From Ruegeria sp. ANG-S4 (lineage in GTDB: Bacteria > Pseudomonadota > Alphaproteobacteria > Rhodobacterales > Rhodobacteraceae), in the NCBI RefSeq assembly GCF_000814005.1, contig NZ_JWLK01000002.1, positions 434,001 to 498,000 on the forward strand: a stretch of DNA of 64,000 bases, read 5' to 3'. The notes beneath the pieces are model-generated. The model worked only from the letters and a program-made list of their open reading frames with translations, did not search any database and was not told the origin of the DNA. Positions 1-64,000 of this stretch are shown one piece after another. Position numbers and translations under genes: made by a program. Position 1 is the stretch's first letter, and each line of letters begins with the position of its first letter.

Positions 1-1031
1 TTGCCAGCCATTACGACGAAGGCCGAATGACGCGGTACGTCGATCCAACACCGGAATGGTCGATCACGGCGGGTCACTCCATCCGGCGCTATCGCGATCT
101 TGAAGACCGCAGCGGAATCACGTTCTACGCCCCTGTCGGATACCTCGGGCTCGGTGTCCCCGAATCCGATTATAACGCGCGCTGCGCGGAAACCGGTAAG
201 GCCAACGGTGCCGAGATTGAGCATCTTGATGCCGCTGCAATTCGGGCGCGGTATCCGTATCTTTCGGTGACCGACGACGTGGATGGGTTGGTCGAAACCG
301 GGGGGGCTGGATTCATTAGCCCAAGACGTATGGTTCAAGCGCAGACCCATCTTGCCGAAAAAGCCGGTGCAACCTGTATCCGCCAAGCGGCGAGAGCGGT
401 TCGAACCGTTCCCAAAGGCGTTGAGGTCGAACTGTGGGATGGTTCGGTCGTGCAGGCCGAAAAAGCACTGATCGCGACGGGTGCATTCACCGCGGCTTGT
501 GGTCTCAGCCCCAAAGATCTCGGCCTCACGGTTTTTGGGCGAACCACAGTATTGGTCCGGATCGAAGGCGAGGCGAGCCAAACACTTAGCGACATGCCGA
601 CGATGATCGACACAAAGGTTGGTGCCTACATTCTGCCGCCCATCCGATATCCCGACGGCCATTCCTACCTCAAGATCGGTGTTGGAAGGCCAACGGATCC
701 CCGCTTTACGTCACTGAACGAACTGCAATCCTGGTTCAAAGGTGACGGCGCGGACGTAGATCGACAAGAGTTCACGGCGCGGCTGAAAGAGCTGTTTCCC
801 ATCCTCAACCACTGCCATGTATGGCTGACCGACACCTGCGCAGTTACCCAAACACGCAGTGATCTGCCGATTATCGACTTTGCCCAGGACGACCGTATCG
901 CCGTTGCCGTCGGCGGCTGTGGCAAGGGCGCAAAAGGTTCGGACGAATGGGGTCGCATTGCGGCTGATTTGATCAGCGGCAACCCGTGGTCAACAAAGGT
1001 TTCGCGCGAGAAGCTGGCTCTTCCGGTTTGA
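1..1031 (+). CDS. FAD-dependent amine oxidase, monomeric sarcosine oxidase type (5'-truncated)
   Basis: The open frame begins at base 3 and continues beyond the left edge, so the N terminus with the first FAD-binding motif is missing; 342 residues are visible. The ATG at 27 is internal: codons before it (ASHYDEGR) read like the conserved run of sarcosine/N-methyltryptophan oxidases. Near the C terminus, CAVTQTRSDLPIID matches the site where these enzymes attach FAD covalently to Cys, and GGCGKGAKGSDEWG matches the final flavin-binding stretch. The expected reaction is oxidation of a secondary or N-methylated amine, giving aldehyde or ketone and H2O2. The exact substrate cannot be read from the sequence. 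A GST gene follows 81 bp downstream on the same strand. Confidence 0.8.
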   Translation, partial: ASHYDEGRMTRYVDPTPEWSITAGHSIRRYRDLEDRSGITFYAPVGYLGLGVPESDYNARCAETGKANGAEIEHLDAAAIRARYPYLSVTDDVDGLVETGGAGFISPRRMVQAQTHLAEKAGATCIRQAARAVRTVPKGVEVELWDGSVVQAEKALIATGAFTAACGLSPKDLGLTVFGRTTVLVRIEGEASQTLSDMPTMIDTKVGAYILPPIRYPDGHSYLKIGVGRPTDPRFTSLNELQSWFKGDGADVDRQEFTARLKELFPILNHCHVWLTDTCAVTQTRSDLPIIDFAQDDRIAVAVGGCGKGAKGSDEWGRIAADLISGNPWSTKVSREKLALPV

Positions 1032-1112
1032 TCGTAACGAGACCGGGAGGCTGAACCGCAAACCTGAGCCGGCATTAAGGTAGCATTGGACTAAGCAAAG
1101 GCGCGACAGACG

Positions 1113-1805
1113 ATGAAGTATAGACTGCACAACCGCCTGGGGTCCGGTGGTTTTGTCATCGAGGCAACGCTTGCCGCGGCAAACATCGACTTTGCCTATG
1201 AGCCGATAGAATCCACGCCAAATCAACCGCTTGGACCACAGTTGGACGGGCTGAGTTCCTGGGGTCAGGTGCCGGTATTGGAACTGAAAGACGGAACGAG
1301 GTTGACGGAAACCGCTGCCATCCTCGCCCATTTATCCTATGCCGAACCCGCCCTGAAGCATGGCCCAACACTTTGGATCGACAACCACCCATTGTTTTTG
1401 CGGTGGTCCGTTTTTCTTGCGGTCAACGCGTATGAAGGCATCCTTCGAAAAAGCTACACCCATCGGTACTTTGACGGTGCGCCCAACGCGCCGGACAGCA
1501 CCGATGGCACGCGCACCGAGGTCGAAGCGCAAATGACAGCGGCCATTCGCAAGGCGGCGAGTGATAAGGTTCACGCCGCCTTCAAATGCATCGAAACAGA
1601 AACCGCTGACCATAAATATCTCTTAGGTGACCGACTGTCGGCTTGTGACATTTTTCTGGCCATGCTCTACGCGTGGCACAACCAAAAACCCGACCTGCCA
1701 AAGTGCACTTGGATCACCACTCAGGTCGCAACCCACGACGACATACGACCAATCTGGCAGCGAAACTTCCACGACCGGCTTGATTTCAAATGGCATGAGC
1801 TTTGA
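1113..1805 (+). CDS. Glutathione S-transferase family protein
   Basis: The 230-residue product has the two-part GST layout. The N-terminal thioredoxin-like half runs to about residue 80, with VPVLELKDGTRLTETAAIL forming the cis-Pro and glutathione-binding segment. The rest is an all-helical half with the typical LLGDRLSACDIFLAMLYAW helix. The ATG at 1113 fits the family start directly (MKYRLHNRLGSGG). It would conjugate or reduce with glutathione in the cytoplasm; the substrate is unknown. It may be co-transcribed with the flavoprotein upstream (81 bp gap) and converges on the TRAP operon. Confidence 0.8.
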   Translation: MKYRLHNRLGSGGFVIEATLAAANIDFAYEPIESTPNQPLGPQLDGLSSWGQVPVLELKDGTRLTETAAILAHLSYAEPALKHGPTLWIDNHPLFLRWSVFLAVNAYEGILRKSYTHRYFDGAPNAPDSTDGTRTEVEAQMTAAIRKAASDKVHAAFKCIETETADHKYLLGDRLSACDIFLAMLYAWHNQKPDLPKCTWITTQVATHDDIRPIWQRNFHDRLDFKWHEL

Positions 1806-1921
1806 AGTCGGTGTGTTGGGGATTAAGTCAGGGCGCCATATCCCGAGCTAACAACAGAGCGACCGCGCAGCAACGGATTCAGCACTTCGGAAAGTGACCA
1901 CTAAAGGTATGGGCATACGTA

Positions 1922-3229
1922 TCACAAGGATGGCAAAAACAGTGCCAACCCGGGGAACGCGATCAGTAGAACGACCAGCAAAAGTGAGCAGAAGATAAAC
2001 GGGAAGGCGGACGTGTAGATTTCACGCATCGTCGTGCCCGGCGGCGCGACGCCTTTCATTACAAAAAGCAACAGCCCGAAGGGCGGCGTTGTAAAGCTGA
2101 TTTCAAGCGAAAGCAGCATGATCAGTCCGAACCAGATCGGGTCAAACCCAAGGGTCTGCGCCAGGGGAAAAAAGATCGGCACGGTCAGCAGCATGATCGA
2201 TATCTGCTCCATGAACATGCCCAGCAAGAGGAGTACCGCGAACATAACCGAAAGCATTGCCAGCGGGGCCAGTTCGAATGCAATGGCCCAGTTCACCAAT
2301 CCTCGGGACGCACCTGAAAACGCCAATAGCTGACTGAACGTGGCCGAGCCAAAAACGATCAGGTAGGCCATTAGAGTGACCTTCAAAGCGCCTGTTACCG
2401 ACTTTTTGATCGCCTCCCACGTCAAACAACGGAACAGCGCCGCAAGGACCAAAACACCCAACGCGCCGAAAGCCGCCGCTTCGGATGGGGTCACAAAGCC
2501 CTGAATCATCAGAACGATAATTACCACCATGACGCCGACCATCGGGACGACCTCGGTCATGAGCAACTTAAGGCGGTATCCCAGAGACATCGGCGCAACG
2601 TCATAGGCGGGGGCCGCATCTGGGTCTATCCGGGTCTGCAACCATATGGTCCCAATGTAAAACGCAGCCAGAATCAGTCCGGGGATGACCCCTGCAATAA
2701 GCAGCGCCGCAACGTCGATCTGCGCAAGTGTCGCCAGAAGAACCGCAAGAGCTGAAGGCGGGATTATGATTGCCAGACCACCTGTGCCCAGAATGGGCCC
2801 GATGCTCATATGCGACTTGTAACCACGCCTGTTCATTTCGGGCACCATGAGCGATCCCAACAGGGCTGTTGAGCCCATCGAAGAACCGGACAGGGTGGAA
2901 AACGCAGTGCCGCCCAAAACGGTCACATAGCTCAACCGCCCCGGCAATCGGCCGAGCAGTTTGTCGATCGCACTGAACATGCGCCCGCCCAGTCCGGTAT
3001 GAAAGAAAATCTCGCCCATCAACAAGAAAAGGGGGATCGGCATCAGGGCATATTTCGTCAATGCCCCAAGCCCGTTGTTGAGCAGTTGCGTGACGCCCCG
3101 TTCCCCGCCCATGAACACCCAGGCCCCAACGATATTGGCGGCCAGAAACGCCAAAGCGACAGGCATGCCAATGGCCATCAGGAACACGATTGATCCCAAC
3201 AACAGAGCCAGAGCCTCGTACCACTCCAT
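1922..3229 (-). CDS. dctM: TRAP transporter large permease (DctM)
   Basis: This 435-residue, very hydrophobic protein has about a dozen membrane segments and matches the DctM subunit of tripartite ATP-independent periplasmic transporters, for example the GSSMGSTALLGSLMVPEM, PPSALAVLLATLA and TTPPFGLLLFVMKGVAPPG stretches. It forms the ion-coupled solute channel. Its ATG overlaps the stop codon of the small permease by one base (TAATG), so the two are translationally coupled. It is the last gene of the leftward arm that also carries leuC and leuD, which makes it the likely importer of that pathway's substrate. Confidence 0.93.
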   Translation of the reverse strand: MEWYEALALLLGSIVFLMAIGMPVALAFLAANIVGAWVFMGGERGVTQLLNNGLGALTKYALMPIPLFLLMGEIFFHTGLGGRMFSAIDKLLGRLPGRLSYVTVLGGTAFSTLSGSSMGSTALLGSLMVPEMNRRGYKSHMSIGPILGTGGLAIIIPPSALAVLLATLAQIDVAALLIAGVIPGLILAAFYIGTIWLQTRIDPDAAPAYDVAPMSLGYRLKLLMTEVVPMVGVMVVIIVLMIQGFVTPSEAAAFGALGVLVLAALFRCLTWEAIKKSVTGALKVTLMAYLIVFGSATFSQLLAFSGASRGLVNWAIAFELAPLAMLSVMFAVLLLLGMFMEQISIMLLTVPIFFPLAQTLGFDPIWFGLIMLLSLEISFTTPPFGLLLFVMKGVAPPGTTMREIYTSAFPFIFCSLLLVVLLIAFPGLALFLPSL

Positions 3230-3729
3230 TATTCGTGAATCCCGGCTTCGCCGCTGTGCATCAGTTCGGCCCCAAAAACAAATCGCGAGAACTCAATCGC
3301 CATAAGCCCGAATGAAAGCGGGAAGGAGATCGTCAGCATCCAGCGGGGAAAGTAGTAGGCGCGGGTATCAAAATCTCCGCGCTCGACATTGGTCAGGACC
3401 AGATCAGCCCCCTGCCATGCAAGGATCAAGCAGACAACGACGCAGGCAGCCGCGACCGCACGGCTGACAATGCGGCGCAGGTGCAAAGGCAGTGCAGCAG
3501 TTACAAGTTCGATATGTACATGCCCTTTCTCCCGCACCAACCACGGCGCGCCAAGCATTGTCATGTACAAAAGACCGTATTCAGCGGATGTGAAAAGCCA
3601 TGCAAAGGGCTGGAGCCCAGCGTTTCGCATCAGGACCGACGTGATGACGGACAACATCAACCAGACCAGAAGCAGACCCGCGATGATGGCCATACCAAAC
3701 AGTACTGCGTCGTAGACCTTTTTCATCAT
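3229..3729 (-). CDS. dctQ: TRAP transporter small permease (DctQ)
   Basis: This 166-residue protein has four predicted membrane segments and the DctQ features ERGDFDTRAYYFPRW and KGHVHIELV. It pairs with DctM in the inner membrane. A longer reading frame from a TTG at 3768 exists, but the ATG at 3729 (MMKKVYDAVLFG) puts the first membrane helix at the N terminus and is the better start. It lies 63 bp downstream of the solute-binding protein gene and overlaps dctM by one base. Confidence 0.9.
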   Translation of the reverse strand: MMKKVYDAVLFGMAIIAGLLLVWLMLSVITSVLMRNAGLQPFAWLFTSAEYGLLYMTMLGAPWLVREKGHVHIELVTAALPLHLRRIVSRAVAAACVVVCLILAWQGADLVLTNVERGDFDTRAYYFPRWMLTISFPLSFGLMAIEFSRFVFGAELMHSGEAGIHE

Positions 3730-3792
3730 CCAGCCTGTTCTGCCCCAAGAATTTGACAGGCCCGGCAAATGCGCGCGGGCCTGCCGCCAGAC

Positions 3793-4806
3793 CTAGTTTG
3801 CAGCGTCGAGATCGTAGAACAGTTCGATCAGACGGTCATAATTCCCTGTTCCTCCGGGCTGTTCCGCCATGAGGCCATTCATCCGTTCCCACGTCTTTTC
3901 ACGCGCGGCGGCCAGGTAATTCGCCTTGGCGTCCCCTTCGAGGCTGACAACCGTCATTCCAGCCGCATCCAACGCCGCGAAATCTTCGTCCCGCTTGCTG
4001 CGCAGCGCTTCGACACTGTCTTTCTCGTGCTGAATCGCCACATCCTGCAGGATCGTACGAGCCTCGTCAGACAGTGAATTCCAGCGCTCCAGATTGACGA
4101 TTACGCCCAGGTCGGTCGAGAAGAAGCAAGGCTCGATGCGGTAGTTCAGAAACTCGTTCCATTTCAGGTCGATCAGACCGATCTGGGTCCACCCTGTCGC
4201 GTCCACAACACCTCGCTGCAGGGCCGAGTACACCTCGCCCGTCGGCAGATCGATCACCTGCGCGCCAAGATAGTTCGTAAAGAAAGCGTTGTAGACGTTG
4301 TTACCGCGCAGCTTCAGGCCTTCGACCTCAAGATTGCCGTCAGCATCGAAACTGGGCTCGTCACGGGTCCAAAGGTTATAGCAGACGCCACTGTCGAACC
4401 AGCCGAGGTATTTCAGCCCCATCTTTTCCTGATGGATCTGGTCGATCAACTCTGTGCCACCATTGGCGCGGGTCTCGATCGCGGTCAGGTTTGATGCGAC
4501 CATCGCATCCTTTTCGGGCAGCGCGCCGCCATAGAACGAACCGGGCGTGTAGACCATGTCGACAATCCCGTCTCGCACGGCGTCTGGCTGTTGAAACATA
4601 CCAATGGCCTCGGGTCCGCCGCGCACGTCAATCTGGATGACACCTTTGCCCGCCTCGTTCACCTTGTCGACGAAATCAAGAAAGCTCTGAGTGTAGATCA
4701 GGGTTTCGGGGAAGGCATGCACGGCCGAGATGGTTTCTTCGGCTTTGGCCGTTCCGGCAACCAGTACGGCCCCTGCCAACAGGCCAGCCAATGAATTCAT
4801 TTTCAT
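3793..4806 (-). CDS. dctP: TRAP transporter solute-binding protein (DctP)
   Basis: This 337-residue periplasmic binding protein begins with a clear signal peptide (MKMNSLAGLLAGAVLVAGTA, cleavage near AKA-EE). The start is the ATG at 4806, preceded by GGAGG; a longer frame to 4863 has no such site. DctP-family features include NNVYNAFFTNYLGAQVIDLP and GEVYSALQRGVVDATG. It captures an organic acid in the periplasm and delivers it to DctQM. TRAP binding proteins of this type usually bind carboxylates, which agrees with the neighbouring LeuCD-like hydratase, but the ligand is unknown. Confidence 0.92.
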   Translation of the reverse strand: MKMNSLAGLLAGAVLVAGTAKAEETISAVHAFPETLIYTQSFLDFVDKVNEAGKGVIQIDVRGGPEAIGMFQQPDAVRDGIVDMVYTPGSFYGGALPEKDAMVASNLTAIETRANGGTELIDQIHQEKMGLKYLGWFDSGVCYNLWTRDEPSFDADGNLEVEGLKLRGNNVYNAFFTNYLGAQVIDLPTGEVYSALQRGVVDATGWTQIGLIDLKWNEFLNYRIEPCFFSTDLGVIVNLERWNSLSDEARTILQDVAIQHEKDSVEALRSKRDEDFAALDAAGMTVVSLEGDAKANYLAAAREKTWERMNGLMAEQPGGTGNYDRLIELFYDLDAAN

Positions 4807-4904
4807 AGTTTTTCCTCCACTTGTTTCGGGGGCATTTTGTTGAGATCGCCCCATGTTTTTCATGGCATTTTTGCCTGTCTTGCGCCGTCTTCACGCGACG
4901 TCGG

Positions 4905-5516
4905 TCAATCGGGACCTGTTGGCCACGCCCAGGGGGTAGACTGATTGCGCAGGTTCCTGTGGGCGCCGATTGTTCGTTTGTGTTGTTGGGTTAGATCTAT
5001 GTCGTCCCAGCCGTTGATCAGTTTGACGCGCCATCCTTTATCCAGCTCAAAGGTGGTCGTGATGTCACCGAGTTTCAGTTGGTTCCTTGTGAGATCAATG
5101 GAAAGTTCTCCCGAGACACCTTTCAATACCTCCTTCATCTGCGAAATCATTGATTCATTAATCTGCGCAGGCAGCAGGCCATTATTGATCGCATTGTTGG
5201 CGAAGATGTCCCCGAAACTCGGCGCGATGACCGCTCGAAAACCGGCGTCCACAAGTGCATAAACCGCGGCCTCGCGCGACGACCCGCTTCCGAAATTCTG
5301 CCCAGTGATCAAAATGCTGACGCCTTCATGCCGGTTCAGAGGGAAATCCGCGGTAAGTTTTTCGCTCTCGTCCCGCCGCATGTCGTGCAAAAGATAGCGA
5401 CCATAGCCTTGGCTGCGCGGAACGGACATGAAGCGCGCCGGGATCAGTTGATCCGTGTCGATGTTATCAATCGCCAGGACAAGCGCCTGACCCCTGTGCT
5501 GGGTCCATCCGGCCAT
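4905..5516 (-). CDS. leuD: LeuD-type hydro-lyase small subunit (3-isopropylmalate dehydratase family)
   Basis: This 203-residue protein is the swivelling small subunit of an aconitase-superfamily hydratase. Typical features are DNIDTDQLIPARF near residue 20, NFGSGSSREAAVYAL near residue 75 and APSFGDIFANNAINNGLLP. The ATG at 5516 overlaps the leuC stop by one base (TGATG); the frame open upstream of it is leuC read in another phase. Its place beside a TRAP importer, a GntR regulator and, across the promoter, a KRCGH lyase suggests a catabolic hydratase (maleate, citraconate or dimethylmaleate type) rather than leucine synthesis. That role is an inference; the family call is firm. Confidence 0.88.
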   Translation of the reverse strand: MAGWTQHRGQALVLAIDNIDTDQLIPARFMSVPRSQGYGRYLLHDMRRDESEKLTADFPLNRHEGVSILITGQNFGSGSSREAAVYALVDAGFRAVIAPSFGDIFANNAINNGLLPAQINESMISQMKEVLKGVSGELSIDLTRNQLKLGDITTTFELDKGWRVKLINGWDDIDLTQQHKRTIGAHRNLRNQSTPWAWPTGPD

Positions 5517-6922
5517 CACGCCGCCCTGCCCTTTAATAGCGACCGCACATCCGTGATGGCGCCTGTCACCGCCGCGGCCGCAACCATGGCTGGCGACATC
5601 AAATGCGTGCGTGCCCCACGTCCCTGTCGGCCGCGGAAGTTCCGGTTCGTCGAAGACGCACAACGCTTGCCTTCGCCCACCACGTCACCATTCATACCAA
5701 CACACATTGAGCATCCGGATGCAGCCCACTCCAAACCAGCATCCTTGAAGATCCTGTCCAGCCCCTCGGCTTCGGCCTGCGCCTTGACCCGCGCCGAACC
5801 CGGAGAGATCAGGCCGGGCACGCACGCTCTGCGCCCGCTCAGAACCAACGCCGCCTCTCTGAGATCCTCGATGCGGCCATTTGTGCACGAGCCGATAAAG
5901 ACCTGATCTACGGGAATTCCAGCCAACGGTCGCCCCGGCCTCAGACCCATATAATCCAGTGCTTCGCGCGTCGAATGCTTCTTGGCAGGGTCAGCTTGGT
6001 CCGGGACTGGGATTTTTGCCGTGACGGGCAAAGCCTGCTCCGGGCTGGTGCCCCAGGTGACTGTTGGCGCGATATCAGCGGCGATGAAGGTCACCTCACG
6101 GTCGAAAACGGCACCCTGATCCGTGGCGAGGCCCCGCCACGTCTTTTGGGCCGTATCGTTGTCTTGGCCCATAGGCGCGTATTCCCTTCCGTTGAGATAG
6201 GCAAAAGTAACCTCGTCCGGGGCCACCATGCCAAACCGGGCACCGCCTTCGATTGAAAGGTTGCACAAGGTCATGCGCCCTTCCATCGTCAGATCCCGAA
6301 CTGCTTGTCCCGCGTATTCAACCGCATGACCTTGTGCACCGCCGGTTCCCAATCGCGCGATCCAGTTCAGCGCGATGTCTTTGGCCGTCACCCCTGCTCC
6401 AAGACTGCCATCGATATTGATCCGCATCGACTTTGGCTTTCGCTGCCAGATCGTCTGGGTCGCCAGCACATGCGCGACCTCGGTCGCCCCGATCCCGAAA
6501 GCCAGCGCGCCAAACGCACCATGTGTCGAAGTGTGGCTGTCACCACAGGTTATCAAAAGCCCCGGCAGCGTCAGGCCAAGCTCTGGACCGATGACATGCA
6601 CTATGCCTTGCGCCGGGTCGTCCAGATCGAAGATACGAAGGTTGTGACGCGCTGCATTCCCCCGCAATGTCTCGATCATTCCGGCAATATTCGGGTCGGC
6701 GATCCGAGATCGGTTCCGGGTTGGCGCATAATGGTCGACAACCGCGAAGGTCAGGCCGGGTTCGGCCACGGGTAAGTCGCGCTCTGACAATTTTGCGAAG
6801 GCATGATGCGATCCTTCGTGCACCAGGTGCCTGTCGACCCACAGCAGCGATACACCATCCTCACGCGTCAGAACCTCATGCGAGGCCCAGAGCTTGTCGA
6901 GCATGGTGCGCGGTGGGCTCAT
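5516..6922 (-). CDS. leuC: LeuC-type hydro-lyase large subunit (3-isopropylmalate dehydratase family)
   Basis: This 468-residue protein is the 4Fe-4S subunit of an aconitase-superfamily hydratase. The three cluster cysteines are visible in GSCTNGRIEDL (near residue 345) and ASGCSMCVGMN (near 405 and 408); the N terminus has the MLDKLWASHEVL and DHYAPT blocks. The ATG at 6922 overlaps the stop codon of the GntR gene (ATGA), so the regulator and hydratase are coupled. With LeuD it would hydrate or dehydrate a branched dicarboxylic acid. Biosynthetic leuCD normally sits with leuB; here the company is a transporter and lyase genes, pointing to catabolism. The true substrate is undetermined. Confidence 0.9.
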   Translation of the reverse strand: MSPPRTMLDKLWASHEVLTREDGVSLLWVDRHLVHEGSHHAFAKLSERDLPVAEPGLTFAVVDHYAPTRNRSRIADPNIAGMIETLRGNAARHNLRIFDLDDPAQGIVHVIGPELGLTLPGLLITCGDSHTSTHGAFGALAFGIGATEVAHVLATQTIWQRKPKSMRINIDGSLGAGVTAKDIALNWIARLGTGGAQGHAVEYAGQAVRDLTMEGRMTLCNLSIEGGARFGMVAPDEVTFAYLNGREYAPMGQDNDTAQKTWRGLATDQGAVFDREVTFIAADIAPTVTWGTSPEQALPVTAKIPVPDQADPAKKHSTREALDYMGLRPGRPLAGIPVDQVFIGSCTNGRIEDLREAALVLSGRRACVPGLISPGSARVKAQAEAEGLDRIFKDAGLEWAASGCSMCVGMNGDVVGEGKRCASSTNRNFRGRQGRGARTHLMSPAMVAAAAVTGAITDVRSLLKGRAA

Positions 6923-7722
6923 TCCCCGCCCTCTTCGCTGCGTCCGATGGCGGGTTCCCAATGACGAGCCGAGCCGGTCCCAACGCGCGCCAAAGGCATT
7001 TCGAGGCGGAACATGTCTGGCCGGTACAGGCCCGAAAGATACTCGACCCCGTTGCCTTCGACATCGCGAACGATCCGCTTCAGAGACAACAAGGCTGATC
7101 CGACAGCGACGCCCAAGGCCTCGGCCACGTCGGGGCCAGCCAGAGTTGCAGACACTGTTTGATGCGCTTCTTCGATTTGTACCCCACCCCGTTCCAAAAG
7201 CTTGAACAGTGGCGTGGTGGCAAGGTCGCTTTCCGAATAGTTCCGCGCGATCGACGCGGGCACGTAAGTTGTCAGATGTGAAAACGGAACGTCACCGGTC
7301 AGACGTACGCGCGTGGCGATCTGCACCTGATGGTCGACAGGCAGCCCCATGGCCGCGGAAACAGCATCGGGGGCCTTTCCATAAGAAAACGACAATAGCC
7401 GCGCGGTGGTGCTTTGCCCCATTTCGACAAGCTGCGGCATCAACGTGTTGAAATTCATCGCAGCGGGCACCGCAAGCGCGGATTGGCCCGAGACCTTTGT
7501 GCCGCTGCCTGCCTGCCGTTCGATCAAACCATTGTTCGACAGCGCCTCCAGCGCGCGCCGGATGGTTACACGAGACACTCCGAACTTCTCGGCCAACCGC
7601 TGTTCGCCCGGTAGAGTGTCCCCGGCTGAAAGCTGCCCCTCGGTGATCTGATCATGCAAAGACAGATAGACGCGCTGCGCCTTGGTTCCGTCCGGAAGAT
7701 TGGCCGCGCTGATCTTGTTCAC
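6919..7722 (-). CDS. GntR family regulator with UTRA ligand-binding domain
   Basis: About 267 residues if the GTG at 7722 is used; a TTG at 7779 gives 286. The N-terminal winged helix shows the HutC-subfamily pattern (LPGEQRLAEKFGVSRVTIRR), followed by a UTRA effector domain (YGKAPDAVSAAMGLPVDHQV through GVEYLSGLYRPDMFRLEM). It is the first gene of the leftward arm, overlaps leuC by four bases, and faces the rightward catabolic genes. It most likely represses both arms through the inverted repeat at 7831-7848 and releases on binding a pathway intermediate. The start codon is the main uncertainty. Confidence 0.88.
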   Translation of the reverse strand: MNKISAANLPDGTKAQRVYLSLHDQITEGQLSAGDTLPGEQRLAEKFGVSRVTIRRALEALSNNGLIERQAGSGTKVSGQSALAVPAAMNFNTLMPQLVEMGQSTTARLLSFSYGKAPDAVSAAMGLPVDHQVQIATRVRLTGDVPFSHLTTYVPASIARNYSESDLATTPLFKLLERGGVQIEEAHQTVSATLAGPDVAEALGVAVGSALLSLKRIVRDVEGNGVEYLSGLYRPDMFRLEMPLARVGTGSARHWEPAIGRSEEGGE

Positions 7723-7830
7723 CCTGTGATTCCCCGTTTGAGACACCACTGATCGTAAAACGGCCCCTTGGAAAATCAAGCTTTAGTATTACCTTGCTGA
7801 GAAAATTAGTCTTATCTTTTTCTGTTAATC

Positions 7831-7848
7831 TGTATTACGTTTAATACA
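7831..7848. promoter_or_regulatory. Probable GntR operator, TGTATTA-N4-TAATACA
   Basis: A perfect inverted repeat with 7-base arms (TGTATTA at 7831-7837, TAATACA at 7842-7848) separated by CGTT. It lies in the AT-rich divergent intergenic region, 22 bases before the GTG of the rightward operon. This is the usual form of HutC-type GntR sites. A weaker GTATTA-like half site lies near 7785. Binding by the adjacent regulator is inferred. Confidence 0.7.
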
Positions 7849-7869
7849 TTAAAAGAGAGGAGCCGCGAC

Positions 7870-8436
7870 GTGCCGATTGTCGAATTGCATGTGATGGAAG
7901 GTTACGATGTGCAAGAAAAACAGCGGCTTGGCGCGTTTTTGACTCGGGCAGTACGATTCGTGATACCTGCGGAACCGGACGCGGTCACCGTTCTCATCCA
8001 CGACACCCCCGAACAGAATTTCTTTCGCGGTGGCGAGCCGAAACAACTTGCCCGGGCGAAGCAAGACCCGGAGCTGATCGTGCGTGCGTTCCTGTCCGAA
8101 ATGGGTGAGCGAGCATTTGAAAACGCGGGCCTCAGGCTTGCCCCAGACTTTGTCATGCAGTTCCCCGGGGCACCGCCGATGCGAGATCTTGCAGACCTGA
8201 TGGCATGGGCCGCAATCCGCTATCGCAAAATTGCAAAAACATATGTTGGGTTTGACGCGCTGCAAAGTGATGGCAACGCAGCGATCGTTTATTGCCGCGG
8301 AACACTGTCCGGTGAGTGGTTGGATGGCACCCCTTTCGAAGGCATCCGGTTCATCGACAGCTTCGAAGTCGAAGACAACCTTATAACGCGTCAGGACGTC
8401 TGGAACGACATTGCAGAAGTAAAGGCACAGGCATGA
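7870..8436 (+). CDS. Tautomerase-like / SnoaL-like two-domain protein
   Basis: The 188-residue product starts at a GTG preceded by AGAGGAG. Residues 1-60 (PIVELHVMEGYDVQEKQRL) resemble the 4-oxalocrotonate tautomerase/MIF fold, with a Pro right after the initiator as in enzymes that use Pro1 as a base. The region from about residue 75 (LIVRAFLSEMGERAFENAGL, then YCRGTLSGEWLDGTPFEG and FIDSFEVEDNLITRQDVW) resembles a SnoaL/NTF2-like domain. It is the first gene of the rightward arm and overlaps hyuB by four bases. A role in isomerising an unsaturated keto or enol acid is plausible. Both domain calls rest on short motifs. Confidence 0.65.
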   Translation: MPIVELHVMEGYDVQEKQRLGAFLTRAVRFVIPAEPDAVTVLIHDTPEQNFFRGGEPKQLARAKQDPELIVRAFLSEMGERAFENAGLRLAPDFVMQFPGAPPMRDLADLMAWAAIRYRKIAKTYVGFDALQSDGNAAIVYCRGTLSGEWLDGTPFEGIRFIDSFEVEDNLITRQDVWNDIAEVKAQA

Positions 8437-10127
8437 GCGAAATTGACCCGATAACCCTATCGGTTCTGGCGGGCCGTATGGAACAGATCGCCGACGAAAT
8501 GGACGCAACCCTGTTTCGGGCCGCTTTCAATCCAATCATTGCCGAGGCGCATGACGCCAGCCATGGCCTGTATTCCGCAACGACGGGCGACACCTTGGTT
8601 CAAGGCAAGTCCGGCCTGCCGATATTCGTGGGTGTCATGTCTTTTGCTGTGAAAGCGGTTATCGAGAAGGCCGCATCAGATGGCGATCTTGAAGATGGAG
8701 ACATCTATATTTTCAACGATGCGCATATCGGCGGGACACATCTGTCTGACATGCGGCTGGTGCGGCCCTATTTCCGCGATGGCAAGCTGTTCTGCTATCT
8801 CGCATCGGTTGGGCACTGGCATGACGTCGGCGGTGCCGTTCCCGGAAATTACAACCCCGCCGCAACCGAGGTTTTTCAGGAAGCGTTTGTTCTGCCGCCT
8901 GTCAAGCTGGCACGCAAGGGTGAAGTCAATCAGGACATCATCGACATTCTGCTTCGAAACACACGCCTGCCTCAATCGGCAATGGGTGATCTGAACGGGC
9001 AACTGGGCGCACTGGATCTGGGCGTCCGCAGGATGGACGAACTGCTTGACGAATACGACGCGGATACCGTCGCGTCCGCGCTTGAGGCTCTGGGGAACCG
9101 GGCCGAAGTTCTCATGCGGTCCGAATTGCAGGACTTGCCGGACGGCCGGTGGGAGGCTGAGGATTTCCTCGACAACGACGGTATCACCGATACGCCGCTG
9201 CGCATAAATCTGGCGCTTGAAATCGAAGGGGACCGGATGGTTCTGGATTTCACGGGCTCGTCGGCGCAATGCGCAGGACCCGTAAACATCGCCCTTCCGA
9301 CGACCGTCGCTACGGCTTATGTCGCGATCAAGCACGTCTTTCCTTCGCTACCTGCAAATGCCGGCGTGATGCGCCCTATCGACGTAATCGTACCCGAGGA
9401 CAGTCTTTTGTCCGCAGAGTTTCCTGCCCCGACAGGTGGTTACACCGAGACGATTCTGCGCATGATCGACGTGGTTTTTTCTGCCTTTGCCAAGGCCGCG
9501 CCGGATCGGGTTGTTGCCAATGCCTATGGCACGATCAACGCGCTTTCGATTGCCGGAAAACGCGCGAACGGGCAGCCTTGGGTCATGTTCAGCTTTTATG
9601 GCGGCGGACACGGTGGCTCGATCGAAAGCGATGGGTTGAACCACGGTAATGCGCCGATCTCGACAGCGACAATTCCGCCTATGGAAATCCTCGAGGCGGC
9701 GTATCCCGTCATGTTCCGGCAATGGGCGCTGCGCCCTGACAGCGCAGGCGCGGGTGCTCATCGCGGCGGGCTTGGCGCGGTCTACGAAATTGAAGTCCTG
9801 GAAGAAAACGGCGCCGAGGCCTTTCTTTTCGGTGAACGCGGCAAGTTTTCACCAAAAGGAGTTGCCGAAGGCGGCGATGGGGCAATGAACGTCTTTACCT
9901 ACGAGCAAAGCGAAGGCTGGAAGGCACCGCCCTTGGTGTCAAAGATGCGAGGGATCAAGTTGAAGCAAGGACAGGCTGTTCGTCTGGAAACACCCGGCGG
10001 CGGCGGATACGGCGCGGCAGGCAGCAGGGCTGCAGAGGCCATTGCGACAGATGTCGCGCGTGGGCTTGTCAGCGCAGACCACGCCGATCAGGCCTACGGG
10101 ACCGCATGGCGAAAGGTGTCACAATGA
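8433..10127 (+). CDS. hyuB: Hydantoinase B / 5-oxoprolinase subunit (HyuB)
   Basis: This 564-residue protein starts at the ATG overlapping the previous stop codon (ATGA). HyuB-family features include DPITLSVLAGRMEQIADEM at the N terminus, DATLFRAAFNPIIAEAHDAS, GDIYIFNDAHIGGTHLSDM, and the closing GGGGYG. With HyuA it forms an ATP-dependent hydrolase of cyclic amides (hydantoins, 5-oxoproline, N-methylhydantoin) or, in the related acetone and acetophenone carboxylases, a carboxylase. A frame open upstream to 8316 is only the previous gene out of phase. Confidence 0.9.
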   Translation: MSEIDPITLSVLAGRMEQIADEMDATLFRAAFNPIIAEAHDASHGLYSATTGDTLVQGKSGLPIFVGVMSFAVKAVIEKAASDGDLEDGDIYIFNDAHIGGTHLSDMRLVRPYFRDGKLFCYLASVGHWHDVGGAVPGNYNPAATEVFQEAFVLPPVKLARKGEVNQDIIDILLRNTRLPQSAMGDLNGQLGALDLGVRRMDELLDEYDADTVASALEALGNRAEVLMRSELQDLPDGRWEAEDFLDNDGITDTPLRINLALEIEGDRMVLDFTGSSAQCAGPVNIALPTTVATAYVAIKHVFPSLPANAGVMRPIDVIVPEDSLLSAEFPAPTGGYTETILRMIDVVFSAFAKAAPDRVVANAYGTINALSIAGKRANGQPWVMFSFYGGGHGGSIESDGLNHGNAPISTATIPPMEILEAAYPVMFRQWALRPDSAGAGAHRGGLGAVYEIEVLEENGAEAFLFGERGKFSPKGVAEGGDGAMNVFTYEQSEGWKAPPLVSKMRGIKLKQGQAVRLETPGGGGYGAAGSRAAEAIATDVARGLVSADHADQAYGTAWRKVSQ

Positions 10128-12184
10128 CTGGGCGCATGGTCGGGGTGGATGTCGGCGGGACGTTCACAGATGTCTTTGTTCTGAACGAAGCGGATGGACG
10201 TGCAACCGTTGCCAAGGTGCCAACAACGCGCCCGGATCAGTCTGGCGGGTTCCTTGACGGAATTGGGCGCGAGGTCCGCGATCTGTCCGAGATTGCTGTC
10301 GTTGTTCATGGCACCACAGCCGGGACAAATGCCCTGTTGGAGCGCAAGGGCGCAAAAACAGGCGTGATCTGCACCCAAGGCCTGAGAGATGTTTTGGAGA
10401 TGCGTCGCCGCGACCGACCACGGACCTGGGGCCTGCGCGGTGATTTCGAGCCCGTTGTCGACCGCCGCAACAGGCTCGAGGTTCCCGAACGTACCCTTGC
10501 AGACGGCAGCATTCGCACGCCGGTCGATCTGGACGCGGTGCGCAATGCTGCCGAGCAACTGCGCGCACAGGGATGCGAGGCCGTGGCAATCTTGTTTGCA
10601 AACGCCTATGCCAACCCGGAAAACGAAGCCGCCGCCGTGGCCGCAGTAAGAGCCATCTGGCCCAATCCGCATGTGTCGGCTTCATCGGAAATTCTTCCGG
10701 AGATACGAGAATTCGAGCGGTTTTCGACCACCGCGCTGAACGCTTACCTGCAGCCCGAGGTCTCGGGCTATTTGACGCGTTTGGAAAACGCGCTGCGCTC
10801 TGGCGGGTTTGATGGTGAGTTCATGATCGTGCAATCCAATGGCGGTGTCATGGGTGTCAACACTGCTAGTCGCCTGCCTGTCCGAACGGCGCTTTCGGGC
10901 CCCGCAGCGGGCGTGATTGCGGCCGGTTACATCGCGCAATCCGCTGGTTTCGACAATGTCATTACCGGCGATATGGGCGGCACAAGCTTTGATGTCTCGC
11001 TGATCTCAGCCGGGCAGACGATGTTGTCGGCACAAACCTCAATCGACTTTGGCATGGTTGTGCGCAACCCCATGATCGAGGTAACGACCATAGGTGCCGG
11101 GGGCGGTTCGATTGCGTGGGTCGATAAAGGCGGGTTGCTGAATATCGGCCCGGAAAGCGCCGGTTCGAACCCCGGTCCAGTCGCCTATGGGCTGGGCAAT
11201 GATCGCCCCACGGTCACGGATGCCAATGTCGTTCTTGGTCGGATTGATCCGGACAACCCGATTGGTGGCAAGCTGGATCGTCTGGACGTCGAGGCCGCCG
11301 GAAAAGCGATTGACAACCACGTGGGCAAGCCGCTCAACCTGTCGCGACTTGAGGCCGCCGAAGCCATCCTGCGCGTTGCCAATTCCCGCATGGCAGGCGC
11401 AATTCGGCTTGTCAGTATCGAGCGCGGATTTGACCCCAAACGTTTTGCTTTCATGCCGTTTGGCGGCGGCGGCGCTTTGCATGCCGGTGCGATGCTGGCC
11501 GAAGTCGGAATCGCCCGCGCAATTGTTCCACGCTATCCCGGTGTGACCTCGGCACTGGGGTGCGTGATCGCCGATATGCGGCAGGATTTCGTTCAGACGA
11601 TCAACACTCTGGTCTCTCATCTGGACGAAAGTGCCCTTGGCGCGTTCATGCAGGATCATGTTGATCAGGGCATGGGCCTGCTGGACGCTTCTCGAACAAC
11701 CTTCGACACAAGAGACACTTCGTTCGAACTCGACATGGCTTACGTGGGGCAAACGCATACTGTGCCCGTCCCGCTGGTCGTCACACTGTCAGACGGCAAA
11801 GTCAGCGCACCCGACAAAGCCGAGATCGAACAGGCCTTTGATGCAGCATATCATGCCACCTATGGAAGGTTGTTAAGAAACGGCGTGCGTCGGATTCTGA
11901 ATCTGCGCAGCGCAGTTACCGGCAGGCGGCCAAAATTCGACCTTTCCTCGCTGGCGCCGCAGACTGAAGGTGCCGCGACACCAGTCGGAGCACGGAAAGT
12001 GCATTTTGGGCATGCCTGGCACGATACCGCCATTTACGACCGCCTGTCTTTGCCGGTCGGCACCATCATCAATGGACCGGCAATCCTGACGCAGCCAGAC
12101 ACGACCGTTCTGATCGAACCCGGTTTTCACGGACGCGTAGACAGCTTTGGAAACACGATTATCGAGCTGCAGGAGGTAGGCTGA
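10124..12184 (+). CDS. hyuA: Hydantoinase A / 5-oxoprolinase subunit (HyuA)
   Basis: The 686-residue product starts at 10124 with the four-base overlap ATGA with hyuB; an ATG at 10106 would add six residues. The N terminus carries the actin-like ATPase motif VGVDVGGTFTDVFVL, followed by VVHGTTAGTNALLERKGA and, in the centre, GDMGGTSFDVSL and GGGGALHAGAMLAEVG. It supplies ATP-driven activation of the cyclic amide or ketone substrate for HyuB. Its stop codon directly abuts the start of the next gene. Confidence 0.9.
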   Translation: MTGRMVGVDVGGTFTDVFVLNEADGRATVAKVPTTRPDQSGGFLDGIGREVRDLSEIAVVVHGTTAGTNALLERKGAKTGVICTQGLRDVLEMRRRDRPRTWGLRGDFEPVVDRRNRLEVPERTLADGSIRTPVDLDAVRNAAEQLRAQGCEAVAILFANAYANPENEAAAVAAVRAIWPNPHVSASSEILPEIREFERFSTTALNAYLQPEVSGYLTRLENALRSGGFDGEFMIVQSNGGVMGVNTASRLPVRTALSGPAAGVIAAGYIAQSAGFDNVITGDMGGTSFDVSLISAGQTMLSAQTSIDFGMVVRNPMIEVTTIGAGGGSIAWVDKGGLLNIGPESAGSNPGPVAYGLGNDRPTVTDANVVLGRIDPDNPIGGKLDRLDVEAAGKAIDNHVGKPLNLSRLEAAEAILRVANSRMAGAIRLVSIERGFDPKRFAFMPFGGGGALHAGAMLAEVGIARAIVPRYPGVTSALGCVIADMRQDFVQTINTLVSHLDESALGAFMQDHVDQGMGLLDASRTTFDTRDTSFELDMAYVGQTHTVPVPLVVTLSDGKVSAPDKAEIEQAFDAAYHATYGRLLRNGVRRILNLRSAVTGRRPKFDLSSLAPQTEGAATPVGARKVHFGHAWHDTAIYDRLSLPVGTIINGPAILTQPDTTVLIEPGFHGRVDSFGNTIIELQEVG

Positions 12185-12805
12185 ATGAGCGATCCAGAGA
12201 CCTGGGACCCCCGCAAGACCGCACTGCTGACCATCGACCTGCAAAACGACTTTATTCACCCTGACGGAGCATATGGTCGAGCTGGCCAGTCGGCCCAAAG
12301 CATTATGGCGCTTCCCGATCGCATCGCCCCATTGGCGCGCCAGTTGCAAGCCGCTGGCGGGCGGTATTTTTCAGCGCAATTCACGCTAGTTCCAGACCGC
12401 GATGGACAGCCCCTGATTGCACCGCACCTCAAGCAATTAAGGCCATTTCTGACCAAAGGTGATTTTGCACCGGGCGGGTTTGGTCACGGTTTGGTTGATG
12501 CGCTGCAGCCCTGCGATTTTGTCATCGAAAAGGTAGCCTACTCAGCCTTTTTTCAAACGCGCCTTGAATTTCTGATGCGTGCCGTGGGAATCGAAAACCT
12601 GATTGTCGGCGGGATCGTGACCAATGGGGGTGTCGCCTCAACCCTGCGGGATGCACATTTGCGCAATATCGAAACCGTGATGCTGACAGACGGATGCGCT
12701 GCGTTCCGGCAAGACGTTCATGACGCAACGCTGCTTTCGCTGGGCACAGTTACGCACCAGCGCACTTGCACCCAGATGTTGAATTGGCTGGAGGGAACCG
12801 GATGA
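12185..12805 (+). CDS. Isochorismatase-fold hydrolase lacking the usual catalytic Cys
   Basis: The 206-residue protein has the family's opening aspartate block (ALLTIDLQNDFIHPDGA), a lysine in FVIEKVAYSAFF and the cis-peptide region GGIVTNGGVASTLRDA. In amidases of this family (N-carbamoylsarcosine amidase, maleamate amidase, nicotinamidase) that last segment has Cys; here the position is Gly, as in true isochorismatases. It may therefore hydrolyse an ether or ester-like bond, use another nucleophile, or be non-catalytic. It starts at the base after the hyuA stop and overlaps the lyase gene by four bases, so it belongs to the operon. Confidence 0.8.
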   Translation: MSDPETWDPRKTALLTIDLQNDFIHPDGAYGRAGQSAQSIMALPDRIAPLARQLQAAGGRYFSAQFTLVPDRDGQPLIAPHLKQLRPFLTKGDFAPGGFGHGLVDALQPCDFVIEKVAYSAFFQTRLEFLMRAVGIENLIVGGIVTNGGVASTLRDAHLRNIETVMLTDGCAAFRQDVHDATLLSLGTVTHQRTCTQMLNWLEGTG

Positions 12806-13668
12806 CCCTTAAATCCCGCCTGACAAAAAAGGAAATTCTTGTCGCGCCCGGTGTCTACGATGGCTTGACGGCCTCGTTGGCCGAAGACGCCGGTTTTGAA
12901 GCGCTCTATCTCAGCGGGGCGGCGGTCGCTTACGCCCGATTGGGCCGCCCCGATATCGGGCTTTCCACAGCGTCTGAAATGGCGGACACGATGACGCTTA
13001 TCGCCGATCGGGTCTCACTGCCCGTAATAATCGACGCCGATACTGGCTTTGGCAACGCGCTGAACGCCCAGCGCACCATGCGGCTTTATGAGCGGGCCGG
13101 TGCATCGGCATTGCAGATCGAAGATCAAACCTATCCCAAACGATGTGGACATCTGTCTGACAAATCGTTGATTTCGGCGCAGGAAATGGCTGGAAAAATC
13201 GCGGCTATGGCCGACGCGCGCGTCAGAGACGACACGCTGATTATCGCTCGAACAGACGCCATAGCTGTTGAGGGCTTCAACGCAGCAACCGACCGCGCCG
13301 AAGCCTATCTGGAAGCCGGGGCGGACGTTCTTTTCCTCGAAGCGCCGCAAAGCCGTGACCAACTGGCCGGCATCGCGGATCGTTTTGCACCTCGGGTTCC
13401 TTTGTTGGCAAACATGGTCGAAGGTGGCGCAACACCGATACTTGATGCGACCGATCTGGAGTCGCAAGGCTATTCGATCGTGATTTTCCCGGGCGGGATT
13501 GTGCGGGCCTTGGCCAAGACGGCACAGGCGTATTACCAGAGCTTGGCTGCCAACGGCTCAAACAAGCCTTTTGCGAATAGCATGTTCGACTTTGCCGGGC
13601 TGAACGACGTCATCGGAACGGATGAGATGCTGCAGGCTGGGGCACGCTATGATGACACCCAGGGTTGA
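12802..13668 (+). CDS. ICL/PEPM-family carbon-carbon lyase (dimethylmalate/methylisocitrate lyase type)
   Basis: This 288-residue TIM-barrel enzyme carries the Mg2+-site DADTGFG (about residue 75) and the lyase loop PKRCGHL (about residue 115), whose Cys is the catalytic acid/base in isocitrate, methylisocitrate and 2,3-dimethylmalate lyases. PEP mutases lack this KRCGH loop, so C-C cleavage of a 2-hydroxy diacid is favoured. The ATG at 12802 overlaps the previous stop (ATGA). Beside a LeuCD-type hydratase, the parallel is hydration of an alkylmaleate followed by cleavage to a 2-oxo acid plus a short acid. The exact substrate is unproven. Confidence 0.87.
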   Translation: MTLKSRLTKKEILVAPGVYDGLTASLAEDAGFEALYLSGAAVAYARLGRPDIGLSTASEMADTMTLIADRVSLPVIIDADTGFGNALNAQRTMRLYERAGASALQIEDQTYPKRCGHLSDKSLISAQEMAGKIAAMADARVRDDTLIIARTDAIAVEGFNAATDRAEAYLEAGADVLFLEAPQSRDQLAGIADRFAPRVPLLANMVEGGATPILDATDLESQGYSIVIFPGGIVRALAKTAQAYYQSLAANGSNKPFANSMFDFAGLNDVIGTDEMLQAGARYDDTQG

Positions 13669-15019
13669 AGAGTCCCTGCCTGATCAGTTCGATCTAAAAA
13701 CCGGCACATTGATTATCGGCGCAGGAGCGTGCGGTATGGTTGCTGCCTTGTCTGCTGCCGAGGCCGGGCAGGATGTGCTGGTTATCGAAGCTGATCCAGT
13801 TCCCAGCGGCTCGACAGCATTGTCGGCAGGTTTGATCCCGGCAGCTGGTACAAAAGTACAAAAGGCCGCCGGAATTTCTGACGACGCTGGCCGCTTTGCA
13901 AACGACATCCAGGCCAAGGCGGGAAATGAAAACGAGCAGGTGCTGGTCGATCTATTGGCCAACAACGCTGCCGAGGTCATCGACTGGCTGGGCGACCGTC
14001 ACGCCCTGCCCTTTTCGTTAGTGACGGACTTCGACTATCCCGGCCACTCTCGCCGTCGCATGCATGGGCTGCCGACGCGGTCCGGTGAGGAGTTGATCAA
14101 CGCCTTGCGCAGCGCTTGTGAGCGGGAAGAACTGGACATTATCTGCAATCTCCGCGCAGCTACGATCTACAAGGATCAGGATCGAATCCGAGGCATAGCC
14201 GTAACCGGACCGGACTCGCGTATCGAAAAAATTTCCTGCGACCGCCTTATCCTCGCATGCAATGGATTTGGCGGCAATCGCGCCCTGGTCGCCGAGCATA
14301 TGCCGCAAATTGAACGGGCGCTCTGGTTTGGGCACAGCGGTAACCGCGGTGAGGCCGTTGTTTGGGGTCAAACGCTGGGTGCGCAATTGCAAAACCTGGG
14401 CGCTTACCAAGGTCACGGCAATGTCGCGCATCCACACGGCATCTTGATAACCTGGGCTGTGATCACGGAGGGCGGAGTGCAGGTGAACCGCGACGGGCAC
14501 CGATTCTGGAACGAGGCGCAAGGCTATTCCGAGGCGGCCCGCGCAGTTCTTATGCAGCCCGGCGGCGCGGCATTCGCAATTTTTGACGAACGCATCGCCG
14601 CAATCGCGCGCCAGTTCGAAGATTTCAAACGCGCAGAGGCGTCCGGGGCTATTCATACCGGCAATACGATCGGTGCCCTTGCCAACAGTTTGGGCCTGCC
14701 CCCAGAGACACTGGAGCGAACGCTGCAGGAAATACCTGACGAGGGATCGGATCAGTTTGGCAGGCGTTTCACTCCGCCTTCACTGTCGCCGCCATACAAG
14801 GGCGTACGCGTCACGGGTGCTTTGTTTCATACCCAAGGCGGCTTGCGGGTCGATTCATCGGCTCGCGTTCTTAAACAAGACGGTACCGCATTCACCAACC
14901 TGTTCGCAGGCGGCGGCGCGGCGGCAGGTATTTCCGGTACCGGCGACAGCGGCTATCTTTCCGGAAACGGGTTATTGAGTGCCGTTGTGCTAGGTCGAAT
15001 TGCCGGGCGAAATCACTGA
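13649..15019 (+). CDS. FAD-dependent dehydrogenase/reductase, fumarate reductase flavoprotein-like
   Basis: About 456 residues, starting at one of two adjacent ATGs (13649 or 13652) that overlap the end of the lyase gene. The N-terminal FAD fold is GTLIIGAGACGMVAALSAAE, followed by STALSAGLIPAAGT. The C terminus has the family's GLRVDSSARVL and FAGGGAAAGISGTGDSGYLS segments. Relatives (fumarate reductase flavoprotein, 3-ketosteroid dehydrogenase, tricarballylate dehydrogenase) add or remove hydrogen across a C-C bond next to a carbonyl. Last gene of the rightward operon. It could desaturate a succinate-like intermediate to a maleate- or fumarate-like one for the hydratase (inference). Confidence 0.82.
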   Translation: MMTPRVEESLPDQFDLKTGTLIIGAGACGMVAALSAAEAGQDVLVIEADPVPSGSTALSAGLIPAAGTKVQKAAGISDDAGRFANDIQAKAGNENEQVLVDLLANNAAEVIDWLGDRHALPFSLVTDFDYPGHSRRRMHGLPTRSGEELINALRSACEREELDIICNLRAATIYKDQDRIRGIAVTGPDSRIEKISCDRLILACNGFGGNRALVAEHMPQIERALWFGHSGNRGEAVVWGQTLGAQLQNLGAYQGHGNVAHPHGILITWAVITEGGVQVNRDGHRFWNEAQGYSEAARAVLMQPGGAAFAIFDERIAAIARQFEDFKRAEASGAIHTGNTIGALANSLGLPPETLERTLQEIPDEGSDQFGRRFTPPSLSPPYKGVRVTGALFHTQGGLRVDSSARVLKQDGTAFTNLFAGGGAAAGISGTGDSGYLSGNGLLSAVVLGRIAGRNH

Positions 15020-15172
15020 TGGGCGCATTGTGTCAGCAAGCGCGCTTGACCGGCGTCGATCAGGGCCGAGACATCAATGTCCTTGGATGCCTTTGGGATC
15101 CTGCGAGACCCACAGTTTCCTTCCTGTTTTTGAGGCGAAAAGCCGCCGTGCGCCTGCATCCGGTCGAATAAA

Positions 15173-15193
15173 GGCCGGACACTGAGTCCGGCC
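15173..15193. terminator. Bidirectional terminator hairpin
   Basis: A perfect 8-base stem, GGCCGGAC / GTCCGGCC, around the loop ACTGA, flanked by AAA on the left and CCTTT on the right. It lies between the converging ends of the flavoprotein gene (15019) and the DJ-1 gene (15225) and could stop transcription both ways. Confidence 0.65.
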
Positions 15194-15224
15194 CCTTTGG
15201 TCAGTTCGCCATTAAACCTGCGGC

Positions 15225-15821
15225 TTAGACATCAAACGCATATGGCGGGGCGGGATCATAGTGGATCTCGCGCTGAACCAGACGCGCATAAGCAGGGTCA
15301 GAGATCTGGCCTACAATCCAAAGCGACATGTCGATACCCGCAGAAATACCCTGCGACGAGATGTAGTTTCCGTCGCGGACAAACCGAACATCTTCAAGAA
15401 CTTCTGCCGCTTCACCACGTTCGCGCAGTTCTTCGACAACGCCCCAATGCGTCGTGATCCGCTTACCTTTGGCGATACCGGATGTCAGGGTGATACGGGC
15501 CCCTGAACAGACACTCGCCACCATCTCACAGCCTTCGGCGGTTTTGTTCACCCACTCGATGAGCTTTTCATTGTGTTGCGCTTTGCGCGTTCCCGGGCCA
15601 CCCGGAATAATCAGGATGTCGGGCTTTGGTGCATCTTCAAAGGTGTAGTGCGGGGGAAGCTTCATGTTGAGAATGCAGGTCACCGGGTCCATTGTTTCGC
15701 CGACCAGGTAGACGTTGCAGACGTCATCCTTTTGCGTGGCAGCCGTTCCGAAGACTTCATAGGGCCCGACAGCGTCCAGTTCTTCGACCCCGTCGAAAAT
15801 CAAAATTGCGATATTTTTCAT
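15225..15821 (-). CDS. DJ-1/PfpI family protein, isonitrile-hydratase-like
   Basis: This 198-residue protein starts at the ATG at 15821 (MKNIAILIFDGVEELDAVGP); a GTG seven codons earlier is less likely. It has the DJ-1/PfpI nucleophile elbow ASVCSGARITL with Cys near residue 105, and the following TTHWGVVEEL and DGNYISSQGISAGIDMSLW segments match the stand-alone relatives of GlxA regulators, including isonitrile hydratase. The reaction is not certain: protease, glyoxalase and hydratase members share this fold. It is divergent from a GlxA regulator gene, which probably controls it. Confidence 0.82.
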   Translation of the reverse strand: MKNIAILIFDGVEELDAVGPYEVFGTAATQKDDVCNVYLVGETMDPVTCILNMKLPPHYTFEDAPKPDILIIPGGPGTRKAQHNEKLIEWVNKTAEGCEMVASVCSGARITLTSGIAKGKRITTHWGVVEELRERGEAAEVLEDVRFVRDGNYISSQGISAGIDMSLWIVGQISDPAYARLVQREIHYDPAPPYAFDV

Positions 15822-15867
15822 GATCCATCCACTCAGTTTCACTCTGGTGACCGTTAGGAGAGTTGGT

Positions 15868-15877
15868 CTGACGTCAG
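15868..15877. promoter_or_regulatory. Palindrome CTGACGTCAG between DJ-1 and GlxA genes
   Basis: A perfect 10-base palindrome in the 108-bp divergent region, 47 bases upstream of the DJ-1 start and 52 bases upstream of the GlxA start. It is a candidate operator for the adjacent GlxA regulator. A 10-base palindrome can arise by chance, so this rests mainly on position. Confidence 0.4.
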
Positions 15878-15929
15878 TTTATCCAAATGCCTCTTGACAG
15901 AAATGATATAGTTCAGTCTTTTTCTGCCA

Positions 15930-16904
15930 ATGGCGCAATCTATCGTATTCTTGCTGACTGATCCGATAAAACTGATGGACCTGACGGGTCCGTTGCAGGT
16001 TTTTGTGGATGCCAACAAAACCAACCCGGACAATCCGCCCTATGAAATCACGCTGGCGTCTCAGGACGGGGGCACGATTTCATCAGATGCGATTATTGGT
16101 ATCGAAACCATTGCCCTGTCGGAACACACAGGGCCCATAAACACCTGCCTCGTGGTCGGCGGTGATGGTGCCCGTCATGGTGGCCATGGTCCGGGATACA
16201 TCGAACTGGTGCGTAACACCGCTGAATGCGCAGAGCGCGTCGGCTCCATCTGTTCCGGTGCGTTCCTTTTGGCCGAAGCGGGGGTTCTGTCGGGAAAGCG
16301 TGCTGTCACGCATTGGGATTCCTGCGCCGCGCTGGCCCGGCAATATCCTGACATCCACGTTGAGGAAGACCCAATTTACATTCGCGACGGCGCCGTTTGG
16401 ACATCTGCCGGCGTCACCTCTGGTATTGATCTCGCCCTTGCGATGGTCTCAGAGGATCTCGGCCGCAACACCGCGATGAAGATCGCCCAGTCGTTGGTTT
16501 CGTACATGGTGCGGCCCGGCGGTCAGTCGCAGTTCAGCGAGCCATTGGCACGACAGTCTCGAGACGCGAAAGGCCAGTTTGATGAACTTCAAAGCTGGAT
16601 CAGAGATCATCTTGCCGACGATTTGCGGGTCGATCGATTGGCCGAGATGATGAACATGAGCAGCCGGACATTTGCACGCCTTTTCACTGCGGCCGTCCAA
16701 CTAACTCCGGCCAAATACGTTGAACGCGCGAGAATTGATGCCGCAAAGTCGCTGCTGACCGACACAGATATCTCGATCAAGTCGGTTGCCTACCGATGTG
16801 GTTTCACGGGTGACGATCACCTGCGCCGCGCGTTCCGGCGAGAGCTTGGTGTCTCCCCGCTCGATTATCGAGAACGTTTTGGTCAAGCGGGTGCAAACGC
16901 ATGA
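15930..16904 (+). CDS. GlxA family transcriptional regulator (DJ-1-like + AraC HTH)
   Basis: The 324-residue product has an N-terminal DJ-1/PfpI-like domain (residues 1-170; elbow GSICSGAFLLAEAG, then GVTSGIDLALAM) and a C-terminal AraC-type double helix-turn-helix (DDLRVDRLAEMMNMSSRTFA and SIKSVAYRCGFTGDDHLRRA). Such proteins sense small, often nitrogen-containing metabolites and activate nearby genes. It is transcribed away from the DJ-1 gene and is the likely regulator of it. No strong ribosome-binding site precedes the ATG. It is one of four GlxA-type genes in this window. Confidence 0.9.
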   Translation: MAQSIVFLLTDPIKLMDLTGPLQVFVDANKTNPDNPPYEITLASQDGGTISSDAIIGIETIALSEHTGPINTCLVVGGDGARHGGHGPGYIELVRNTAECAERVGSICSGAFLLAEAGVLSGKRAVTHWDSCAALARQYPDIHVEEDPIYIRDGAVWTSAGVTSGIDLALAMVSEDLGRNTAMKIAQSLVSYMVRPGGQSQFSEPLARQSRDAKGQFDELQSWIRDHLADDLRVDRLAEMMNMSSRTFARLFTAAVQLTPAKYVERARIDAAKSLLTDTDISIKSVAYRCGFTGDDHLRRAFRRELGVSPLDYRERFGQAGANA

Positions 16905-17099
16905 GGTGCTCTGCGGGGGCTTCGGTTTCGGCGTGGTCTAACGCGGCTTCAATACAGCGTTGGAAACTACAAGAAACCCTGCAATCATAGTTGCGGCTGG
17001 CAATAGTGCGCCCCGCCAGCCTGCTTTGTGCGTATGTAATACGACACTCAATGACTTAGGCAGGCGGAGACAAATTTTAGTGGCCGAGCTTAGGACCGA

Positions 17100-17768
17100 T
17101 CAGGTCCGATTTCTGTGGATGGGGCACAGGCTCAGATACGAAGGCTCTTCGATTTCCGGCGAAAGATCTTTGTCCCGGATCGGAGCCTGCGCGTCCATAC
17201 CCATAGGTACGACCCCGGCCCAGACCGGAATGTCCAGGTCTTCGGGCTCATCGGTCACAGCATCCGTATGAATCTTGGCCGACGCGTTATCGAGCTTCAG
17301 ACCAATCACCTTGGTCGCCTTCATTTCCTGTTCGCTTGGGCCGCGCACGTCTTTGCCACGGCCCGGTGCCACTTTGTCCACAAATTCGACCAACAGATTG
17401 TACTTGTGCTCGGCATCGGTGACTTCGAAACCGGTGCCAACGGCCATGACACTGCGCGAGTTGATCGAGTGTTCAAACCCGGACCGTGCCAGAACCAGCG
17501 CATCAACGATTGACACGGTAAACGCCATCGACGCCCCGTTCGCCAAAGCTCGCAGCATGCGGCTTGCGCTGGACCCGTGGATATAAACGGTATCCCCCTC
17601 GCGAATATAGGCTGTTGGGACAACCAGCGGCTGGTCGTCAACGACATATCCAATGTGACAGATGAAGGTCGCATCCAGCACGGAATAGATCGTGTCCATA
17701 TCATAGTGGCCGCGCTTGTGGGCGCGTTTCAGACGCATCAACTCGGACGGTGCAGATTGTTCGGCCAT
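17100..17768 (-). CDS. Flavin-nucleotide-binding protein, pyridoxamine 5'-phosphate oxidase-like
   Basis: This 222-residue protein has the split-barrel fold of the PNPOx-like group: LMRLKRAHKRGHYDMDTIYSV at the N terminus, then IGYVVDDQPLVVPTAYIREG and IHGSSASRML, the flavin phosphate-binding stretch. The ATG at 17768 is preceded by GGAG. It lies 26 bp downstream of the acetylpolyamine amidohydrolase gene on the same strand, and a PLP-dependent MocR regulator faces the pair. Homologues are annotated as flavin-binding or heme-utilisation-like; its reaction is not known. Confidence 0.8.
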   Translation of the reverse strand: MAEQSAPSELMRLKRAHKRGHYDMDTIYSVLDATFICHIGYVVDDQPLVVPTAYIREGDTVYIHGSSASRMLRALANGASMAFTVSIVDALVLARSGFEHSINSRSVMAVGTGFEVTDAEHKYNLLVEFVDKVAPGRGKDVRGPSEQEMKATKVIGLKLDNASAKIHTDAVTDEPEDLDIPVWAGVVPMGMDAQAPIRDKDLSPEIEEPSYLSLCPIHRNRT

Positions 17769-17794
17769 TCTATTTCTCCGCGAAATTCAGGATG

Positions 17795-18832
17795 TCATAC
17801 GGTTGCTGCGTCAAATGCCTTGAGAACATCGACGACGTTCACACCGACATGATCGACCATGTAGCCACCTTCGAGCATGAAGAGCGTGGGCTTGTTGATG
17901 CCCTTCAGCGCTTCGCCAATCCGGGCATAATCTTCGCGTTTCAGACAGATTTGCCCGATCGGATCATGCTCATAGGTATCAACGCCCAGCGAAACGATCA
18001 GAATATCCGGATCAAAGTCCTTTACAGCTTCAATCCCGCGATCAAGTGCTTCGGCATAGTGGCTTTCCCATGTCGCACCCAGCGGCAATGGCATGTTTAC
18101 GTTGTAGCCTTCACCTGCTCCGGTGCCGGTTTCGTCAGCATGTCCGGCGAAGAACGGAAAGACCTCCATTGGGTCGGCGTGCAAGGATACAAACAACACG
18201 TCATCGCGGTCATAGAAAATGTCCTGCGTGCCGTTGCCGTGATGGTAATCGACATCCAGGATCGCGACTTTCTTCTTGCCCGCATCAATCATGTGCTGCG
18301 CAGCGATTGCGGTGAAGTTCAGGTAGCAATACCCGAGGAAAATCTCTTTCCCGGCGTGATGTCCCGGCGGGCGCGTTGCGGCAAAGGCCGAGTCCGCGCC
18401 GTTCAGAACCATGTCAGCAGCTGTCACAGCCACGTCGACCCCGGCGGAAACGCAGGGCCATGTACCAGCGGTGATCGGCGTACCGGCGTCGGCGCAGTAA
18501 AAGCCCAGCTTTCCGTCGATATCGTTGGGTTCAATGTCACGCAGGCTGCGCGAAGGCCAAATTAGTGGGAACGCGTCGATTTCACCACGCTTTGCCACCC
18601 ACTCATCCCATGCGGTTTCCAGAAAACGCACCATACGCTCGGTGTGGACACGTGTGGCGGGGGCGCTGCCGTGCTTTTCCGGTTCGCGGATTTCGCCGAG
18701 ACCGACTTCACGCACGGCATCGATCACGTTGTACGCGCGCTGCGGCATTTCGAACGCAGGCTTGAACTCTCCGCTTATCAACTCACCGCTGGCGTGATGT
18801 ACCGCGTGGCCTTCGCTATAAACTGTATCCAT
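17795..18832 (-). CDS. Acetylpolyamine amidohydrolase (histone deacetylase superfamily)
   Basis: The 345-residue protein has all the zinc-dependent deacetylase signatures: RPPGHHAG with the paired His, DVDYHHGNGTQDIFY with the Asp-X-His zinc ligands, SLGVDTYEHDP with the third ligand, and the EGGY tyrosine near the C terminus. The length and the ALGYCYLN-like FLGYCYLNF segment fit bacterial acetylpolyamine amidohydrolases, which remove acetyl groups from acetylputrescine, acetylcadaverine and similar amines. The ATG at 18832 follows AGGAG by seven bases; a TTG two codons earlier is the alternative. It is divergent from the MocR gene and probably controlled by it. Confidence 0.88.
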   Translation of the reverse strand: MDTVYSEGHAVHHASGELISGEFKPAFEMPQRAYNVIDAVREVGLGEIREPEKHGSAPATRVHTERMVRFLETAWDEWVAKRGEIDAFPLIWPSRSLRDIEPNDIDGKLGFYCADAGTPITAGTWPCVSAGVDVAVTAADMVLNGADSAFAATRPPGHHAGKEIFLGYCYLNFTAIAAQHMIDAGKKKVAILDVDYHHGNGTQDIFYDRDDVLFVSLHADPMEVFPFFAGHADETGTGAGEGYNVNMPLPLGATWESHYAEALDRGIEAVKDFDPDILIVSLGVDTYEHDPIGQICLKREDYARIGEALKGINKPTLFMLEGGYMVDHVGVNVVDVLKAFDAATV

Positions 18833-18895
18833 CAGCAACTCCTAGATTTGGGAGTTTTCTAGCGCGCTGAGTGGATTGCCAGTATAGCCATTCTG

Positions 18896-18908
18896 TGCCA
18901 AATTGGCA
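18896..18908. promoter_or_regulatory. Inverted repeat TGCCAA-A-TTGGCA, probable MocR operator
   Basis: A perfect inverted repeat with 6-base arms around one base, in the divergent region between the amidohydrolase (start 18832) and the MocR gene (start 18931). Further GCCA half sites at 18877-18880 and 18887-18890 have the repeated spacing often seen for MocR regulators. The assignment to this MocR is inferred. Confidence 0.6.
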
Positions 18909-18930
18909 GACCACTTTTAGAGTTCCTGAC

Positions 18931-20358
18931 ATGCGCGAAATCGATACGTCACTCATCTCGCTGATCTCGATTGACCGGTCGAGCGGCACGCCGCTTTATA
19001 TTCAGATAAGCTCCACCATCCGCGACGCGATCGTCTCGGGCCGTTTGGCCGGGGGTACGCGATTGCCATCGTCCCGCGCGCTTGCGGCGGCACTATCGGT
19101 GTCGCGGGTTGTTGCAATCGAGGCCTACGAGCATCTGCTGTTCGAAGGCCTGATCGAAACGCATCATGGTGCCGGAACTTTTGTTAACAATGACATTGCG
19201 CTGACCAGCGCGTCACCGTCTGGTCAAAAAGTCCAGGATAGCCCAACGGAATCGAATTTCATCGTCGAAGGGCAAGACTGCCGACCCTTTGCGGTTGGCA
19301 TCCCCGACCTCAATCATCTGCCCAGAAAGAAATGGATGCGAACGTTCAACACCGTACTGCGCCAGAGCGGCGAGATGGCATGGGGATATGCCCCGCCGCA
19401 GGGGGTTGCATCGCTCAGGGAATCCTTGGCCAATTATGTCAGCGTTATGCGAGGCATCCGGTGCAGCGCCGAGAATATCGTTATCACGGAACGAACCCGA
19501 CAGTCCTTTGACCTGATCTATCGCCTTGCCTCAAAACGTTCGAAACGGGTCTGCATCGAAGATCCGGGGTATCTGGGCGCAGCCAATGCCTTTCTTGCAA
19601 ACGGAGCCCAGCTTGTCCCAGTCCCCGTCGACGATCAGGGATTGCGCACCGACCAGTTGCCGGATGGACCAGCTGCAATGGTCTCCGTCTCACCCTCACA
19701 CCAGTTTCCAACAGGTCAAGTTCTGTCGCTTCAACGGCGTTTGCAATTGCTCGACTGGGCGTCACAGTCCGGCGCGCTGATTATCGAGGATGATTACGAC
19801 GGCGAGTTCACCGAAACGGGTCGCCCGCTGACCACACTCTACGAACTCGACCCCGGAGAGAACGTGATCTACCTCGGCACGCTGTCCAAGGTCCTGTTTC
19901 CGTCCGTAGGGCTTGCCTTCGCGATCTTGCCGACGAAATGGGTCGAGCCGTTCTGTACACTCAAGGAAAGCGTACAAGGCCCTGCCCCGTACCTGCCGCA
20001 ACTTGCATTGGATGCATTTATCCGCGACGGACACTTCGCCGCTCATGTCCGTACGATGCGCGACGTCTATCGGCATCGGCGGACACTCGTGGCCAATATA
20101 CTGAAACAATATTGCGGAGATCTGGTCGACGTTATGGAGCAATCCGCCGGCCTGCACCTGACCTGCCGGTTCCGCGATATGCGTGCCGACCAAGAGATCG
20201 CCGCCCGCGCTCTCGATGCCGGCATTATCGTCGAACCATTGTCCAAGTTTTATCGGTCATCTGATGTCAGAACCGGGTTACTGCTGGGTATCGGCATGAT
20301 TGATGATGCCAATGCGCATGCACATCTGCGAAAGCTGATCGGGATCATCCGCGGGTAA
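18931..20358 (+). CDS. MocR-type regulator (GntR HTH fused to aminotransferase fold)
   Basis: The 475-residue product has a GntR winged helix (YIQISSTIRDAIVSGRLAGG, then LPSSRALAAALSVSRVV) joined to a fold-type I aminotransferase-like domain with the PLP lysine in LGTLSKVLFPSVGLAF and the aspartate in IEDDYDGEF. MocR regulators bind PLP and often an amine or amino acid and control divergent genes. Here the neighbour is an acetylpolyamine amidohydrolase, so a polyamine-related effector is likely. I chose the ATG at 18931; a GTG at 18871 would place coding sequence over the putative operator. Confidence 0.9.
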   Translation: MREIDTSLISLISIDRSSGTPLYIQISSTIRDAIVSGRLAGGTRLPSSRALAAALSVSRVVAIEAYEHLLFEGLIETHHGAGTFVNNDIALTSASPSGQKVQDSPTESNFIVEGQDCRPFAVGIPDLNHLPRKKWMRTFNTVLRQSGEMAWGYAPPQGVASLRESLANYVSVMRGIRCSAENIVITERTRQSFDLIYRLASKRSKRVCIEDPGYLGAANAFLANGAQLVPVPVDDQGLRTDQLPDGPAAMVSVSPSHQFPTGQVLSLQRRLQLLDWASQSGALIIEDDYDGEFTETGRPLTTLYELDPGENVIYLGTLSKVLFPSVGLAFAILPTKWVEPFCTLKESVQGPAPYLPQLALDAFIRDGHFAAHVRTMRDVYRHRRTLVANILKQYCGDLVDVMEQSAGLHLTCRFRDMRADQEIAARALDAGIIVEPLSKFYRSSDVRTGLLLGIGMIDDANAHAHLRKLIGIIRG

Positions 20359-20538
20359 CAGTCACAGGTTGCGGCATTGAAAAACCCAGATACCGCATGA
20401 CCCACTTGGCATGAACAGACCGCCATTTGGCCAATATTCCATGCTCTCTTCGGATGAAAACTCTGGCGAGGTGTGAAACTGTTCCAGCGAGTATTAAACG
20501 CTGGTCGGGACACCCAAGCAGCCGTTGGGTCGGGTCAA

Positions 20539-21114
20539 ATGCAAATATACAGAACCGAAAACGAGGACCTTGCAACATGGGAATCTAAGAGCGAAGGCTT
20601 TGACATCGTTGTTTCTGAGAAAAGCGATTATTTCGCGGATCCGATGGGCACAAACCGGGTCGTGAAGATCCCGGTCGCGTATGTCGAAACCCCCGACGAA
20701 GACTTCACATGCGAATTGTCGGTTGACGCTGAATTGCCAAACACATTTGATGCGGCTGGCTTTTTCTTGAGGTGCGGTCCTTCATGGTCGATGAAGTTTG
20801 TCGCCGAGCGATCCCCTACTGGTGAGGTTCTCGCAGTTTCCGTTCTGACGACAGACTTCTCTGACGATTGCAACGGGCCCGAAACTGAAATGCCGGTCAA
20901 CCTTCGGGTATCGGTGATTGGACCCACGCTGGCACTTCACATCCGGCTAAAGGACGGCACGTGGCGTCTTGTGCGTTACGCCAGATTGCCCGATCGGTCA
21001 TCGCTTGAGTTTGGGCTTTTTGCACAATCTCCGATGGCAGACGGTGTTCGTGCCCATTTCAGCCGCCCCGTGATCCGCACAGAAACGCTTGAGAACATCA
21101 GGAATGGCCAATGA
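20539..21114 (+). CDS. DUF1349 family protein
   Basis: About 191 residues from the ATG at 20539; a GTG at 20473 would add 22 residues. The sequence has the beta-rich, concanavalin-like DUF1349 pattern: an early WESKSEGF-like segment, KSDYFADPMGTNRV, AGFFLRCGPSWSMKF, then WRLVRYARLPDRSSLEFGLFAQSP. DUF1349 proteins are cytoplasmic and of unknown biochemical role, sometimes called regulation-of-enolase-like. It stands alone between the MocR gene and a 389-bp gap. Confidence 0.75.
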   Translation: MQIYRTENEDLATWESKSEGFDIVVSEKSDYFADPMGTNRVVKIPVAYVETPDEDFTCELSVDAELPNTFDAAGFFLRCGPSWSMKFVAERSPTGEVLAVSVLTTDFSDDCNGPETEMPVNLRVSVIGPTLALHIRLKDGTWRLVRYARLPDRSSLEFGLFAQSPMADGVRAHFSRPVIRTETLENIRNGQ

Positions 21115-21503
21115 ACCTGCGGAAAAGTCGCGAGAAACACAACCATAATCGTCTCTTTGACGCGACAGTTTTTCATCCCGATGCAATGACCGATCACTGG
21201 ACTTTTTGAGATGATCGGGCAGGCGAAAACAAGCAAGAACAAAACAGGATTTGAAGGTTTCCAAACTTCCGAAACGGACAACAACTTTTCGAGCCAAAAA
21301 TGCTGCTTTTTCCGCCAACTCAAATGAATGTCAAAGACTCAACACAATTCTTAATTGTAAGACAGCCACGCTTGAAGGTCGCTTAACGGTCTGTATATAA
21401 ATATTTTTTGGTTAAGTTGGCTTTCTCCTGATCTTCAAGGCGCACCCTAGTAAACACTTTCCGGTTGTTCATGTGAGCGACCGAAACCAGAAAGGCTTTT
21501 AAA
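21115..21503. other. 389-bp non-coding stretch upstream of the RTX gene
   Basis: No convincing open reading frame lies here. The right half is AT-rich, notably around 21391-21415 (GTATATAAATATTTTTT), unlike the GC-rich flanks. It probably holds the promoter and a leader of about 90 bases for the RTX gene. AGAAAGGC lies just upstream of the ATG at 21504. The left half is close to the opposite-strand shadow of the DUF1349 gene and shows nothing definite. Confidence 0.5.
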
Positions 21504-24431
21504 ATGCTAGACGCAATGCACCGACCGACGAACAGAGTTTATGAAAACGTCGATGGCGCAATACTCACCGGTGAACCGGGGAGTTACATTTCCGGCGGGC
21601 ACTCTGATGCCCTGGCACTTGAATCCGGCTCGATTTCGTTTGCGTTCACCGCGGCGAACACCACGGGTCGCCAGACCTTGGTCTCGAAGAACGGCAGCGG
21701 TCGCGACGAAGGCGGACACTTCACTTTGTCGCTGGACGGGCCTGAGCTTTTGCTCAGCATGGAAACGGCGGACAAAACAAAGATGTTCCGCGTTCCAAAC
21801 GTCCAGATTGAGGCGGACGAAGAATATCACATCGTTATGTCCTTCGGAGAAGACGGTCTGGCCGTTTGGCTGGATGGCCAAATCGTTGCGGCTGACCCCG
21901 ACTTCACGCAAGGCATCGAGATGAACACCCGCGAGATGATCTTTGGTGGATCCAATGCGGACTACGGCCCAGACAAAGAAGGTGCGAAAGCCCTGTTTGA
22001 AGGTGAAATCGCCGAGATCGCAGTTTTCGACAGCCAACTGACCGAGCACCAAATTCACTCGGAAGCCCTGAGCATTGTCGAGGACAAAGCGCGCGAAGCG
22101 ATGATGCACGAAGCGATGACCGATCTCGTGCCGGCATTCCTGCAAGCACACCACGGCAGCGATACCCTCAAGGAATTGATGTCAGACTACGGCTACAACC
22201 ATCATGGAATGCGCGACAATCCGTATGATGATATGCAGATGGGTACGTCCGACGACGACGTCATGGCAGGCGGCAAATCCGACGATGCCATTTTTGGCGG
22301 CGCCGGAGATGACAATATCAAGGGTGGCAAGGGCGACGACGGCCTTCACGGCGGACTTGGTGACGACGTTCTCAAGGGGAATGCTGGCAATGACGTTCTG
22401 CAGGGCGGTTACGGCAATGACACCCTGAAAGGCGGCGCAGGCAACGACGTTCTTGATGGAGGTCACGGCGAAGACGTATTGCGTGGCGGTGCTGGCAATG
22501 ACCTGCTGATCGCGCGGTCTGATGGTCGCGAGGGATACATCACGGACATCCCGGGCCGGGACGAAGGCGATCCGTACAACGAGCTGACGGATGGCAAGCT
22601 TTACCCCGATCAACCGATCCCGGCAGACGACGTGCTGGAAGGTGGCGCAGGCGCCGATACCTTCTACTTCCAACTGCTGATCAACGGCAAAGAGCGTTAC
22701 ATCCGCGAGCACACCAAAGCCGATGGCACCATCAACTGGCATGGCGTTGCTGGTGAAAACGACAAGCTGCATGATCACTGGGTGGATGTAATAGGCAACG
22801 ACGTCATCCTCGACTACAGCAAGGAAGAAGGCGACAAAATCGTCATCGAGGGGCACACCACCGAGATCTATGAGATCACCTATGGTGATTCAAACGGTGA
22901 CGGTGTTCTCGATCATTCGATCATTCATCTGTATTCGGATCAGGGCGCAAATGGCGGCGCGCACCAGTACGACAAACTGGGCACAATCACCGTCTATGGC
23001 GATCTCGTGCAGGAAGGCGACATCGAACAGAACGCTGCACCGGCTTATGGCATCGTGGACAACATCAAGGATGTGGAAGAAGCGGTCACGCCGATCACCA
23101 ACGGTGAAGAACGCACGTCTTCGACGCCCAAACCGAAGCTTGACGCACCCAACACCGAAACGCCTGGCGGTCAGAACGCCGTATTCTTTGTGCCTGGCAC
23201 AATGGAATTCGACCGCGGTGCCGCACAGGAAGTCAACCTGGGATCACCCGATTCCATTGCACTGGACTCGGCGACAATTGCGTTTGGATTCAACATCGAA
23301 ACCCTGAAGTGGGGATCGACCCTGGTCTCGAAAGAATCCAAGGACAAGGCCGAAGGCGAGTTCAGCGTACGGGTCGACCAGTTCGGCACCTTCACGATCA
23401 CCATCGACGACGGTACCGGCGCGCATGTCATCAAGATACCGAATGCTGTCCAGGCTGGCGTTGACTACGACTTCGCGATGAGCTTTGGCGACGAAGGTGT
23501 TCAGGTTCTGCTGAACGGCGTGGTTATGGCCACCCTTCCGGATGTCACGGTTGGTCTGGCCACAAATGGCGAAGACCTGCTGCTGGGTGCTGGCGCATGG
23601 GCAAGCACACCGGGCACGTCGGACAAGGTCTACGGTTACCTGGATGGAAGCATCAAGGACTTCGGAGTGTACGAGGGTCAGCTGTCCTCGGAAGACCTGT
23701 ACGGCGACGAGGCCCACGACTCCATCCTGTCGCTGGATGGTGCGCCCGAAGATTACGTGATCTCGATCGCGGATGACGGCACGCTGGAAGTATTCCTGGA
23801 CGGAACCGAAGTGGAAATCGATGACACCGTCGAGTTTCTGCAGTTCGGATCGGAAACCTTCAACATCGGTCAGATTCGGGTCGGAACCGACGGTGATGAC
23901 ACCATCCACGGCTACGACGCGGGCGATCTGATCGTCGGCGGCATGGGCGATGATCGTCTTGTCGGAAACGAGGGCGATGATCATCTTTCCGGTGGAAACG
24001 GCAATGACACGCTGATTGGCGGCGATGGTGCCGACACTCTGAACGGCGGAAACGGCAACGATAAGTTGTACGGTTATGCTGATGACGATGTGATCGTTGG
24101 TGGCGCTGGCAATGACGAGATGATGGGCGGCCTTGGCGCTGACGTCTTTGAAGGCGGCGAAGGCGACGACATCATCTTTGCCAACCACCGTGGTGACGCT
24201 GGCGCGGACGCCGAGGACTCGGTTGTTTATCTCGGCGATTTCGATGACTACGAGATCAGCGTGATGTCTGTCTATAACGGAACCCGCGGCGAATACATGA
24301 CGCAGGTTATCGTCAAAGATGCTGACGACGGCGGTGCGGATGGTGTCAACGAAGGAACCGACAAGTTGATGGACATCGACCTTCTGGTATTCGCCGATCA
24401 GACAGTGTCTGTCGACGATCTCTGGGCATAA
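21504..24431 (+). CDS. RTX calcium-binding protein with two LamG-like domains
   Basis: This 975-residue acidic protein has no N-terminal signal peptide, as expected for type I secretion. Domains in order: LamG/concanavalin-like (about residues 25-190), RTX nonapeptide repeats (about 245-340; GGAGDDNIKGG, GGAGNDVLDGG), a linker (340-545) with an EF-hand-like DSNGDGVLD, a second LamG-like domain (550-745) and a second RTX block (about 795-890; GGNGNDTLIGG). The C-terminal region is rich in Asp and hydrophobic residues. It is probably secreted and folds on binding Ca2+; the LamG domains suggest glycan or matrix binding. No type I secretion genes are nearby. Confidence 0.9.
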   Translation: MLDAMHRPTNRVYENVDGAILTGEPGSYISGGHSDALALESGSISFAFTAANTTGRQTLVSKNGSGRDEGGHFTLSLDGPELLLSMETADKTKMFRVPNVQIEADEEYHIVMSFGEDGLAVWLDGQIVAADPDFTQGIEMNTREMIFGGSNADYGPDKEGAKALFEGEIAEIAVFDSQLTEHQIHSEALSIVEDKAREAMMHEAMTDLVPAFLQAHHGSDTLKELMSDYGYNHHGMRDNPYDDMQMGTSDDDVMAGGKSDDAIFGGAGDDNIKGGKGDDGLHGGLGDDVLKGNAGNDVLQGGYGNDTLKGGAGNDVLDGGHGEDVLRGGAGNDLLIARSDGREGYITDIPGRDEGDPYNELTDGKLYPDQPIPADDVLEGGAGADTFYFQLLINGKERYIREHTKADGTINWHGVAGENDKLHDHWVDVIGNDVILDYSKEEGDKIVIEGHTTEIYEITYGDSNGDGVLDHSIIHLYSDQGANGGAHQYDKLGTITVYGDLVQEGDIEQNAAPAYGIVDNIKDVEEAVTPITNGEERTSSTPKPKLDAPNTETPGGQNAVFFVPGTMEFDRGAAQEVNLGSPDSIALDSATIAFGFNIETLKWGSTLVSKESKDKAEGEFSVRVDQFGTFTITIDDGTGAHVIKIPNAVQAGVDYDFAMSFGDEGVQVLLNGVVMATLPDVTVGLATNGEDLLLGAGAWASTPGTSDKVYGYLDGSIKDFGVYEGQLSSEDLYGDEAHDSILSLDGAPEDYVISIADDGTLEVFLDGTEVEIDDTVEFLQFGSETFNIGQIRVGTDGDDTIHGYDAGDLIVGGMGDDRLVGNEGDDHLSGGNGNDTLIGGDGADTLNGGNGNDKLYGYADDDVIVGGAGNDEMMGGLGADVFEGGEGDDIIFANHRGDAGADAEDSVVYLGDFDDYEISVMSVYNGTRGEYMTQVIVKDADDGGADGVNEGTDKLMDIDLLVFADQTVSVDDLWA

Positions 24432-24437
24432 AAAAAT

Positions 24438-24464
24438 GGCACGGTCCTTTCTAGGGACCGTGCC
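24438..24464 (+). terminator. Rho-independent terminator of the RTX gene
   Basis: A perfect 10-base stem, GGCACGGTCC / GGACCGTGCC, with the loop TTTCTAG, starts seven bases after the RTX stop codon. It is preceded by a run of A and followed by CTCTCTCT rather than a pure T tract. It may also act for the leftward operon ending at 24572. Confidence 0.8.
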
Positions 24465-24571
24465 TCTCTCTACAAGACGGAGCCGAACCTAGGCTCACTT
24501 TGGCCAGTTCTCAGATTGCTTTGTGCAAACGACACATGTCGGGTCGAACGACGAGCAACAGTATCACCAAC

Positions 24572-25915
24572 CTATACCGGGGCCTTTATGCAGAACACCT
24601 GCGGCTCCGTCATGGCCAGCATCGAACTTCGCACACCCTCACGACCAATACCGGCGCTTGACGGTCCGCCGAACGGCATCGAGTCGATGCGAAAATCGGT
24701 TGTGTCGTTCACCATGATCTGTCCGACTTTCAGCTGACTCAGCTTATGGGGGACGTGGATGTCCCGCGTAAATACCGCCGCTGCCAGCGCTGGCCCGGAT
24801 CGGGCCGCCATCGCAATCGCCTCATCAATGTCCGAATAGGATTCCAACGTTGTGAGCGGACCGAAAATTTCTTGCGTCACGATGTTCGAATTCGGACCCG
24901 GATCTCCGATCAATATGGGCTTGGTCACAGTATCGTCGTTGTAATCGCCACAGATGACATAGCCTCCGCCAGAGACTGCATCATGCACCCAATCGATACA
25001 CCGGTGAAACGCATCCCTGTTAATGAGACGACCCATCTCGGTTTGGTCATTCAATCGGTCGCCGATCACCAGTTCGTTCAAACGCTGCGCAAGATGCGCC
25101 TCGACTTCTTTGCGGATCGAGTCGTGGACCAACACACGTTGAACATGCAGGCAGTTTTGACCGGCCGCTGCGGTAATTCCGGAAACCAGGGCCGGAATCG
25201 CCGCGTCGACGTCCGCATCCTTGTGCACAATCGTGACTGCGACGCCACCCAGTTCCATCATCAGCGGTTTTCCCGCCGCGGCGCGCGCGACATGCTTCGC
25301 GGTTTCGCGACCACCCGTAAAAGACACCAAATCAACATCAGGATGCTTGATCATCGCTTCGGTCGTTGCACCGTCCGCAAGAAAAACCTGCAGGCTGTTT
25401 CCGAGGGTATCAATTTGCTTGGCGAGGCCTTCCAGCATCACTGCAGGCGTCGGCGTATCAGGGTGCGGCTTGATGATGACAGCGTTGCCCGTCGCAATCG
25501 CAGGGGCGACTTTATGTGCGATCAGATTCAACGGATCGTTAAATGGCGTAATGCCCAGAACCACACCGACCGGTTTACGGTCTACCCATCCGTGTCGACC
25601 TGCACCTCTGGGATCGGCGGAAAAGTCGATCCGCTCACCGGAAAATCGTTTGATCTCCTCCGCCGCGATGCGAAACGTCAACTCTGCTCTGGCAACCTCA
25701 CCACGGGCTTCGGTGATCGTCTTGACCCCCTCGTAAACGATGGCTCGGGCGAAGTCATCGGCGCGCAGGGCAATTCCATCTGCCAGTGCAAACAACGCTT
25801 GCGATCTTTCAAACGAACTCTTTTCAGCAAGTCTTGAACCAGCACGCTTTGCGTTTCTAATTACGTCGGCAAAGCAAATTTGTGGCTCAACCGCCGGGCT
25901 TATCGATTGCAACAC
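24572..25915 (-). CDS. Aldehyde dehydrogenase, short form
   Basis: About 447 residues if started at the GTG at 25915, just behind the aminotransferase stop (TGAAGTG); this is shorter at the N terminus than the usual 475-500. The catalytic parts are present: GVVLGITPFNDPLNLI, the general base in MMELGGVAVTI and the nucleophile in GQNCLHVQRV, plus EIFGPLTTLESY. Family relatives oxidise semialdehydes such as phosphonoacetaldehyde, sulfoacetaldehyde or succinate semialdehyde. It follows the omega-aminotransferase gene almost without gap, so it likely oxidises the aldehyde that enzyme makes. Confidence 0.85.
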   Translation of the reverse strand: MLQSISPAVEPQICFADVIRNAKRAGSRLAEKSSFERSQALFALADGIALRADDFARAIVYEGVKTITEARGEVARAELTFRIAAEEIKRFSGERIDFSADPRGAGRHGWVDRKPVGVVLGITPFNDPLNLIAHKVAPAIATGNAVIIKPHPDTPTPAVMLEGLAKQIDTLGNSLQVFLADGATTEAMIKHPDVDLVSFTGGRETAKHVARAAAGKPLMMELGGVAVTIVHKDADVDAAIPALVSGITAAAGQNCLHVQRVLVHDSIRKEVEAHLAQRLNELVIGDRLNDQTEMGRLINRDAFHRCIDWVHDAVSGGGYVICGDYNDDTVTKPILIGDPGPNSNIVTQEIFGPLTTLESYSDIDEAIAMAARSGPALAAAVFTRDIHVPHKLSQLKVGQIMVNDTTDFRIDSMPFGGPSSAGIGREGVRSSMLAMTEPQVFCIKAPV

Positions 25916-25916
25916 T

Positions 25917-27314
25917 TCAGAACGATCCCACTTGCGACAACTGATTTGTGACCTCGGCCACGGCGGCTTGCGTGATTTCAACCATTTGATCCACATCCTC
26001 TTTGGTTGCGACCAATGGCGGGGCAAATCCAAGAATGTCACCATGCGGCATCGCCCGGACAATCAATCCGCGTTCAAGGCACGCCCGCGAGACACGCGCA
26101 CCCACTGCGAGGCCCGGGTCAAACCTGCGGCGAACTTCCCTGTCGGCGACAAACTCGAGCGCGGCCATAAGCCCGACGCCACGGACCTCACCAACGATCG
26201 GGTGTTGGTCAAACGCGTCGTTCAGGCGGTCATTCAGGTAATACCCCACAACCTTTGCGTTGTTCGGCAGATCGTCTTTTTCCACCACATCCAACGAGGC
26301 AAGCGCTGCAGCAGCGGCCAGCGGGTGACCTGAATAGGTATACCCGTGCGAGAAAGGCCCAACTTCATCGCTGTGAGCCTCAAAAACTTCGGTCATTTTC
26401 CTGCTGACCAGCGATGCCGACATTGGCACATAGGCTGATGTCAGCCCCTTGGCGGTCGTGATCAGATCAGGTTCGATTTCGTACAAATCCGATCCGAACA
26501 TCGCCCCGGTACGACCGAAAGCCGTGATGACTTCGTCAACGATCAGCAAAATGTCATAGCGCCGCAGCACCTCCTGAATAGCGGCCCAATAACCTTCTGG
26601 CGGAGGCGTGATCCCACCGGTACCCAAAACGGGTTCAGCGATGAATGCGCCAATGGTTTCAGGGTCTTCGCGCAGGATCAGCTCTTCAAGTTCCTGCGCG
26701 CGCCGGGCGGAAAACTCACGCTCGGTTTCCGCGTCATTTCCGCCCCAGTAGTGATGGGGTACACCCGTCCGCAGGACTATGTCGAAGGGCAGATCCATGT
26801 TGTCGTGATAGAAGCTCATCCCGGTCATCGACCCGGAAATCACAGACGAGCCATGATACCCACGCTCACGCGAGATTATTCTCTTTTTACGCGGTTTGCC
26901 GCGCAGGTTGTTGTAGTACCAGACCAGCTTGGCGTTGGTCTCATTCGCGTCGGAACCCGACAGACCGTAAAACACCTTATCCATGTCACCGGGGGCCATT
27001 TTGACCAGCCGGTCCGACAAAATGGCAAGCGGTTCGTTCGTGTGGCCAGCATATGTGTGGTAATACGCCAACTGATGCGCCTGCTTGGAAATCGCATCCG
27101 CAATTTCTGTCCGCCCATACCCTGCATTGACGCAATACAGTCCGGCGAAGCCGTCAAGAACCTCGCGCCCTTCAGCGTCCCGCACCCGAACACCCTGCCC
27201 GTCGGTCATGATGCGTGGGCCGCCAAGCTCTCCGTTCGAGAAGGCGCGCAACGGTGTGAAGGGGTGCAAAGTGGAGGCGCGATCAAGCGCTCCGATATCA
27301 ACCTGGTCGTACAT
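25917..27314 (-). CDS. Class III (omega) aminotransferase
   Basis: The 465-residue enzyme starts at the ATG at 27314 behind GGAGGG. Class III features are GLSGSDANETNAKL, RGYHGSS, the LIVDEVITAFGRTG aspartate that binds the pyridine nitrogen and the PLP lysine in TTAKGLTSAYVPM. GYTYSGHPLAAAAAL completes the family pattern of beta-alanine/taurine/putrescine:pyruvate transaminases. It would move an amino group from an omega-amine to a 2-oxo acid, producing an aldehyde for the dehydrogenase encoded next. It is divergent from an Lrp-type regulator. The amine substrate is unknown; a diamine would fit the polyamine gene nearby. Confidence 0.9.
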   Translation of the reverse strand: MYDQVDIGALDRASTLHPFTPLRAFSNGELGGPRIMTDGQGVRVRDAEGREVLDGFAGLYCVNAGYGRTEIADAISKQAHQLAYYHTYAGHTNEPLAILSDRLVKMAPGDMDKVFYGLSGSDANETNAKLVWYYNNLRGKPRKKRIISRERGYHGSSVISGSMTGMSFYHDNMDLPFDIVLRTGVPHHYWGGNDAETEREFSARRAQELEELILREDPETIGAFIAEPVLGTGGITPPPEGYWAAIQEVLRRYDILLIVDEVITAFGRTGAMFGSDLYEIEPDLITTAKGLTSAYVPMSASLVSRKMTEVFEAHSDEVGPFSHGYTYSGHPLAAAAALASLDVVEKDDLPNNAKVVGYYLNDRLNDAFDQHPIVGEVRGVGLMAALEFVADREVRRRFDPGLAVGARVSRACLERGLIVRAMPHGDILGFAPPLVATKEDVDQMVEITQAAVAEVTNQLSQVGSF

Positions 27315-27416
27315 GGAACCCTCCGGAAAAATTTCCCCGAACATGACACAATACGACTTGCGCAAAATTTCGTTTTTCTGAATCTTATGACTGAAAATTG
27401 CAGACACGAGGCAAAA

Positions 27417-27896
27417 ATGAACGAAAATATCGCTCAGCTCGATTTGTTCGACCGAAAAATCCTTGCGATTGTTCAGGAAAATAATCGAGTTCCAAACGAT
27501 GTCCTTGCAGATCGCGTTGGAATCTCGGCCTCGACCTGCTTGAGGCGTCTGCGCAGGCTCAGAGAGGCTGGCGTCATTAGCAAGGACGTTTCGATCATTG
27601 AACCGAAGATGGCCGGACGTGGCCTCAGCATGATTGTAAACGTGACGCTGGAGCGGGAACGCGCGGATATTATCGACAGTTTCAAGGCTGCCGTTCGAAA
27701 GACCCCTGAAATCATGCAGGCCTATTATGTAACCGGCGAAAGCGACTTTGTTCTAATCGTCACGGCAAAGGACATGGAGGATTACGAGGCCTTCAGCCGT
27801 CGGTTCTTTTATGAAAACAAGAACATCAAAGGATTCCGCACGACCATGATCATGGATGCGATAAAAACAGGTTTTGTTGTTCCGCTGGACAATTGA
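27417..27896 (+). CDS. Lrp/AsnC family transcriptional regulator
   Basis: The 159-residue protein has the Lrp N-terminal helix-turn-helix (LDLFDRKILAIVQENNRVPN through GISASTCLRRLRRL) and the C-terminal RAM effector domain (VTGESDFVLIVTAKDMEDYE). The ATG at 27417 gives the standard family length; the frame is open upstream but that part is antisense to the aminotransferase. It faces the aminotransferase/dehydrogenase operon across 102 bp that include an AT-rich pseudo-palindromic patch near 27372-27400. It probably regulates that operon and itself, with an amino acid or amine as signal. Confidence 0.9.
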   Translation: MNENIAQLDLFDRKILAIVQENNRVPNDVLADRVGISASTCLRRLRRLREAGVISKDVSIIEPKMAGRGLSMIVNVTLERERADIIDSFKAAVRKTPEIMQAYYVTGESDFVLIVTAKDMEDYEAFSRRFFYENKNIKGFRTTMIMDAIKTGFVVPLDN

Positions 27897-27945
27897 GCCA
27901 TTGGTTGCAACCGGAGATGCTATTGTGAGATAACTCGCGGCCCCA

Positions 27946-27976
27946 GCGTTGGGACACCGGGAGGATGTCCCAACGC
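27946..27976. terminator. Strong hairpin between converging genes
   Basis: A perfect 11-base stem, GCGTTGGGACA / TGTCCCAACGC, around a 9-base loop, lies 50 bases after the Lrp stop codon and 40 bases after the end of the leftward 547-residue gene. There is no T tract on either side, so it may be a pause or mRNA-end hairpin rather than a classical terminator. Confidence 0.6.
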
Positions 27977-28016
27977 AAAGTCCTAAGTCCGCGTCAAACC
28001 GACCCTGTCTTGCTGG

Positions 28017-29660
28017 CTAGTTCGCAGGTGCGGGCAATTTCTTGGCTACGCGCGCGAATTCAGAGCGGATCATATCTTGGATTTTTTTCCGCAGTTCCGC
28101 ATCCTTTCGCAATTCGTCATTCGCCAGTTTTTGAAGCTGCGCGGCGCTTTGCGAACCGTCCGACGCGCTGACCGCAATCAATGCGGCTTTTTCGATGGAC
28201 TTTTCGCTGACGCTTGTTGCCACCCTTACGTAAATCGCACCGGCATGTTTGGCCGCTAGTTCGTCAAAGGTCTTTGCACCGTAAAGCACACAAAGTTCCT
28301 TACGCATGGATTCCATGATTTTTGGAGCCATTATGGTTTTGAGAAAAGCCTCGCCCTTCCCCGGCAAGTTTTTGGTAAAATAATCCAGCGCCTTGACCGA
28401 GGCATGCGTCATGATCCCCGCGAGAAGTGTCTTGGTAACGGCGTCTTTGACGTCTTTCAGCTTGGGCGGCTGCCCTTTCTCTATGAGCGGCTTCATCAAG
28501 CCGATTGTCTCCTTCAACGCAGAGACAACCATTGCCTGGCCAGCATCAGATCCCAGAAAGCGCTTGAAAAACAGCTCGCCTGCCTTGGTCGAAATACTAC
28601 CGGACAGTTTCGGCATGACGTGTTTTGCAAGTTGGCTCGCCAATCCTTTGGACAGCTTGTCACCAAGTTTCCCTCCAGCTGCTCCTGCCAAACCCGCAAT
28701 GAAACTGTCGATGAAAACCTTCTTGGCGGCGCCATCCCAAGTCACTTTGTTTCCAGCGACATATTCTCCGAACTGGCCTGCACCTGACTTTAGTGCCTCG
28801 ACACTGGATGCGGCGATCATGCCCGCTTTCGCCGGGCTCATGCCCTTCGTCATAACCAGCCGCGCCGTCATGTAGGTTTCGACCGCTGCGAACGAGGTGT
28901 CGCGCACCACTTCAAGACCGGTTACGATACCTCCAGCGGTTCCGATGCGCGCCTCAATGAACTTTTTGAAAGACTTAACAGCCTTGTTGTAAGCCTTTGT
29001 TGCCTTCTGATCCTGCTTTTGAACTCTGCGCCAATCCGGAGACGCCGCACCCGCAAGTGCCTTCAACGTCGATGCCTCGGATCTCGCTTTCAGGATATCG
29101 TCCCAAGGAGGGTTGGTATCGCTGTTCACGACGCTGACCGAAAACTCCACCAAGGCATTCACTAGCCCATCCTGAGCCTGTCGGGTTTTTTCGAACCCGT
29201 TACAGATATCGACCCAGCACTCTGCCTCGCTGTGCATCTTTACGGCCTTGGACAGGACCTCTCTTTTCAAGGCATTCAGACCCGCCTCGTAGTCTTTTTT
29301 GCTGACGAGCTTTTTCTTCCCGCCTTCAAAGACTTCATACAGTTCCAGTTTGGCATTTGCCGAAATCATGGCCGACAGCTTCGGCAGGCCGGCTTTCCAA
29401 GTCTTTGCGTCGGGATCGACGATGCCGTCGGGCTTTTTGAAGCCAAGCTTCTTTTTCTGAAACTCGCGGATGTTCTTGATCAGGACCGTGTCGCATTTGC
29501 CGTTCACGTCCACACGGAACCCGTTGGCCACCAGCATCAGTTGCACCAACTCGACATCGGCAGGTTTGTTCTGAACGGGTTTGAATTTTTCGTTCTTCTT
29601 TGGGTCAGCCTTGGTAATTCGTTTTTTGTCACCAACGGGGGCAGATAATTTAAGAGCCAC
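28017..29660 (-). CDS. Unrecognised 547-residue protein with peptidoglycan-binding-like N terminus
   Basis: The start is a GTG at 29660 behind AAAGGA. Residues about 30-90 (VELVQLMLVANGFRVDVNG through FQKKKLGFKKPDGIVD) resemble a PG_binding_1 module. Residues about 95-230 are charged and helical. Residues about 235-380 are rich in Gly, Ala and Lys (GTAGGIVTGLEVVRDTSF; FIAGLAGAAGGKLGDKLSKG), resembling the pre-toxin or pore-like segments of large secreted toxins. The C terminus is helical and basic. There is no signal peptide or transmembrane anchor, and no immunity or secretion gene is adjacent. The effector idea is only a possibility; the function is unknown. Confidence 0.6.
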   Translation of the reverse strand: MALKLSAPVGDKKRITKADPKKNEKFKPVQNKPADVELVQLMLVANGFRVDVNGKCDTVLIKNIREFQKKKLGFKKPDGIVDPDAKTWKAGLPKLSAMISANAKLELYEVFEGGKKKLVSKKDYEAGLNALKREVLSKAVKMHSEAECWVDICNGFEKTRQAQDGLVNALVEFSVSVVNSDTNPPWDDILKARSEASTLKALAGAASPDWRRVQKQDQKATKAYNKAVKSFKKFIEARIGTAGGIVTGLEVVRDTSFAAVETYMTARLVMTKGMSPAKAGMIAASSVEALKSGAGQFGEYVAGNKVTWDGAAKKVFIDSFIAGLAGAAGGKLGDKLSKGLASQLAKHVMPKLSGSISTKAGELFFKRFLGSDAGQAMVVSALKETIGLMKPLIEKGQPPKLKDVKDAVTKTLLAGIMTHASVKALDYFTKNLPGKGEAFLKTIMAPKIMESMRKELCVLYGAKTFDELAAKHAGAIYVRVATSVSEKSIEKAALIAVSASDGSQSAAQLQKLANDELRKDAELRKKIQDMIRSEFARVAKKLPAPAN

Positions 29661-29969
29661 TATAATATTCCTTTAAGTTGTATAACACTGATCGCTCTAC
29701 AATCCGGCGAACTGGATTCAAAAGCTGGCAAAGTCATTGCCGCGCAAACAATGCCGAGGTTTAAGGCTGGAAATCCTGCGAGTCTGTCAGCGGACCGCGT
29801 TTTTACATTGCGACGCGAACCCTTCGATTTAAGCCTCTGATTCATTGGCCTGCTCTGGTTGTTTCACATAGGTTAAACAACTCAGGTCGCGATTTATTCA
29901 GACGCAAAGCCATTTTGGCGCCACGCTGCTTGAATCGCTGATCGTCTGACACCTGTCGCACTGCGTATC
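29661..29969. other. 309-bp non-coding stretch
   Basis: This lies between the MATE exporter gene and the 547-residue gene, both leftward. No convincing reading frame was seen. The part next to 29660 is AT-rich with a short TTGTATAAC element near 29680 and probably carries the promoter of the 547-residue gene. Nothing else is evident. Confidence 0.45.
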
Positions 29970-31274
29970 CTAGATCTTGTTTGCCAGCAGACGCAGCCGA
30001 ACGTTCAAGCACAGCCCGGAACAGCAAACCCCAATCAGCATGCCTTGCCAGATCCCTGCCGGGCTGTCGCCAAGAATAAGAACCGCTGTGAACCCGGCAC
30101 CCCAGTAGCATGCCAGCGAAATCACCATCGGATAGAACGTATCGCGCAGACCGCGCAGCAGCCCGATTGTTGTTATCGGAATTGCATCGGCAATGATGAA
30201 CAGACCACAAAACTGGATGAGGAGTTTTGCTTGCCGCAGCAGTTCTTCCGTTTCTTCGCCCTCGTTCGAAATGAACACATGCGCCAATTGCCCCGACCAG
30301 ACAAAGAAGCAAACCGCAATGACAGCCGAGCAACAGGCGGAGATTTTGAGAAACCGTTTGGACACGTCTCGAATTGCTTGACCAACCGAGGATTGGATTT
30401 CCATGGACGCCACCTGGGCGATGCTGAACGGGACAACGAAGACAAGAGAAACGAGGTTAAGGGCGACGCCATGGACCAGCGCCGCAGACTCTCCCATCCT
30501 GACGCTCAAATAGGTTGTGGCCGCAAAATATCCGGTTTCTGCGAAAGCCGTGACCGATGCGGGAAATCCCAGCCGAAGCAGTGCCTTGATTGGCGCAGCG
30601 AGCGAATTGAACCGCAGTCGGCCCAAAGCGGGAAAGATCGATCGATCCAGTCCAAAGACCATCTGCGCAGCGCCCAGCCAAAGCGAAATCGCCGTGGACA
30701 GACCAAGGATCAGATTGTTTTGTTCCCATCCGAAGTAGCTGGACGCGCCGTTGCTTGCCGTCTTTGCAAGCAGTATTGTCACCGCCGCCCAAAACACAGA
30801 TCCGCCTTTACCGTTCGCAACCAGAACCGAGCGCAGGATCACAGTCAATAGCAACGCAACCGGGGCAGTCGACAGGCCCAACAAATAGGTTTTGGCCTCG
30901 GCGACGAGCGTGCTTTCAACGCCGGATTTCAGCAAAGCGGTCGGGTACACAAGAAAGATCGCGCAACACACGAGACCCAATGCCAGCGCAATCAACGTTG
31001 CGGATCCGGTCCAGATCGCGAAATCGTCGTTTGAACGGGTTGCGCCCCGGCTAAGCCAGGGAAGCACCACAAGCACGAACGCTGTGGTACCGGTGCCCAG
31101 AGACCAAAAAAGCTGCCATCCCAGAAGCTGGCCAGAGGCATGAACAGCATCAACTTTGGATGCTGCCCAAAAATCGATTATGCCGATTGCGGTAAAGACG
31201 AACTGTGCGGCGACCAGGGCCACGATCCCCTGATAGGTCGTGGAAAGCCTGAGGCGACGAACTGCAGAAATCAA
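29970..31274 (-). CDS. MATE family efflux transporter
   Basis: This 434-residue membrane protein has about twelve hydrophobic segments in two similar halves. MATE-type features are the GWQLFWSLGTGTTAFV region, LRLGFPASVTAFAETGYF at the start of the second half and a final QFCGLFIIADAIPITTIGLLRGL. It exports drugs or metabolites using a Na+ or H+ gradient. The start appears to be a TTG at 31274 with GAGGG upstream. It stands alone, so its substrate cannot be inferred. Confidence 0.87.
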   Translation of the reverse strand: MISAVRRLRLSTTYQGIVALVAAQFVFTAIGIIDFWAASKVDAVHASGQLLGWQLFWSLGTGTTAFVLVVLPWLSRGATRSNDDFAIWTGSATLIALALGLVCCAIFLVYPTALLKSGVESTLVAEAKTYLLGLSTAPVALLLTVILRSVLVANGKGGSVFWAAVTILLAKTASNGASSYFGWEQNNLILGLSTAISLWLGAAQMVFGLDRSIFPALGRLRFNSLAAPIKALLRLGFPASVTAFAETGYFAATTYLSVRMGESAALVHGVALNLVSLVFVVPFSIAQVASMEIQSSVGQAIRDVSKRFLKISACCSAVIAVCFFVWSGQLAHVFISNEGEETEELLRQAKLLIQFCGLFIIADAIPITTIGLLRGLRDTFYPMVISLACYWGAGFTAVLILGDSPAGIWQGMLIGVCCSGLCLNVRLRLLANKI

Positions 31275-31532
31275 CTGATTGCCCTCGTCCCAAGTTCAAT
31301 CTGGAAGACAGTTATACAGCGCTCCAAATGGCGATACGCGCGGACCGACAAGTTTGTATCTGCGAACTTGCAGTTACGCTGGCAATCCGTGTGCTAGGAC
31401 ATGGGTTAACACCCGGAAGGATTTCGCGCGAAGCTTAGGAATCGAGCAAAATCCGCCAATCTCATCGCAATTTCTGCCGAAAGCCACGGCGTAGTCTTTC
31501 GCCGCCTTGGCGGGACGGGAAAGACCGCCTCG

Positions 31533-31847
31533 TCAGACGCTACCCTCGGTCTCGATCACGAGAACACGCGCAGCGCCACAGGGATGGGCAACGTGTTCGT
31601 CGCCCTCTCTTGCGTGAAAAACCTCGCCCGCCTTCATTTCGTGAACAGTTTCTTTGCCGTCTTCACGGGTGTGCATGTCGACAGCTCCGTCCAGCACAAC
31701 AAAGACCTCGGGTCCGTCATTGATATGCCATTTGTACGGTTCGTCGGTCCAGTGCAACCGAACCGTTGTCGCGCCGGTGAACCGTTCGATATCCATGGCC
31801 TCCCACGCATGCGATCCAGTGAAGGTTTCAGGTGATATTTTCCGCAT
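31533..31847 (-). CDS. Small cupin-domain protein
   Basis: This 104-residue protein begins at the ATG at 31847 (MRKISPETFTGSHAWEAMDI). It shows the cupin beta-barrel pattern: HINDGPEVFVVLDGAVDMH, then GEVFHAREGDEHVAHP. The His residues expected in cupin metal sites are partly present (WHINDGPE, GDEHVAHP). It resembles cupins that bind small ligands or protect metabolites; no reaction can be assigned. It is divergent from an Lrp-type regulator, which is probably its controller. The frame is open further upstream but only as a shadow of the regulator gene. Confidence 0.8.
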   Translation of the reverse strand: MRKISPETFTGSHAWEAMDIERFTGATTVRLHWTDEPYKWHINDGPEVFVVLDGAVDMHTREDGKETVHEMKAGEVFHAREGDEHVAHPCGAARVLVIETEGSV

Positions 31848-31860
31848 TGCTCGCTCCGTT

Positions 31861-31873
31861 GTGATATGATCAC
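31861..31873. promoter_or_regulatory. Inverted repeat GTGAT-ATG-ATCAC, candidate Lrp operator
   Basis: A perfect 5-base-arm inverted repeat directly upstream of the cupin start (31847) and 71 bases upstream of the divergent Lrp-type gene. The position, within what must be the cupin promoter, suggests a site for the adjacent regulator. Confidence 0.5.
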
Positions 31874-31943
31874 TAAGCACGGCAAGCCACTGAATGTCAG
31901 CTTGCGGATCGAAGGAAATCGCCTGCCACATGCAGTTAATGCC

Positions 31944-32378
31944 ATGAAAATGGATCGGACAAATAAGCGCATCCTCGCGCTGCTGCAAAACAATGCCCGA
32001 TTGACGGCCACCGCCATTGGAAAAGAGATCGGTCTGTCGCGCCCAGCCGTACAAGATCGTATCACGGCGATGGAAAACCAAGGCGTAATCAGGGGCTACC
32101 ACGCCAGCTTGGGGGAAGCTGCACAGCTTACCCATGCGCTGATGTTTGTGACCATTGCACAACGTCCCTGTGCTGCAGCGATTGAGTGGCTGCAAACGCT
32201 TGACGGTGTGGACACTGTTTTTTCTCTGTCCGGAGAAATTGACGCTGTAGTTTCCGTTTCTGTGCCCAGTACGCGCGATCTCTCGAACCTGAGCGATCGA
32301 TTGCTCGGCTCCAAGTATGTTTCCGCAGTTAGAACTTCTATTGTCTTGTCCCGCTCAATGAAAAGATCAGCATTGTGA
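31944..32378 (+). CDS. Lrp/AsnC family transcriptional regulator
   Basis: The 144-residue protein has the family helix-turn-helix (MDRTNKRILALLQNNARLT to GLSRPAVQDRITAMENQG) and a RAM effector domain (LDGVDTVFSLSGEIDAVVSV). The ATG at 31944 gives the usual length; an upstream ATG at 31866 would put coding sequence over the inverted repeat. It is divergent from the cupin gene across 96 bp and probably regulates it. The effector is unknown. Confidence 0.88.
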   Translation: MKMDRTNKRILALLQNNARLTATAIGKEIGLSRPAVQDRITAMENQGVIRGYHASLGEAAQLTHALMFVTIAQRPCAAAIEWLQTLDGVDTVFSLSGEIDAVVSVSVPSTRDLSNLSDRLLGSKYVSAVRTSIVLSRSMKRSAL

Positions 32379-32648
32379 AACGATAGGCTCTGAGCGCCCA
32401 GACACATTCCAAAATTAGCGATTTTTGGCTACTCAACCTGAGATTGCATTATTTGAGGGATTTTTGACCGAAATTGCGTGTCACGCAAGGTTCGGTTTTT
32501 ACACAACCCGATTAAAAGACACCCGTACAACACTTTGTTCACGAGTGTCCCGGCACTTGGCGAGCCGCTGGTTTTCGAGAAGTCGATGAACCGCGCGCAT
32601 TGTCGAGCTGCTCTTACCAGCACATCGACAGACCCGGAGTTTGAGCTC

Positions 32649-34070
32649 ATGCGATTCAGGCGCTCGACGATATTGCTTTTTTGGACACCAGCGGTCCTGG
32701 CCGCGCTGGCCCTGCCGAACCTGGCGACGGCGCACGTCAAGTGGTTTGCACCCTATGACAGTTCGGCCGAACCGCTGGCGCTGCAACACGTTCTTTCACC
32801 TGCGTTCTGGCTGATACTCGCGGCGTTATGCGCAATAATGGCAATTGCGCTGTATGTGGAACAAACTGACGCCGGGCCTTGGACGATCCGCCAACTCAAC
32901 AATGCAACGCACGGCCTCAAGCCAAAGCTGGACACTATGATGCGCGCCGGAGCCGCTGTGTTTCTGGTGTGTCTCTGGGTTCTGGGCGGCGTAATTCTCA
33001 CGCCGGAACTTAAGACTGAAAGTGCATGGGTTCCCTGGATGCAAATGGCAATGGCCGCCTCTTTGTTCTGGCGGCGCACGATGGTTTTTTGCGGCGCAGG
33101 TATCATCTTTTTGTGGGGATACGCCGCAAGCAAGTACGGCCTGTTTCATTTGCTCGATTACCCGTTGTTTCTGGCCGTCGCTGCGTATCTGATCATCACA
33201 GGTCTCCCGAAAAACCGGGCCTATCCATATCGCTTCGACATTCTTCGCTGGGGTGCGGCGGTGACGTTGATGTGGGCCAGTATCGAGAAGTTTGCTTATC
33301 CGGAATGGTCCTTTCCGGTGTTGGAGCGTTATCCGGCCCTGGCGCTTGGTTTGGAACACCGGAATTTCATGACGCTCGCGGGTCTTGTCGAGTTTGCGCT
33401 TGCCTTTGCGCTTGTTTGCACTCCGGTTCTGCGACGCGGATCAGCCTTGTTCCTTGCCATAGTTTTCGCAGCGGCGGTGATCCTGTTCGGGAAAATTGAT
33501 GCCATCGGCCATATGATGATCATCTACGTGTTGATCATGATTGTGGTTGACGACCGCAGCTTCGAAATCAGGCCGCGCGCAGCTTTTTTGACGCCGTGCC
33601 TGATTGCATCTTTGGCCTCAACAACGCTGCTCTACTATGGGCTTCAGGCGTCATTTTATGGAGACCAGCCCTCAAGCTCAGTGACCGCATCCGATTTGGA
33701 TGAGGCCCCGAACAAAAAGCACATGGTGAACAAGTCGGTGAAACTGCCGGTTGGTATCCAAGTGCCCCGTGTCAGTATTGCTGAACTGGAAAGGACTGAT
33801 GGCGAATGGATCCTGCACATGGCTGTCGAGAATTTCTCGTTCTCTCAGGTTTGTACCGCAGAAGCCCAACCCACGATTCACGGGCACGCGCATATACACA
33901 TAAACGGAAAGAAAGTGATGACCGCAATGACACCGGTCGTAAACCTTGGGAGCTTGACGCCCGGCGTTTATGAATTGCGTGTATCGCTTCAATTACCCGA
34001 TCATCGCACGTTGATCGGCCCCGATGGAAATCCCATCGAAGCCGCAATGAGCTTTGATGCCGCTACCTAG
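32649..34070 (+). CDS. Membrane protein with His-rich C-terminal extracytoplasmic domain
   Basis: The 473-residue product starts at an ATG nine bases after GGAG. It begins with a signal-like helix ending in LPNLATAH, followed by about eight or nine membrane segments up to residue 345. The C-terminal 110 residues are soluble and probably periplasmic, with a repeated-His motif (PTIHGHAHIHINGKK) that could bind a metal ion, and the pattern GVYELRVSLQLPDHRTLIGP, which looks like an immunoglobulin-like or copper-handling beta domain. I do not recognise a named family. It stands alone between the Lrp gene and the nitrilase. Confidence 0.65.
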   Translation: MRFRRSTILLFWTPAVLAALALPNLATAHVKWFAPYDSSAEPLALQHVLSPAFWLILAALCAIMAIALYVEQTDAGPWTIRQLNNATHGLKPKLDTMMRAGAAVFLVCLWVLGGVILTPELKTESAWVPWMQMAMAASLFWRRTMVFCGAGIIFLWGYAASKYGLFHLLDYPLFLAVAAYLIITGLPKNRAYPYRFDILRWGAAVTLMWASIEKFAYPEWSFPVLERYPALALGLEHRNFMTLAGLVEFALAFALVCTPVLRRGSALFLAIVFAAAVILFGKIDAIGHMMIIYVLIMIVVDDRSFEIRPRAAFLTPCLIASLASTTLLYYGLQASFYGDQPSSSVTASDLDEAPNKKHMVNKSVKLPVGIQVPRVSIAELERTDGEWILHMAVENFSFSQVCTAEAQPTIHGHAHIHINGKKVMTAMTPVVNLGSLTPGVYELRVSLQLPDHRTLIGPDGNPIEAAMSFDAAT

Positions 34071-34217
34071 CGGACCGGAACGCGTTGGAAGGCCGGCTTT
34101 GACGCCGCGGGCCAGTGTTTCAGGAAACGCAATCTGACTCGTCGAGTTTCGCGGTGTATCCAGGCCGTAACAGATCATCGTGTTCGGGCTTGGGACATAC
34201 GACATGCCAAAAGGTGC

Positions 34218-35237
34218 TTAGGCGTCTTCCTCTTCACTGGGCAGCGGTTCAGGTTCTTCCCGACCCGACAAGACCCGAGTGTTTTTGACGCCGAAGTCCT
34301 CGACAACCATATGTGGACTGTCATTGAACATCAGCTTGAACACGTCGGGACGCGCGTAATGACCAACCGGATCGGCGGCGTTCTTGGCATAGGCGATCAT
34401 TGAAAGGTCGATGTCTGCAATCAACAATCCTTCCAGATCGGCAGGCAGCGGCTCGACCACCGATTGACCATCAGGTCCAAAGATGCGGGAATACCCGCCT
34501 CCGGCCTGTAGAAGCGCTTGTTTGTCGGGGGTGTCACAAAGCATATCGCACATTTCCTGCGAGCACAGCGCCGAAGCCGCGATCACGAAGCACTGGCCTT
34601 CGGCCGCGTAAACCTGGCTGACCGCCATGTTCATCTCGCCGGACAATGCGTGGGCCGCGCCTAGATAGAGCGTAAAGCTGGGCCAGGCAGCGCAATGGAT
34701 CTGTTCGTTCTGCGAGAACATCGCATATTTCACGAGGGGCTGAAGATGCTCCCAGCAGCAAAGCGATCCGACCCGGCCAAGCTCGGTGTCGTGCACGTTG
34801 ATGTGGCTGCCGTCGCTTTCGCCAAACAAAGTGCGTTCAACGTGGGTCGGCTTGAGCTTGCGGCGGCGGTCGATCATCTTGCCGTCTGCACCGTAATGCC
34901 ACTGCGAAATGTACAGGCTGCCGCCCAGCTTTTCGGAGAGGCCGAGAACAACCTGAATACTGTTGCGGCGCGCGGCCTCGGCGATCATCAGGTCTTCTTC
35001 ACAACCTGCTTCCAGGCTGCTTTCATTGTATCGGCCAATGAACTGCATGCACCACGCAGGCGAGCCAAGCCACAAAAACCACGGGTATCCGGGCAACCAA
35101 AGTTCAGGGAACACGATCAGCTGGACGCCCTTGGCACCCGCCTCGTCGATCAAAGCGACAGCCTTTTCAGCCCCCGCCCGACGATCCATGAACGCCGGCG
35201 CGGCCTGAACCGCAGCAACTTTTATTGGGCTTGACAT
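34218..35237 (-). CDS. Nitrilase-family carbon-nitrogen hydrolase
   Basis: This 339-residue enzyme has the Glu-Lys-Cys triad: VFPELWLPGYPW (Glu), RRRKLKPTHVERT (Lys) and GSLCCWEHLQPL (Cys). The GSLCCWEH and LKPTHVERTLFG signatures are those of true nitrilases (nitrile to acid plus ammonia) rather than amidases or N-carbamoylases. The ATG at 35237 is preceded by GAGGAGGT. The acidic C-terminal tail is also normal for nitrilases. The gene is divergent from an AraC regulator and lies near a ferredoxin/P450 pair, a layout that suggests a nitrile or aldoxime degradation locus. Confidence 0.9.
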   Translation of the reverse strand: MSSPIKVAAVQAAPAFMDRRAGAEKAVALIDEAGAKGVQLIVFPELWLPGYPWFLWLGSPAWCMQFIGRYNESSLEAGCEEDLMIAEAARRNSIQVVLGLSEKLGGSLYISQWHYGADGKMIDRRRKLKPTHVERTLFGESDGSHINVHDTELGRVGSLCCWEHLQPLVKYAMFSQNEQIHCAAWPSFTLYLGAAHALSGEMNMAVSQVYAAEGQCFVIAASALCSQEMCDMLCDTPDKQALLQAGGGYSRIFGPDGQSVVEPLPADLEGLLIADIDLSMIAYAKNAADPVGHYARPDVFKLMFNDSPHMVVEDFGVKNTRVLSGREEPEPLPSEEEDA

Positions 35238-35270
35238 TACATACCTCCTCAGTGCGCTATTTGCGGCACC

Positions 35271-35287
35271 CTAGCAACGTTTGCTAG
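35271..35287. promoter_or_regulatory. Inverted repeat CTAGCAA-CGT-TTGCTAG
   Basis: A perfect inverted repeat with 7-base arms in the divergent region, 34 bases upstream of the nitrilase start and 67 bases upstream of the AraC start. It may be an operator or part of the nitrilase promoter. AraC proteins usually bind direct repeats, so another regulator could use it. Confidence 0.55.
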
Positions 35288-35353
35288 ATCGGACCTGTCC
35301 GTGCGGGCGGAAAGAGCTGATGGTTTGGGCGATAGGGGGTGCAAACGCAGATC

Positions 35354-36328
35354 ATGAGTCGCCAGGACTTCAATACGGATGCCCTGAAACGTCAGAACAG
35401 ATTTGCGTTCTGGCGCGAAGCCATATGCAGCACCTATGTCGAACTGGACTGCGAGTCGCCCCTGCGCGGAGAGAAGGGATTTCACAGCCATCTGACGGTC
35501 GAGCATCTGGGGGCGTCGACGCTGTCGCGCATTGGCGGCAGCCGTCAATCCGTGGCGCGACGCAGGCAGGACATTCGAAAGGCCTCTCGCAACTGGTATT
35601 TGCTGAGTCTTCAAACACGGAACGTGTCGCGATTTTCAATCGGGGACCATGAAGAGCTGCTGCATACCGGCGATCTCATGCTCTATTCAAGCTCCAGCAC
35701 CTATCGCATTGATGTACCCAATGAGTTTGAGCAAATCGTGCTGAAAATCCCAGCCGAAGACTTTGAACCGCGCGTGCTTTTACACGATCCGCAGAAACTA
35801 CACAAAATATCTGGAAACAGCCCTTTCGCGCGACTTCTGTCTGACAACATTAAAAGCATCACGGCAAATACCGCAGATCAAGATGATCGGATCGGATCTG
35901 CATTATCAGATGTTCTGCTTGATCTTATCTGGATCAACCTGAAGACGACACACGACCATCCGCTTGAGGGCGGAACCCACGCCCAAATCCTTGTTCAACG
36001 CATGCGGCAGTTCATTCAGGACAACATCGCAGATGCCGACCTATCGCGCGAGCGGATCGCCGCAGCGTCGGGCCTGTCGGTGCGACGGTTGAACGAAATC
36101 CTGTCCGGTGATGATACATCCATCACCTCGGTCCTGCTTGAGATGCGATTGCAGCACGCGCGTAAATTCCTAGTGCGTCCTGAGTATCAGGCCATGAGCA
36201 TCGGCGAGATCGCCTTTCGCTCGGGCTTTCACTCTCCCGAGCATTTTGCCCGCCGGTTCAAGCAGCGGTATCAGGTGAGCCCATCTGAGTTGCGGCGCGC
36301 GAATTCAGCGCTTAACCGACCCATCTAG
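35354..36328 (+). CDS. AraC family regulator of nitrile/aldoxime type
   Basis: About 324 residues from the ATG at 35354; a GTG five codons earlier is possible. The N-terminal domain (FAFWREAICSTYVELDCESP and NWYLLSLQTRN) is of the AraC-binding-2 type seen in NhhR and OxdR regulators of nitrile hydratase and aldoxime dehydratase. The C terminus has the double helix-turn-helix with ADLSRERIAAASGLSVRRL and SIGEIAFRSGFHSPEHFARR. It faces the nitrilase gene and most likely activates it in response to a nitrile, acid or aldoxime. Confidence 0.87.
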   Translation: MSRQDFNTDALKRQNRFAFWREAICSTYVELDCESPLRGEKGFHSHLTVEHLGASTLSRIGGSRQSVARRRQDIRKASRNWYLLSLQTRNVSRFSIGDHEELLHTGDLMLYSSSSTYRIDVPNEFEQIVLKIPAEDFEPRVLLHDPQKLHKISGNSPFARLLSDNIKSITANTADQDDRIGSALSDVLLDLIWINLKTTHDHPLEGGTHAQILVQRMRQFIQDNIADADLSRERIAAASGLSVRRLNEILSGDDTSITSVLLEMRLQHARKFLVRPEYQAMSIGEIAFRSGFHSPEHFARRFKQRYQVSPSELRRANSALNRPI

Positions 36329-36455
36329 CCTGCCTGATCTCTCAATCTAAGAACCCGTTTTCCCGCAGGTCTTTGCCCCGCGCCAAGCGTGATTCTCAGC
36401 GCGTGTTTCGCGTAAACCGCTTTGATTATTACGAAAATACGCATTTCTCAAACGT

Positions 36456-36469
36456 GTTGACATGACAAC
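36456..36469. promoter_or_regulatory. Near-palindrome GTTGACATGACAAC upstream of ferredoxin
   Basis: The 14-base element has the form GTTG-N-CATG-N-CAAC and is preceded by GT. The reverse complement of the whole element, preceded by the same GT, occurs at 36915-36928 before the P450 gene. The site lies 42 bases before the ferredoxin ATG and overlaps a TTGACA that could be a -35 box. Confidence 0.65.
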
Positions 36470-36511
36470 TCATGATGTGCTTGATTATGGTCCAACACAT
36501 TCTGGGAGGAA

Positions 36512-36832
36512 ATGGAAATGCCTGCGATTTCCGTTACATGGGTGCTTCCTGACGGAAACAGCCGCACTGCTGATGTCCAGGAAGGGCACAATCTGATGGA
36601 GGCCGCAGTCTCGAACGGGATTGCCGGGATTTCGGGCGATTGCGGCGGGGCGCTGGCCTGCGCCACCTGCCATGTCGCGGTTCTCGAAGGGTCGGAAAGT
36701 GCGAAAACCTGCGGTGAGATGGAAGATGACATGCTGGATATGGTTGACGGCGAGCGAAGCGAAACCAGTCGTCTGTCCTGCCAGTTGATTGCCAGCTCGG
36801 ACCTCGACGGAATCGTTCTTAGAATTCCCTGA
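36512..36832 (+). CDS. 2Fe-2S ferredoxin, putidaredoxin type
   Basis: The 106-residue product has the adrenodoxin/putidaredoxin cluster pattern: GDCGGALACATCHV supplies three cysteines (near 44, 50 and 53) and RLSCQLI the fourth. EDDMLDMVDGERSETSRLSC contains the acidic helix that docks to the reductase and P450. It starts at the ATG at 36512 or 36518, behind GGGAGGAAA. It would pass electrons to the P450 encoded 149 bp downstream. No ferredoxin reductase gene is in the window, so that partner must be encoded elsewhere. Confidence 0.92.
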   Translation: MEMPAISVTWVLPDGNSRTADVQEGHNLMEAAVSNGIAGISGDCGGALACATCHVAVLEGSESAKTCGEMEDDMLDMVDGERSETSRLSCQLIASSDLDGIVLRIP

Positions 36833-36914
36833 AACACGCACTCAATTGATGTGAAATCAAAGGATCACCTCGACAACACACCACGACCTTTTGTTGACTT
36901 GGTTCATTCGATGT

Positions 36915-36928
36915 GTTGTCATGTCAAC
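36915..36928. promoter_or_regulatory. Near-palindrome GTTGTCATGTCAAC upstream of P450
   Basis: The exact reverse complement of the element at 36456-36469, 53 bases before the P450 ATG. TTGACT at 36894-36899 may be a -35 box, which would place this element over the -10 region, a repressor-like position. Two such sites indicate separate but coordinated control of ferredoxin and P450. Confidence 0.65.
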
Positions 36929-36980
36929 TTACCTCCTACATGCTGATAAACGCCTTGCGGCCGAAGAGAAGCAGACCTTT

Positions 36981-38144
36981 ATGTCAAACGCACCGACTTA
37001 CGAAATCGATCTGAAAGCATTTTGGCGCGACCCGTATCCTGATCTGAAAGCGATGCGCGAAACGGCTCCGATCGCTTACGTTCCGCAGCTTGGCGCGACA
37101 CTCCTGACAAAACGTGATGACATCTTCGTCAACGAAAAGCTGATTGAATATTTTTCATCGGACCAACCCGAAGGGTTGATGACGGTCCTTATGGGCCAGA
37201 ATCTTATGCGCAAGGACGGTGCCGCCCACATGGCCGAGCGCAAGGTGATATTTCCCGCGGTTTCGCCTAAGGCGGTGAAAACCGTCTGGAACGCAAAGTT
37301 TGAAGAACTGACCAAAGAGGTTTTACAACGCGTAAAACCGTCCGGTCGTGCCGACATGGTTCGCGACATTGCAATGCCAATCTCGGGCGAGGCGCTGAAG
37401 GCGATCACCGGTTTGACCAACATGAAGTGGCAGGAAATGGATCGTGTCAGTCAGGGAATGATTGATGGATGCGCGAACTACGCAGGTGACCCGGATGTCG
37501 AAGCGCGCTGCCATGATTGCACCGCATCAATCGACCGCCACATTGATGAGATGGTTCCGATACTGAGCGAAACCCCGGATATGTCGCTGCTTTCCGTGCA
37601 GCTTCAGGCAGGTTTGTCGCCCGAACAGTACCGCGCCAATGTCAAACTGGCGATCTCAGGCGGTCAAAACGAACCGCGTGATGTGATTGCCGGGCTGATT
37701 TGGACGATGCTGACCCATCCCGATCAGTACGACCTGATCAAATCTGGTCAGTTCACCTGGCTGAACGCGTTCGAAGAATACTCCCGCTGGATGTCCCCAG
37801 TCGGGATGTCCCCGCGTCGCATGACTCAAACATACGCCGTCAACGATGTCACATTTGATCCGGATGACCGTGTTTTCCTGATGTTCGGCTCTGGCAATCG
37901 TGACGCTGATATATTCGAAAAACCTGACGAATTCGACATGAATCAGGATTGCAGCGCGTCTATCGCCTTTGGTGCCGGTCCGCACTTTTGTGCCGGTGCC
38001 TGGGCCGCGCGCAGCCTAATAGCTGATTTCGCTATGCCACTGATCTTTTCTGAACTCACCGGACTTCACATCGATGGTCCGGTCGAGTTCGGAGGTTGGG
38101 CGTTCCGCGGGCCTCTTGCTCTCCCCGTGGCCTGGGACGCCTGA
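36981..38144 (+). CDS. Cytochrome P450
   Basis: The 387-residue enzyme has the heme-binding loop FGAGPHFCAGAW with the thiolate Cys near residue 340, the ExxR helix (EEYSRW) and a C-terminal P450 fold. The I-helix reads ISGGQNEPRD: the acidic residue of the usual AGxxT motif is present but the threonine is replaced by Pro, which may change oxygen activation. I chose the ATG at 36981; a longer start at 36921 is possible. It is served by the ferredoxin gene just upstream. The substrate is unknown; proximity to a nitrilase suggests oxidation of an amine, nitrile or aldoxime (inference). Confidence 0.9.
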   Translation: MSNAPTYEIDLKAFWRDPYPDLKAMRETAPIAYVPQLGATLLTKRDDIFVNEKLIEYFSSDQPEGLMTVLMGQNLMRKDGAAHMAERKVIFPAVSPKAVKTVWNAKFEELTKEVLQRVKPSGRADMVRDIAMPISGEALKAITGLTNMKWQEMDRVSQGMIDGCANYAGDPDVEARCHDCTASIDRHIDEMVPILSETPDMSLLSVQLQAGLSPEQYRANVKLAISGGQNEPRDVIAGLIWTMLTHPDQYDLIKSGQFTWLNAFEEYSRWMSPVGMSPRRMTQTYAVNDVTFDPDDRVFLMFGSGNRDADIFEKPDEFDMNQDCSASIAFGAGPHFCAGAWAARSLIADFAMPLIFSELTGLHIDGPVEFGGWAFRGPLALPVAWDA

Positions 38145-38393
38145 CATGTGGTCATCGACATATTCGAAATGAGCTTAAAGCGCTCGGAACGAAACGGACG
38201 GCCTGAGGTTTCCTCCATTCACCAGGTCTGCCCACCCGTTTCAGTTCCGGGCGCGCATTTCTCAATACAAGCGCGATTCAATAAGGAATGCTTTTGCATT
38301 GAACGGCAAACTGGGCGGTTCCAAGTGCGGCTGCTGTGCTATCAGCGCGTTCGTTTGGACCCTGCCACATCCGCGTCTGCCGCCACTATCGCG

Positions 38394-38828
38394 TTACCCG
38401 GATCGTCTCTCTTCCTTCCAGATAAAGAACAGCGGCACCGCGAACATCATCAGAAAAAGCAGGTTGAAAAACGCATTAGCGGGCGCACCAGCCAGAACAG
38501 AACCTGTGGAATCCGTGACGTACCAGCAGGCCAGACTTATCGTCAAAAACCGCAACAGGGCCGAACGATCCCGGACCCCGAAGTAACTCACAACGCTGTA
38601 CAGAAGGCTGCCCCAGCCGACCATTACGCCCCCTGTCACAGCAGCGAGAAGCCGTGACGTGGCGCTGTCCACGGCTTGTACATCGTCGAGCGGCCAAAAC
38701 ACCAAATCAGCCAGTAAGTCAGCCGGGGCCGCCAGGCCTGGCGCCGCGCCAGACAGGATCAGCAAGCCGAAACCGACCGTTGCCAGCGCGGCAAGCTTCA
38801 GGAGTGTGACGGATTGATCGACGGTCAT
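38394..38828 (-). CDS. Small four-helix membrane protein of unknown function
   Basis: This 144-residue protein has about four hydrophobic segments (LAALATVGFGLLILSGAAPG; LLAAVTGGVMVGWGSLLYSV; a weaker one; FFNLLFLMMFAVPLFFIW) and a short basic tail. I recognise no family. It is the last of a run of leftward small membrane-protein genes. The plus-strand frames across it are lower quality, so this strand is preferred. Confidence 0.6.
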   Translation of the reverse strand: MTVDQSVTLLKLAALATVGFGLLILSGAAPGLAAPADLLADLVFWPLDDVQAVDSATSRLLAAVTGGVMVGWGSLLYSVVSYFGVRDRSALLRFLTISLACWYVTDSTGSVLAGAPANAFFNLLFLMMFAVPLFFIWKEERRSG

Positions 38829-38902
38829 TTCAAAGATTCCGAAAATTGAGACGAAAGGAAGAATGAGATGATTCAGGGCTTAAGTTGCGTCTGGCCTGCT
38901 CA

Positions 38903-39688
38903 TTACAGATGCCCATGACATTTCATTTGATGGTCGTTGAGCGGATTCTTGTTGGCGAGCTTGGAAAATCCAACTCGTCCAAGCATGGTCGCTCGGGTCA
39001 GCGGGTTGTGCGGCGTCTCGATATGGTCCTGAATGTCGGCAACAAATCCATCGCGCGGGAAACGTTTTATGACCGAGTCGATCGTCCGCGGCGAAAGCCT
39101 GCGATAATGAGCACCCACAACATCTAGATGCGCGCCATGTGCCAACATCTGCGCCTCGGCAAAGTGATCCTTTGCACGAACATCCAGGTTGAGGTGCAGG
39201 CTTATCGTTTCAAAAACCCTTTCGCATTTTTCTTCGCTCCACCCCTCGCCCCTGACGAACTCCCGAGCCTGTTTGGCGCCGGTCACGGCAAAGCAGGCGC
39301 ACATGGCCTTTTGAATATGCGGTTCGACCAATCCCAGATCATGCAAGACGCTCGACACGTAGAAGAGTTCCGGATCGAACTTTAGACCGGCGTGTTTGCC
39401 GAGCAGATATCCCCACACATATGTCCGAACGCAATGAGAATGCAGCGGGGCGCTGGACACGTCGCGCACAAGTTCGTCTGCTTTACGGGCAATGGCGGAG
39501 TCCGGGATGACGATTTCGTCTACGTCAAACTGCAGGGGCTTTTTCCCGATTATTCCTTTGGCGGCCAACCAGGCACCCGCCTCTTTCAGTTGAAGCGTCA
39601 CCAGCTGTTTGTGCAGACCCAGATACTGTCCCCACGTCAGAATACCATCCGACTTATACGCCCATGACGCTGTCCCGACCGTGCTCAT
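38903..39688 (-). CDS. HD-domain hydrolase, cyanamide hydratase-like
   Basis: The 261-residue protein has an HD metal-binding domain: LHSHCVRTYVWG, then FYVSSVLHDLGL with the HD pair, and a later His in SLHLNLD. The order and spacing resemble the cyanamide hydratase (Ddi2/3) branch of HD proteins, which hydrate the cyano group of cyanamide to urea, more than phosphodiesterases. The family call is tentative because other HD hydrolases look similar. It lies 2 kb from the nitrilase and P450 genes on the minus strand. Confidence 0.7.
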   Translation of the reverse strand: MSTVGTASWAYKSDGILTWGQYLGLHKQLVTLQLKEAGAWLAAKGIIGKKPLQFDVDEIVIPDSAIARKADELVRDVSSAPLHSHCVRTYVWGYLLGKHAGLKFDPELFYVSSVLHDLGLVEPHIQKAMCACFAVTGAKQAREFVRGEGWSEEKCERVFETISLHLNLDVRAKDHFAEAQMLAHGAHLDVVGAHYRRLSPRTIDSVIKRFPRDGFVADIQDHIETPHNPLTRATMLGRVGFSKLANKNPLNDHQMKCHGHL

Positions 39689-39838
39689 GCCACCTGCTCC
39701 ACCTGTTGCTTACTTTGCGCAACTGGCTTTGCATTTTGGCCCCGCCACAACAATTGCAGCGCCCGAATTTGACAGAGAAAACTGACGATATGGCTGTTTT
39801 TGCGTTTTTTAACATTCTTAGCCAAAACGACCGCTTAT

Positions 39839-40339
39839 CTAGGACACCGAGAAATTATCAAAGTCTCGACCCGCGCTGTCGCCATCTCGGTAAATCCAAA
39901 CCATTCTGTCGAAGGTCCAAGTCTTGAACGTGACAGCCAGAATGAGGCTGAACACCGTGGTCGGCACGCTGAGTTCCCATAGACCCCAAGCCAGCAACAA
40001 GGTGAACACGCCGGTTAAAGCAGAAAGGACGTAGACGAAAACGGCGTGTTCTTTGGCGACCGTGGCGTTTGTCCGATTCAAAAAGATCCGCTCGCCCCAA
40101 ACCCCCTGCGAAGCCCACCCCTCGATTTTAGAGACCGGTGGAAAGGCCCGTGGGTTGAACCAGTTCCAAAACAAAGCCAGTGCAACCACAAGCCAGGCCC
40201 AGGGGCCGATCCAATCCCGCGACCAAATCGCCAAACTCAGCAATGGCAGCACGGTGAAACGGGAATAGACACTGAACGGGTTTGCGTGGCGACGCCAAAC
40301 CGCATCCGTCATCATCATGGAACGTTCAAATAGCCTCAT
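39839..40339 (-). CDS. DUF6653-like membrane protein
   Basis: This 166-residue protein starts at the ATG at 40339; a GTG three codons earlier is possible. It has an N-terminal HANPFSVYSRFTVLPLLSLA segment, a WNWFNPRAFPP motif and about four membrane helices, as in DUF6653 proteins. Function unknown. It is part of a leftward group with the gene ending at 40376, 36 bp upstream, and the epimerase. Confidence 0.7.
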   Translation of the reverse strand: MRLFERSMMMTDAVWRRHANPFSVYSRFTVLPLLSLAIWSRDWIGPWAWLVVALALFWNWFNPRAFPPVSKIEGWASQGVWGERIFLNRTNATVAKEHAVFVYVLSALTGVFTLLLAWGLWELSVPTTVFSLILAVTFKTWTFDRMVWIYRDGDSAGRDFDNFSVS

Positions 40340-40375
40340 AGATACCACCCAAGAAAACGCGAACCCTGCCCGAAC

Positions 40376-40804
40376 TTAGCGCGGGTCTGTTGCCATGCGC
40401 CGCTCGCCTTTTATGGGGATTTGACCGAAAAAGAAAAAACAGGTTTCCGCGACAATAAAGGACCCATGCATGTAGATCGCGGCGGTCGGGATTCCGTTGT
40501 CGACCATCCAATTCCAGAACATCAGGGTCAGCACAAACGCCGGCAAATGGGCCAGCACACCGCACAAATGCCATAAGCGCAAGCTCCGGGTGCGCATCGT
40601 AGCGCCCCACATCGACAACCCGATGACCGCAATCAGGATATACGCCTGCATAAGCCCCACATAGCCAGCAACATCTTGCCCCAGCACAGCCAACGGCCCC
40701 GCCGCTTTGAGATGCCCGATGGTTGCGGCAATCGACATTGCACACCCGAGAATGATGACAAAGGTTCCGTGGAACCTCAGGAAAACAACGCTTTTGCTGA
40801 ACAC
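40376..40804 (-). CDS. Small membrane protein of unknown function
   Basis: The 142-residue protein starts at a GTG at 40804 preceded by AGGAGCG. It has four predicted membrane helices (TFVIILGCAMSIAATIGHL; GLMQAYILIAVIGLSMWG; LAHLPAFVLTLMFWNW; AAIYMHGSFIVAETCFFFFG). It lies 46 bp downstream of the epimerase gene on the same strand and is probably co-transcribed. No family recognised. Confidence 0.65.
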   Translation of the reverse strand: MFSKSVVFLRFHGTFVIILGCAMSIAATIGHLKAAGPLAVLGQDVAGYVGLMQAYILIAVIGLSMWGATMRTRSLRLWHLCGVLAHLPAFVLTLMFWNWMVDNGIPTAAIYMHGSFIVAETCFFFFGQIPIKGERRMATDPR

Positions 40805-40850
40805 TATCTGCGCTCCTTGAAATGAATGGATGCGGTTCTGACTGCGTCAG

Positions 40851-41786
40851 CTACGCCTCGAAAGTGCGCTGAAGGATCTTCCATCCTTCCCGTTGCGAAG
40901 GAACCTGAGGGGCCCAGCCTGTTAGACTCTTGAACCGCGACGCGTCCACGCGTTGGCTTCGACCCATCATTTCCCGCAGCTCCGGCGTCAATAAGAACCG
41001 AAGCATAAAGCGCGGAAGCGACCGGATCTTTGCGCGCCCAACAGCCTCGGCCAACGCCGTTATGGACAGTGCGATGGTAAGTGGTTCGTCTTCTACAACG
41101 TCGTAAACACCACCATCGTTCAGCTTCAACGCCGCGATAACTGCGTTTGCTGCATCGTCGATCCAAATCATTGACTTGTATGCCTGCCGTTGTGCCAGAG
41201 GCAGGGCCAATCCCTTGCGCGCGAACTTGATGACATCCGCACTGTCGCGGGACGACGGACCGTAAAAGATACCGAACCGCAACGAAACGCCAACCCGGGA
41301 TGCATCGCTTTGATCGAAATCCGCAACAGAACGCTCCGCATCCAAAGTCGAGTGTAATATTCCGACTGGCGTAGATTTGGCTGACCCGGCATCCACCCGA
41401 TTTGACCCATGGTCCGAATACATGAAACAGACACTTGGATAGACAAAGGTATTGACTGAGGCGGTCTCCGTGGCGGCCTCGACAAGGGCCGCGGTGGCAT
41501 CTGTTCTCAGCCTGTCATTCTGGCGCCATGCATCCGCTTTTTTTATGTCGGGCGTTTTGGGGATACTTGTCGCCAAATGAAGCACCGCCTGGCATCCGTC
41601 CAAATGCGGCTTCACCTGTTCGCTATGAAACAGATCGCATGTCACTGGGTCGGCACCCATGGGCTGCAACGCTGCTACAGCGTTCTCGGACCGCGCATGC
41701 GCCAACACGGTGTGCCCCTCATCGATCAGCGACTTTACGACAGGACGACCAAGAACGCCCGTCGCGCCGGTTACAAAGACTTTCAT
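40851..41786 (-). CDS. NAD(P)-dependent epimerase/dehydratase (extended SDR)
   Basis: This 311-residue protein starts at the ATG at 41786 behind AGCAGGAA. It has the Rossmann motif VTGATGVLGRPVV and the segment AVLHLATSIP of extended short-chain dehydrogenases. The usual YxxxK active site is not clear: the expected region reads YSDHGSNRVDAGSAKSTP, so activity as an epimerase is uncertain and it may be an NAD(P)-binding NmrA-like or ketoreductase-like protein. Its start overlaps the stop of the Rrf2-type regulator gene by four bases. Confidence 0.8.
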   Translation of the reverse strand: MKVFVTGATGVLGRPVVKSLIDEGHTVLAHARSENAVAALQPMGADPVTCDLFHSEQVKPHLDGCQAVLHLATSIPKTPDIKKADAWRQNDRLRTDATAALVEAATETASVNTFVYPSVCFMYSDHGSNRVDAGSAKSTPVGILHSTLDAERSVADFDQSDASRVGVSLRFGIFYGPSSRDSADVIKFARKGLALPLAQRQAYKSMIWIDDAANAVIAALKLNDGGVYDVVEDEPLTIALSITALAEAVGRAKIRSLPRFMLRFLLTPELREMMGRSQRVDASRFKSLTGWAPQVPSQREGWKILQRTFEA

Positions 41787-42286
41787 TTCCTGCTTTCCCT
41801 CATGTTTTCGCCTATCCAAGCCGCACCAAGGGCAACGATCCGACGGTCGGCCGAGGCGATAAAACTCTGAAGTTGATCACTGATCAGTTCTTTAGAGAGC
41901 GCCGTCCTCCAAGCTGCTTCCGCACGATGCATGGCGCTGCTGATCCCGCAGGGTTTTACGTAGGCCTTTGGATCCTCTATCGCGCATGGCCCGTTTCGAC
42001 GGATGTTTGTGCATCGAAACAAAGGCGATTTACCCTCGATGGCCTCAACAATATCCAGCATCGAGATTTCTTCCGGCGGGCGTGCCATGCTGAATCCGCC
42101 GTATGGACCCGTGCTGGATTCAAGGATCTTGGCCCGAACCAAGGCATTCAGGTGTTTTGCAAGATAGCTTTCAGACAGGTCGTGAAAGGCCGCCAACGCT
42201 TTGCCGGACAATCGCCCGCCAGAAGGCAGGGCCGCCAGCAACAACGTCGTGTGGGCCGCCCATTCTATTCCGTCGCTCAGTTTCAA
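41783..42286 (-). CDS. Rrf2 family transcriptional regulator
   Basis: This 167-residue protein has the Rrf2 helix-turn-helix (LSGKALAAFHDLSESYLAKH followed by the wing STGPYGGFSMARPPEEISML). Three cysteines follow (LFRCTNIRR, NGPCAIED, VKPCGISS) in the region where IscR, NsrR and RirA bind an iron-sulfur cluster, but the spacing C-x8-C-x11-C differs from the IscR form. It heads the leftward epimerase operon with a four-base overlap and faces a GlxA gene, so it could regulate both sides in response to redox, iron or NO. Confidence 0.88.
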   Translation of the reverse strand: MKLSDGIEWAAHTTLLLAALPSGGRLSGKALAAFHDLSESYLAKHLNALVRAKILESSTGPYGGFSMARPPEEISMLDIVEAIEGKSPLFRCTNIRRNGPCAIEDPKAYVKPCGISSAMHRAEAAWRTALSKELISDQLQSFIASADRRIVALGAAWIGENMRESRK

Positions 42287-42516
42287 AGGATCGCTCCCTC
42301 CATTGGGCTCCTATTGCTGATACTAAATATCCATGATAGGTAATATCTTCAATAGAGGAAAACCCGACTGTTGTGTGGTTTGCTCTTAATGTATTGGTTT
42401 CATGGAATTATCCGTCCACTCACCTGGATAATTCTCATAACCTCGTTCACAAAAAAGGAAAAATCGATGAACTGTGTTCGCTGTTTGTGCGGTTTTTTTG
42501 TTTATCGAGTGAAACT
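42287..42516. promoter_or_regulatory. Divergent promoter region, Rrf2 / GlxA
   Basis: A 230-bp intergenic region with an AT-rich patch at 42320-42350 containing ATATCCATGATAGGTAATAT, an imperfect inverted repeat of a type plausible for an Rrf2 site. The frame open over the right part is a spurious extension of the GlxA gene. Confidence 0.4.
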
Positions 42517-43476
42517 ATGAAACGAGTTGCTTTTGTCTGCCTCGAGCCCTTTAAGCTGCTCGACCTTGTTGGACCGCTACAAGTGTTTTCCGACGCCAAC
42601 GCGTATCTTCCGGAAGACGAAAAATATGAAACCATTGTCCTGTCTTCCGAGGCTGGCGCAAAGCTTACCGACACGGTTTTGTCGCCGGATACGCAAGCGC
42701 TCAGCGAAGCGCCGGACATTCCCTTCGACACGACTTTGGTAATTGGAAACGAGAATTCCGGTCGCAGTATCGAAGACAGGAAAACCGTTACGTCCGCTGC
42801 CCAGAACTCAAAGAGGGTTGGCTCTGTCTGCATTGGGGCCTTCGCGCTTGCTCGGGTGAACATGTTGAACGGGCTAAGGGCGGTCACACATTGGAAATAC
42901 TGTGATCTGTTGGCCCAGTCCTTTCCTGAAATTAGGGTTGAGAAGGACCCCATCTATATCCGGGAAGGTGCCATCTGGACGTCTGGTGGCGTCACGTCAG
43001 CGATAGATATGGCGCTGGCCATGGTCGCCGAGGATCATGGACGCAAAGTCGCCCTGGATGTCGCGCGTGAAATGGTCGTCTACATGATGCGGCCCGGTGG
43101 GCAGAGCCAATTCTCGACATCGCTCAAGAACCAGCTGTCTGAGGCGGATGGACAATTCCGCGAGTTGGCGTCCTGGATTCGCGAAAACGTCACCTTGGAT
43201 CTGACGGTCGACACATTGGCGAAGCACTGCAGGATGAGTTCGCGCACCTTCACAAGAAGGTTTCACGCCTCATTCCGATGCACGCCGGCCAAATTCGTCG
43301 AGATGTGCAGGCTGGAAGCGGCCAAGGACCTTCTTGAAGAAACAGAAATGCCGATCAAGACCATTGCGGCAAAAAGTGGGTTCTTGGAAGCGGAACGTCT
43401 GAGGCGAAGCTTTTACCGGAACTTGGGCATATCTCCGGTCGATTACCGCAAGCGTTTTTCCGTGATGGAGCATTAG
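42517..43476 (+). CDS. GlxA family transcriptional regulator
   Basis: The 319-residue product starts at the ATG at 42517 (MKRVAFVCLEPFKLLDLVGP). It has a DJ-1/PfpI-like domain (elbow GSVCIGAFALARVNML, then GGVTSAIDMALAMVAED) and a C-terminal AraC-type HTH (TVDTLAKHCRMSSRTF; PIKTIAAKSGFLEAERLRRS). It is a close paralogue of the GlxA protein encoded at 51535-52494: the two share long runs over their whole length. Its target is probably in the adjacent leftward Rrf2/epimerase group or elsewhere. Confidence 0.9.
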   Translation: MKRVAFVCLEPFKLLDLVGPLQVFSDANAYLPEDEKYETIVLSSEAGAKLTDTVLSPDTQALSEAPDIPFDTTLVIGNENSGRSIEDRKTVTSAAQNSKRVGSVCIGAFALARVNMLNGLRAVTHWKYCDLLAQSFPEIRVEKDPIYIREGAIWTSGGVTSAIDMALAMVAEDHGRKVALDVAREMVVYMMRPGGQSQFSTSLKNQLSEADGQFRELASWIRENVTLDLTVDTLAKHCRMSSRTFTRRFHASFRCTPAKFVEMCRLEAAKDLLEETEMPIKTIAAKSGFLEAERLRRSFYRNLGISPVDYRKRFSVMEH

Positions 43477-43480
43477 CAAA

Positions 43481-43524
43481 TTAGAAGCTGCGTCACCGTC
43501 CCTAAGACAGACGTCAGCTTCTAA
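43481..43524. terminator. Long hairpin between converging GlxA and MarR genes
   Basis: Perfect 10-base arms TTAGAAGCTG and CAGCTTCTAA, continued after a one-base bulge by CGTC/GACG, around a 15-base loop. It starts five bases after the GlxA stop codon and ends 17 bases from the end of the leftward MarR-type gene, which fits a bidirectional terminator. Confidence 0.65.
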
Positions 43525-43541
43525 CAATCCTCTAAGTCAAA

Positions 43542-44060
43542 CTAGCTGAGGCTTTCCTTGGCCATGTTATCCATGAACAATTGGAGCAACCTGTTGAAGT
43601 CCTGAATGTCTTGCTCGGAAAATCCGTCAAGCATGACCCTGAGCCGTGCCAACGCCACCTCAAGGATTTCGTCGTGCAGCGCCATACCCTTTTTGCTGAG
43701 AAACCACTTTTTTCGGCGTTCATCCGATTCAAGGCTCTCGTACTCCACCAAATTTTTGGCTTCCAAACGCGCAAGACTTCGGCTGATGGCACCTTTGTCA
43801 ATGCCAATGGCCGCAGACGCCCTGGCCGCGCTGCATCCCGGCTCGCGCACAAGCATAACCAGCATGCGCCAGTCCATCGCCCCGATACCATAATCCTTCA
43901 TGTAAACCCGGGCCGAACTGCGCGTGAAGCGGTTTGCCGCGAAGGTCAAAAGCACCGAAGGCGTTCTGGAAAAACTGAGTGTCTTGTGCCTTTGCCCATC
44001 CGGATGTCCGTCAACGTCCACCAAGAACATTGAGTCAGGAAATTGGGTTTTCTGATCCAT
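43542..44060 (-). CDS. MarR family transcriptional regulator
   Basis: The 172-residue protein has the MarR winged-helix core: YGIGAMDWRMLVMLVREPGC, then ASAAIGIDKGAISRSLARLE and the wing YESLESDERRKKWFLSKKG. The 40-residue N-terminal extension is longer than usual. MarR proteins repress stress or aromatic-degradation genes and release DNA on binding a small ligand or oxidant. It stands alone with a 172-bp upstream region that holds an inverted repeat at 44094-44123. Confidence 0.9.
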   Translation of the reverse strand: MDQKTQFPDSMFLVDVDGHPDGQRHKTLSFSRTPSVLLTFAANRFTRSSARVYMKDYGIGAMDWRMLVMLVREPGCSAARASAAIGIDKGAISRSLARLEAKNLVEYESLESDERRKKWFLSKKGMALHDEILEVALARLRVMLDGFSEQDIQDFNRLLQLFMDNMAKESLS

Positions 44061-44093
44061 CCGTGGTCCTTGCGATCTGATCGGTGATGTTCA

Positions 44094-44123
44094 ATTGACA
44101 AGACAACACGGCAAAGTGTCAAT
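44094..44123. promoter_or_regulatory. Inverted repeat ATTGACA-N16-TGTCAAT
   Basis: Perfect 7-base arms 34 bases upstream of the MarR-type start. The left arm continues as TTGACAAGACAAC, one base from TTGACATGACAAC found before the ferredoxin gene at 36458. It may be an autoregulatory MarR site and promoter -35 element. Confidence 0.5.
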
Positions 44124-44232
44124 CCGCTTTGCTTTGCCAGAGACGTCGGCATGGTTCCGTATGAATTTGAGCCGGAGCAAACGTGCCTTTGATCACTAAG
44201 CGATCCGATTACCGCAACATTGTGGCGGTCCG

Positions 44233-44571
44233 TCACAAGTTCGAAAGGTGCCTTGCCCAGTCTTTGCTGAACTCCCCCAGAGGTCGCAAACGCTCATAAA
44301 GGTCGCGCCCCAGTTCGGTCGTGGCATAACCGCCTTCGGCCCGGTGGACAAAACCAGCGACCTGCAGCTCTTTGAGCCGTTTGTTCAAGGTGGCGGGCGA
44401 GATCGTTTCACACTCGTCCTGCAACCTGCGGAACGTGGAAGGGCCGATTTCATTCAGCGTCCAAAGCACGCCCATGGCCCAATGCCGGCCAAGAAGATCA
44501 AACAGCGCCATGATCGGCGCACCGCTTTGCGAGCCTCGGACTGGACGACCTGGCGTCGGTATATTGGTCAC
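44233..44571 (-). CDS. HxlR family transcriptional regulator
   Basis: This 112-residue winged-helix protein matches the HxlR pattern: ALFDLLGRHWAMGVLWTLNE, then TFRRLQDECETISPATLNKR and FVHRAEGGYATTELGRDLYE. The start is a GTG at 44571. The Cys (DECET) may be redox-sensitive, as in some members. It is divergent from the SMP-30 type gene by 65 bp and probably represses it. Confidence 0.88.
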   Translation of the reverse strand: MTNIPTPGRPVRGSQSGAPIMALFDLLGRHWAMGVLWTLNEIGPSTFRRLQDECETISPATLNKRLKELQVAGFVHRAEGGYATTELGRDLYERLRPLGEFSKDWARHLSNL

Positions 44572-44636
44572 TTGCTATGCTTTCTGTAGCGCATTAATGT
44601 CCGCGTGAATATAAAGCGCAATTGGAGCGGCTGCCA

Positions 44637-45557
44637 ATGATCAAGACAGACAATTATGAAATCCGCGACGAGCGGTTCAAGCGAAGTGTCAAACTTGACG
44701 AGCCGATCGAACAGCTGTGGACGGGCGGAAAATGGACGGAAGGCCCGGTTTACAGCGCGATGTTTCGATGCTTGATCTGGAGCGATATCCCAAATGACCG
44801 CCGCCTGCGATGGGATGAGTTGAGCGATGCAGTTGCCGATATTCGAAGTGGGCTTGGGTGCTATACGAATGGCGCGACGCTGGACCGGCAAGGGCGGATC
44901 GTAGCGTGCGAACACGGTACACGCAGCGTTACGCGGATCGAATACGACGGCTCTGTCACCACACTTGCGAGTCATTTCAATGGAAAACGGTTCAACAGTC
45001 CAAACGACGTGGTGGTGAAATCAGATGGCACCATCTGGTTCACCGACCCCGCCTACGGCATCGAGTCCGACTATGAAGGGTTTCAGGCCGAGCCAGAAAT
45101 TGACGGAGAGCACGTCTATTGCCTGGACCCTGCTGATGGTCAAATTTCGCAGGTTACAACAGATTTTGCCTGTCCGAACGGGCTCGCGTTTTCGTTGGAT
45201 GAAAAGACCCTTTACATCGCCGATAGCGGTGGCACCCGATACCCCAGCGGTGAGCATCACATTCGGGCCTTCTCGGTTCTTGATAATGGCGAACTGACCG
45301 GCGGTGAAGTGTTCGCCGAATGCGAGGCCGGAGTGTTCGACGGGTTCCGCCTGGATACGCAAGGACGTATATGGACAAGCGCGCGGGACGGTGTGCATTG
45401 CTACCACCCAGATGGCACCTTGCTTGGCAAGATTTTTGTACCCGAAGAAGTGTCAAACCTTTGTTTCGGCGGGCTCAAGCGCAACCGGTTGTTCATCACC
45501 GCATCGACCAGCGTATACTCGGTGCTTTTACCGACGACAGGTGCGCGTCTGCACTGA
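44637..45557 (+). CDS. SMP-30/gluconolactonase-like protein
   Basis: The 306-residue product starts at an ATG behind GGAGCGG; a TTG at 44622 is an alternative. It is a six-bladed beta-propeller of the SMP-30/LRE family, with the metal ligands visible in KWTEGPVY (Glu), FNSPNDVVV (Asn) and AGVFDGFRLD (Asp). These enzymes hydrolyse sugar or other lactones. It is probably regulated by the divergent HxlR-type protein. The lactone substrate is not known. Confidence 0.87.
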   Translation: MIKTDNYEIRDERFKRSVKLDEPIEQLWTGGKWTEGPVYSAMFRCLIWSDIPNDRRLRWDELSDAVADIRSGLGCYTNGATLDRQGRIVACEHGTRSVTRIEYDGSVTTLASHFNGKRFNSPNDVVVKSDGTIWFTDPAYGIESDYEGFQAEPEIDGEHVYCLDPADGQISQVTTDFACPNGLAFSLDEKTLYIADSGGTRYPSGEHHIRAFSVLDNGELTGGEVFAECEAGVFDGFRLDTQGRIWTSARDGVHCYHPDGTLLGKIFVPEEVSNLCFGGLKRNRLFITASTSVYSVLLPTTGARLH

Positions 45558-46046
45558 CGACAAAAGACGAAGCAGCCCGACCCTGCGTGGTCAGCATGAA
45601 CTGACAAGGTGCAAGGCCGGGCTCCACAAGCTTCGTCCGTGAGTTACGATCGTGCAACGTGAGGAGAGACGCCACGACCTCGAAATCGGTAGCACATCGT
45701 CAAAGAGCTAAGAAATTGACCCGCAAGCAATTCTGGCCATAACCCACGCAAATGCGGCCAATCCGGACGCCGCACGGTTGTCCCGGACAACCGTTATGCT
45801 GATGCGCCTCGGCAAGCTCCGACATCGTTTCGTGACGCAATCGTAATCATACATCGTGAATTATCGCCCCAGATTTGTCCGAAAATTCACAACGACAGCA
45901 GGCCTATCACGGCCCTGTTCACTGATCCGAAAATGCGAGTCTCCAAAAGAATCAAAAAAAGTTTCGAACGGCAGGGAATAAACCCGACGCCTCAACTGTA
46001 TTTGTTGTGTCTGCGCTGTTGCAGATCGCAAATCGAAGGAATTGAA
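45558..46046. other. 489-bp non-coding stretch before the COG4315/sigma operon
   Basis: No convincing gene lies here. The left third resembles a downstream untranslated region of the lactonase gene. The right half is AT-rich and should hold the promoter of the COG4315-sigma-anti-sigma operon; GGGAATAAA at 45974-45982 could be an ECF-type -35 element, though I cannot pair it with a convincing -10 element. GAAGGA lies seven bases before the ATG at 46047. Confidence 0.45.
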
Positions 46047-46430
46047 ATGTTCAAAACGAATACTCTTACTGCGGCTGTTGCAGCTGCCGTATTGGCGGCA
46101 ACTGGTGCATTCGCTGGCGCACCCGCTGTCACTGGTCAGTTTGATAACGTGACCTATCTGATGAACGCCGAAAAAATGACCCTTTATACATTTGATAAAG
46201 ACGAAAAAGACAAATCCAACTGCTACGGCGATTGCGCAACGAAATGGCCGCCGCTGACCGCCGACGACAGCGTTGAACTGAGCAAAGGCTATTCCCTGAT
46301 CGAGCGCACCGATGGCACCAAGCAGGTCGCTTACAAAGGCCAGCCTCTGTACCTGTGGTTCAAAGATCAAAAACCAGGCGACATGACCGGTGATGGCGTT
46401 AAGGACGTTTGGCACGTCGCCAAACCCTAA
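46047..46430 (+). CDS. Secreted COG4315-type protein
   Basis: The 127-residue protein begins with a signal peptide (MFKTNTLTAAVAAAVLAATG, cleavage near AFA-GAP). The mature part has the COG4315 pattern: MTLYTFDKDEKDKSNCYGDC, KWPPLTAD and KGQPLYLWFKDQKPGDMTGDG. Proteins of this kind are small periplasmic or lipoprotein-like products often linked with ECF sigma factors and oxidative or metal stress; their role is unclear. It precedes the sigma factor gene by 71 bp and is likely in the same operon. Its Cys pair may be redox-active. Confidence 0.85.
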   Translation: MFKTNTLTAAVAAAVLAATGAFAGAPAVTGQFDNVTYLMNAEKMTLYTFDKDEKDKSNCYGDCATKWPPLTADDSVELSKGYSLIERTDGTKQVAYKGQPLYLWFKDQKPGDMTGDGVKDVWHVAKP

Positions 46431-46501
46431 CCGCAAAAGCGTTTCAGGGTACGGTGCCTTTTCCGGCGCCGTACCTGCACCGGTTCCGCTGGATTTGGAC
46501 G

Positions 46502-47005
46502 ATGTCTGGTTTCAATACCCAATTAAACGATGCTCTGCCGGATCTATGGCGGTATGCGTTTTCGTTGACCCGAAATTCCGCGTCTGCGGATGATCTGGTT
46601 CAGGACTGTGTAGAACGCGCACTCAGAAAGCGGTGGCTTTGGCTTTCATCCAAGCCCCTGAAACCTTGGCTGGCGCGGATAATGCTCAATATCTATCGCA
46701 ACCAGATGAAAGCGAATGAAACGCGCAGCTATGTGCAGTATGATGAAACCCTGCACCTGTCGTGTCCTTCAAATCCGGAAGATCGGGTGGAATTGACCGA
46801 ACTTCTAAAAAACATAGACAATTTGCCCAACGATCAGAAAGAAGCGCTGTTGGCCGTCACCGTCGGTGGAATGGATTACAAAGAAGCGTCGGACGCGCTG
46901 TGCATCCCGATTGGTACGCTGATGTCCCGGATATCGCGTGCGCGGGCGAAACTTCGAGTGCGCGACAAACCTCTTCACAAGCCAAATATCAGGAGTGTGA
47001 AATGA
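46502..47005 (+). CDS. ECF RNA polymerase sigma factor
   Basis: The 167-residue protein has region 2 (LWRYAFSLTRNSASADDLVQ, DCVERALRK) and region 4 (LPNDQKEALLAVTVGGMDYK, PIGTLMSRISRARAKLR) of extracytoplasmic-function sigma factors, joined by a short linker. The start is ATG 46502. Its end overlaps the anti-sigma gene (ATGA), so the pair is made together. It would direct RNA polymerase to a stress regulon and probably to its own operon. Confidence 0.92.
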   Translation: MSGFNTQLNDALPDLWRYAFSLTRNSASADDLVQDCVERALRKRWLWLSSKPLKPWLARIMLNIYRNQMKANETRSYVQYDETLHLSCPSNPEDRVELTELLKNIDNLPNDQKEALLAVTVGGMDYKEASDALCIPIGTLMSRISRARAKLRVRDKPLHKPNIRSVK

Positions 47006-47775
47006 GTTCTCCGAAATCGACACAAGAATTACTCAGCGCCTACGCGGATGGTCAGCTCTCGAACGAAGATGCAAAGCGCGTCGACGAAATTGTAAGCAAA
47101 GACCCGGCATTGCGTGAGGAACTAAACAGGCTTCTGCGACAAAACCAGATGTTGAAGGACGCATTTCCCGCCCCCTCGCGTGATCGGCTGAACAAGCTTG
47201 TCGCTGACGCCAAGCAAGGGCGCAGCCGTCATCGGCCCATGATCACCAACGTTGCCGCATCCCTTGCTCTGATCGCAGCCGGAACCGGGCTTGGATATGG
47301 GTTGGCGTCCAAGGGTCCCATGTCAGAGGTTCACGCCCTGCGCAGCGAGATTGAACGACTAAGCCAAAGCGCCATGGCCGCACACGCCTTGTACAGCGTC
47401 GAGGTTGTGCACCCGGTCGAGGTGTCCGTTCGTGAGAAAGACCATCTGTTGGGATGGCTTTCCAATCGGCTCGGCGCACCTGTTGAGGCACCGAACTTGT
47501 CAGAAGAGGGGTACAATCTGATCGGTGGCCGCCTGCTGCCGTTCGGAGCCCAACCCGCTGCGCAATTCATGTACGAAGACGCGTCCGGGCATCGGCTGAC
47601 GTTCTTTGCCACTGTTTCGGCCAACCCCCGAAGTTCTTCCTTTCGGTTCGGGTCCGACGGAGATTTGGAATCCGTCAGTTGGGGCGACAAGTCCTGGAAC
47701 TATACGCTTGTCGGGGATCTGGACCGCGAAGCGTTGAAGCACATAGCGCTCAAACTGCACGGGCAGATAACCTGA
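47002..47775 (+). CDS. Anti-sigma factor with one membrane helix
   Basis: The 257-residue protein starts at ATG 47002 behind AGGAG. The N-terminal cytoplasmic part (STQELLSAYADGQLSNEDA, KRVDEIVSKDPALREELNR) is an anti-sigma domain, followed by a basic stretch and a membrane segment (VAASLALIAAGTGLGYGLAS) near residue 85-105. The rest is periplasmic. The domain lacks the zinc-binding HxxxCxxC motif. It should hold the ECF sigma factor inactive at the membrane until a periplasmic signal arrives. Confidence 0.85.
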   Translation: MSSPKSTQELLSAYADGQLSNEDAKRVDEIVSKDPALREELNRLLRQNQMLKDAFPAPSRDRLNKLVADAKQGRSRHRPMITNVAASLALIAAGTGLGYGLASKGPMSEVHALRSEIERLSQSAMAAHALYSVEVVHPVEVSVREKDHLLGWLSNRLGAPVEAPNLSEEGYNLIGGRLLPFGAQPAAQFMYEDASGHRLTFFATVSANPRSSSFRFGSDGDLESVSWGDKSWNYTLVGDLDREALKHIALKLHGQIT

Positions 47776-47850
47776 GGACAGCTGCTCGGAACGTTAGGTC
47801 ATGCAATTCTGCCGGGCGTGTTGCGTGTGTCAGCGTTTCGACTGTGCGGA

Positions 47851-47885
47851 TTGCCGAGAGAAAGACGCATTCTCTCTCTCGGCAA
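47851..47885. terminator. Bidirectional terminator hairpin
   Basis: Perfect 11-base arms TTGCCGAGAGA / TCTCTCGGCAA around a 13-base loop, between the converging ends of the anti-sigma gene (47775) and the MFS gene (47896). The left end of the stem lies only 10 bases from the end of the MFS gene. Confidence 0.6.
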
Positions 47886-47895
47886 GTGTGATTGC

Positions 47896-49089
47896 TCAGG
47901 TCCGGCCACCAACCAGTTGCCTTTTGAGCCCCATTACGGACATTCCCGCGAATACGACAAGCGCGACCGCCGCCGACACGAGAACCAGCCACTGCCATCC
48001 AATGCCGACAAAGGCGATCCCGGAAATCAAGGAAGCCGATGACGCCGATATCGCAAGCAGCGTGTCATTTGCACCTTGGACCACTGGCTTGTTTTCATCC
48101 GATACCGCCGCTTGAAGCATGTGAGTTGCGCTAACAAACCCAAAGTTCCAGCCAACTCCCAACAGAATAAGCGCGACATAAAAGTTAACCAAGTCCAGGC
48201 TCAGCGCGGCCATCCCGGCCGACACAGCCATAAGGAACATGCCTATAGTCGCCGTTTGAAGGGCACCAATGCGTGAGATGACGGTCCCGGTAAAGAAGCC
48301 CGGCGCGAACATCGCGATGACGTGCCAGCGGATTACATCTGCGGCCTGGGTCTCGGCAAAGCCGCACCAAATCATGGCCAAAGGCGTGGGCGTCATGAGG
48401 AGAACCATCATAGCCTGGGAAAGGGCCCCGATTGCAATGGCAGCCCGCACTTCGGCGCTGTCTTTCAATACGCTGAACAAGTTTGCGCGCTTGGCTTTAC
48501 GCCCGGCAGAGTTGGGAGTGCTCAGCTTGAGCGGCAGAATCGGAAGCGCGCCAACCAATGCCAGTCCGCAAATTGCCAGGTAGGCACCGGTGAACGGAAT
48601 CGGTCCATACGCATCTTTCGAGATCGAAAAGAGTTCGGGGCCAATGATCGCCGCCACCAGTCCGGACGCCAATGTAAAAGAAATAGCCTGCGGGCGGTAC
48701 TTTTCGACAACGGCTTCTGCTGCGGCGAAACGGAAATAGTTGATACAGACCAAAGCCACACCGAACAGAAAATGCGCGACGCAAAGCAAGACAAAGCTGT
48801 GGTAGAGCAATGAAACCACGGCAAGAAAACCCCCGGCGCCCAGGGTCAATGCACCCAGTAGAAACCCGGCGCGTCTTCCGAAACGTCCCATAAACAGCGA
48901 GATTGGCGAAGCCACAAGGATACCAGCCAGCATTTGTACGGACGGGGGCACCGTCACGAACCATTCCTGAGGCGCCAGGAACGCCCCCGCCAATCCACCG
49001 AGGATGATCAGCATTGGCATTGCCGATCCCAGAATGACGTTCCCGATCAGGATGAAAACAAAGTTACGCGTGAGCATTTTGGGCACCAT
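47896..49089 (-). CDS. MFS transporter
   Basis: About 397 residues from the ATG at 49089; ATGs at 49110 and 49152 are alternatives. It has about twelve hydrophobic segments and a first-loop motif like MFS motif A (FMGRFGRRAGFLLGALTLG), plus the second-half segment TGTVISRIGALQTATIGMF. It resembles YfkF- or drug-exporter-like permeases and probably moves a small molecule outward. It is divergent from a GlxA gene across 65 bp and may be controlled by it. The substrate is unknown. Confidence 0.85.
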   Translation of the reverse strand: MVPKMLTRNFVFILIGNVILGSAMPMLIILGGLAGAFLAPQEWFVTVPPSVQMLAGILVASPISLFMGRFGRRAGFLLGALTLGAGGFLAVVSLLYHSFVLLCVAHFLFGVALVCINYFRFAAAEAVVEKYRPQAISFTLASGLVAAIIGPELFSISKDAYGPIPFTGAYLAICGLALVGALPILPLKLSTPNSAGRKAKRANLFSVLKDSAEVRAAIAIGALSQAMMVLLMTPTPLAMIWCGFAETQAADVIRWHVIAMFAPGFFTGTVISRIGALQTATIGMFLMAVSAGMAALSLDLVNFYVALILLGVGWNFGFVSATHMLQAAVSDENKPVVQGANDTLLAISASSASLISGIAFVGIGWQWLVLVSAAVALVVFAGMSVMGLKRQLVGGRT

Positions 49090-49154
49090 TGGATTTCGTT
49101 CCGCGCACATTAACCACTTGGCGAACTGTCCTGAATGACATATTATAGTCAATT

Positions 49155-50117
49155 ATGGACAAAATTAGAACCATAGCGGTGCTTCTGTTTAACGGAGTAA
49201 ACATCCTGGATGTTGCCGGGCCAATACAGGCTTTCAAGACAGCAAACCGGTTTGGTCGAGATCTGTATTCACTGAGTTTTGTCTCGACTGACGGGACACC
49301 GAGAGAGGCTTGTTGCGGCCTTCGACTTGAAACCGACCATATCTGTGAAGACGACGAGTTGGATGATCTGATTGTCCCGGGTGGCGACGGGGTCGATGCG
49401 GCAATGGGCGATCCGGATATCCAACACTTGGTAAAAAATTGGATTGCACAAAGGAAGGGTCGCAGGGTGATCTCTGTCTGTTCCGGCGCTTTGATTTTGG
49501 CGAACGCCGGCGTGCTGAACGGCAAATCGGCTACGACACACTGGCGCCGAAGCGAGCTTGTCGTACGAAAGTTCCCGGACGTAAATTGGGCTGTCAACGA
49601 GATCTACCGTATTGACGGCGACATCTATACGTCGGCTGGCGTCACATCTGGAATTGATTTGGCGCTGGAAATCATCCGGCGCGACAACGGTCCCGAACTG
49701 GCGCTTTCGGTTGCAAGGGAACTTGTTGTCTATTTCAAGCGAAGCGGGGGGCAAAACCAGTTCGCCGAGGTGCTTGAAGCACAGTTCGTAAATGACCCGG
49801 CCATCGCCCGCCTCATGGCGGCTTTTCAGCAAAACCCCGGTACGGATTGGAGCCTGGAAAGCATGTCGGATGTTGCCGGCCTGACGCCCCGCACGCTTTC
49901 CAGACGTTGCGTCGAAAAAGTTGGATTTACGCCCGCCAAAACACTGGAACGCTTCAGGCTGAAGTTGGCCAAAATCGCATTGGAAAACGGCGTTGATGTT
50001 CCACGATCAATTGAGATTTCGGGATTTTCGGACTTCCAGATGATGCAGCGTGCGTTCAAGCGCCATTTAGGTACAACTGTGGGTGAGTACAGAAACAAGT
50101 TTGCGGATGTGCATTAG
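49155..50117 (+). CDS. GlxA family transcriptional regulator
   Basis: The 320-residue product has a DJ-1/PfpI-like domain (IAVLLFNGVNILDVAGPIQA; elbow ISVCSGALILANAGVL; GVTSGIDLALEIIRRD) and a C-terminal AraC HTH region (LESMSDVAGLTPRTLSRR; DVPRSIEISGFSDFQMMQRA). It is clearly more distant from the other GlxA proteins of the window. It is divergent from the MFS transporter and is its likely regulator, with the 65-bp gap containing a short AT-rich patch. Confidence 0.9.
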   Translation: MDKIRTIAVLLFNGVNILDVAGPIQAFKTANRFGRDLYSLSFVSTDGTPREACCGLRLETDHICEDDELDDLIVPGGDGVDAAMGDPDIQHLVKNWIAQRKGRRVISVCSGALILANAGVLNGKSATTHWRRSELVVRKFPDVNWAVNEIYRIDGDIYTSAGVTSGIDLALEIIRRDNGPELALSVARELVVYFKRSGGQNQFAEVLEAQFVNDPAIARLMAAFQQNPGTDWSLESMSDVAGLTPRTLSRRCVEKVGFTPAKTLERFRLKLAKIALENGVDVPRSIEISGFSDFQMMQRAFKRHLGTTVGEYRNKFADVH

Positions 50118-50187
50118 ACAGTCCGGAGCATTGCACACCAAACAAGGTGAATCTCATAGCCGACCAGCTTTCGCACAGACCTAAGTA

Positions 50188-50790
50188 TTATCTGGCCAAC
50201 AAATGATCGCGGGCTTCGAGAATATGCCGCTCAAGTATCGTGCGAGCCTCATTGGCTTCGCCGTTTGAGTAGGCCTGCAGTAATGCCTTGTGATCCGCTA
50301 TCCATTTGTCGGTATTGTCCGCAAGGTTGCCGTATCCACCCGCATATAAACTGCAACCAGCTCTAAGCTCCTTGGTGATGGCAACCTGCCGAGCCCGGCT
50401 TGCCGGTTCGTACAACGTGTGATGAAAAAGCCAATCACCGCTTTGCCAACCCGGCCGCCCAGCCTCCAACGACGACTTTTGAAAGGCATACTCTGCTTCG
50501 CGAACGGCTGACGCGTTCAGGTTCTCCATCGCTCTTGTCAACAGATCGCATTCCAAATGCAGGCGGAGGTCGAACAGTTCGTTCAAGTCATCGGCAGTCA
50601 CCGATACAACTTTCGCACCTTTGCCGGGAACGACCTCAACAAGCTTCTCGGATGCAAGGATTTGCAACGCATCACGCACCGGAATGCGACTGACCCCAAA
50701 AGTCTTCGCCAATTCCGATTGCGACAAGGATGCCCCCGGATCGAACCTGCCTTCCAAAAGAGCATTTCGAATTTTGTCTACAAGTTCCAT
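50188..50790 (-). CDS. GntR family regulator, FadR/FCD type
   Basis: About 200 residues from the ATG at 50790 (a TTG at 50802 is the alternative). The N-terminal winged helix (SLSQSELAKTFGVSRIPVRD) is followed by an all-helical FCD ligand domain (LFDLRLHLECDLLTRAMENL, GDWLFHHTLYEPASRAR and the metal-site His in ERHILEARDHL). It is divergent from an OsmC-family gene with a perfect 14-base palindrome between them. It probably represses both genes. Confidence 0.9.
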   Translation of the reverse strand: MELVDKIRNALLEGRFDPGASLSQSELAKTFGVSRIPVRDALQILASEKLVEVVPGKGAKVVSVTADDLNELFDLRLHLECDLLTRAMENLNASAVREAEYAFQKSSLEAGRPGWQSGDWLFHHTLYEPASRARQVAITKELRAGCSLYAGGYGNLADNTDKWIADHKALLQAYSNGEANEARTILERHILEARDHLLAR

Positions 50791-50811
50791 TTGATCTCTC
50801 AAAAATGATGT

Positions 50812-50825
50812 GTATACATGTATAC
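50812..50825. promoter_or_regulatory. Perfect palindrome GTATACATGTATAC, FadR-type operator
   Basis: A perfect 14-base palindrome, 22 bases upstream of the GntR start and 24 bases upstream of the OsmC start. FCD-type GntR proteins commonly bind sites of the form TNGTNNNACNA or GTATAC-rich palindromes, so this is a strong candidate for the adjacent regulator. Confidence 0.75.
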
Positions 50826-50849
50826 GATCTTGGATATTGAGGCAAGTCT

Positions 50850-51320
50850 ATGGAACATGAGTACGCGTCGCGAGTCGTCTGGACAGGAAATCGGGGAACA
50901 GGCACGTCTGCCTATAAGGCTTACGACAGAACTTGGGATATCGCGGTTCCCGACAAAGAAGTCGTGCACTGCTCGAACGACCCTTTGCTGGGCGGAGATC
51001 CCACAAAGCTGAACCCTGAAGATCTGCTTTTGTCGTCTCTGTCGGCTTGTCATATGTTGTGGTACCTGCATTTTTCTTCTGCAGAAGGCATTGCCGTATC
51101 CGATTATGCTGACTCGGCCATAGGCATTGGTGCGGTTGCTGCTGGCGGGGCCGGCTCTTTCAAATCGGCTGTATTACGTCCGCACATCAAGGTTCCAGAG
51201 GGTACCGATCTGACGCTCGCCGCTGAACTTCACAACAAGATTCACGAAGTTTGTTTCATTGCGCGATCGGTCAACTTCCCGGTCAGTTATGAACCAACCT
51301 TTGAGGTTGTGAGCGCCTGA
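50850..51320 (+). CDS. OsmC family peroxiredoxin-like protein
   Basis: The 156-residue protein has the OsmC/Ohr fold with both redox cysteines: LLLSSLSACHMLWYLHFSS and NKIHEVCFIARSVNF. Also conserved is GGDPTKLNPEDLLLSSL. It would reduce organic hydroperoxides via a Cys-Cys disulfide in the cytoplasm. The ATG at 50850 lies behind GGCAAGTCT, a weak ribosome site. Regulation by the divergent FCD-type GntR protein, rather than the usual OhrR, is notable. Confidence 0.88.
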   Translation: MEHEYASRVVWTGNRGTGTSAYKAYDRTWDIAVPDKEVVHCSNDPLLGGDPTKLNPEDLLLSSLSACHMLWYLHFSSAEGIAVSDYADSAIGIGAVAAGGAGSFKSAVLRPHIKVPEGTDLTLAAELHNKIHEVCFIARSVNFPVSYEPTFEVVSA

Positions 51321-51534
51321 ATAATGGCATCATCTCGCATCTGGGGTGGTGCCAGCGTTTTGCCTGTCGGTGAAACTCGCCGCAATTGACTGATATCGCA
51401 GCCGGAAAAACGAGCTGGCTGCAACGTCCTTCATGCGGCGGCAGAGCATACGCGCAAGACTTTCCAAAAATGGAAACCCATTTCTCACTAACTGTCTTTG
51501 ACGAGAATTCATTCGATAGAAGATAAGACGCAGG

Positions 51535-52494
51535 ATGAAGAGAGTCGTTTTTGTCTGCTTGGAGCCAATCAAGCTTCTTGATTTGGCTGGCCCGTTGCAG
51601 GTGTTCTCGGACGCAAGCGATCACCTGCCGCACCAAGACAGGTATGAGCCGGTTGTCGTTTCCACAAATGCCGGTGCGACCCTGACAGACACCGTGCTTT
51701 CACCAGAAATGCGGGCCGTCACTGACCTGCCGCATGGGACAGTGGACACAACTATTTTTGTCGGCAATCCGAAATCCGGCAGCGCCTTGGGCGAAAGAAA
51801 GACCGTCGTTCAGGCAATCGAGCGATCCAGGCGCGTTGCGTCCGTTTGTACCGCCGCCTTCGCCCTTGCCAGAGTCGGGGCGCTGAACGGAAAGCGCGCA
51901 GTAACCCACTGGAAATATCATGACCAGTTTTCCGATTGCTTTCCAGACGTTACCGTCGAAAAGGACCCGATTTTTGTACGCGACGGGAACATTTGGACAT
52001 CCGGCGGCGCAACATCGGCAATCGACATGTCTTTGGCGATGATCGCTGAAGACCACGGGCGAAAAATTGCGTTGAACGTAGCCCGCGAGTTGATCGTCTA
52101 CATGATACGCCCCGGAAGTCAGAGGCAGTTTTCAGCCCCTCTGGAAAGCCAGGCTGTCGAGTCAAATGGTGACTTTAGCGACCTACCCGGCTGGATCCGC
52201 GAAAACATCGCGCAAGACATGACCATCGAAACACTTTCCAAGCGGTGCAGGATGAGCCCCCGCACTTTCGCCAGAAAATTCCGCGTCGCATTTGCCTGCT
52301 CTCCGGCCAAATATGTCGAAAACTGCAGGTTCGAAGTCGCCCGGGAGTTGCTGGAAGGCACCGATCTTCCGTTGAAATCCATTGCTGTCAAAAGCGGCTT
52401 TCTGGATGGTGAAAAACTAAGACGGAGTTTTCAGCGAAAGCTCGGAATCAACCCGGCTGAGTACCGAAAAAGGTTCTCGATCGCTGAGGTCTAG
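51535..52494 (+). CDS. GlxA family transcriptional regulator
   Basis: The 319-residue product is a close paralogue of the protein at 42517-43476 (both begin MKR-VFVCLEP-KLLDL-GPLQVFSD). It has the DJ-1/PfpI-like domain (elbow ASVCTAAFALARVGAL; GGATSAIDMSLAMIAED) and a C-terminal AraC HTH (TIETLSKRCRMSPRTF; PLKSIAVKSGFLDGEKLRRS). Its start is the ATG at 51535. No divergent target is obvious: the gene behind it is OsmC on the same strand, 214 bp away. Confidence 0.9.
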   Translation: MKRVVFVCLEPIKLLDLAGPLQVFSDASDHLPHQDRYEPVVVSTNAGATLTDTVLSPEMRAVTDLPHGTVDTTIFVGNPKSGSALGERKTVVQAIERSRRVASVCTAAFALARVGALNGKRAVTHWKYHDQFSDCFPDVTVEKDPIFVRDGNIWTSGGATSAIDMSLAMIAEDHGRKIALNVARELIVYMIRPGSQRQFSAPLESQAVESNGDFSDLPGWIRENIAQDMTIETLSKRCRMSPRTFARKFRVAFACSPAKYVENCRFEVARELLEGTDLPLKSIAVKSGFLDGEKLRRSFQRKLGINPAEYRKRFSIAEV

Positions 52495-52559
52495 CTCTTT
52501 TGCGATGAGCGGCATACTGGCCGCAACTTGATCAAGAACCACCAAAAAACAGCTTATTT

Positions 52560-53477
52560 TTAGGGCGATCGATCTGCGACTGTGTCCTGCCGTCCTTCCA
52601 GACGTGCCTTGTTCTTTGCAAAAAGCTCGACCAAAAAGTCAGCCACCACGCGCACACGCAATGATCCAGACAGGTCGCGGTGAATGACCAGCCAAATCTC
52701 TTGCTCGACAAGGTCGCCTTCAAATTCGACGCGCAGCAAATCCGGGTGCATATCGCCCAAAAAACAGGGCAGAATTGCAAGGCCAAACCCAGCGCGCGCT
52801 GCCGCGACCTGGCTGTAAAGGCTGTGCGTCACCAGCGCCGGGGGTCGACCCGCCAAAACACGTTGCAGCCATTGCGCCATGGGCAGGTGATTGTAGTCCT
52901 CGGACCATACAATGAAGTCGCACAGTTCAAGGTTCTCTTCCAGCGACCCGCCGGGAAGCGAAGGCTTGTAGGACGCGGAGCAATATAAACCGAATCTCAT
53001 CACGCCCAGTTTGCGAATGTTCACGTTCCCCTGCTCGGGCCGGTGAAGCCTGACCGCGATGTCCGCCTCGCGCTTCGTCAGGCTGACGCTGCCCACACCT
53101 GTCGAAAGCTCGATCACGATGCCCGGATGCTTGGAATGGAATTCATTCAGTTCGGGAATAATCAGAAAATTCGCAAAATTTTCCGCAGTTGCAATGCGAA
53201 CCTGCCCGATTGCGCTGTTGGACCGCCCGGCAATATTGAGCTCCAAATCGAAAACGGATGCCTCCACCGACTCGGCGTAGGACAGAAGATCCGCACCATC
53301 ATCGGTCAGCAGGTAACCTGTTTGATGATGCGAAAACAAAGGGATTTCCAGATCGTGCTCGAGTTGAAGCAATCGCCGGCGTACGGTTGATGCACTCACT
53401 CTGAGCTCGTGCGATGCCGCCGTCAGGCTTCCCAATCTCGCAACGGATAGAAAATATCGAAGGTCGTCCCACTCCAT
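52560..53477 (-). CDS. LysR family transcriptional regulator
   Basis: This 305-residue protein starts at the ATG at 53477 (MEWDDLRYFLSVARLGSLTA). The LysR helix-turn-helix is SLTAASHELRVSASTVRRRL, and the effector domain contains ATAENFANFLIIPELNEFHS and SYKPSLPGGSLEENLELCDF. A TTG twelve codons earlier is less likely. It faces the aldo/keto reductase gene across 93 bp and probably controls it. Confidence 0.9.
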   Translation of the reverse strand: MEWDDLRYFLSVARLGSLTAASHELRVSASTVRRRLLQLEHDLEIPLFSHHQTGYLLTDDGADLLSYAESVEASVFDLELNIAGRSNSAIGQVRIATAENFANFLIIPELNEFHSKHPGIVIELSTGVGSVSLTKREADIAVRLHRPEQGNVNIRKLGVMRFGLYCSASYKPSLPGGSLEENLELCDFIVWSEDYNHLPMAQWLQRVLAGRPPALVTHSLYSQVAAARAGFGLAILPCFLGDMHPDLLRVEFEGDLVEQEIWLVIHRDLSGSLRVRVVADFLVELFAKNKARLEGRQDTVADRSP

Positions 53478-53570
53478 GTTTTCTATTATCGGCAAGCGGC
53501 TTGCAGTTTCCAAGAGTGTTTATTGCATTTCTAGACGATAAGATTGGAATTCTATTTTATAAAAGGATCA

Positions 53571-54479
53571 ATGGCTTTGCCCGCCAATGGAACACCAAAC
53601 TTTGCGTTCGGGTGCCACTCTCTAACAGGGGGGGTGCCGCCGATGGAAAAACAGGACATTTCGGACGTTATCCGAGAAGCATTTGAACACGGTATTCGCA
53701 TTTTCGACGTGTCCGGAGACAAAAACCCTTCGGATTGTGAACGACTGATCAAGCAGGAACTTCAAGGGGTCAAAGATGCGCTTGTCTCCACGAAATGGCG
53801 CCTGCCGGTTTCGTTAGAGTTAACCGGAAACGCAACAAGTGACCTGAAGGCCATTGCCGAGCGCAGCCTGACCATGTCGCTGAGAAACTTGAACGGCATC
53901 CAGGTTCAAACCTTGTACGTCCAACCCCATTCGAATCCCACGATCATGGACCTGCTTGTCGAGCTGTTTGAAAAGGCAAAAAAGTCCGGACATGTTTTGG
54001 AACTGGGATTGTTGAATGCCTCGCCCGAGAAATTGAGCAGCAAACAGAAAGAGTACTCCATCGACGTGGTAAAAATGGAAATCTCGTTGCTCAGGTTTTT
54101 CAACCGTCAAAAATACGTTCTGGAGATCATCGACAGGGGCGGTCGCGTTCACGCAGCCAATCCGCTGGGCCGGGGCGTATTGGCCCGCACACCTTCGTCG
54201 AAGCATCAGGTCAACGACCGTTCGATGTTGCGAAAACTGATGACGGAACTCAATGAAATCTCTAAGAAACATCGCGTTTCGCCAAGCCGGATCGCGCTGT
54301 GCTGGCTGCATTATCTGCACCGCGGGATTGTGCCAGTACTTGGCACGACCAACCCATCGCATCTGCGGCAAAACCTTCAGCGCAGCCGCCTGACGCTGAG
54401 TAACGAAGAATTCACACGTCTTATGAATTTGGCGGCAGCCCGATCTGCTGCCGAGGCCCAGGGCGTTCTTTCAGAATAG
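53571..54479 (+). CDS. Aldo/keto reductase-like protein lacking the catalytic Tyr
   Basis: About 302 residues from the ATG at 53571 behind AAAGGATC. It follows the aldo/keto reductase barrel: the aspartate in GIRIFDVSGDKNPS, lysine in ALVSTKWRLP, histidine in LYVQPHSNP and the NADPH-binding C-terminal loop VPVLGTTNPSHLRQNL are present. The tyrosine that normally follows the aspartate (as in DTAxxYG) is missing, so catalysis may be lost or changed. It is divergent from the LysR gene and 163 bp before the aldehyde dehydrogenase operon. Confidence 0.78.
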   Translation: MALPANGTPNFAFGCHSLTGGVPPMEKQDISDVIREAFEHGIRIFDVSGDKNPSDCERLIKQELQGVKDALVSTKWRLPVSLELTGNATSDLKAIAERSLTMSLRNLNGIQVQTLYVQPHSNPTIMDLLVELFEKAKKSGHVLELGLLNASPEKLSSKQKEYSIDVVKMEISLLRFFNRQKYVLEIIDRGGRVHAANPLGRGVLARTPSSKHQVNDRSMLRKLMTELNEISKKHRVSPSRIALCWLHYLHRGIVPVLGTTNPSHLRQNLQRSRLTLSNEEFTRLMNLAAARSAAEAQGVLSE

Positions 54480-54642
54480 GTGCGCCGGCTTCAGGCTTGC
54501 CAAAAATGAAAAGCCACTTTGCTAAATGTGTTCTTTTTTGAGCGGCCCTCCGCATGAGACATTGCTCCTTGTCAGAAGGGAGGCTGGCCGGAGAGAGCTT
54601 ACATGAGCTCCTGCAGTCTCCTGGGATTTTGGGAGATTCTTC

Positions 54643-56133
54643 ATGTTGGACGAACAACGAACAGGCTTAGTCGATTACCAAATGCTTATTGGTGGCGAGT
54701 GGGTCGAGGCTGCCGATGGCAGCAAAATGAAGTCTGAAAACCCTTATAAGGGTACAGATTGGGCGAGTGTACCGGATGGTGCAGAAGCTGACGTCGACGC
54801 CGCAGTGGCCGCTGCCCGCTCGGCATTGAACGGCGAATGGGGCGCCTTGTCAGCACGGGATCGCGGCAAGCTGATGCGCCGCCTGGGCGACCTGATCGCC
54901 GAACGCGCCGAACATCTGGCCAGCGTCGAGTCTACCGATAATGGCAAGCTCTACAAGGAAATGCTCGCTCAGGCGAAGTATTTGCCGGAATGGCTTTATT
55001 ACTTCGCAGGCGCCGCCGACAAGATCGGTGGTGACGTCATTCCGTCCGAGCGTCCGAACTTTCACATTTATACCCGCCATGAGCCGATCGGGGTCGTAGG
55101 AGCAATCACTCCCTGGAACTCCCCAATTCTCCTACTGGGCTTTAAGCTGGCTCCGGCTTTGGCGGCAGGGTGCACACTGGTGGTGAAGCCTTCGGAGCAC
55201 ACCCCAGTGTCCACTCTGGAATTCGCGAAGCTGTTCGAAGAGGCCGGCTTCCCACCGGGGGTATTCAATGTCGTAACCGGCGGTCCGGCCGCAGGTGCTG
55301 CATTGTCCTCGCACCCTGGCATCAACAAGATCGGTTTCACCGGGTCCGACGCCACCGGCCGCAAGGTATTGCAGGCGGGCGCAGAAAACTTCACACGCGT
55401 TACGCTTGAACTGGGCGGCAAGTCACCGAACATCGTGTTCGACGATGCCGATCTGGAAGCCGCCGCAAATGGTGTGATTGCGGGTGTCTTTGGCGCAACG
55501 GGCCAGACTTGCATGGCCGGTTCCCGCTTGCTGGTTCAGAAATCGGTCAAAGAAGAACTGCTGCAGCGCGTCGCCAAGCGCGCGAGAACCATTGTCATGG
55601 GTGACCCGATGTCCGCTGAGACTGAAATGGGTCCGATGGCGACACGCCCGCAGTTTGAAAAAGTCATGGGTATGTTGGCCCGCGCACGTGACGCTGGTGC
55701 GGAAATCGTAACCGGCGGCGACGCCAGCCCAAATCATGACGGTTTCTTCATCCAGCCAACGATCGTTGACGCGTCAGAGAATACCGATCTCGAAGTTGTT
55801 CGCGACGAAGTCTTTGGCCCGGTCCTCTCTGTTCTGACCTTCGAAACGGAAGAAGAAGCCATCGAAATCGCAAACGACACGCGTTTCGGCCTGGCTGCAG
55901 GTATTTGGACGCAATCAGGTCAGCGGGGCACCCGAGTAGCGCACAAGGTCCGCGCGGGTACCGTTTGGATCAACGCCTACCGCGTTGTTGCGCCCAACGT
56001 TCCGTTCGGTGGTTTTGGCCACTCCGGTATCGGTCGCGAAAACGGGTTCGACGCAATCCGCGCATACACCGAAACGAAGTCCGTCTGGACCGAGTTGACA
56101 GGTGCCACCCGCGATCCGTTCAGCATCGGATAA
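54643..56133 (+). CDS. Aldehyde dehydrogenase (full length)
   Basis: This 496-residue enzyme has the whole ALDH pattern: GVVGAITPWNSPILLLGFKL, GFTGSDATGRKV, the general base in LELGGKSPNIVF, the nucleophile Cys in GQTCMAGSRLLV and EVFGPVLSVLTFETEEEA. The start is ATG 54643 behind GGGAG. It oxidises an aldehyde to an acid with NAD(P)+. It heads the operon with the lyase, ABC transporter and LeuD genes (next gene starts five bases after its stop), so the aldehyde is probably a pathway intermediate there. Confidence 0.92.
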   Translation: MLDEQRTGLVDYQMLIGGEWVEAADGSKMKSENPYKGTDWASVPDGAEADVDAAVAAARSALNGEWGALSARDRGKLMRRLGDLIAERAEHLASVESTDNGKLYKEMLAQAKYLPEWLYYFAGAADKIGGDVIPSERPNFHIYTRHEPIGVVGAITPWNSPILLLGFKLAPALAAGCTLVVKPSEHTPVSTLEFAKLFEEAGFPPGVFNVVTGGPAAGAALSSHPGINKIGFTGSDATGRKVLQAGAENFTRVTLELGGKSPNIVFDDADLEAAANGVIAGVFGATGQTCMAGSRLLVQKSVKEELLQRVAKRARTIVMGDPMSAETEMGPMATRPQFEKVMGMLARARDAGAEIVTGGDASPNHDGFFIQPTIVDASENTDLEVVRDEVFGPVLSVLTFETEEEAIEIANDTRFGLAAGIWTQSGQRGTRVAHKVRAGTVWINAYRVVAPNVPFGGFGHSGIGRENGFDAIRAYTETKSVWTELTGATRDPFSIG

Positions 56134-56138
56134 GACAG

Positions 56139-57005
56139 ATGGGTTGGCTGGCAAACAGACTGAGTAGCCACGAGGACATTCTTGTCCTCCCCGGCGCCTA
56201 CGACGCTCTTTCGGCAAGGATGATAACACTTGCCTGTGCCGAGGCTGTCTATTGCGGTGGCTTTGCCGCAACGGCCAGCAGCACGGCGCTGCCGGATCTG
56301 GGGCTCTTGGGTCTGACTGAACTTGCCAGCCACTACAAAACTCTCAGTGTCGCATCGAAAGGTGCGCCACTGATCGTGGACGCAGATACGGGTCATGGCG
56401 GTCTTCTGAACGTGCAGCGCACGGTTGAGACCCTGGCGAATGCCGGTGTCTCGGCATTTCATATCGAAGATCAGGTAAGCCCCAAGCGATGCGGCCACTT
56501 GGATGGCAAGGACGTTGTGTCCTGGGACGAAGCACGCGCGCGTGTTTCCGTCGCCGTCCAAACCGCCGAGAAATTCGGCATGGATGTGATCGCCCGAACG
56601 GACGCCATTGCCGTTCATGGGTTTGAAAACGCGATTGAGCGTGGGAACATGTTCTTTGACTGTGGCGCAGCGGCAGTCTTCATAGATGCGCCGACAACGC
56701 CAGCCCAGATCCAGGCAATCCCAAATCGTTTGAATGGACCAGCGGTGTTCAACGCAGCACCGACAGGCGTCAGCGAAAATCCACGAACCACTGAACTTGA
56801 AAGGTTGGGTTTTCGGATCGTCCTGCATCCGATCGAAGGGTTGATGACAGCGGCTGCAGCAGCCGCGTCCTGCTACACAACGCTTTTGCGTCGCGACGAC
56901 CCACTTGAACAACCTCATCTGAAATTCAACGAGCTTAACCAGCTCTTGGAGACCTCGGACTTCCTGTCACGTGAACGGGAGTACTCGAGCGTAGACACAA
57001 ACTGA
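56139..57005 (+). CDS. ICL/PEPM-family carbon-carbon lyase (second copy)
   Basis: The 288-residue product carries DADTGHGG (about residue 80) and the lyase loop PKRCGHL (about residue 120) of the isocitrate/methylisocitrate/dimethylmalate lyase group. It differs clearly from the lyase at 12802-13668 outside the motifs, so this is an ancient parallel copy rather than a recent duplication. The frame open upstream is the ALDH read out of phase. It would cleave a 2-hydroxy diacid to a 2-oxo acid and a smaller acid; it lies five bases after the ALDH stop and 26 bases before the ABC binding protein. Confidence 0.86.
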   Translation: MGWLANRLSSHEDILVLPGAYDALSARMITLACAEAVYCGGFAATASSTALPDLGLLGLTELASHYKTLSVASKGAPLIVDADTGHGGLLNVQRTVETLANAGVSAFHIEDQVSPKRCGHLDGKDVVSWDEARARVSVAVQTAEKFGMDVIARTDAIAVHGFENAIERGNMFFDCGAAAVFIDAPTTPAQIQAIPNRLNGPAVFNAAPTGVSENPRTTELERLGFRIVLHPIEGLMTAAAAAASCYTTLLRRDDPLEQPHLKFNELNQLLETSDFLSREREYSSVDTN

Positions 57006-57031
57006 ACTTGTCGAAATCGGGAGGGAAATAC

Positions 57032-58126
57032 ATGAGAATTCGACACCTACTCGCAACAACACTTTTGGTTGCATCCGCAAATGCGGTTGCGGCTGATGAC
57101 GCAAGCTCCAGCGGTGCTGAAGCTGCAGGAGACTCGGTGCAACTACCGACCAAGACCCTAGGCATCCTTCAGTTGAATGCACAGGCCGAGGTCGCGTTCC
57201 GCATCGCCGAAGGCGCACGCATTCCCGCTGAACACTTGGGTTGGAATGTCATTGTGTGCGACAGCCTCGGCGATCCGGCACGCATGGCAAGCTGCGCGGA
57301 AAGCTTGCTGAACCAAGGCTCTGACGCGATTGTCACTGTGGCAATCGAGCCGGCGCCGATCATGGCACAGCTGCGCAAGGCAAACGAAGCTGGCGTTCCA
57401 TGGGTAACGCTGGGCGGCGGCACCACGCCGAACGATCTGATCACGGCACAATATGCGCCGCTGGAAACAGAGATGTCGGACCTGCTGCACGAATATCTGA
57501 TCGAAAAGCTTGATGAACGTGAAGGCGACGACAAGGAAATCGCCATTTCGACCTTCAGCCAGGTTTGGGCAGGCAAACAGCGCTCGGATGATCTGTATGT
57601 CGACCTAGAAGGCACGAATATCTCGGTGGTGGATGAACATGTCAGCGACCTGGCGAACCAGATCGCGGATGCTCGTCAATCAGTGACAAGCCAATTGACT
57701 GCCTTCCCAAATGTCGATGCACTGCTTGGGACAGCAAACTACACCGTGCCTGTGATGGGTCAGCTTGTGGCGCAGCGTTTCCCCGGCAAGCAATTCCCCG
57801 AGCGCCCGTTGGTTGTTGGTTATCTCGACGACCTCGTGAACCTCGAAACCGTGCGCCGTGGACAGGCGGATGCGATTGCGACCATGCGGCTTGATGCCGC
57901 CAGCTGGGTCGGCGTGGACCAATTGGCACAGTTCTTCGCCCGCGGCGAAGCACTCGATCCCGAAGCCTATCTCAACGCGAAGGATGTCTACGGAATGGAC
58001 CTGCGCGAAGCGACCCTGGTCACCACAGACAACCTGCCGCCCGAAGGTGAGTACGTGCAGCCCACGGATGACTTTGAGTCCTTCTTCAAAGCGAAATGGG
58101 CCGCCGAATTCGGAATTGGGGGCTAA
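57032..58126 (+). CDS. ABC transporter sugar-type substrate-binding protein
   Basis: The 364-residue protein starts at ATG 57032 behind GGGAGGG and has a signal peptide (MRIRHLLATTLLVASANAVA). The fold is that of ribose/galactose periplasmic binding proteins (LNQGSDAIVTVAIEPAPI, GVPWVTLGGGTTPNDLI, RRGQADAIATMRLDAASW). These proteins usually bind sugars, polyols or inositols, but members also bind other small molecules. It is the extracellular recognition part of the importer with the next two genes. Confidence 0.9.
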   Translation: MRIRHLLATTLLVASANAVAADDASSSGAEAAGDSVQLPTKTLGILQLNAQAEVAFRIAEGARIPAEHLGWNVIVCDSLGDPARMASCAESLLNQGSDAIVTVAIEPAPIMAQLRKANEAGVPWVTLGGGTTPNDLITAQYAPLETEMSDLLHEYLIEKLDEREGDDKEIAISTFSQVWAGKQRSDDLYVDLEGTNISVVDEHVSDLANQIADARQSVTSQLTAFPNVDALLGTANYTVPVMGQLVAQRFPGKQFPERPLVVGYLDDLVNLETVRRGQADAIATMRLDAASWVGVDQLAQFFARGEALDPEAYLNAKDVYGMDLREATLVTTDNLPPEGEYVQPTDDFESFFKAKWAAEFGIGG

Positions 58127-58131
58127 CCGAA

Positions 58132-59154
58132 ATGACAAGTGTTTCTGAGACAAACGGAAGCAGCCGCTCAGAGACCGGCCAGAGCATTCGCTCTGGCCAT
58201 GTCTCCCCACATTGGGCGCGTAATCTGCTGCAAAATTGGGGACTTCTTATCGCTCTGTTCGTGGTGGTTTGCATCTTTAGTATCCTGCGCCCGAACGCGT
58301 TTTTCACGTCAACAAACGCACTGGCGATTTTGACACTTGCTGCTCCTTTGGCGATCGCGGCGCTCGGACTGACGGTCGCGCTTGTCATGAACGAAATCGA
58401 CCTTTCGGTTGGATCAATGATCGGTCTTGGCGGCGCCTTTGCTGTCTGCCTGATGTCTTTCTGGGACGTCCATTGGTTCCTCGCGATCGTACTTGCATTC
58501 ACGTTGGCTATTGCCGCTGGCATGGCAACGGGCGCGATGGTGACGTTTGGGGGGGCCAACTCTCTGATCATTACCCTCGGAATGGCCACTCTGTTAACCG
58601 GAATTGAATTCACGCTTACCGATCAACGCACGATCTACAGCGGGATACCCGCCGGCTATGTCGCGATCGGCCAGTCCTATATGTTCGGCGTTAATGTCCA
58701 GGTTTGGATTGCCCTCCTCGTCAGTCTGATCGCCTGGATTCTGTTGGAGAAGACCGAGACCGGCCGTTACATGTATGCGACCGGGTCAAATCAGGAAGCC
58801 GCCTATTTGGCCGGTATTCCAGTAGCCCGCCTGCGGATGTGCGGTTTCATAATCGTCGCCGTCTGTGCAACGCTGGCTGGTATTTTGCTGACAGCACAGT
58901 CTGCGTCGGCGTTCTCTAACGCGGGCCAGCCCTATCTTCTGCCGTCCTTTGCTTCTGCATTCCTTGGCTCCACCATGTCCCGCGACGGTCGCTTTACCGT
59001 GATCGGCACGCTGGTCGCCGTTCTGTTCATCGGTGTGATCCAAACCGGATTGACGATGATGCAACTGTCGACAGGCGCTATCAACATCGCCCAAGGCGGA
59101 TTGCTGGTTCTGGCCGTGCTGCTGAGCCGTATCGGCAAGAAGGGGTCAAAGTAA
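58132..59154 (+). CDS. ABC transporter permease, RbsC/YtfT-like
   Basis: The 340-residue membrane protein starts at ATG 58132 and has about ten hydrophobic segments. Family features are TLAAPLAIAALGLTVALVMN, MNEIDLSVGSMIGLGGAFAV, GANSLIITLGMATLLTGIEF and TGSNQEAAYLAGIPVARLRM. It forms the channel of a sugar-type importer, probably as a homodimer. Its stop overlaps the ATP-binding protein start by one base (TAATG). Confidence 0.92.
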   Translation: MTSVSETNGSSRSETGQSIRSGHVSPHWARNLLQNWGLLIALFVVVCIFSILRPNAFFTSTNALAILTLAAPLAIAALGLTVALVMNEIDLSVGSMIGLGGAFAVCLMSFWDVHWFLAIVLAFTLAIAAGMATGAMVTFGGANSLIITLGMATLLTGIEFTLTDQRTIYSGIPAGYVAIGQSYMFGVNVQVWIALLVSLIAWILLEKTETGRYMYATGSNQEAAYLAGIPVARLRMCGFIIVAVCATLAGILLTAQSASAFSNAGQPYLLPSFASAFLGSTMSRDGRFTVIGTLVAVLFIGVIQTGLTMMQLSTGAINIAQGGLLVLAVLLSRIGKKGSK

Positions 59155-60662
59155 TGGCGCTCTTCAGCATCCAGGATATCTGCAAAAGCTATCCCGGCGT
59201 TCAAGCCGCCCAAAACGTATCGTTTGAAATTGATGAAGGCGAAATTGTCGGCTTCCTCGGAAAGAACGGTGCAGGCAAAAGTACCATCATCCGCATTCTA
59301 GCGGGTGTGGAACAGCCGGACAGCGGTACGATCTCGATGTACGAAGCGCCTTGCACGTTCACAATGGCCAAACAGGCCGCTGACGCGGGCATTGCCGTGG
59401 TTCATCAGGAACTGAACGACGTGCCGCTGCTGACCGTTGCGGAAAACATGGCAATGGGTTTGGGCTATCCCAAGAAGGCGGGCATTCTGGATCGACGCGC
59501 CCTGAATGCGCGGGCCAGAGCGGCCCTTGCCGAACTGCACATGGACGTGGACCCAAACGCATTGGTCGGCGAACTCTCCGTGGCGGAACGGCGGATGGTC
59601 ATGATCGCACGTGCATTGCTGACGGATGCCAAGCTGATTGTTCTGGACGAACCAACTGCGTCGCTGACGGAAAGAGAAATCGAAGAACTGTTTGCCGTGA
59701 TCAAACGGCTGAAGTCACAGGACGTCTCCTTTCTCTATGTGAGCCATCGTTTGAAAGAGATCACCGAGCTTTGTGACCGGTCGCTGGTCATGCGCGATGG
59801 ACACCTCGTGGCTGACGTCCAAATGAAGGAGATTGATGAAGACGCGTTGGTGGCTCTGATCGCCGGCAAGCGCAAGGAAAGCCTGACCTCAAAAAGGGCG
59901 GAACGGACATTCGGCGACGAAGTGCTTCGTGTGGAGGGGCTGGATCCGTTCTATCGTGGCTCGCCCTTTGACCTGCACGTCGCTGCAGGCGAAATTCTCG
60001 GGCTTGCGGGCCTGGGCGGCGCAGGACGCACGGAAACCATTCGTCAAATCCTGGGCGCGAACCCAAACCTTGGGGTCACCTGCACGCTCAATGGACGCAA
60101 TGTTCAGATCACATCGCCGAAGCAAGCGTGGGACTGCGGTATCGGCCTTGTGCCGGAAGATCGCCGGAACGAAGGCGCTCTGCTGAATTTTCCAATTACA
60201 CACAATATAACACTATCCTCGCTCAAGCTTCGTCGCAGCCGAAATTGGCTGCCTTTCCCGAGCACTGGAAAAGAAGCGCGCGAAGCAGAACACCAGATCA
60301 CAACGCTGAACCTGAAAACCCCGTCGGCGGAAGAAAGTCTTGCCAACCTGTCGGGCGGGAACCAACAAAAGGCGATCTTGGCGCGATCCCTTTCGGCTGG
60401 GTGCAAAGTGTTGATTCTGGATGAGCCCACCCATGGTGTCGACGTCGACGCCAAGACGGAAATCTATAGTCAGATCATGCGTCTGGCCGCGTCCGGCTGC
60501 GCCATCATTCTGATTTCCTCGGAATTGCCGGAACTGATCGAGCTGGCTGACCGGTTCATGGTCCTGAGTGAAGGCAAGTTGGTTGCATCCCTGAACGGCG
60601 AAGTTTCAGAGAACGAATTGCTGAAGCTTTGCCTGACCGCAAATTCAGAAATGGTCGCGTAA
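59154..60662 (+). CDS. ABC transporter ATP-binding protein, MglA/RbsA type
   Basis: The 502-residue protein has two nucleotide-binding domains, as in MglA, RbsA and XylG. The first has Walker A in LGKNGAGKSTIIRIL and Walker B in LIVLDEPTASLTERE. The second has a relaxed Walker A (GLAGLGGAGRTETIRQ), the signature LSGGNQQKAILARSL and Walker B LILDEPTHGVDVDAKTE. The second-domain relaxation is normal for this family. It powers the sugar-type importer. Confidence 0.93.
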   Translation: MALFSIQDICKSYPGVQAAQNVSFEIDEGEIVGFLGKNGAGKSTIIRILAGVEQPDSGTISMYEAPCTFTMAKQAADAGIAVVHQELNDVPLLTVAENMAMGLGYPKKAGILDRRALNARARAALAELHMDVDPNALVGELSVAERRMVMIARALLTDAKLIVLDEPTASLTEREIEELFAVIKRLKSQDVSFLYVSHRLKEITELCDRSLVMRDGHLVADVQMKEIDEDALVALIAGKRKESLTSKRAERTFGDEVLRVEGLDPFYRGSPFDLHVAAGEILGLAGLGGAGRTETIRQILGANPNLGVTCTLNGRNVQITSPKQAWDCGIGLVPEDRRNEGALLNFPITHNITLSSLKLRRSRNWLPFPSTGKEAREAEHQITTLNLKTPSAEESLANLSGGNQQKAILARSLSAGCKVLILDEPTHGVDVDAKTEIYSQIMRLAASGCAIILISSELPELIELADRFMVLSEGKLVASLNGEVSENELLKLCLTANSEMVA

Positions 60663-60665
60663 CCT

Positions 60666-61271
60666 ATGGCGCTTCAAAGAGATTACAGTGGACGCGCGGT
60701 CGTCATTCACGGTCTGAATGTCGACACCGACGCGATGCTGCCAAAGCAGTTCTTGCGGACCGTCAAACGCACCGGCCTCGCAAGTGCTTTCTTTCACAGT
60801 GACCGGCAGGCGCATGATGAACGCGGCTCGACCCATCCATTGGACGAGGAGCGCGCGACAGGCGCGCGCGTTCTCATCGGTGGTGAGAACTTTGGCTGCG
60901 GGTCGTCACGGGAACATGCGGTTTGGGCGCTGGCCGATTTCGGTTTCACGACCGTCATCGCACCATCGTTTGGGTCGATCTTCGAAATCAACTGCGTCAA
61001 CAATCTGATTTCATGTGTGAGGCTACCTGCAGATCGCCACGACGATCTCTTGCAACTCTTGGCAGATGATCCCGAATTGGAAGTTTCGCTCGACATCGAA
61101 AACAACATATTGCGATGCGGAGAGGATTATGCCGTTCCCATCGAAATGGATGATGGTTTTCGCGAGAGGCTGAGGTTTGGCCGGGACATGATCGATATGA
61201 CCGAACGCCACCTGCCGCAGATCGAGGAATATGAAAGCGCGCAACGCACGCGCTTTCACTGGCTTTGGTGA
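60666..61271 (+). CDS. leuD: LeuD-type hydro-lyase small subunit without a LeuC partner
   Basis: The 201-residue protein has the small-subunit pattern: GLNVDTDAMLPKQFLRTVKR, GGENFGCGSSREHAVWAL and IAPSFGSIFEINCVNNLISC. It starts four bases after the ABC ATPase stop, so it is in the operon. No LeuC-type gene lies beside it; the only one in the window is at 5516-6922 with its own LeuD. It could pair with a LeuC encoded elsewhere, or share the other one. The hydratase role, again beside an ICL/PEPM lyase, is the key clue to this locus. Confidence 0.88.
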   Translation: MALQRDYSGRAVVIHGLNVDTDAMLPKQFLRTVKRTGLASAFFHSDRQAHDERGSTHPLDEERATGARVLIGGENFGCGSSREHAVWALADFGFTTVIAPSFGSIFEINCVNNLISCVRLPADRHDDLLQLLADDPELEVSLDIENNILRCGEDYAVPIEMDDGFRERLRFGRDMIDMTERHLPQIEEYESAQRTRFHWLW

Positions 61272-61278
61272 GTGGTGG

Positions 61279-61665
61279 TCAGTCAGGCCGAGCGGCGAAT
61301 GCAGCCCGTGCGGCGGCAAAGCCATTCATGGCCGCAGGCACACCGGCATAAACCGCCATCTGCAAAATGATCTCGAGGATCTCTTCCTTGGTGACGCCTT
61401 GGTTCATGGCCGCACGAATGTGAAATTCGAGCTGGCCATGCGCCGTGCCCATTGCTGCCAACGCGGCAACGGTCATCATTTCCCGTGTCCGCAGATCAAT
61501 GGCAGGCCGAGCCACAACATCAGCAAAAGCAAATCCCAGGACAATTTCCAGGTAATCCTCGTGCAGGCTATCGAAATTCGCGGCCACACGCGGCGGCGCA
61601 GAAGGCTCTAGTTGCTTGAGCAGCTCCAGCGCACGCGTGCGGCGATCACTTTCTGTGGTGCTCAT
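61279..61665 (-). CDS. Carboxymuconolactone decarboxylase family protein
   Basis: The 128-residue protein has the CMD/AhpD-like helical fold: AIDLRTREMMTVAALAAMGT and LEFHIRAAMNQGVTKEEILE, IILQMAVYAGVPAAMNGF. It lacks the CxxC of AhpD, so it belongs to the gamma-CMD side. Some members decarboxylate muconolactone-like acids; others have unknown roles. It converges on the LeuD gene and overlaps the upstream aldo/keto reductase gene by four bases. Confidence 0.86.
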   Translation of the reverse strand: MSTTESDRRTRALELLKQLEPSAPPRVAANFDSLHEDYLEIVLGFAFADVVARPAIDLRTREMMTVAALAAMGTAHGQLEFHIRAAMNQGVTKEEILEIILQMAVYAGVPAAMNGFAAARAAFAARPD

Positions 61666-62642
61666 ACTTCGACACCTTTCATGCCCTCGGCGGTGTAGCG
61701 CAGCCCGAGGACTTCAACGCTATTCAAAGCCTCTTCGAGCGAGCTCACCTCATCCGACGTCAACTCGACCTCGGCTGCGGCGCAGTTTTGTTCCAGATAC
61801 TTGATGCGTTTTGTGCCGGGGATCGGAATGATATCGTCGCCCTTGGCCAGAACCCAAGCCAGCGCGATCTGTCCGGTTGTCACACCTTTGTCCTCGGCAA
61901 GCTTGTCGATCTCTTGCAGGAACACCTGATTTTGCTCGAGGTTTCCGGGTGAGAACCGCGGCAACATCGAACGGAAGTCGCCCTCTTGCACATCTGCGGC
62001 TTTGCGGAACGATCCGGTCAGGAAGCCGCGGCCAAGAGGTGAGTAAGCCACAAGTTTGACGCCAAGTTTCCGACAGGTTGGCAGGATGTTCTCTTCCAAC
62101 CCACGGGACCACAGCGAATACTCTGATTGCAATGCGGCAACCGGGAAAACGGCATGTGCACGCTCCAGCGTGGCTGCGCTGGCTTCACATATGCCGGCCG
62201 CGCGAATTTTGCCCTCTTCCGCCAGTTTCGACATCTCTCCCATCATGTCTTCAATGGGATGATCCGGATTCAACCTGTGTGCATAGAAAAGATCGATACA
62301 GTCGACGTCCAAGCGTTTCAGGGACGCTTCACAGCACTTGCGCAAGTACTCTGGCGTGTTGTCGATGGCGCGCGCGTATTGACCAGGCTCACGCACAATT
62401 CCGAACTTGGTGGCAACCACGAAGTCTTCTTTGGTTTCTTTCAGAAGCTTCCCGATCAACTCTTCATTGTGATGCGGCCCGTACATGTCGGCCGTATCGA
62501 GAAAGTTGACACCCAGTTCTGCAGCACGATGAAGAACGCGCAGAGATTCCGCGTCATTTGTCGCGCCGTAGAATTCGCTCATGCCCATACAACCGAGGCC
62601 GACCGGAAAGACACTGACACCGTCAAATAGCTCTCGTTTCAC
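61662..62642 (-). CDS. Aldo/keto reductase
   Basis: This 326-residue enzyme has the intact catalytic tetrad: NFLDTADMYGPHHNEELIGK (Asp, Tyr), FVVATKFGIV (Lys) and DLFYAHRLNPDHP (His), and the C-terminal NADPH site VIPIPGTKRIKYLEQN (read as IIPIPGTKRIKYLEQN). It matches the YajO/AKR13-like branch that reduces aldehydes and quinones. Its stop overlaps the CMD gene start. It may handle an aldehyde of the neighbouring operon, but nothing proves it. Confidence 0.9.
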   Translation of the reverse strand: MKRELFDGVSVFPVGLGCMGMSEFYGATNDAESLRVLHRAAELGVNFLDTADMYGPHHNEELIGKLLKETKEDFVVATKFGIVREPGQYARAIDNTPEYLRKCCEASLKRLDVDCIDLFYAHRLNPDHPIEDMMGEMSKLAEEGKIRAAGICEASAATLERAHAVFPVAALQSEYSLWSRGLEENILPTCRKLGVKLVAYSPLGRGFLTGSFRKAADVQEGDFRSMLPRFSPGNLEQNQVFLQEIDKLAEDKGVTTGQIALAWVLAKGDDIIPIPGTKRIKYLEQNCAAAEVELTSDEVSSLEEALNSVEVLGLRYTAEGMKGVEV

Positions 62643-62920
62643 GTCGCAATTTCCCTTCTGTTAAACACAAGGTTTATCTCATTTCGCGACCTCCCGGCGC
62701 AACGACCAGATCGGCAAAACGATTTGCCAAAAATCGCCTTACAAGAAGGCGTCGAACGCGTTTCGAAAAGGCGCAGTTGGATGGGAAATCCGAAACGTCG
62801 GGGTTCACGACATCTTGCGGATATTGCCGCATATCACATGCCGCGACGCCCTTCCGTACGTGACTGTGTTTGTTGGCGACCCCTTGGGCGATCCAGCTCA
62901 GTGTTCAAACCCGTGGTCGC

Positions 62921-63391
62921 TCACGCAGGACGCACGCCGTAAACGTCATAGCCGCTCTGGATGCGTGCCTCTTCGCTGCGGTCCGGGAAGATCGCATAAC
63001 TGGGCGCCCAGATACGTGAAATGCGGTCAATTTGAATTTTGATAACGTGCTTTATCGGATAGCTTTCACCAGCCATCGCAAGAATGTCTTTACCCACAAC
63101 TGCGTATTGCGGATCGTCCGGGGCGATAATCGTGGCTTCACCCTCGATCTTGAACCCTTTCTGGCGGAAGACATCAACAAAACTGACACAAACAGACGTA
63201 TTTTCCCGAATGTTTGCGATCGAGTTCGGCGAGGCGATGTTGCCAATGACAAGGCAGTCGTCGCCGTACGCGGCAAACATCTCTTTGGGGCTGACATTCG
63301 GCTTGCCTTCGGCGCTGACCGTTGCCAGCCAGCATAGTACGGAGTTTTCGATATCGGTCCGAACCGTGTCATTGATTTTGGGTTGCGGCAT
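62921..63391 (-). CDS. Pyridoxamine 5'-phosphate oxidase-like protein
   Basis: The 156-residue protein has the split-barrel flavin fold: VLCWLATVSAEGKPNVSPKE, VIGNIASPNSIANIRENTSV and CVSFVDVFRQKGFKIEGEA. It is close to the small FMN-binding proteins annotated as pyridoxamine phosphate oxidase-related, and unlike the longer one at 17100-17768. The C terminus is YAIFPDRSEEARIQSGYDVY. The function is unknown. A 278-bp gap without a gene separates it from the aldo/keto reductase. Confidence 0.82.
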   Translation of the reverse strand: MPQPKINDTVRTDIENSVLCWLATVSAEGKPNVSPKEMFAAYGDDCLVIGNIASPNSIANIRENTSVCVSFVDVFRQKGFKIEGEATIIAPDDPQYAVVGKDILAMAGESYPIKHVIKIQIDRISRIWAPSYAIFPDRSEEARIQSGYDVYGVRPA

Positions 63392-63609
63392 TCAGGTACT
63401 CCATTCGCGATAGGGTATTGGGTTTCGAGATACCTGTGTTCCCAGCCAATGAGAACACGGAGTGAAATTGGATTGTCGGGGTTTGCAATTCCCCTACCCG
63501 GCTACAAAATGCCAATTCGCGGAACTTTCGGTATGCTTAGTCAAAGCTGCCCACAATTTCTCTTTGTTCGGGAAGAACCAGCCGCGTACGCAGGTCGCAA
63601 TGCGGCCAA

Positions 63610-64000
63610 TCACTCTGGCAACGTCAATGCACCGTTTGTTTTGATCGGGCGCAGTGAGAAATTTGACCGAATACTCGCTATCATGTCGATCACCAACAGG
63701 TGTTCGGACAGGATACGCTCGTAGGATTGAAGATCCGCTACCACCATCTCCACCAGAAAATCTGCCGCACCCGAGACCATGTGGCAGGCAACACATCCCG
63801 GCAGTGACGCGATTTGGTCCTGAACCGTCTTGGCGTTGTCGTCGGAATGTCGCGACACCGTGATTTCAACAAAAACCGTCATTCCCAAACCCACCGACTC
63901 TCGATCAAGGTGGGCTTGGTACCCTTCAATTATCCCTTCTTCTTCCAAAGCCCGTACGCGCCTGAGGCAAGGCGTTGGAGACAAACCGATACGATCCGCA
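63610..64000 (-). CDS. Lrp/AsnC family regulator (N-terminus outside window)
   Basis: The gene runs leftward and its start lies beyond the right edge. The visible part begins inside the helix-turn-helix (ADRIGLSPTPCLRRVRALEE) and continues with the RAM effector domain (CVACHMVSGAADFLVEMVVA). A TTG at 63984 is an internal codon and not the start. It probably regulates the adjacent PNPOx-like gene or itself. Confidence 0.88.
   Translation of the reverse strand, partial: ADRIGLSPTPCLRRVRALEEEGIIEGYQAHLDRESVGLGMTVFVEITVSRHSDDNAKTVQDQIASLPGCVACHMVSGAADFLVEMVVADLQSYERILSEHLLVIDMIASIRSNFSLRPIKTNGALTLPE

Follow-up and report, generated by a model that had tools for sequence, protein, structure and literature searches.

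Organization of the locus

In this study, we analyzed a 64,000-nucleotide stretch of the Ruegeria sp. ANG-S4 genome (hereafter the window) and identified two divergent gene arms between positions 1922 and 15019 (Table 1). The leftward arm, dctMQP-leuD-leuC-gntR, faces a rightward arm encoding a tautomerase-SnoaL fusion, HyuB, HyuA, an isochorismatase-fold protein, an ICL/PEPM-family lyase and a flavoprotein. All the genes named in a first-pass annotation of this DNA are present, and each was assigned by Pfam or NCBIfam. Its dctPQM transporter is there too, but the span it gave (3229..15019) begins at dctQ and excludes dctM (1922-3229). The gene that it read as tautomerase-like encodes the tautomerase-SnoaL fusion. 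With the starts chosen here, the leftward genes overlap by 1 base (dctQ/dctM), 4 bases (leuC/leuD) and 4 bases (gntR/leuC), with gaps of 41 bases between leuD and dctP and 24 bases between dctP and dctQ. In the rightward arm, the overlaps are 4 bases for tautomerase/hyuB and isochorismatase/lyase, 20 bases for lyase/flavoprotein and 22 bases for hyuB/hyuA (4 with a later ATG), and hyuA directly abuts the isochorismatase-fold gene. The right-hand neighbors of the set (dj1 and gbdR) had no match in 40 other loci chosen by their lyase; nor did the left-hand neighbors (DAO and gst), although their positions lie mostly outside the stretches fetched.

Table 1 Features of the divergent gene set in window coordinates
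Feature	Position	Strand	Assignment and remarks
dctM, TRAP large permease	1922..3229	-	PF06808 257 bits; TIGR00786 above cut-off
dctQ, TRAP small permease	3229..3768	-	PF04290 78 bits
dctP, TRAP substrate-binding protein	3793..4863	-	PF03480 85 bits; NF037995 above cut-off
leuD-type hydratase small subunit	4905..5519	-	PF00694; PRK01641 above cut-off; signature SREAAVYAL
leuC-type hydratase large subunit	5516..6922	-	PF00330 515 bits
gntR/HutC-type regulator, UTRA domain; predicted start	6919..7779	-	PF00392, PF07702
Operator-like palindrome (TGTATTA-CGTT-TAATACA) lying between the two arms	7831..7848	.	only 0-mismatch genome site
Tautomerase-SnoaL fusion (apparently accessory)	7870..8436	+	PF01361 + PF12680
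hyuB, putative ATP-dependent lactamase metal subunit	8433..10127	+	PF02538 564 bits
hyuA, ATP-binding subunit	10106..12184	+	PF01968, PF05378, PF19278; alternative ATG at 10124
Isochorismatase-fold hydrolase without catalytic Cys	12185..12805	+	PF00857 105 bits
ICL/PEPM-family lyase, KRCGH motif	12802..13668	+	PF13714 147 bits
FAD_binding_2 flavoprotein (apparently accessory)	13649..15019	+	PF00890 190 bits

The palindrome between the arms occurs as an exact site only once in the whole genome. Allowing 2 mismatches added two more sites; the resulting three still fall short of the number given by the reversed-pattern control. Other regulon members were discarded as a clue to the substrate because the sole mismatch-free site is this one. 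Among 98 intergenic regions, that of the window included, 79 hold a best match that keeps at least 11 of the 14 palindrome positions, a count made without a shuffled control.

Distribution of the gene set

An orthologue of the lyase was found in 41 of the 244 genomes sampled from the order of the window, cluster-type HyuB in 43 and the isochorismatase-fold protein in 44; the lyase set is nested in both others, and all 41 lyase genomes carry both proteins. These searches scored best first-look candidates only, with absence defined as no match at E ≤ 1e-40 for the lyase and at 1e-120 for HyuB. The HyuB matches in the 244 genomes comprise cluster copies of at least 61% identity and others listed at no more than 44%. 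A further sample comprised 398 genomes of the phylum, and the Fisher statistics for co-occurrence ignore ancestry. In the 40 lyase-chosen loci other than that of the window (lyase identity at least 59%; 16.5-18.5 kb fetched), LeuCD, HyuA, HyuB and the isochorismatase-fold protein were present in every case, LeuCD being of the window type in 36 and of another type in 4. The grouping is therefore not due to chance, and the co-occurrence in related genomes, which the first-pass annotation had set as a test of its own reading, proved strong.

The gene set is carried by both marine and soil bacteria. In distant relatives from other families and classes, the core is mostly kept in a different gene order, and the Paraburkholderia version is a six-gene set. 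At least 583 stretches of GTDB contigs encode a relative of the isochorismatase-fold protein, the best 80 of which (L076-L155) were examined in context with tblastn maps; in this group, many contigs are truncated and part of the genomes already occur in L036-L075, so the counts of loci are not independent. MmgE/PrpD genes join some relatives' clusters, hydantoin-racemase-family genes are found in two clusters, and FAD_binding_3-type monooxygenases adjoin the set in L168 and L053. L168 is the single isochorismatase locus without HyuAB among the lyase-negative cases; its FAD monooxygenase and Amdase-family gene recall the maleamate branch of nicotinate degradation. The distant locus L166 matched the lyase, HyuAB and the isochorismatase-fold protein, with no match to LeuCD or the flavoprotein in the 19.9 kb fetched. 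In Tistrella, HyuAB, the isochorismatase-fold protein and LeuCD sit on a second plasmid, apart from the lyase, and were not found within the 25 kb fetched from the lyase plasmid. The missing LeuCD match in L166 and the split Tistrella plasmids count against the pathway proposed below.

Conserved residues of the encoded proteins

In direct alignment, HyuB agrees with the caprolactamase subunit CapB (6YRA) at all four metal ligands (D41, H99, D102 and H124), which are invariant in 112 of 112 sequences. The conservation alignments cover L036-L155, excluding sequences with less than 45% identity, coverage of 80% or less, or a stop. HyuA, aligned with CapA (6YRA), keeps the ATP motifs DxGGTxTD, DxGGT and GxxPGP. 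The roles of the ATP motifs and metal site in CapAB, and the inactivity of CapB metal-ligand mutants, are described in the part of the caprolactamase report cited here (PMC8453981). The opening of a cyclic imide or lactam by HyuAB, as the first-pass annotation had it, gains from these retained motifs and ligands, the imide itself being a presumed substrate.

That annotation assigned no role to the isochorismatase-fold protein, which is part of the core. In alignment to Cys162 of TrtA, its catalytic Cys is replaced by Gly149, and Asp18 and Lys116 are kept. Gly occupies this position in all 174 isochorismatase-fold matches above 48% identity, a number that includes repeat genomes (135 lie in L036-L155 and L164-L179); Cys was seen in one match only, a second paralogue in L075 with 34% identity. 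The portion of the TrtA study cited here reports an Asp-Lys-Cys triad and an inactive C162S variant (PMC7948467). The window protein departs from the triad of the Cys hydrolases NicF, RutB, BiuH and TrtA, and the uniform Gly ruled out an ordinary Cys amidase. Isochorismatases proper, such as EntB and PhzD, which are both among the relatives of the window protein, have Gly at the Cys position and hydrolyze enol ethers; this chemistry differs from the ammonia release proposed below and counts against it. Because maleamate amidases normally keep their Cys, as NicF does, an amidase role would need a special mechanism.

Pro occupies position 2 of the tautomerase-SnoaL fusion in 100 of the 101 sequences aligned, with 1 gap. 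Alignment of the flavoprotein to 1qo8 placed Tyr at both substrate-binding Arg positions of fumarate reductase (Arg402 and Arg544 in Shewanella numbering); these Tyr are conserved in 99 of 99 and 98 of 99 aligned sequences (1 gap). As both Arg are replaced, a dicarboxylate desaturase was rejected, and the substitution suggests an uncharged carbonyl substrate. Neither the flavoprotein nor the tautomerase was matched in the Paraburkholderia set and several Rhodobacterales loci, which excluded them as core genes; both look accessory. Desaturation by the flavoprotein, a step of the first-pass scheme, is therefore not a core step, and the site is unlike that of a dicarboxylate enzyme.

A second leuC of the genome (L001) lies about 0.6 kb from a leuD; the window LeuC is 53% identical to it, and the signature of the window LeuD is SREAAVYAL, versus SREHAPWAI in the other LeuD. 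In this one within-genome comparison, the signature sets the window LeuD apart from the other copy, which supports the first-pass reading; the difference presumably carries functional weight. The LeuCD slot is occupied by two hydratase subfamilies, the LeuC/LeuD type or the PRK00402/TIGR02087 (LeuD/DmdB) type. The window LeuD scores 81 bits against the TIGR02087 cut-off of 109, and the replacement LeuD2 proteins of L072 and L177 pass it with 159 and 152 bits.

The KRCGH motif of the lyase is present in all 12 aligned sequences, including that of the window. Its best solved relative is a 2-methylisocitrate lyase and its top NCBIfam match is prpB; at 299.8 bits, it falls below the curated equivalog cut-off of 354.4, so a PrpB identity was rejected. 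This score supports the first-pass reading. All three isochorismatase-positive, lyase-negative genomes among the 244 have a family III CoA-transferase gene and an HMG-CoA-lyase-family gene beside LeuCD, suggesting that this pair can replace the lyase.

Proposed pathway

From the observed gene content, co-occurrence, replacements, residue changes and palindrome, we infer the following reactions, regulation and substrate. The gene set looks like an undescribed pathway in which a small N-ring is imported, opened and cut into central metabolites, and a catabolic ring opening followed by hydratase-lyase logic is likely. We tentatively read it, at a little under even odds, as a self-contained regulon serving the catabolism of a small cyclic imide or lactam that would have a substituted maleate as its carbon skeleton after ring opening, with an alkyl- or dialkylmaleimide as the leading candidate; maleimide or maleamate as the substrate class is slightly less probable still. 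Uptake would occur through the TRAP transporter, or through ABC or TctC-type systems in relatives; transporter types do not pin down the substrate. HyuAB would open the ring at the expense of ATP to give an alkylmaleamate, from which the Cys-less isochorismatase-fold enzyme would release ammonia by Asp/Lys acid-base catalysis, the substrate's own cis carboxylate possibly standing in for the lost Cys. LeuCD would hydrate the resulting alkylmaleate to a 2-hydroxy-2,3-dialkylsuccinate (alkylmalate), whose cleavage by the lyase would give a 2-oxoacid plus a carboxylic acid. In lyase-less genomes, the CoA-transferase and HMG-CoA-lyase-family enzyme may make the same cut on a CoA ester. The flavoprotein and tautomerase-SnoaL fusion possibly feed in saturated or isomeric forms, and GntR presumably governs both arms from the palindrome. 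Overall, the first-pass scheme is largely supported, with alkylated maleimides or succinimides as its candidate substrates. A literature search found no description of a maleimide-degrading or HyuAB/LeuCD/lyase cluster, and none of the listed matches on dimethylmaleate or its lyase concerned the cluster by title.

A tetrapyrrole-derived maleimide is rather unlikely as the substrate. There is likewise only an outside chance that the set is the missing means by which bacteria degrade the monopyrroles left from chlorophyll and heme, namely hematinic acid and methyl ethyl or methyl vinyl maleimide, with carboxylate-assisted deamination of a dialkylmaleamate. Hematinic acid would then yield pyruvate and glutarate, methyl ethyl maleimide would yield a 2-oxoacid and a short fatty acid, and the absence of a catalytic Cys would also spare the enzyme alkylation by a maleimide. 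Against a maleimide substrate, a plant study, in the part cited here, reports hematinic acid and no detectable maleimides in its own samples (PMC7318184). Should the substrate prove to be a maleimide from tetrapyrroles, one could test directly what becomes of chlorophyll and heme fragments in bacteria; geochemists use such fragments as biomarkers.

Alternative explanations

A cyclic enamide or pyridine-derived lactam is an unlikely alternative substrate, which HyuAB would open to an enamine acid; the Cys-less enzyme would hydrolyze the enamine by C-protonation, as with enol ethers, and later steps outside the cluster would form the disubstituted maleate. The Gly shared with PhzD and EntB and the monooxygenases adjoining the set in L168 and L053 are consistent with this route, but enzymes converting an aldehyde acid to a maleate are absent from the annotated six-gene Paraburkholderia set. 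Nicotinate fermentation uses a reductase, a mutase and an isomerase on the way to the maleate. In hydantoin catabolism, an alternative that we regard as improbable, HyuAB would open a hydantoin that is 5-substituted or N-methylated, and the isochorismatase-fold enzyme would strip off the carbamoyl group to leave an amino acid for further processing. N-methylhydantoinase is indeed the top solved structure for both HyuA and HyuB, slightly outscoring the second-ranked CapAB, and gene sets for N-methylhydantoin classically place HyuAB beside an isochorismatase-fold gene. The hydantoin-racemase-family proteins of two clusters could also point to hydantoins and against a maleimide, although that of L173 has Thr and Ser at what are presumably the Cys-pair positions of hydantoin racemase. 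Carbamoyl amidases of the isochorismatase fold use the Cys that is missing in all 174 matches, an amino acid leaves no obvious task for LeuCD and the lyase, and the window HyuB matches His124 of CapB with a His, where N-methylhydantoinase has Gln.

That HyuAB is an ATP-dependent carboxylase building its substrate rather than opening it is very improbable. Acetone and acetophenone carboxylase subunits belong to the same superfamily and are matched by HyuAB, but below N-methylhydantoinase and caprolactamase 6YRA; such carboxylases need further subunits, and the set has two only. A chance gathering of propionate/methylcitrate or leucine genes, with LeuCD as isopropylmalate isomerase and the lyase as PrpB, is hardly credible. 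LeuC and LeuD do pass the NCBIfam isopropylmalate-dehydratase cut-offs (PRK12466, 716 bits against 531; TIGR00170, 619 against 560; TIGR00171, 156 against 116), prpB heads the lyase matches and MmgE/PrpD genes accompany some relatives. Against this stand the sub-threshold prpB score, an EGG in the lyase where the compared methylisocitrate lyases have EFG, the other leuC with its nearby leuD, the lack of a citrate-synthase gene and the linkage to HyuAB in 41 of 41 lyase genomes.

Comparison with known systems

In the preferred imide or lactam pathway, a ring opener that depends on ATP would work alongside a hydratase and a C-C lyase, and the set includes a protein that has lost the Cys typical of its hydrolase family. 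HyuAB resembles caprolactamase CapAB and N-methylhydantoinase in its two-part architecture and ATP motifs, and CapB also in its Asp-His-Asp-His metal site, but the window subunits score 512 and 312 bits against the CapAB equivalog cut-off of 1000 bits. The methylcitrate cycle (AcnD/PrpD/PrpB) similarly hydrates a substituted cis-alkene diacid before an ICL-type cut, and MmgE/PrpD occurs in some relatives; the present set differs in lacking citrate synthase, in its hydratase family and in its lyase below the prpB cut-off. The aerobic maleamate branch of nicotinate degradation uses the maleamate amidase NicF and the maleate isomerase NicE. An isochorismatase-fold protein would act on a maleamate in both, and an Amdase-family gene adjoins the set in L168, with a related gene near it in L053; however, NicF keeps its Cys, and here hydration and cleavage would take the place of isomerization to fumarate. 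Nicotinate fermentation in Eubacterium barkeri ends with the DmdAB dimethylmaleate hydratase and 2,3-dimethylmalate lyase, its maleate being made by a B12 mutase and an isomerase. In both systems, an ICL/PEPM lyase comes after a hydratase homologous to LeuCD, and some relatives of the window set have a LeuD/DmdB small subunit. The present set, from Proteobacteria, would instead link its maleate to HyuAB and to an isochorismatase-fold protein that lacks the Cys.

Conservation of the gene set

The gene set is real and widely conserved. All of the genes listed in the first-pass annotation were found in the window (C12:434001-498000), within a genome of 4.53 Mb in 20 contigs.

Genes of the candidate imide/lactam catabolic cluster in the window
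Gene	Position	Strand
dctM	1922-3229	-
dctQ	3229-3768	-
dctP	3793-4863	-
leuD	4905-5519	-
leuC	5516-6922	-
gntR	6919-7779	-
tautomerase-SnoaL fusion	7870-8436	+
hyuB	8433-10127	+
hyuA	10106-12184	+
isochorismatase-fold protein gene	12185-12805	+
ICL/PEPM lyase	12802-13668	+
FAD_binding_2 flavoprotein	13649-15019	+

Among 244 genomes of the order, the lyase (E ≤ 1e-40) matched in 70, with 41 at ≥59% identity and, after a gap, the remainder at ≤49%. HyuB (E ≤ 1e-120) matched in 65, with 43 at ≥61% and none of the others above 44%, and the isochorismatase profile (E ≤ 1e-30) in 44. These sets are nested: the 41 lyase genomes lie within the 43 HyuB genomes, which lie within the 44 isochorismatase genomes (Fisher p ~1e-43 to 1e-47, a statistic that ignores shared ancestry), so the co-occurrence in related genomes that had been proposed as a check is borne out. 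HyuA, HyuB and the isochorismatase are present in all 40 lyase loci outside the own genome, related gntR in 39, and window-type LeuC and LeuD in 36, the other four having a different pair, LeuC2/LeuD2. The flavoprotein occurs in 36 of the 40, the tautomerase fusion in 35, and related dctP in 29, some fetched stretches stopping short of its position. In a GTDB search, where Ruegeria, Sulfitobacter, Shimia and similar genera are the nearest named relatives among the matches listed, the best 80 of at least 583 loci, many on truncated contigs, contain the lyase (80), hyuA (79), hyuB (75), leuC (71) and leuD (68). Of 398 genomes sampled across the phylum, 8 match, including the own genome. To the right of the set lie a DJ-1/PfpI gene and a divergent AraC/FtrA-like regulator (15225-16904), with no match beside the set in the 40 loci compared.

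Distant relatives mostly keep the gene content and not the gene order. Two loci are ordered lyase-hyuB-hyuA-isochorismatase-flavoprotein-leuC-leuD (L164) and leuC2-leuD2-hyuB-hyuA-isochorismatase-flavoprotein-lyase (L167). Azospirillum has GntR-Liv ABC-lyase-hyuB-hyuA-isochorismatase-flavoprotein-leuC-leuD, and Paraburkholderia has GntR-Liv ABC-LeuC2-LeuD2-hyuB-hyuA-isochorismatase-lyase. The Roseomonas and Neorhizobium sets include an extra MmgE/PrpD gene, and nearby transporters are of the TRAP, TctC, Liv-type ABC or NMT1-type ABC type. Exceptions are L166, with no match for LeuCD or the flavoprotein in 19.9 kb, and Tistrella, where the genes are divided between two plasmids: MmgE-lyase-tautomerase-flavoprotein-racemase-family genes lie on one, HyuAB-isochorismatase-acyl-CoA dehydrogenase-CoA-transferase-LeuCD on the other. 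The Tistrella (L172) and Neorhizobium (L173) clusters each have two Asp/Glu/hydantoin-racemase-family genes (L172 14800-16262; L173 19225-20651); the aligned L173 protein has Thr and Ser at what we take to be the catalytic Cys pair. Both also have an OYE-family ene-reductase gene, located between leuD and gntR in Neorhizobium (L173 4053-5024) and ahead of gntR in Tistrella (L172 3929-4891); its annotation reads nitronate monooxygenase or tRNA-dihydrouridine synthase.

A perfect palindrome, TGTATTA-N4-TAATACA, lies at 7831-7848 between gntR and the tautomerase gene, and no second exact copy exists in the genome. Of 98 divergent intergenic regions, the window included, 79 have a best match that agrees at 11 or more of the 14 positions, a count made with no shuffled control. 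GntR may bind this candidate operator.

Proposed ring opening and amide hydrolysis

In direct alignment with caprolactamase (6YRA), HyuB is identical to CapB at the four metal ligands Asp41, His99, Asp102 and His124, positions invariant in 112 of 112 HyuB sequences, and HyuA aligns with the CapA motifs DxGGTxTD, DxGGT and GxxPGP. Metal-ligand mutants of caprolactamase are reported as inactive (PMC8453981). N-methylhydantoinase scores slightly above CapAB against HyuAB; however, it has Gln at the His124 position, where the window HyuB has His, as in CapB.

The isochorismatase-fold protein departs from TrtA, whose catalytic triad includes Cys162 and whose C162S mutant is reported as inactive (PMC7948467). 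Asp18 and Lys116 do not vary among 13 aligned proteins, whereas Gly takes the place of the Cys in all 41 proteins aligned and in all 174 tblastn matches above 48% identity (GIVTNGGV in 172, GIVTNGGI in 2; genomes partly repeated). For this clade, the database label "cysteine hydrolase" is thus misleading. True isochorismatases likewise have Gly there. We favor the idea that the cis carboxylate of a maleamate substrate would itself attack the amide, so that the Cys-less enzyme would need to supply acid-base help only; a catalytic Cys might be alkylated by a maleimide-like substrate. The sole Cys-bearing match is a second isochorismatase-family paralogue upstream of the core set in one locus (L075 2165-2707, motif TSMCV), accompanied by an NMT1-type ABC transporter and an Amidohydro_2 gene.

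Proposed hydration and cleavage

Window LeuC shares 53% identity with the other leuC product of the own genome (L001), which has leuD ~0.6 kb away. The LeuD signature is SREAAVYAL in the window versus SREHAPWAI in L001, and window-type LeuDs of relatives have the same signature or near variants (e.g., SREGAVYAL, SREAAVYTL). In several relatives LeuC2/LeuD2 fill the hydratase slot, which is thus held by two hydratase subfamilies in the same neighborhood. Copies in two loci (L072 and L177) exceed the cut-offs of PRK00402 and TIGR02087 (LeuD/DmdB family), DmdB being a dimethylmaleate hydratase subunit.

The nearest solved structures to the window lyase are 2-methylisocitrate lyases. It carries KRCGH and scores 299.8, below the prpB cut-off of 354.4. 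At least 98% of 116 cluster lyases have EGG where five methylisocitrate lyase chains (three of them alike) have EFG, and FPGG in the window lyase aligns with YPLS of 1mum; both positions presumably determine the shape of the C2-substituent pocket. In three of the 244 genomes (G036, G060 and G192) the isochorismatase is present and the lyase has no match. All three have a family III CoA-transferase beside LeuCD and, divergent from its gene, an HMG-CoA-lyase-family gene, whose G060 and G192 copies (the latter identified by tblastn only) share 68% and 75% identity with the G036 copy. The G036 copy (L168) scores 265, above the NCBIfam hydroxymethylglutaryl-CoA lyase cut-off of 246, and the G060 copy (L180) falls narrowly below it at 245.6. 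The substrate of HMG-CoA lyase is a tertiary 3-hydroxyacyl-CoA, in which the enzyme breaks a C-C bond. Most simply, LeuCD would yield an alkylmalate-type hydroxyacid needing cleavage, directly or as a CoA ester. HyuAB is missing in G036 too; present there are an FAD_binding_3 monooxygenase, an Amdase-family gene, an SDR and an aldehyde dehydrogenase.

Directly past the core set, L053 (11594-18001) has a TRAP system, two FAD_binding_3-like genes and an Amdase-like gene, related to the L168 group. A second module within the window (54718-61268; L183 4719-11269) comprises an aldehyde dehydrogenase and a further ICL/PEPM-family lyase (56148-56984, 35% identical), together with an ABC transporter (Peripla_BP_4, BPD_transp_2) and, at 60666-61268, an orphan LeuD, near which no LeuC match was found; its signature, SREHAVWAL, also occurs in the CoA-transferase-type clusters L168-L170. 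At 42-60 kb ahead of the window start, L182 (G000 C12:374000-392000) has an aconitase-family gene, which adjoins both a third ICL/PEPM lyase (45%) and an IclR regulator; a distant HyuB (31%) lies ~6 kb further on. In a Roseibium MAG (L106), a similar aconitase/lyase pair flanks the core set.

Accessory enzymes

In an alignment to flavocytochrome c fumarate reductase, the flavoprotein has Tyr at what we take to be both substrate-Arg positions (99 and 98 of 99 sequences, 1 gap). This replacement argues for an uncharged carbonyl substrate (e.g., an imide or enone), the situation in ketosteroid dehydrogenases. The N-terminal Pro of the tautomerase is kept in 100 of 101 aligned sequences (1 gap). 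Both proteins are called accessory because each is absent from some Rhodobacterales loci and had no match in the Paraburkholderia set.

Candidate substrate and comparison with known systems

The outline in the first-pass annotation was mostly right, and its proposed substrate, an alkylated maleimide or succinimide, stays a candidate. An alkylmaleimide suits HyuAB (imide), the unusual isochorismatase-fold protein, the LeuD/DmdB-type hydratase of relatives and the lyase's need for a 2-hydroxy-3-substituted diacid. Hematinic acid was reported in leaves, with maleimides not detected in the same study, which cites earlier maleimide findings in senescent leaves and lake sediments (PMC7318184); maleimides are also named as tetrapyrrole degradation products (PMC8669743). 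We found no link between these natural compounds and this cluster. The catabolic gene set is apparently previously undescribed: its component enzyme families are known, the combination is new, and the active site of one enzyme departs from that of its own family.
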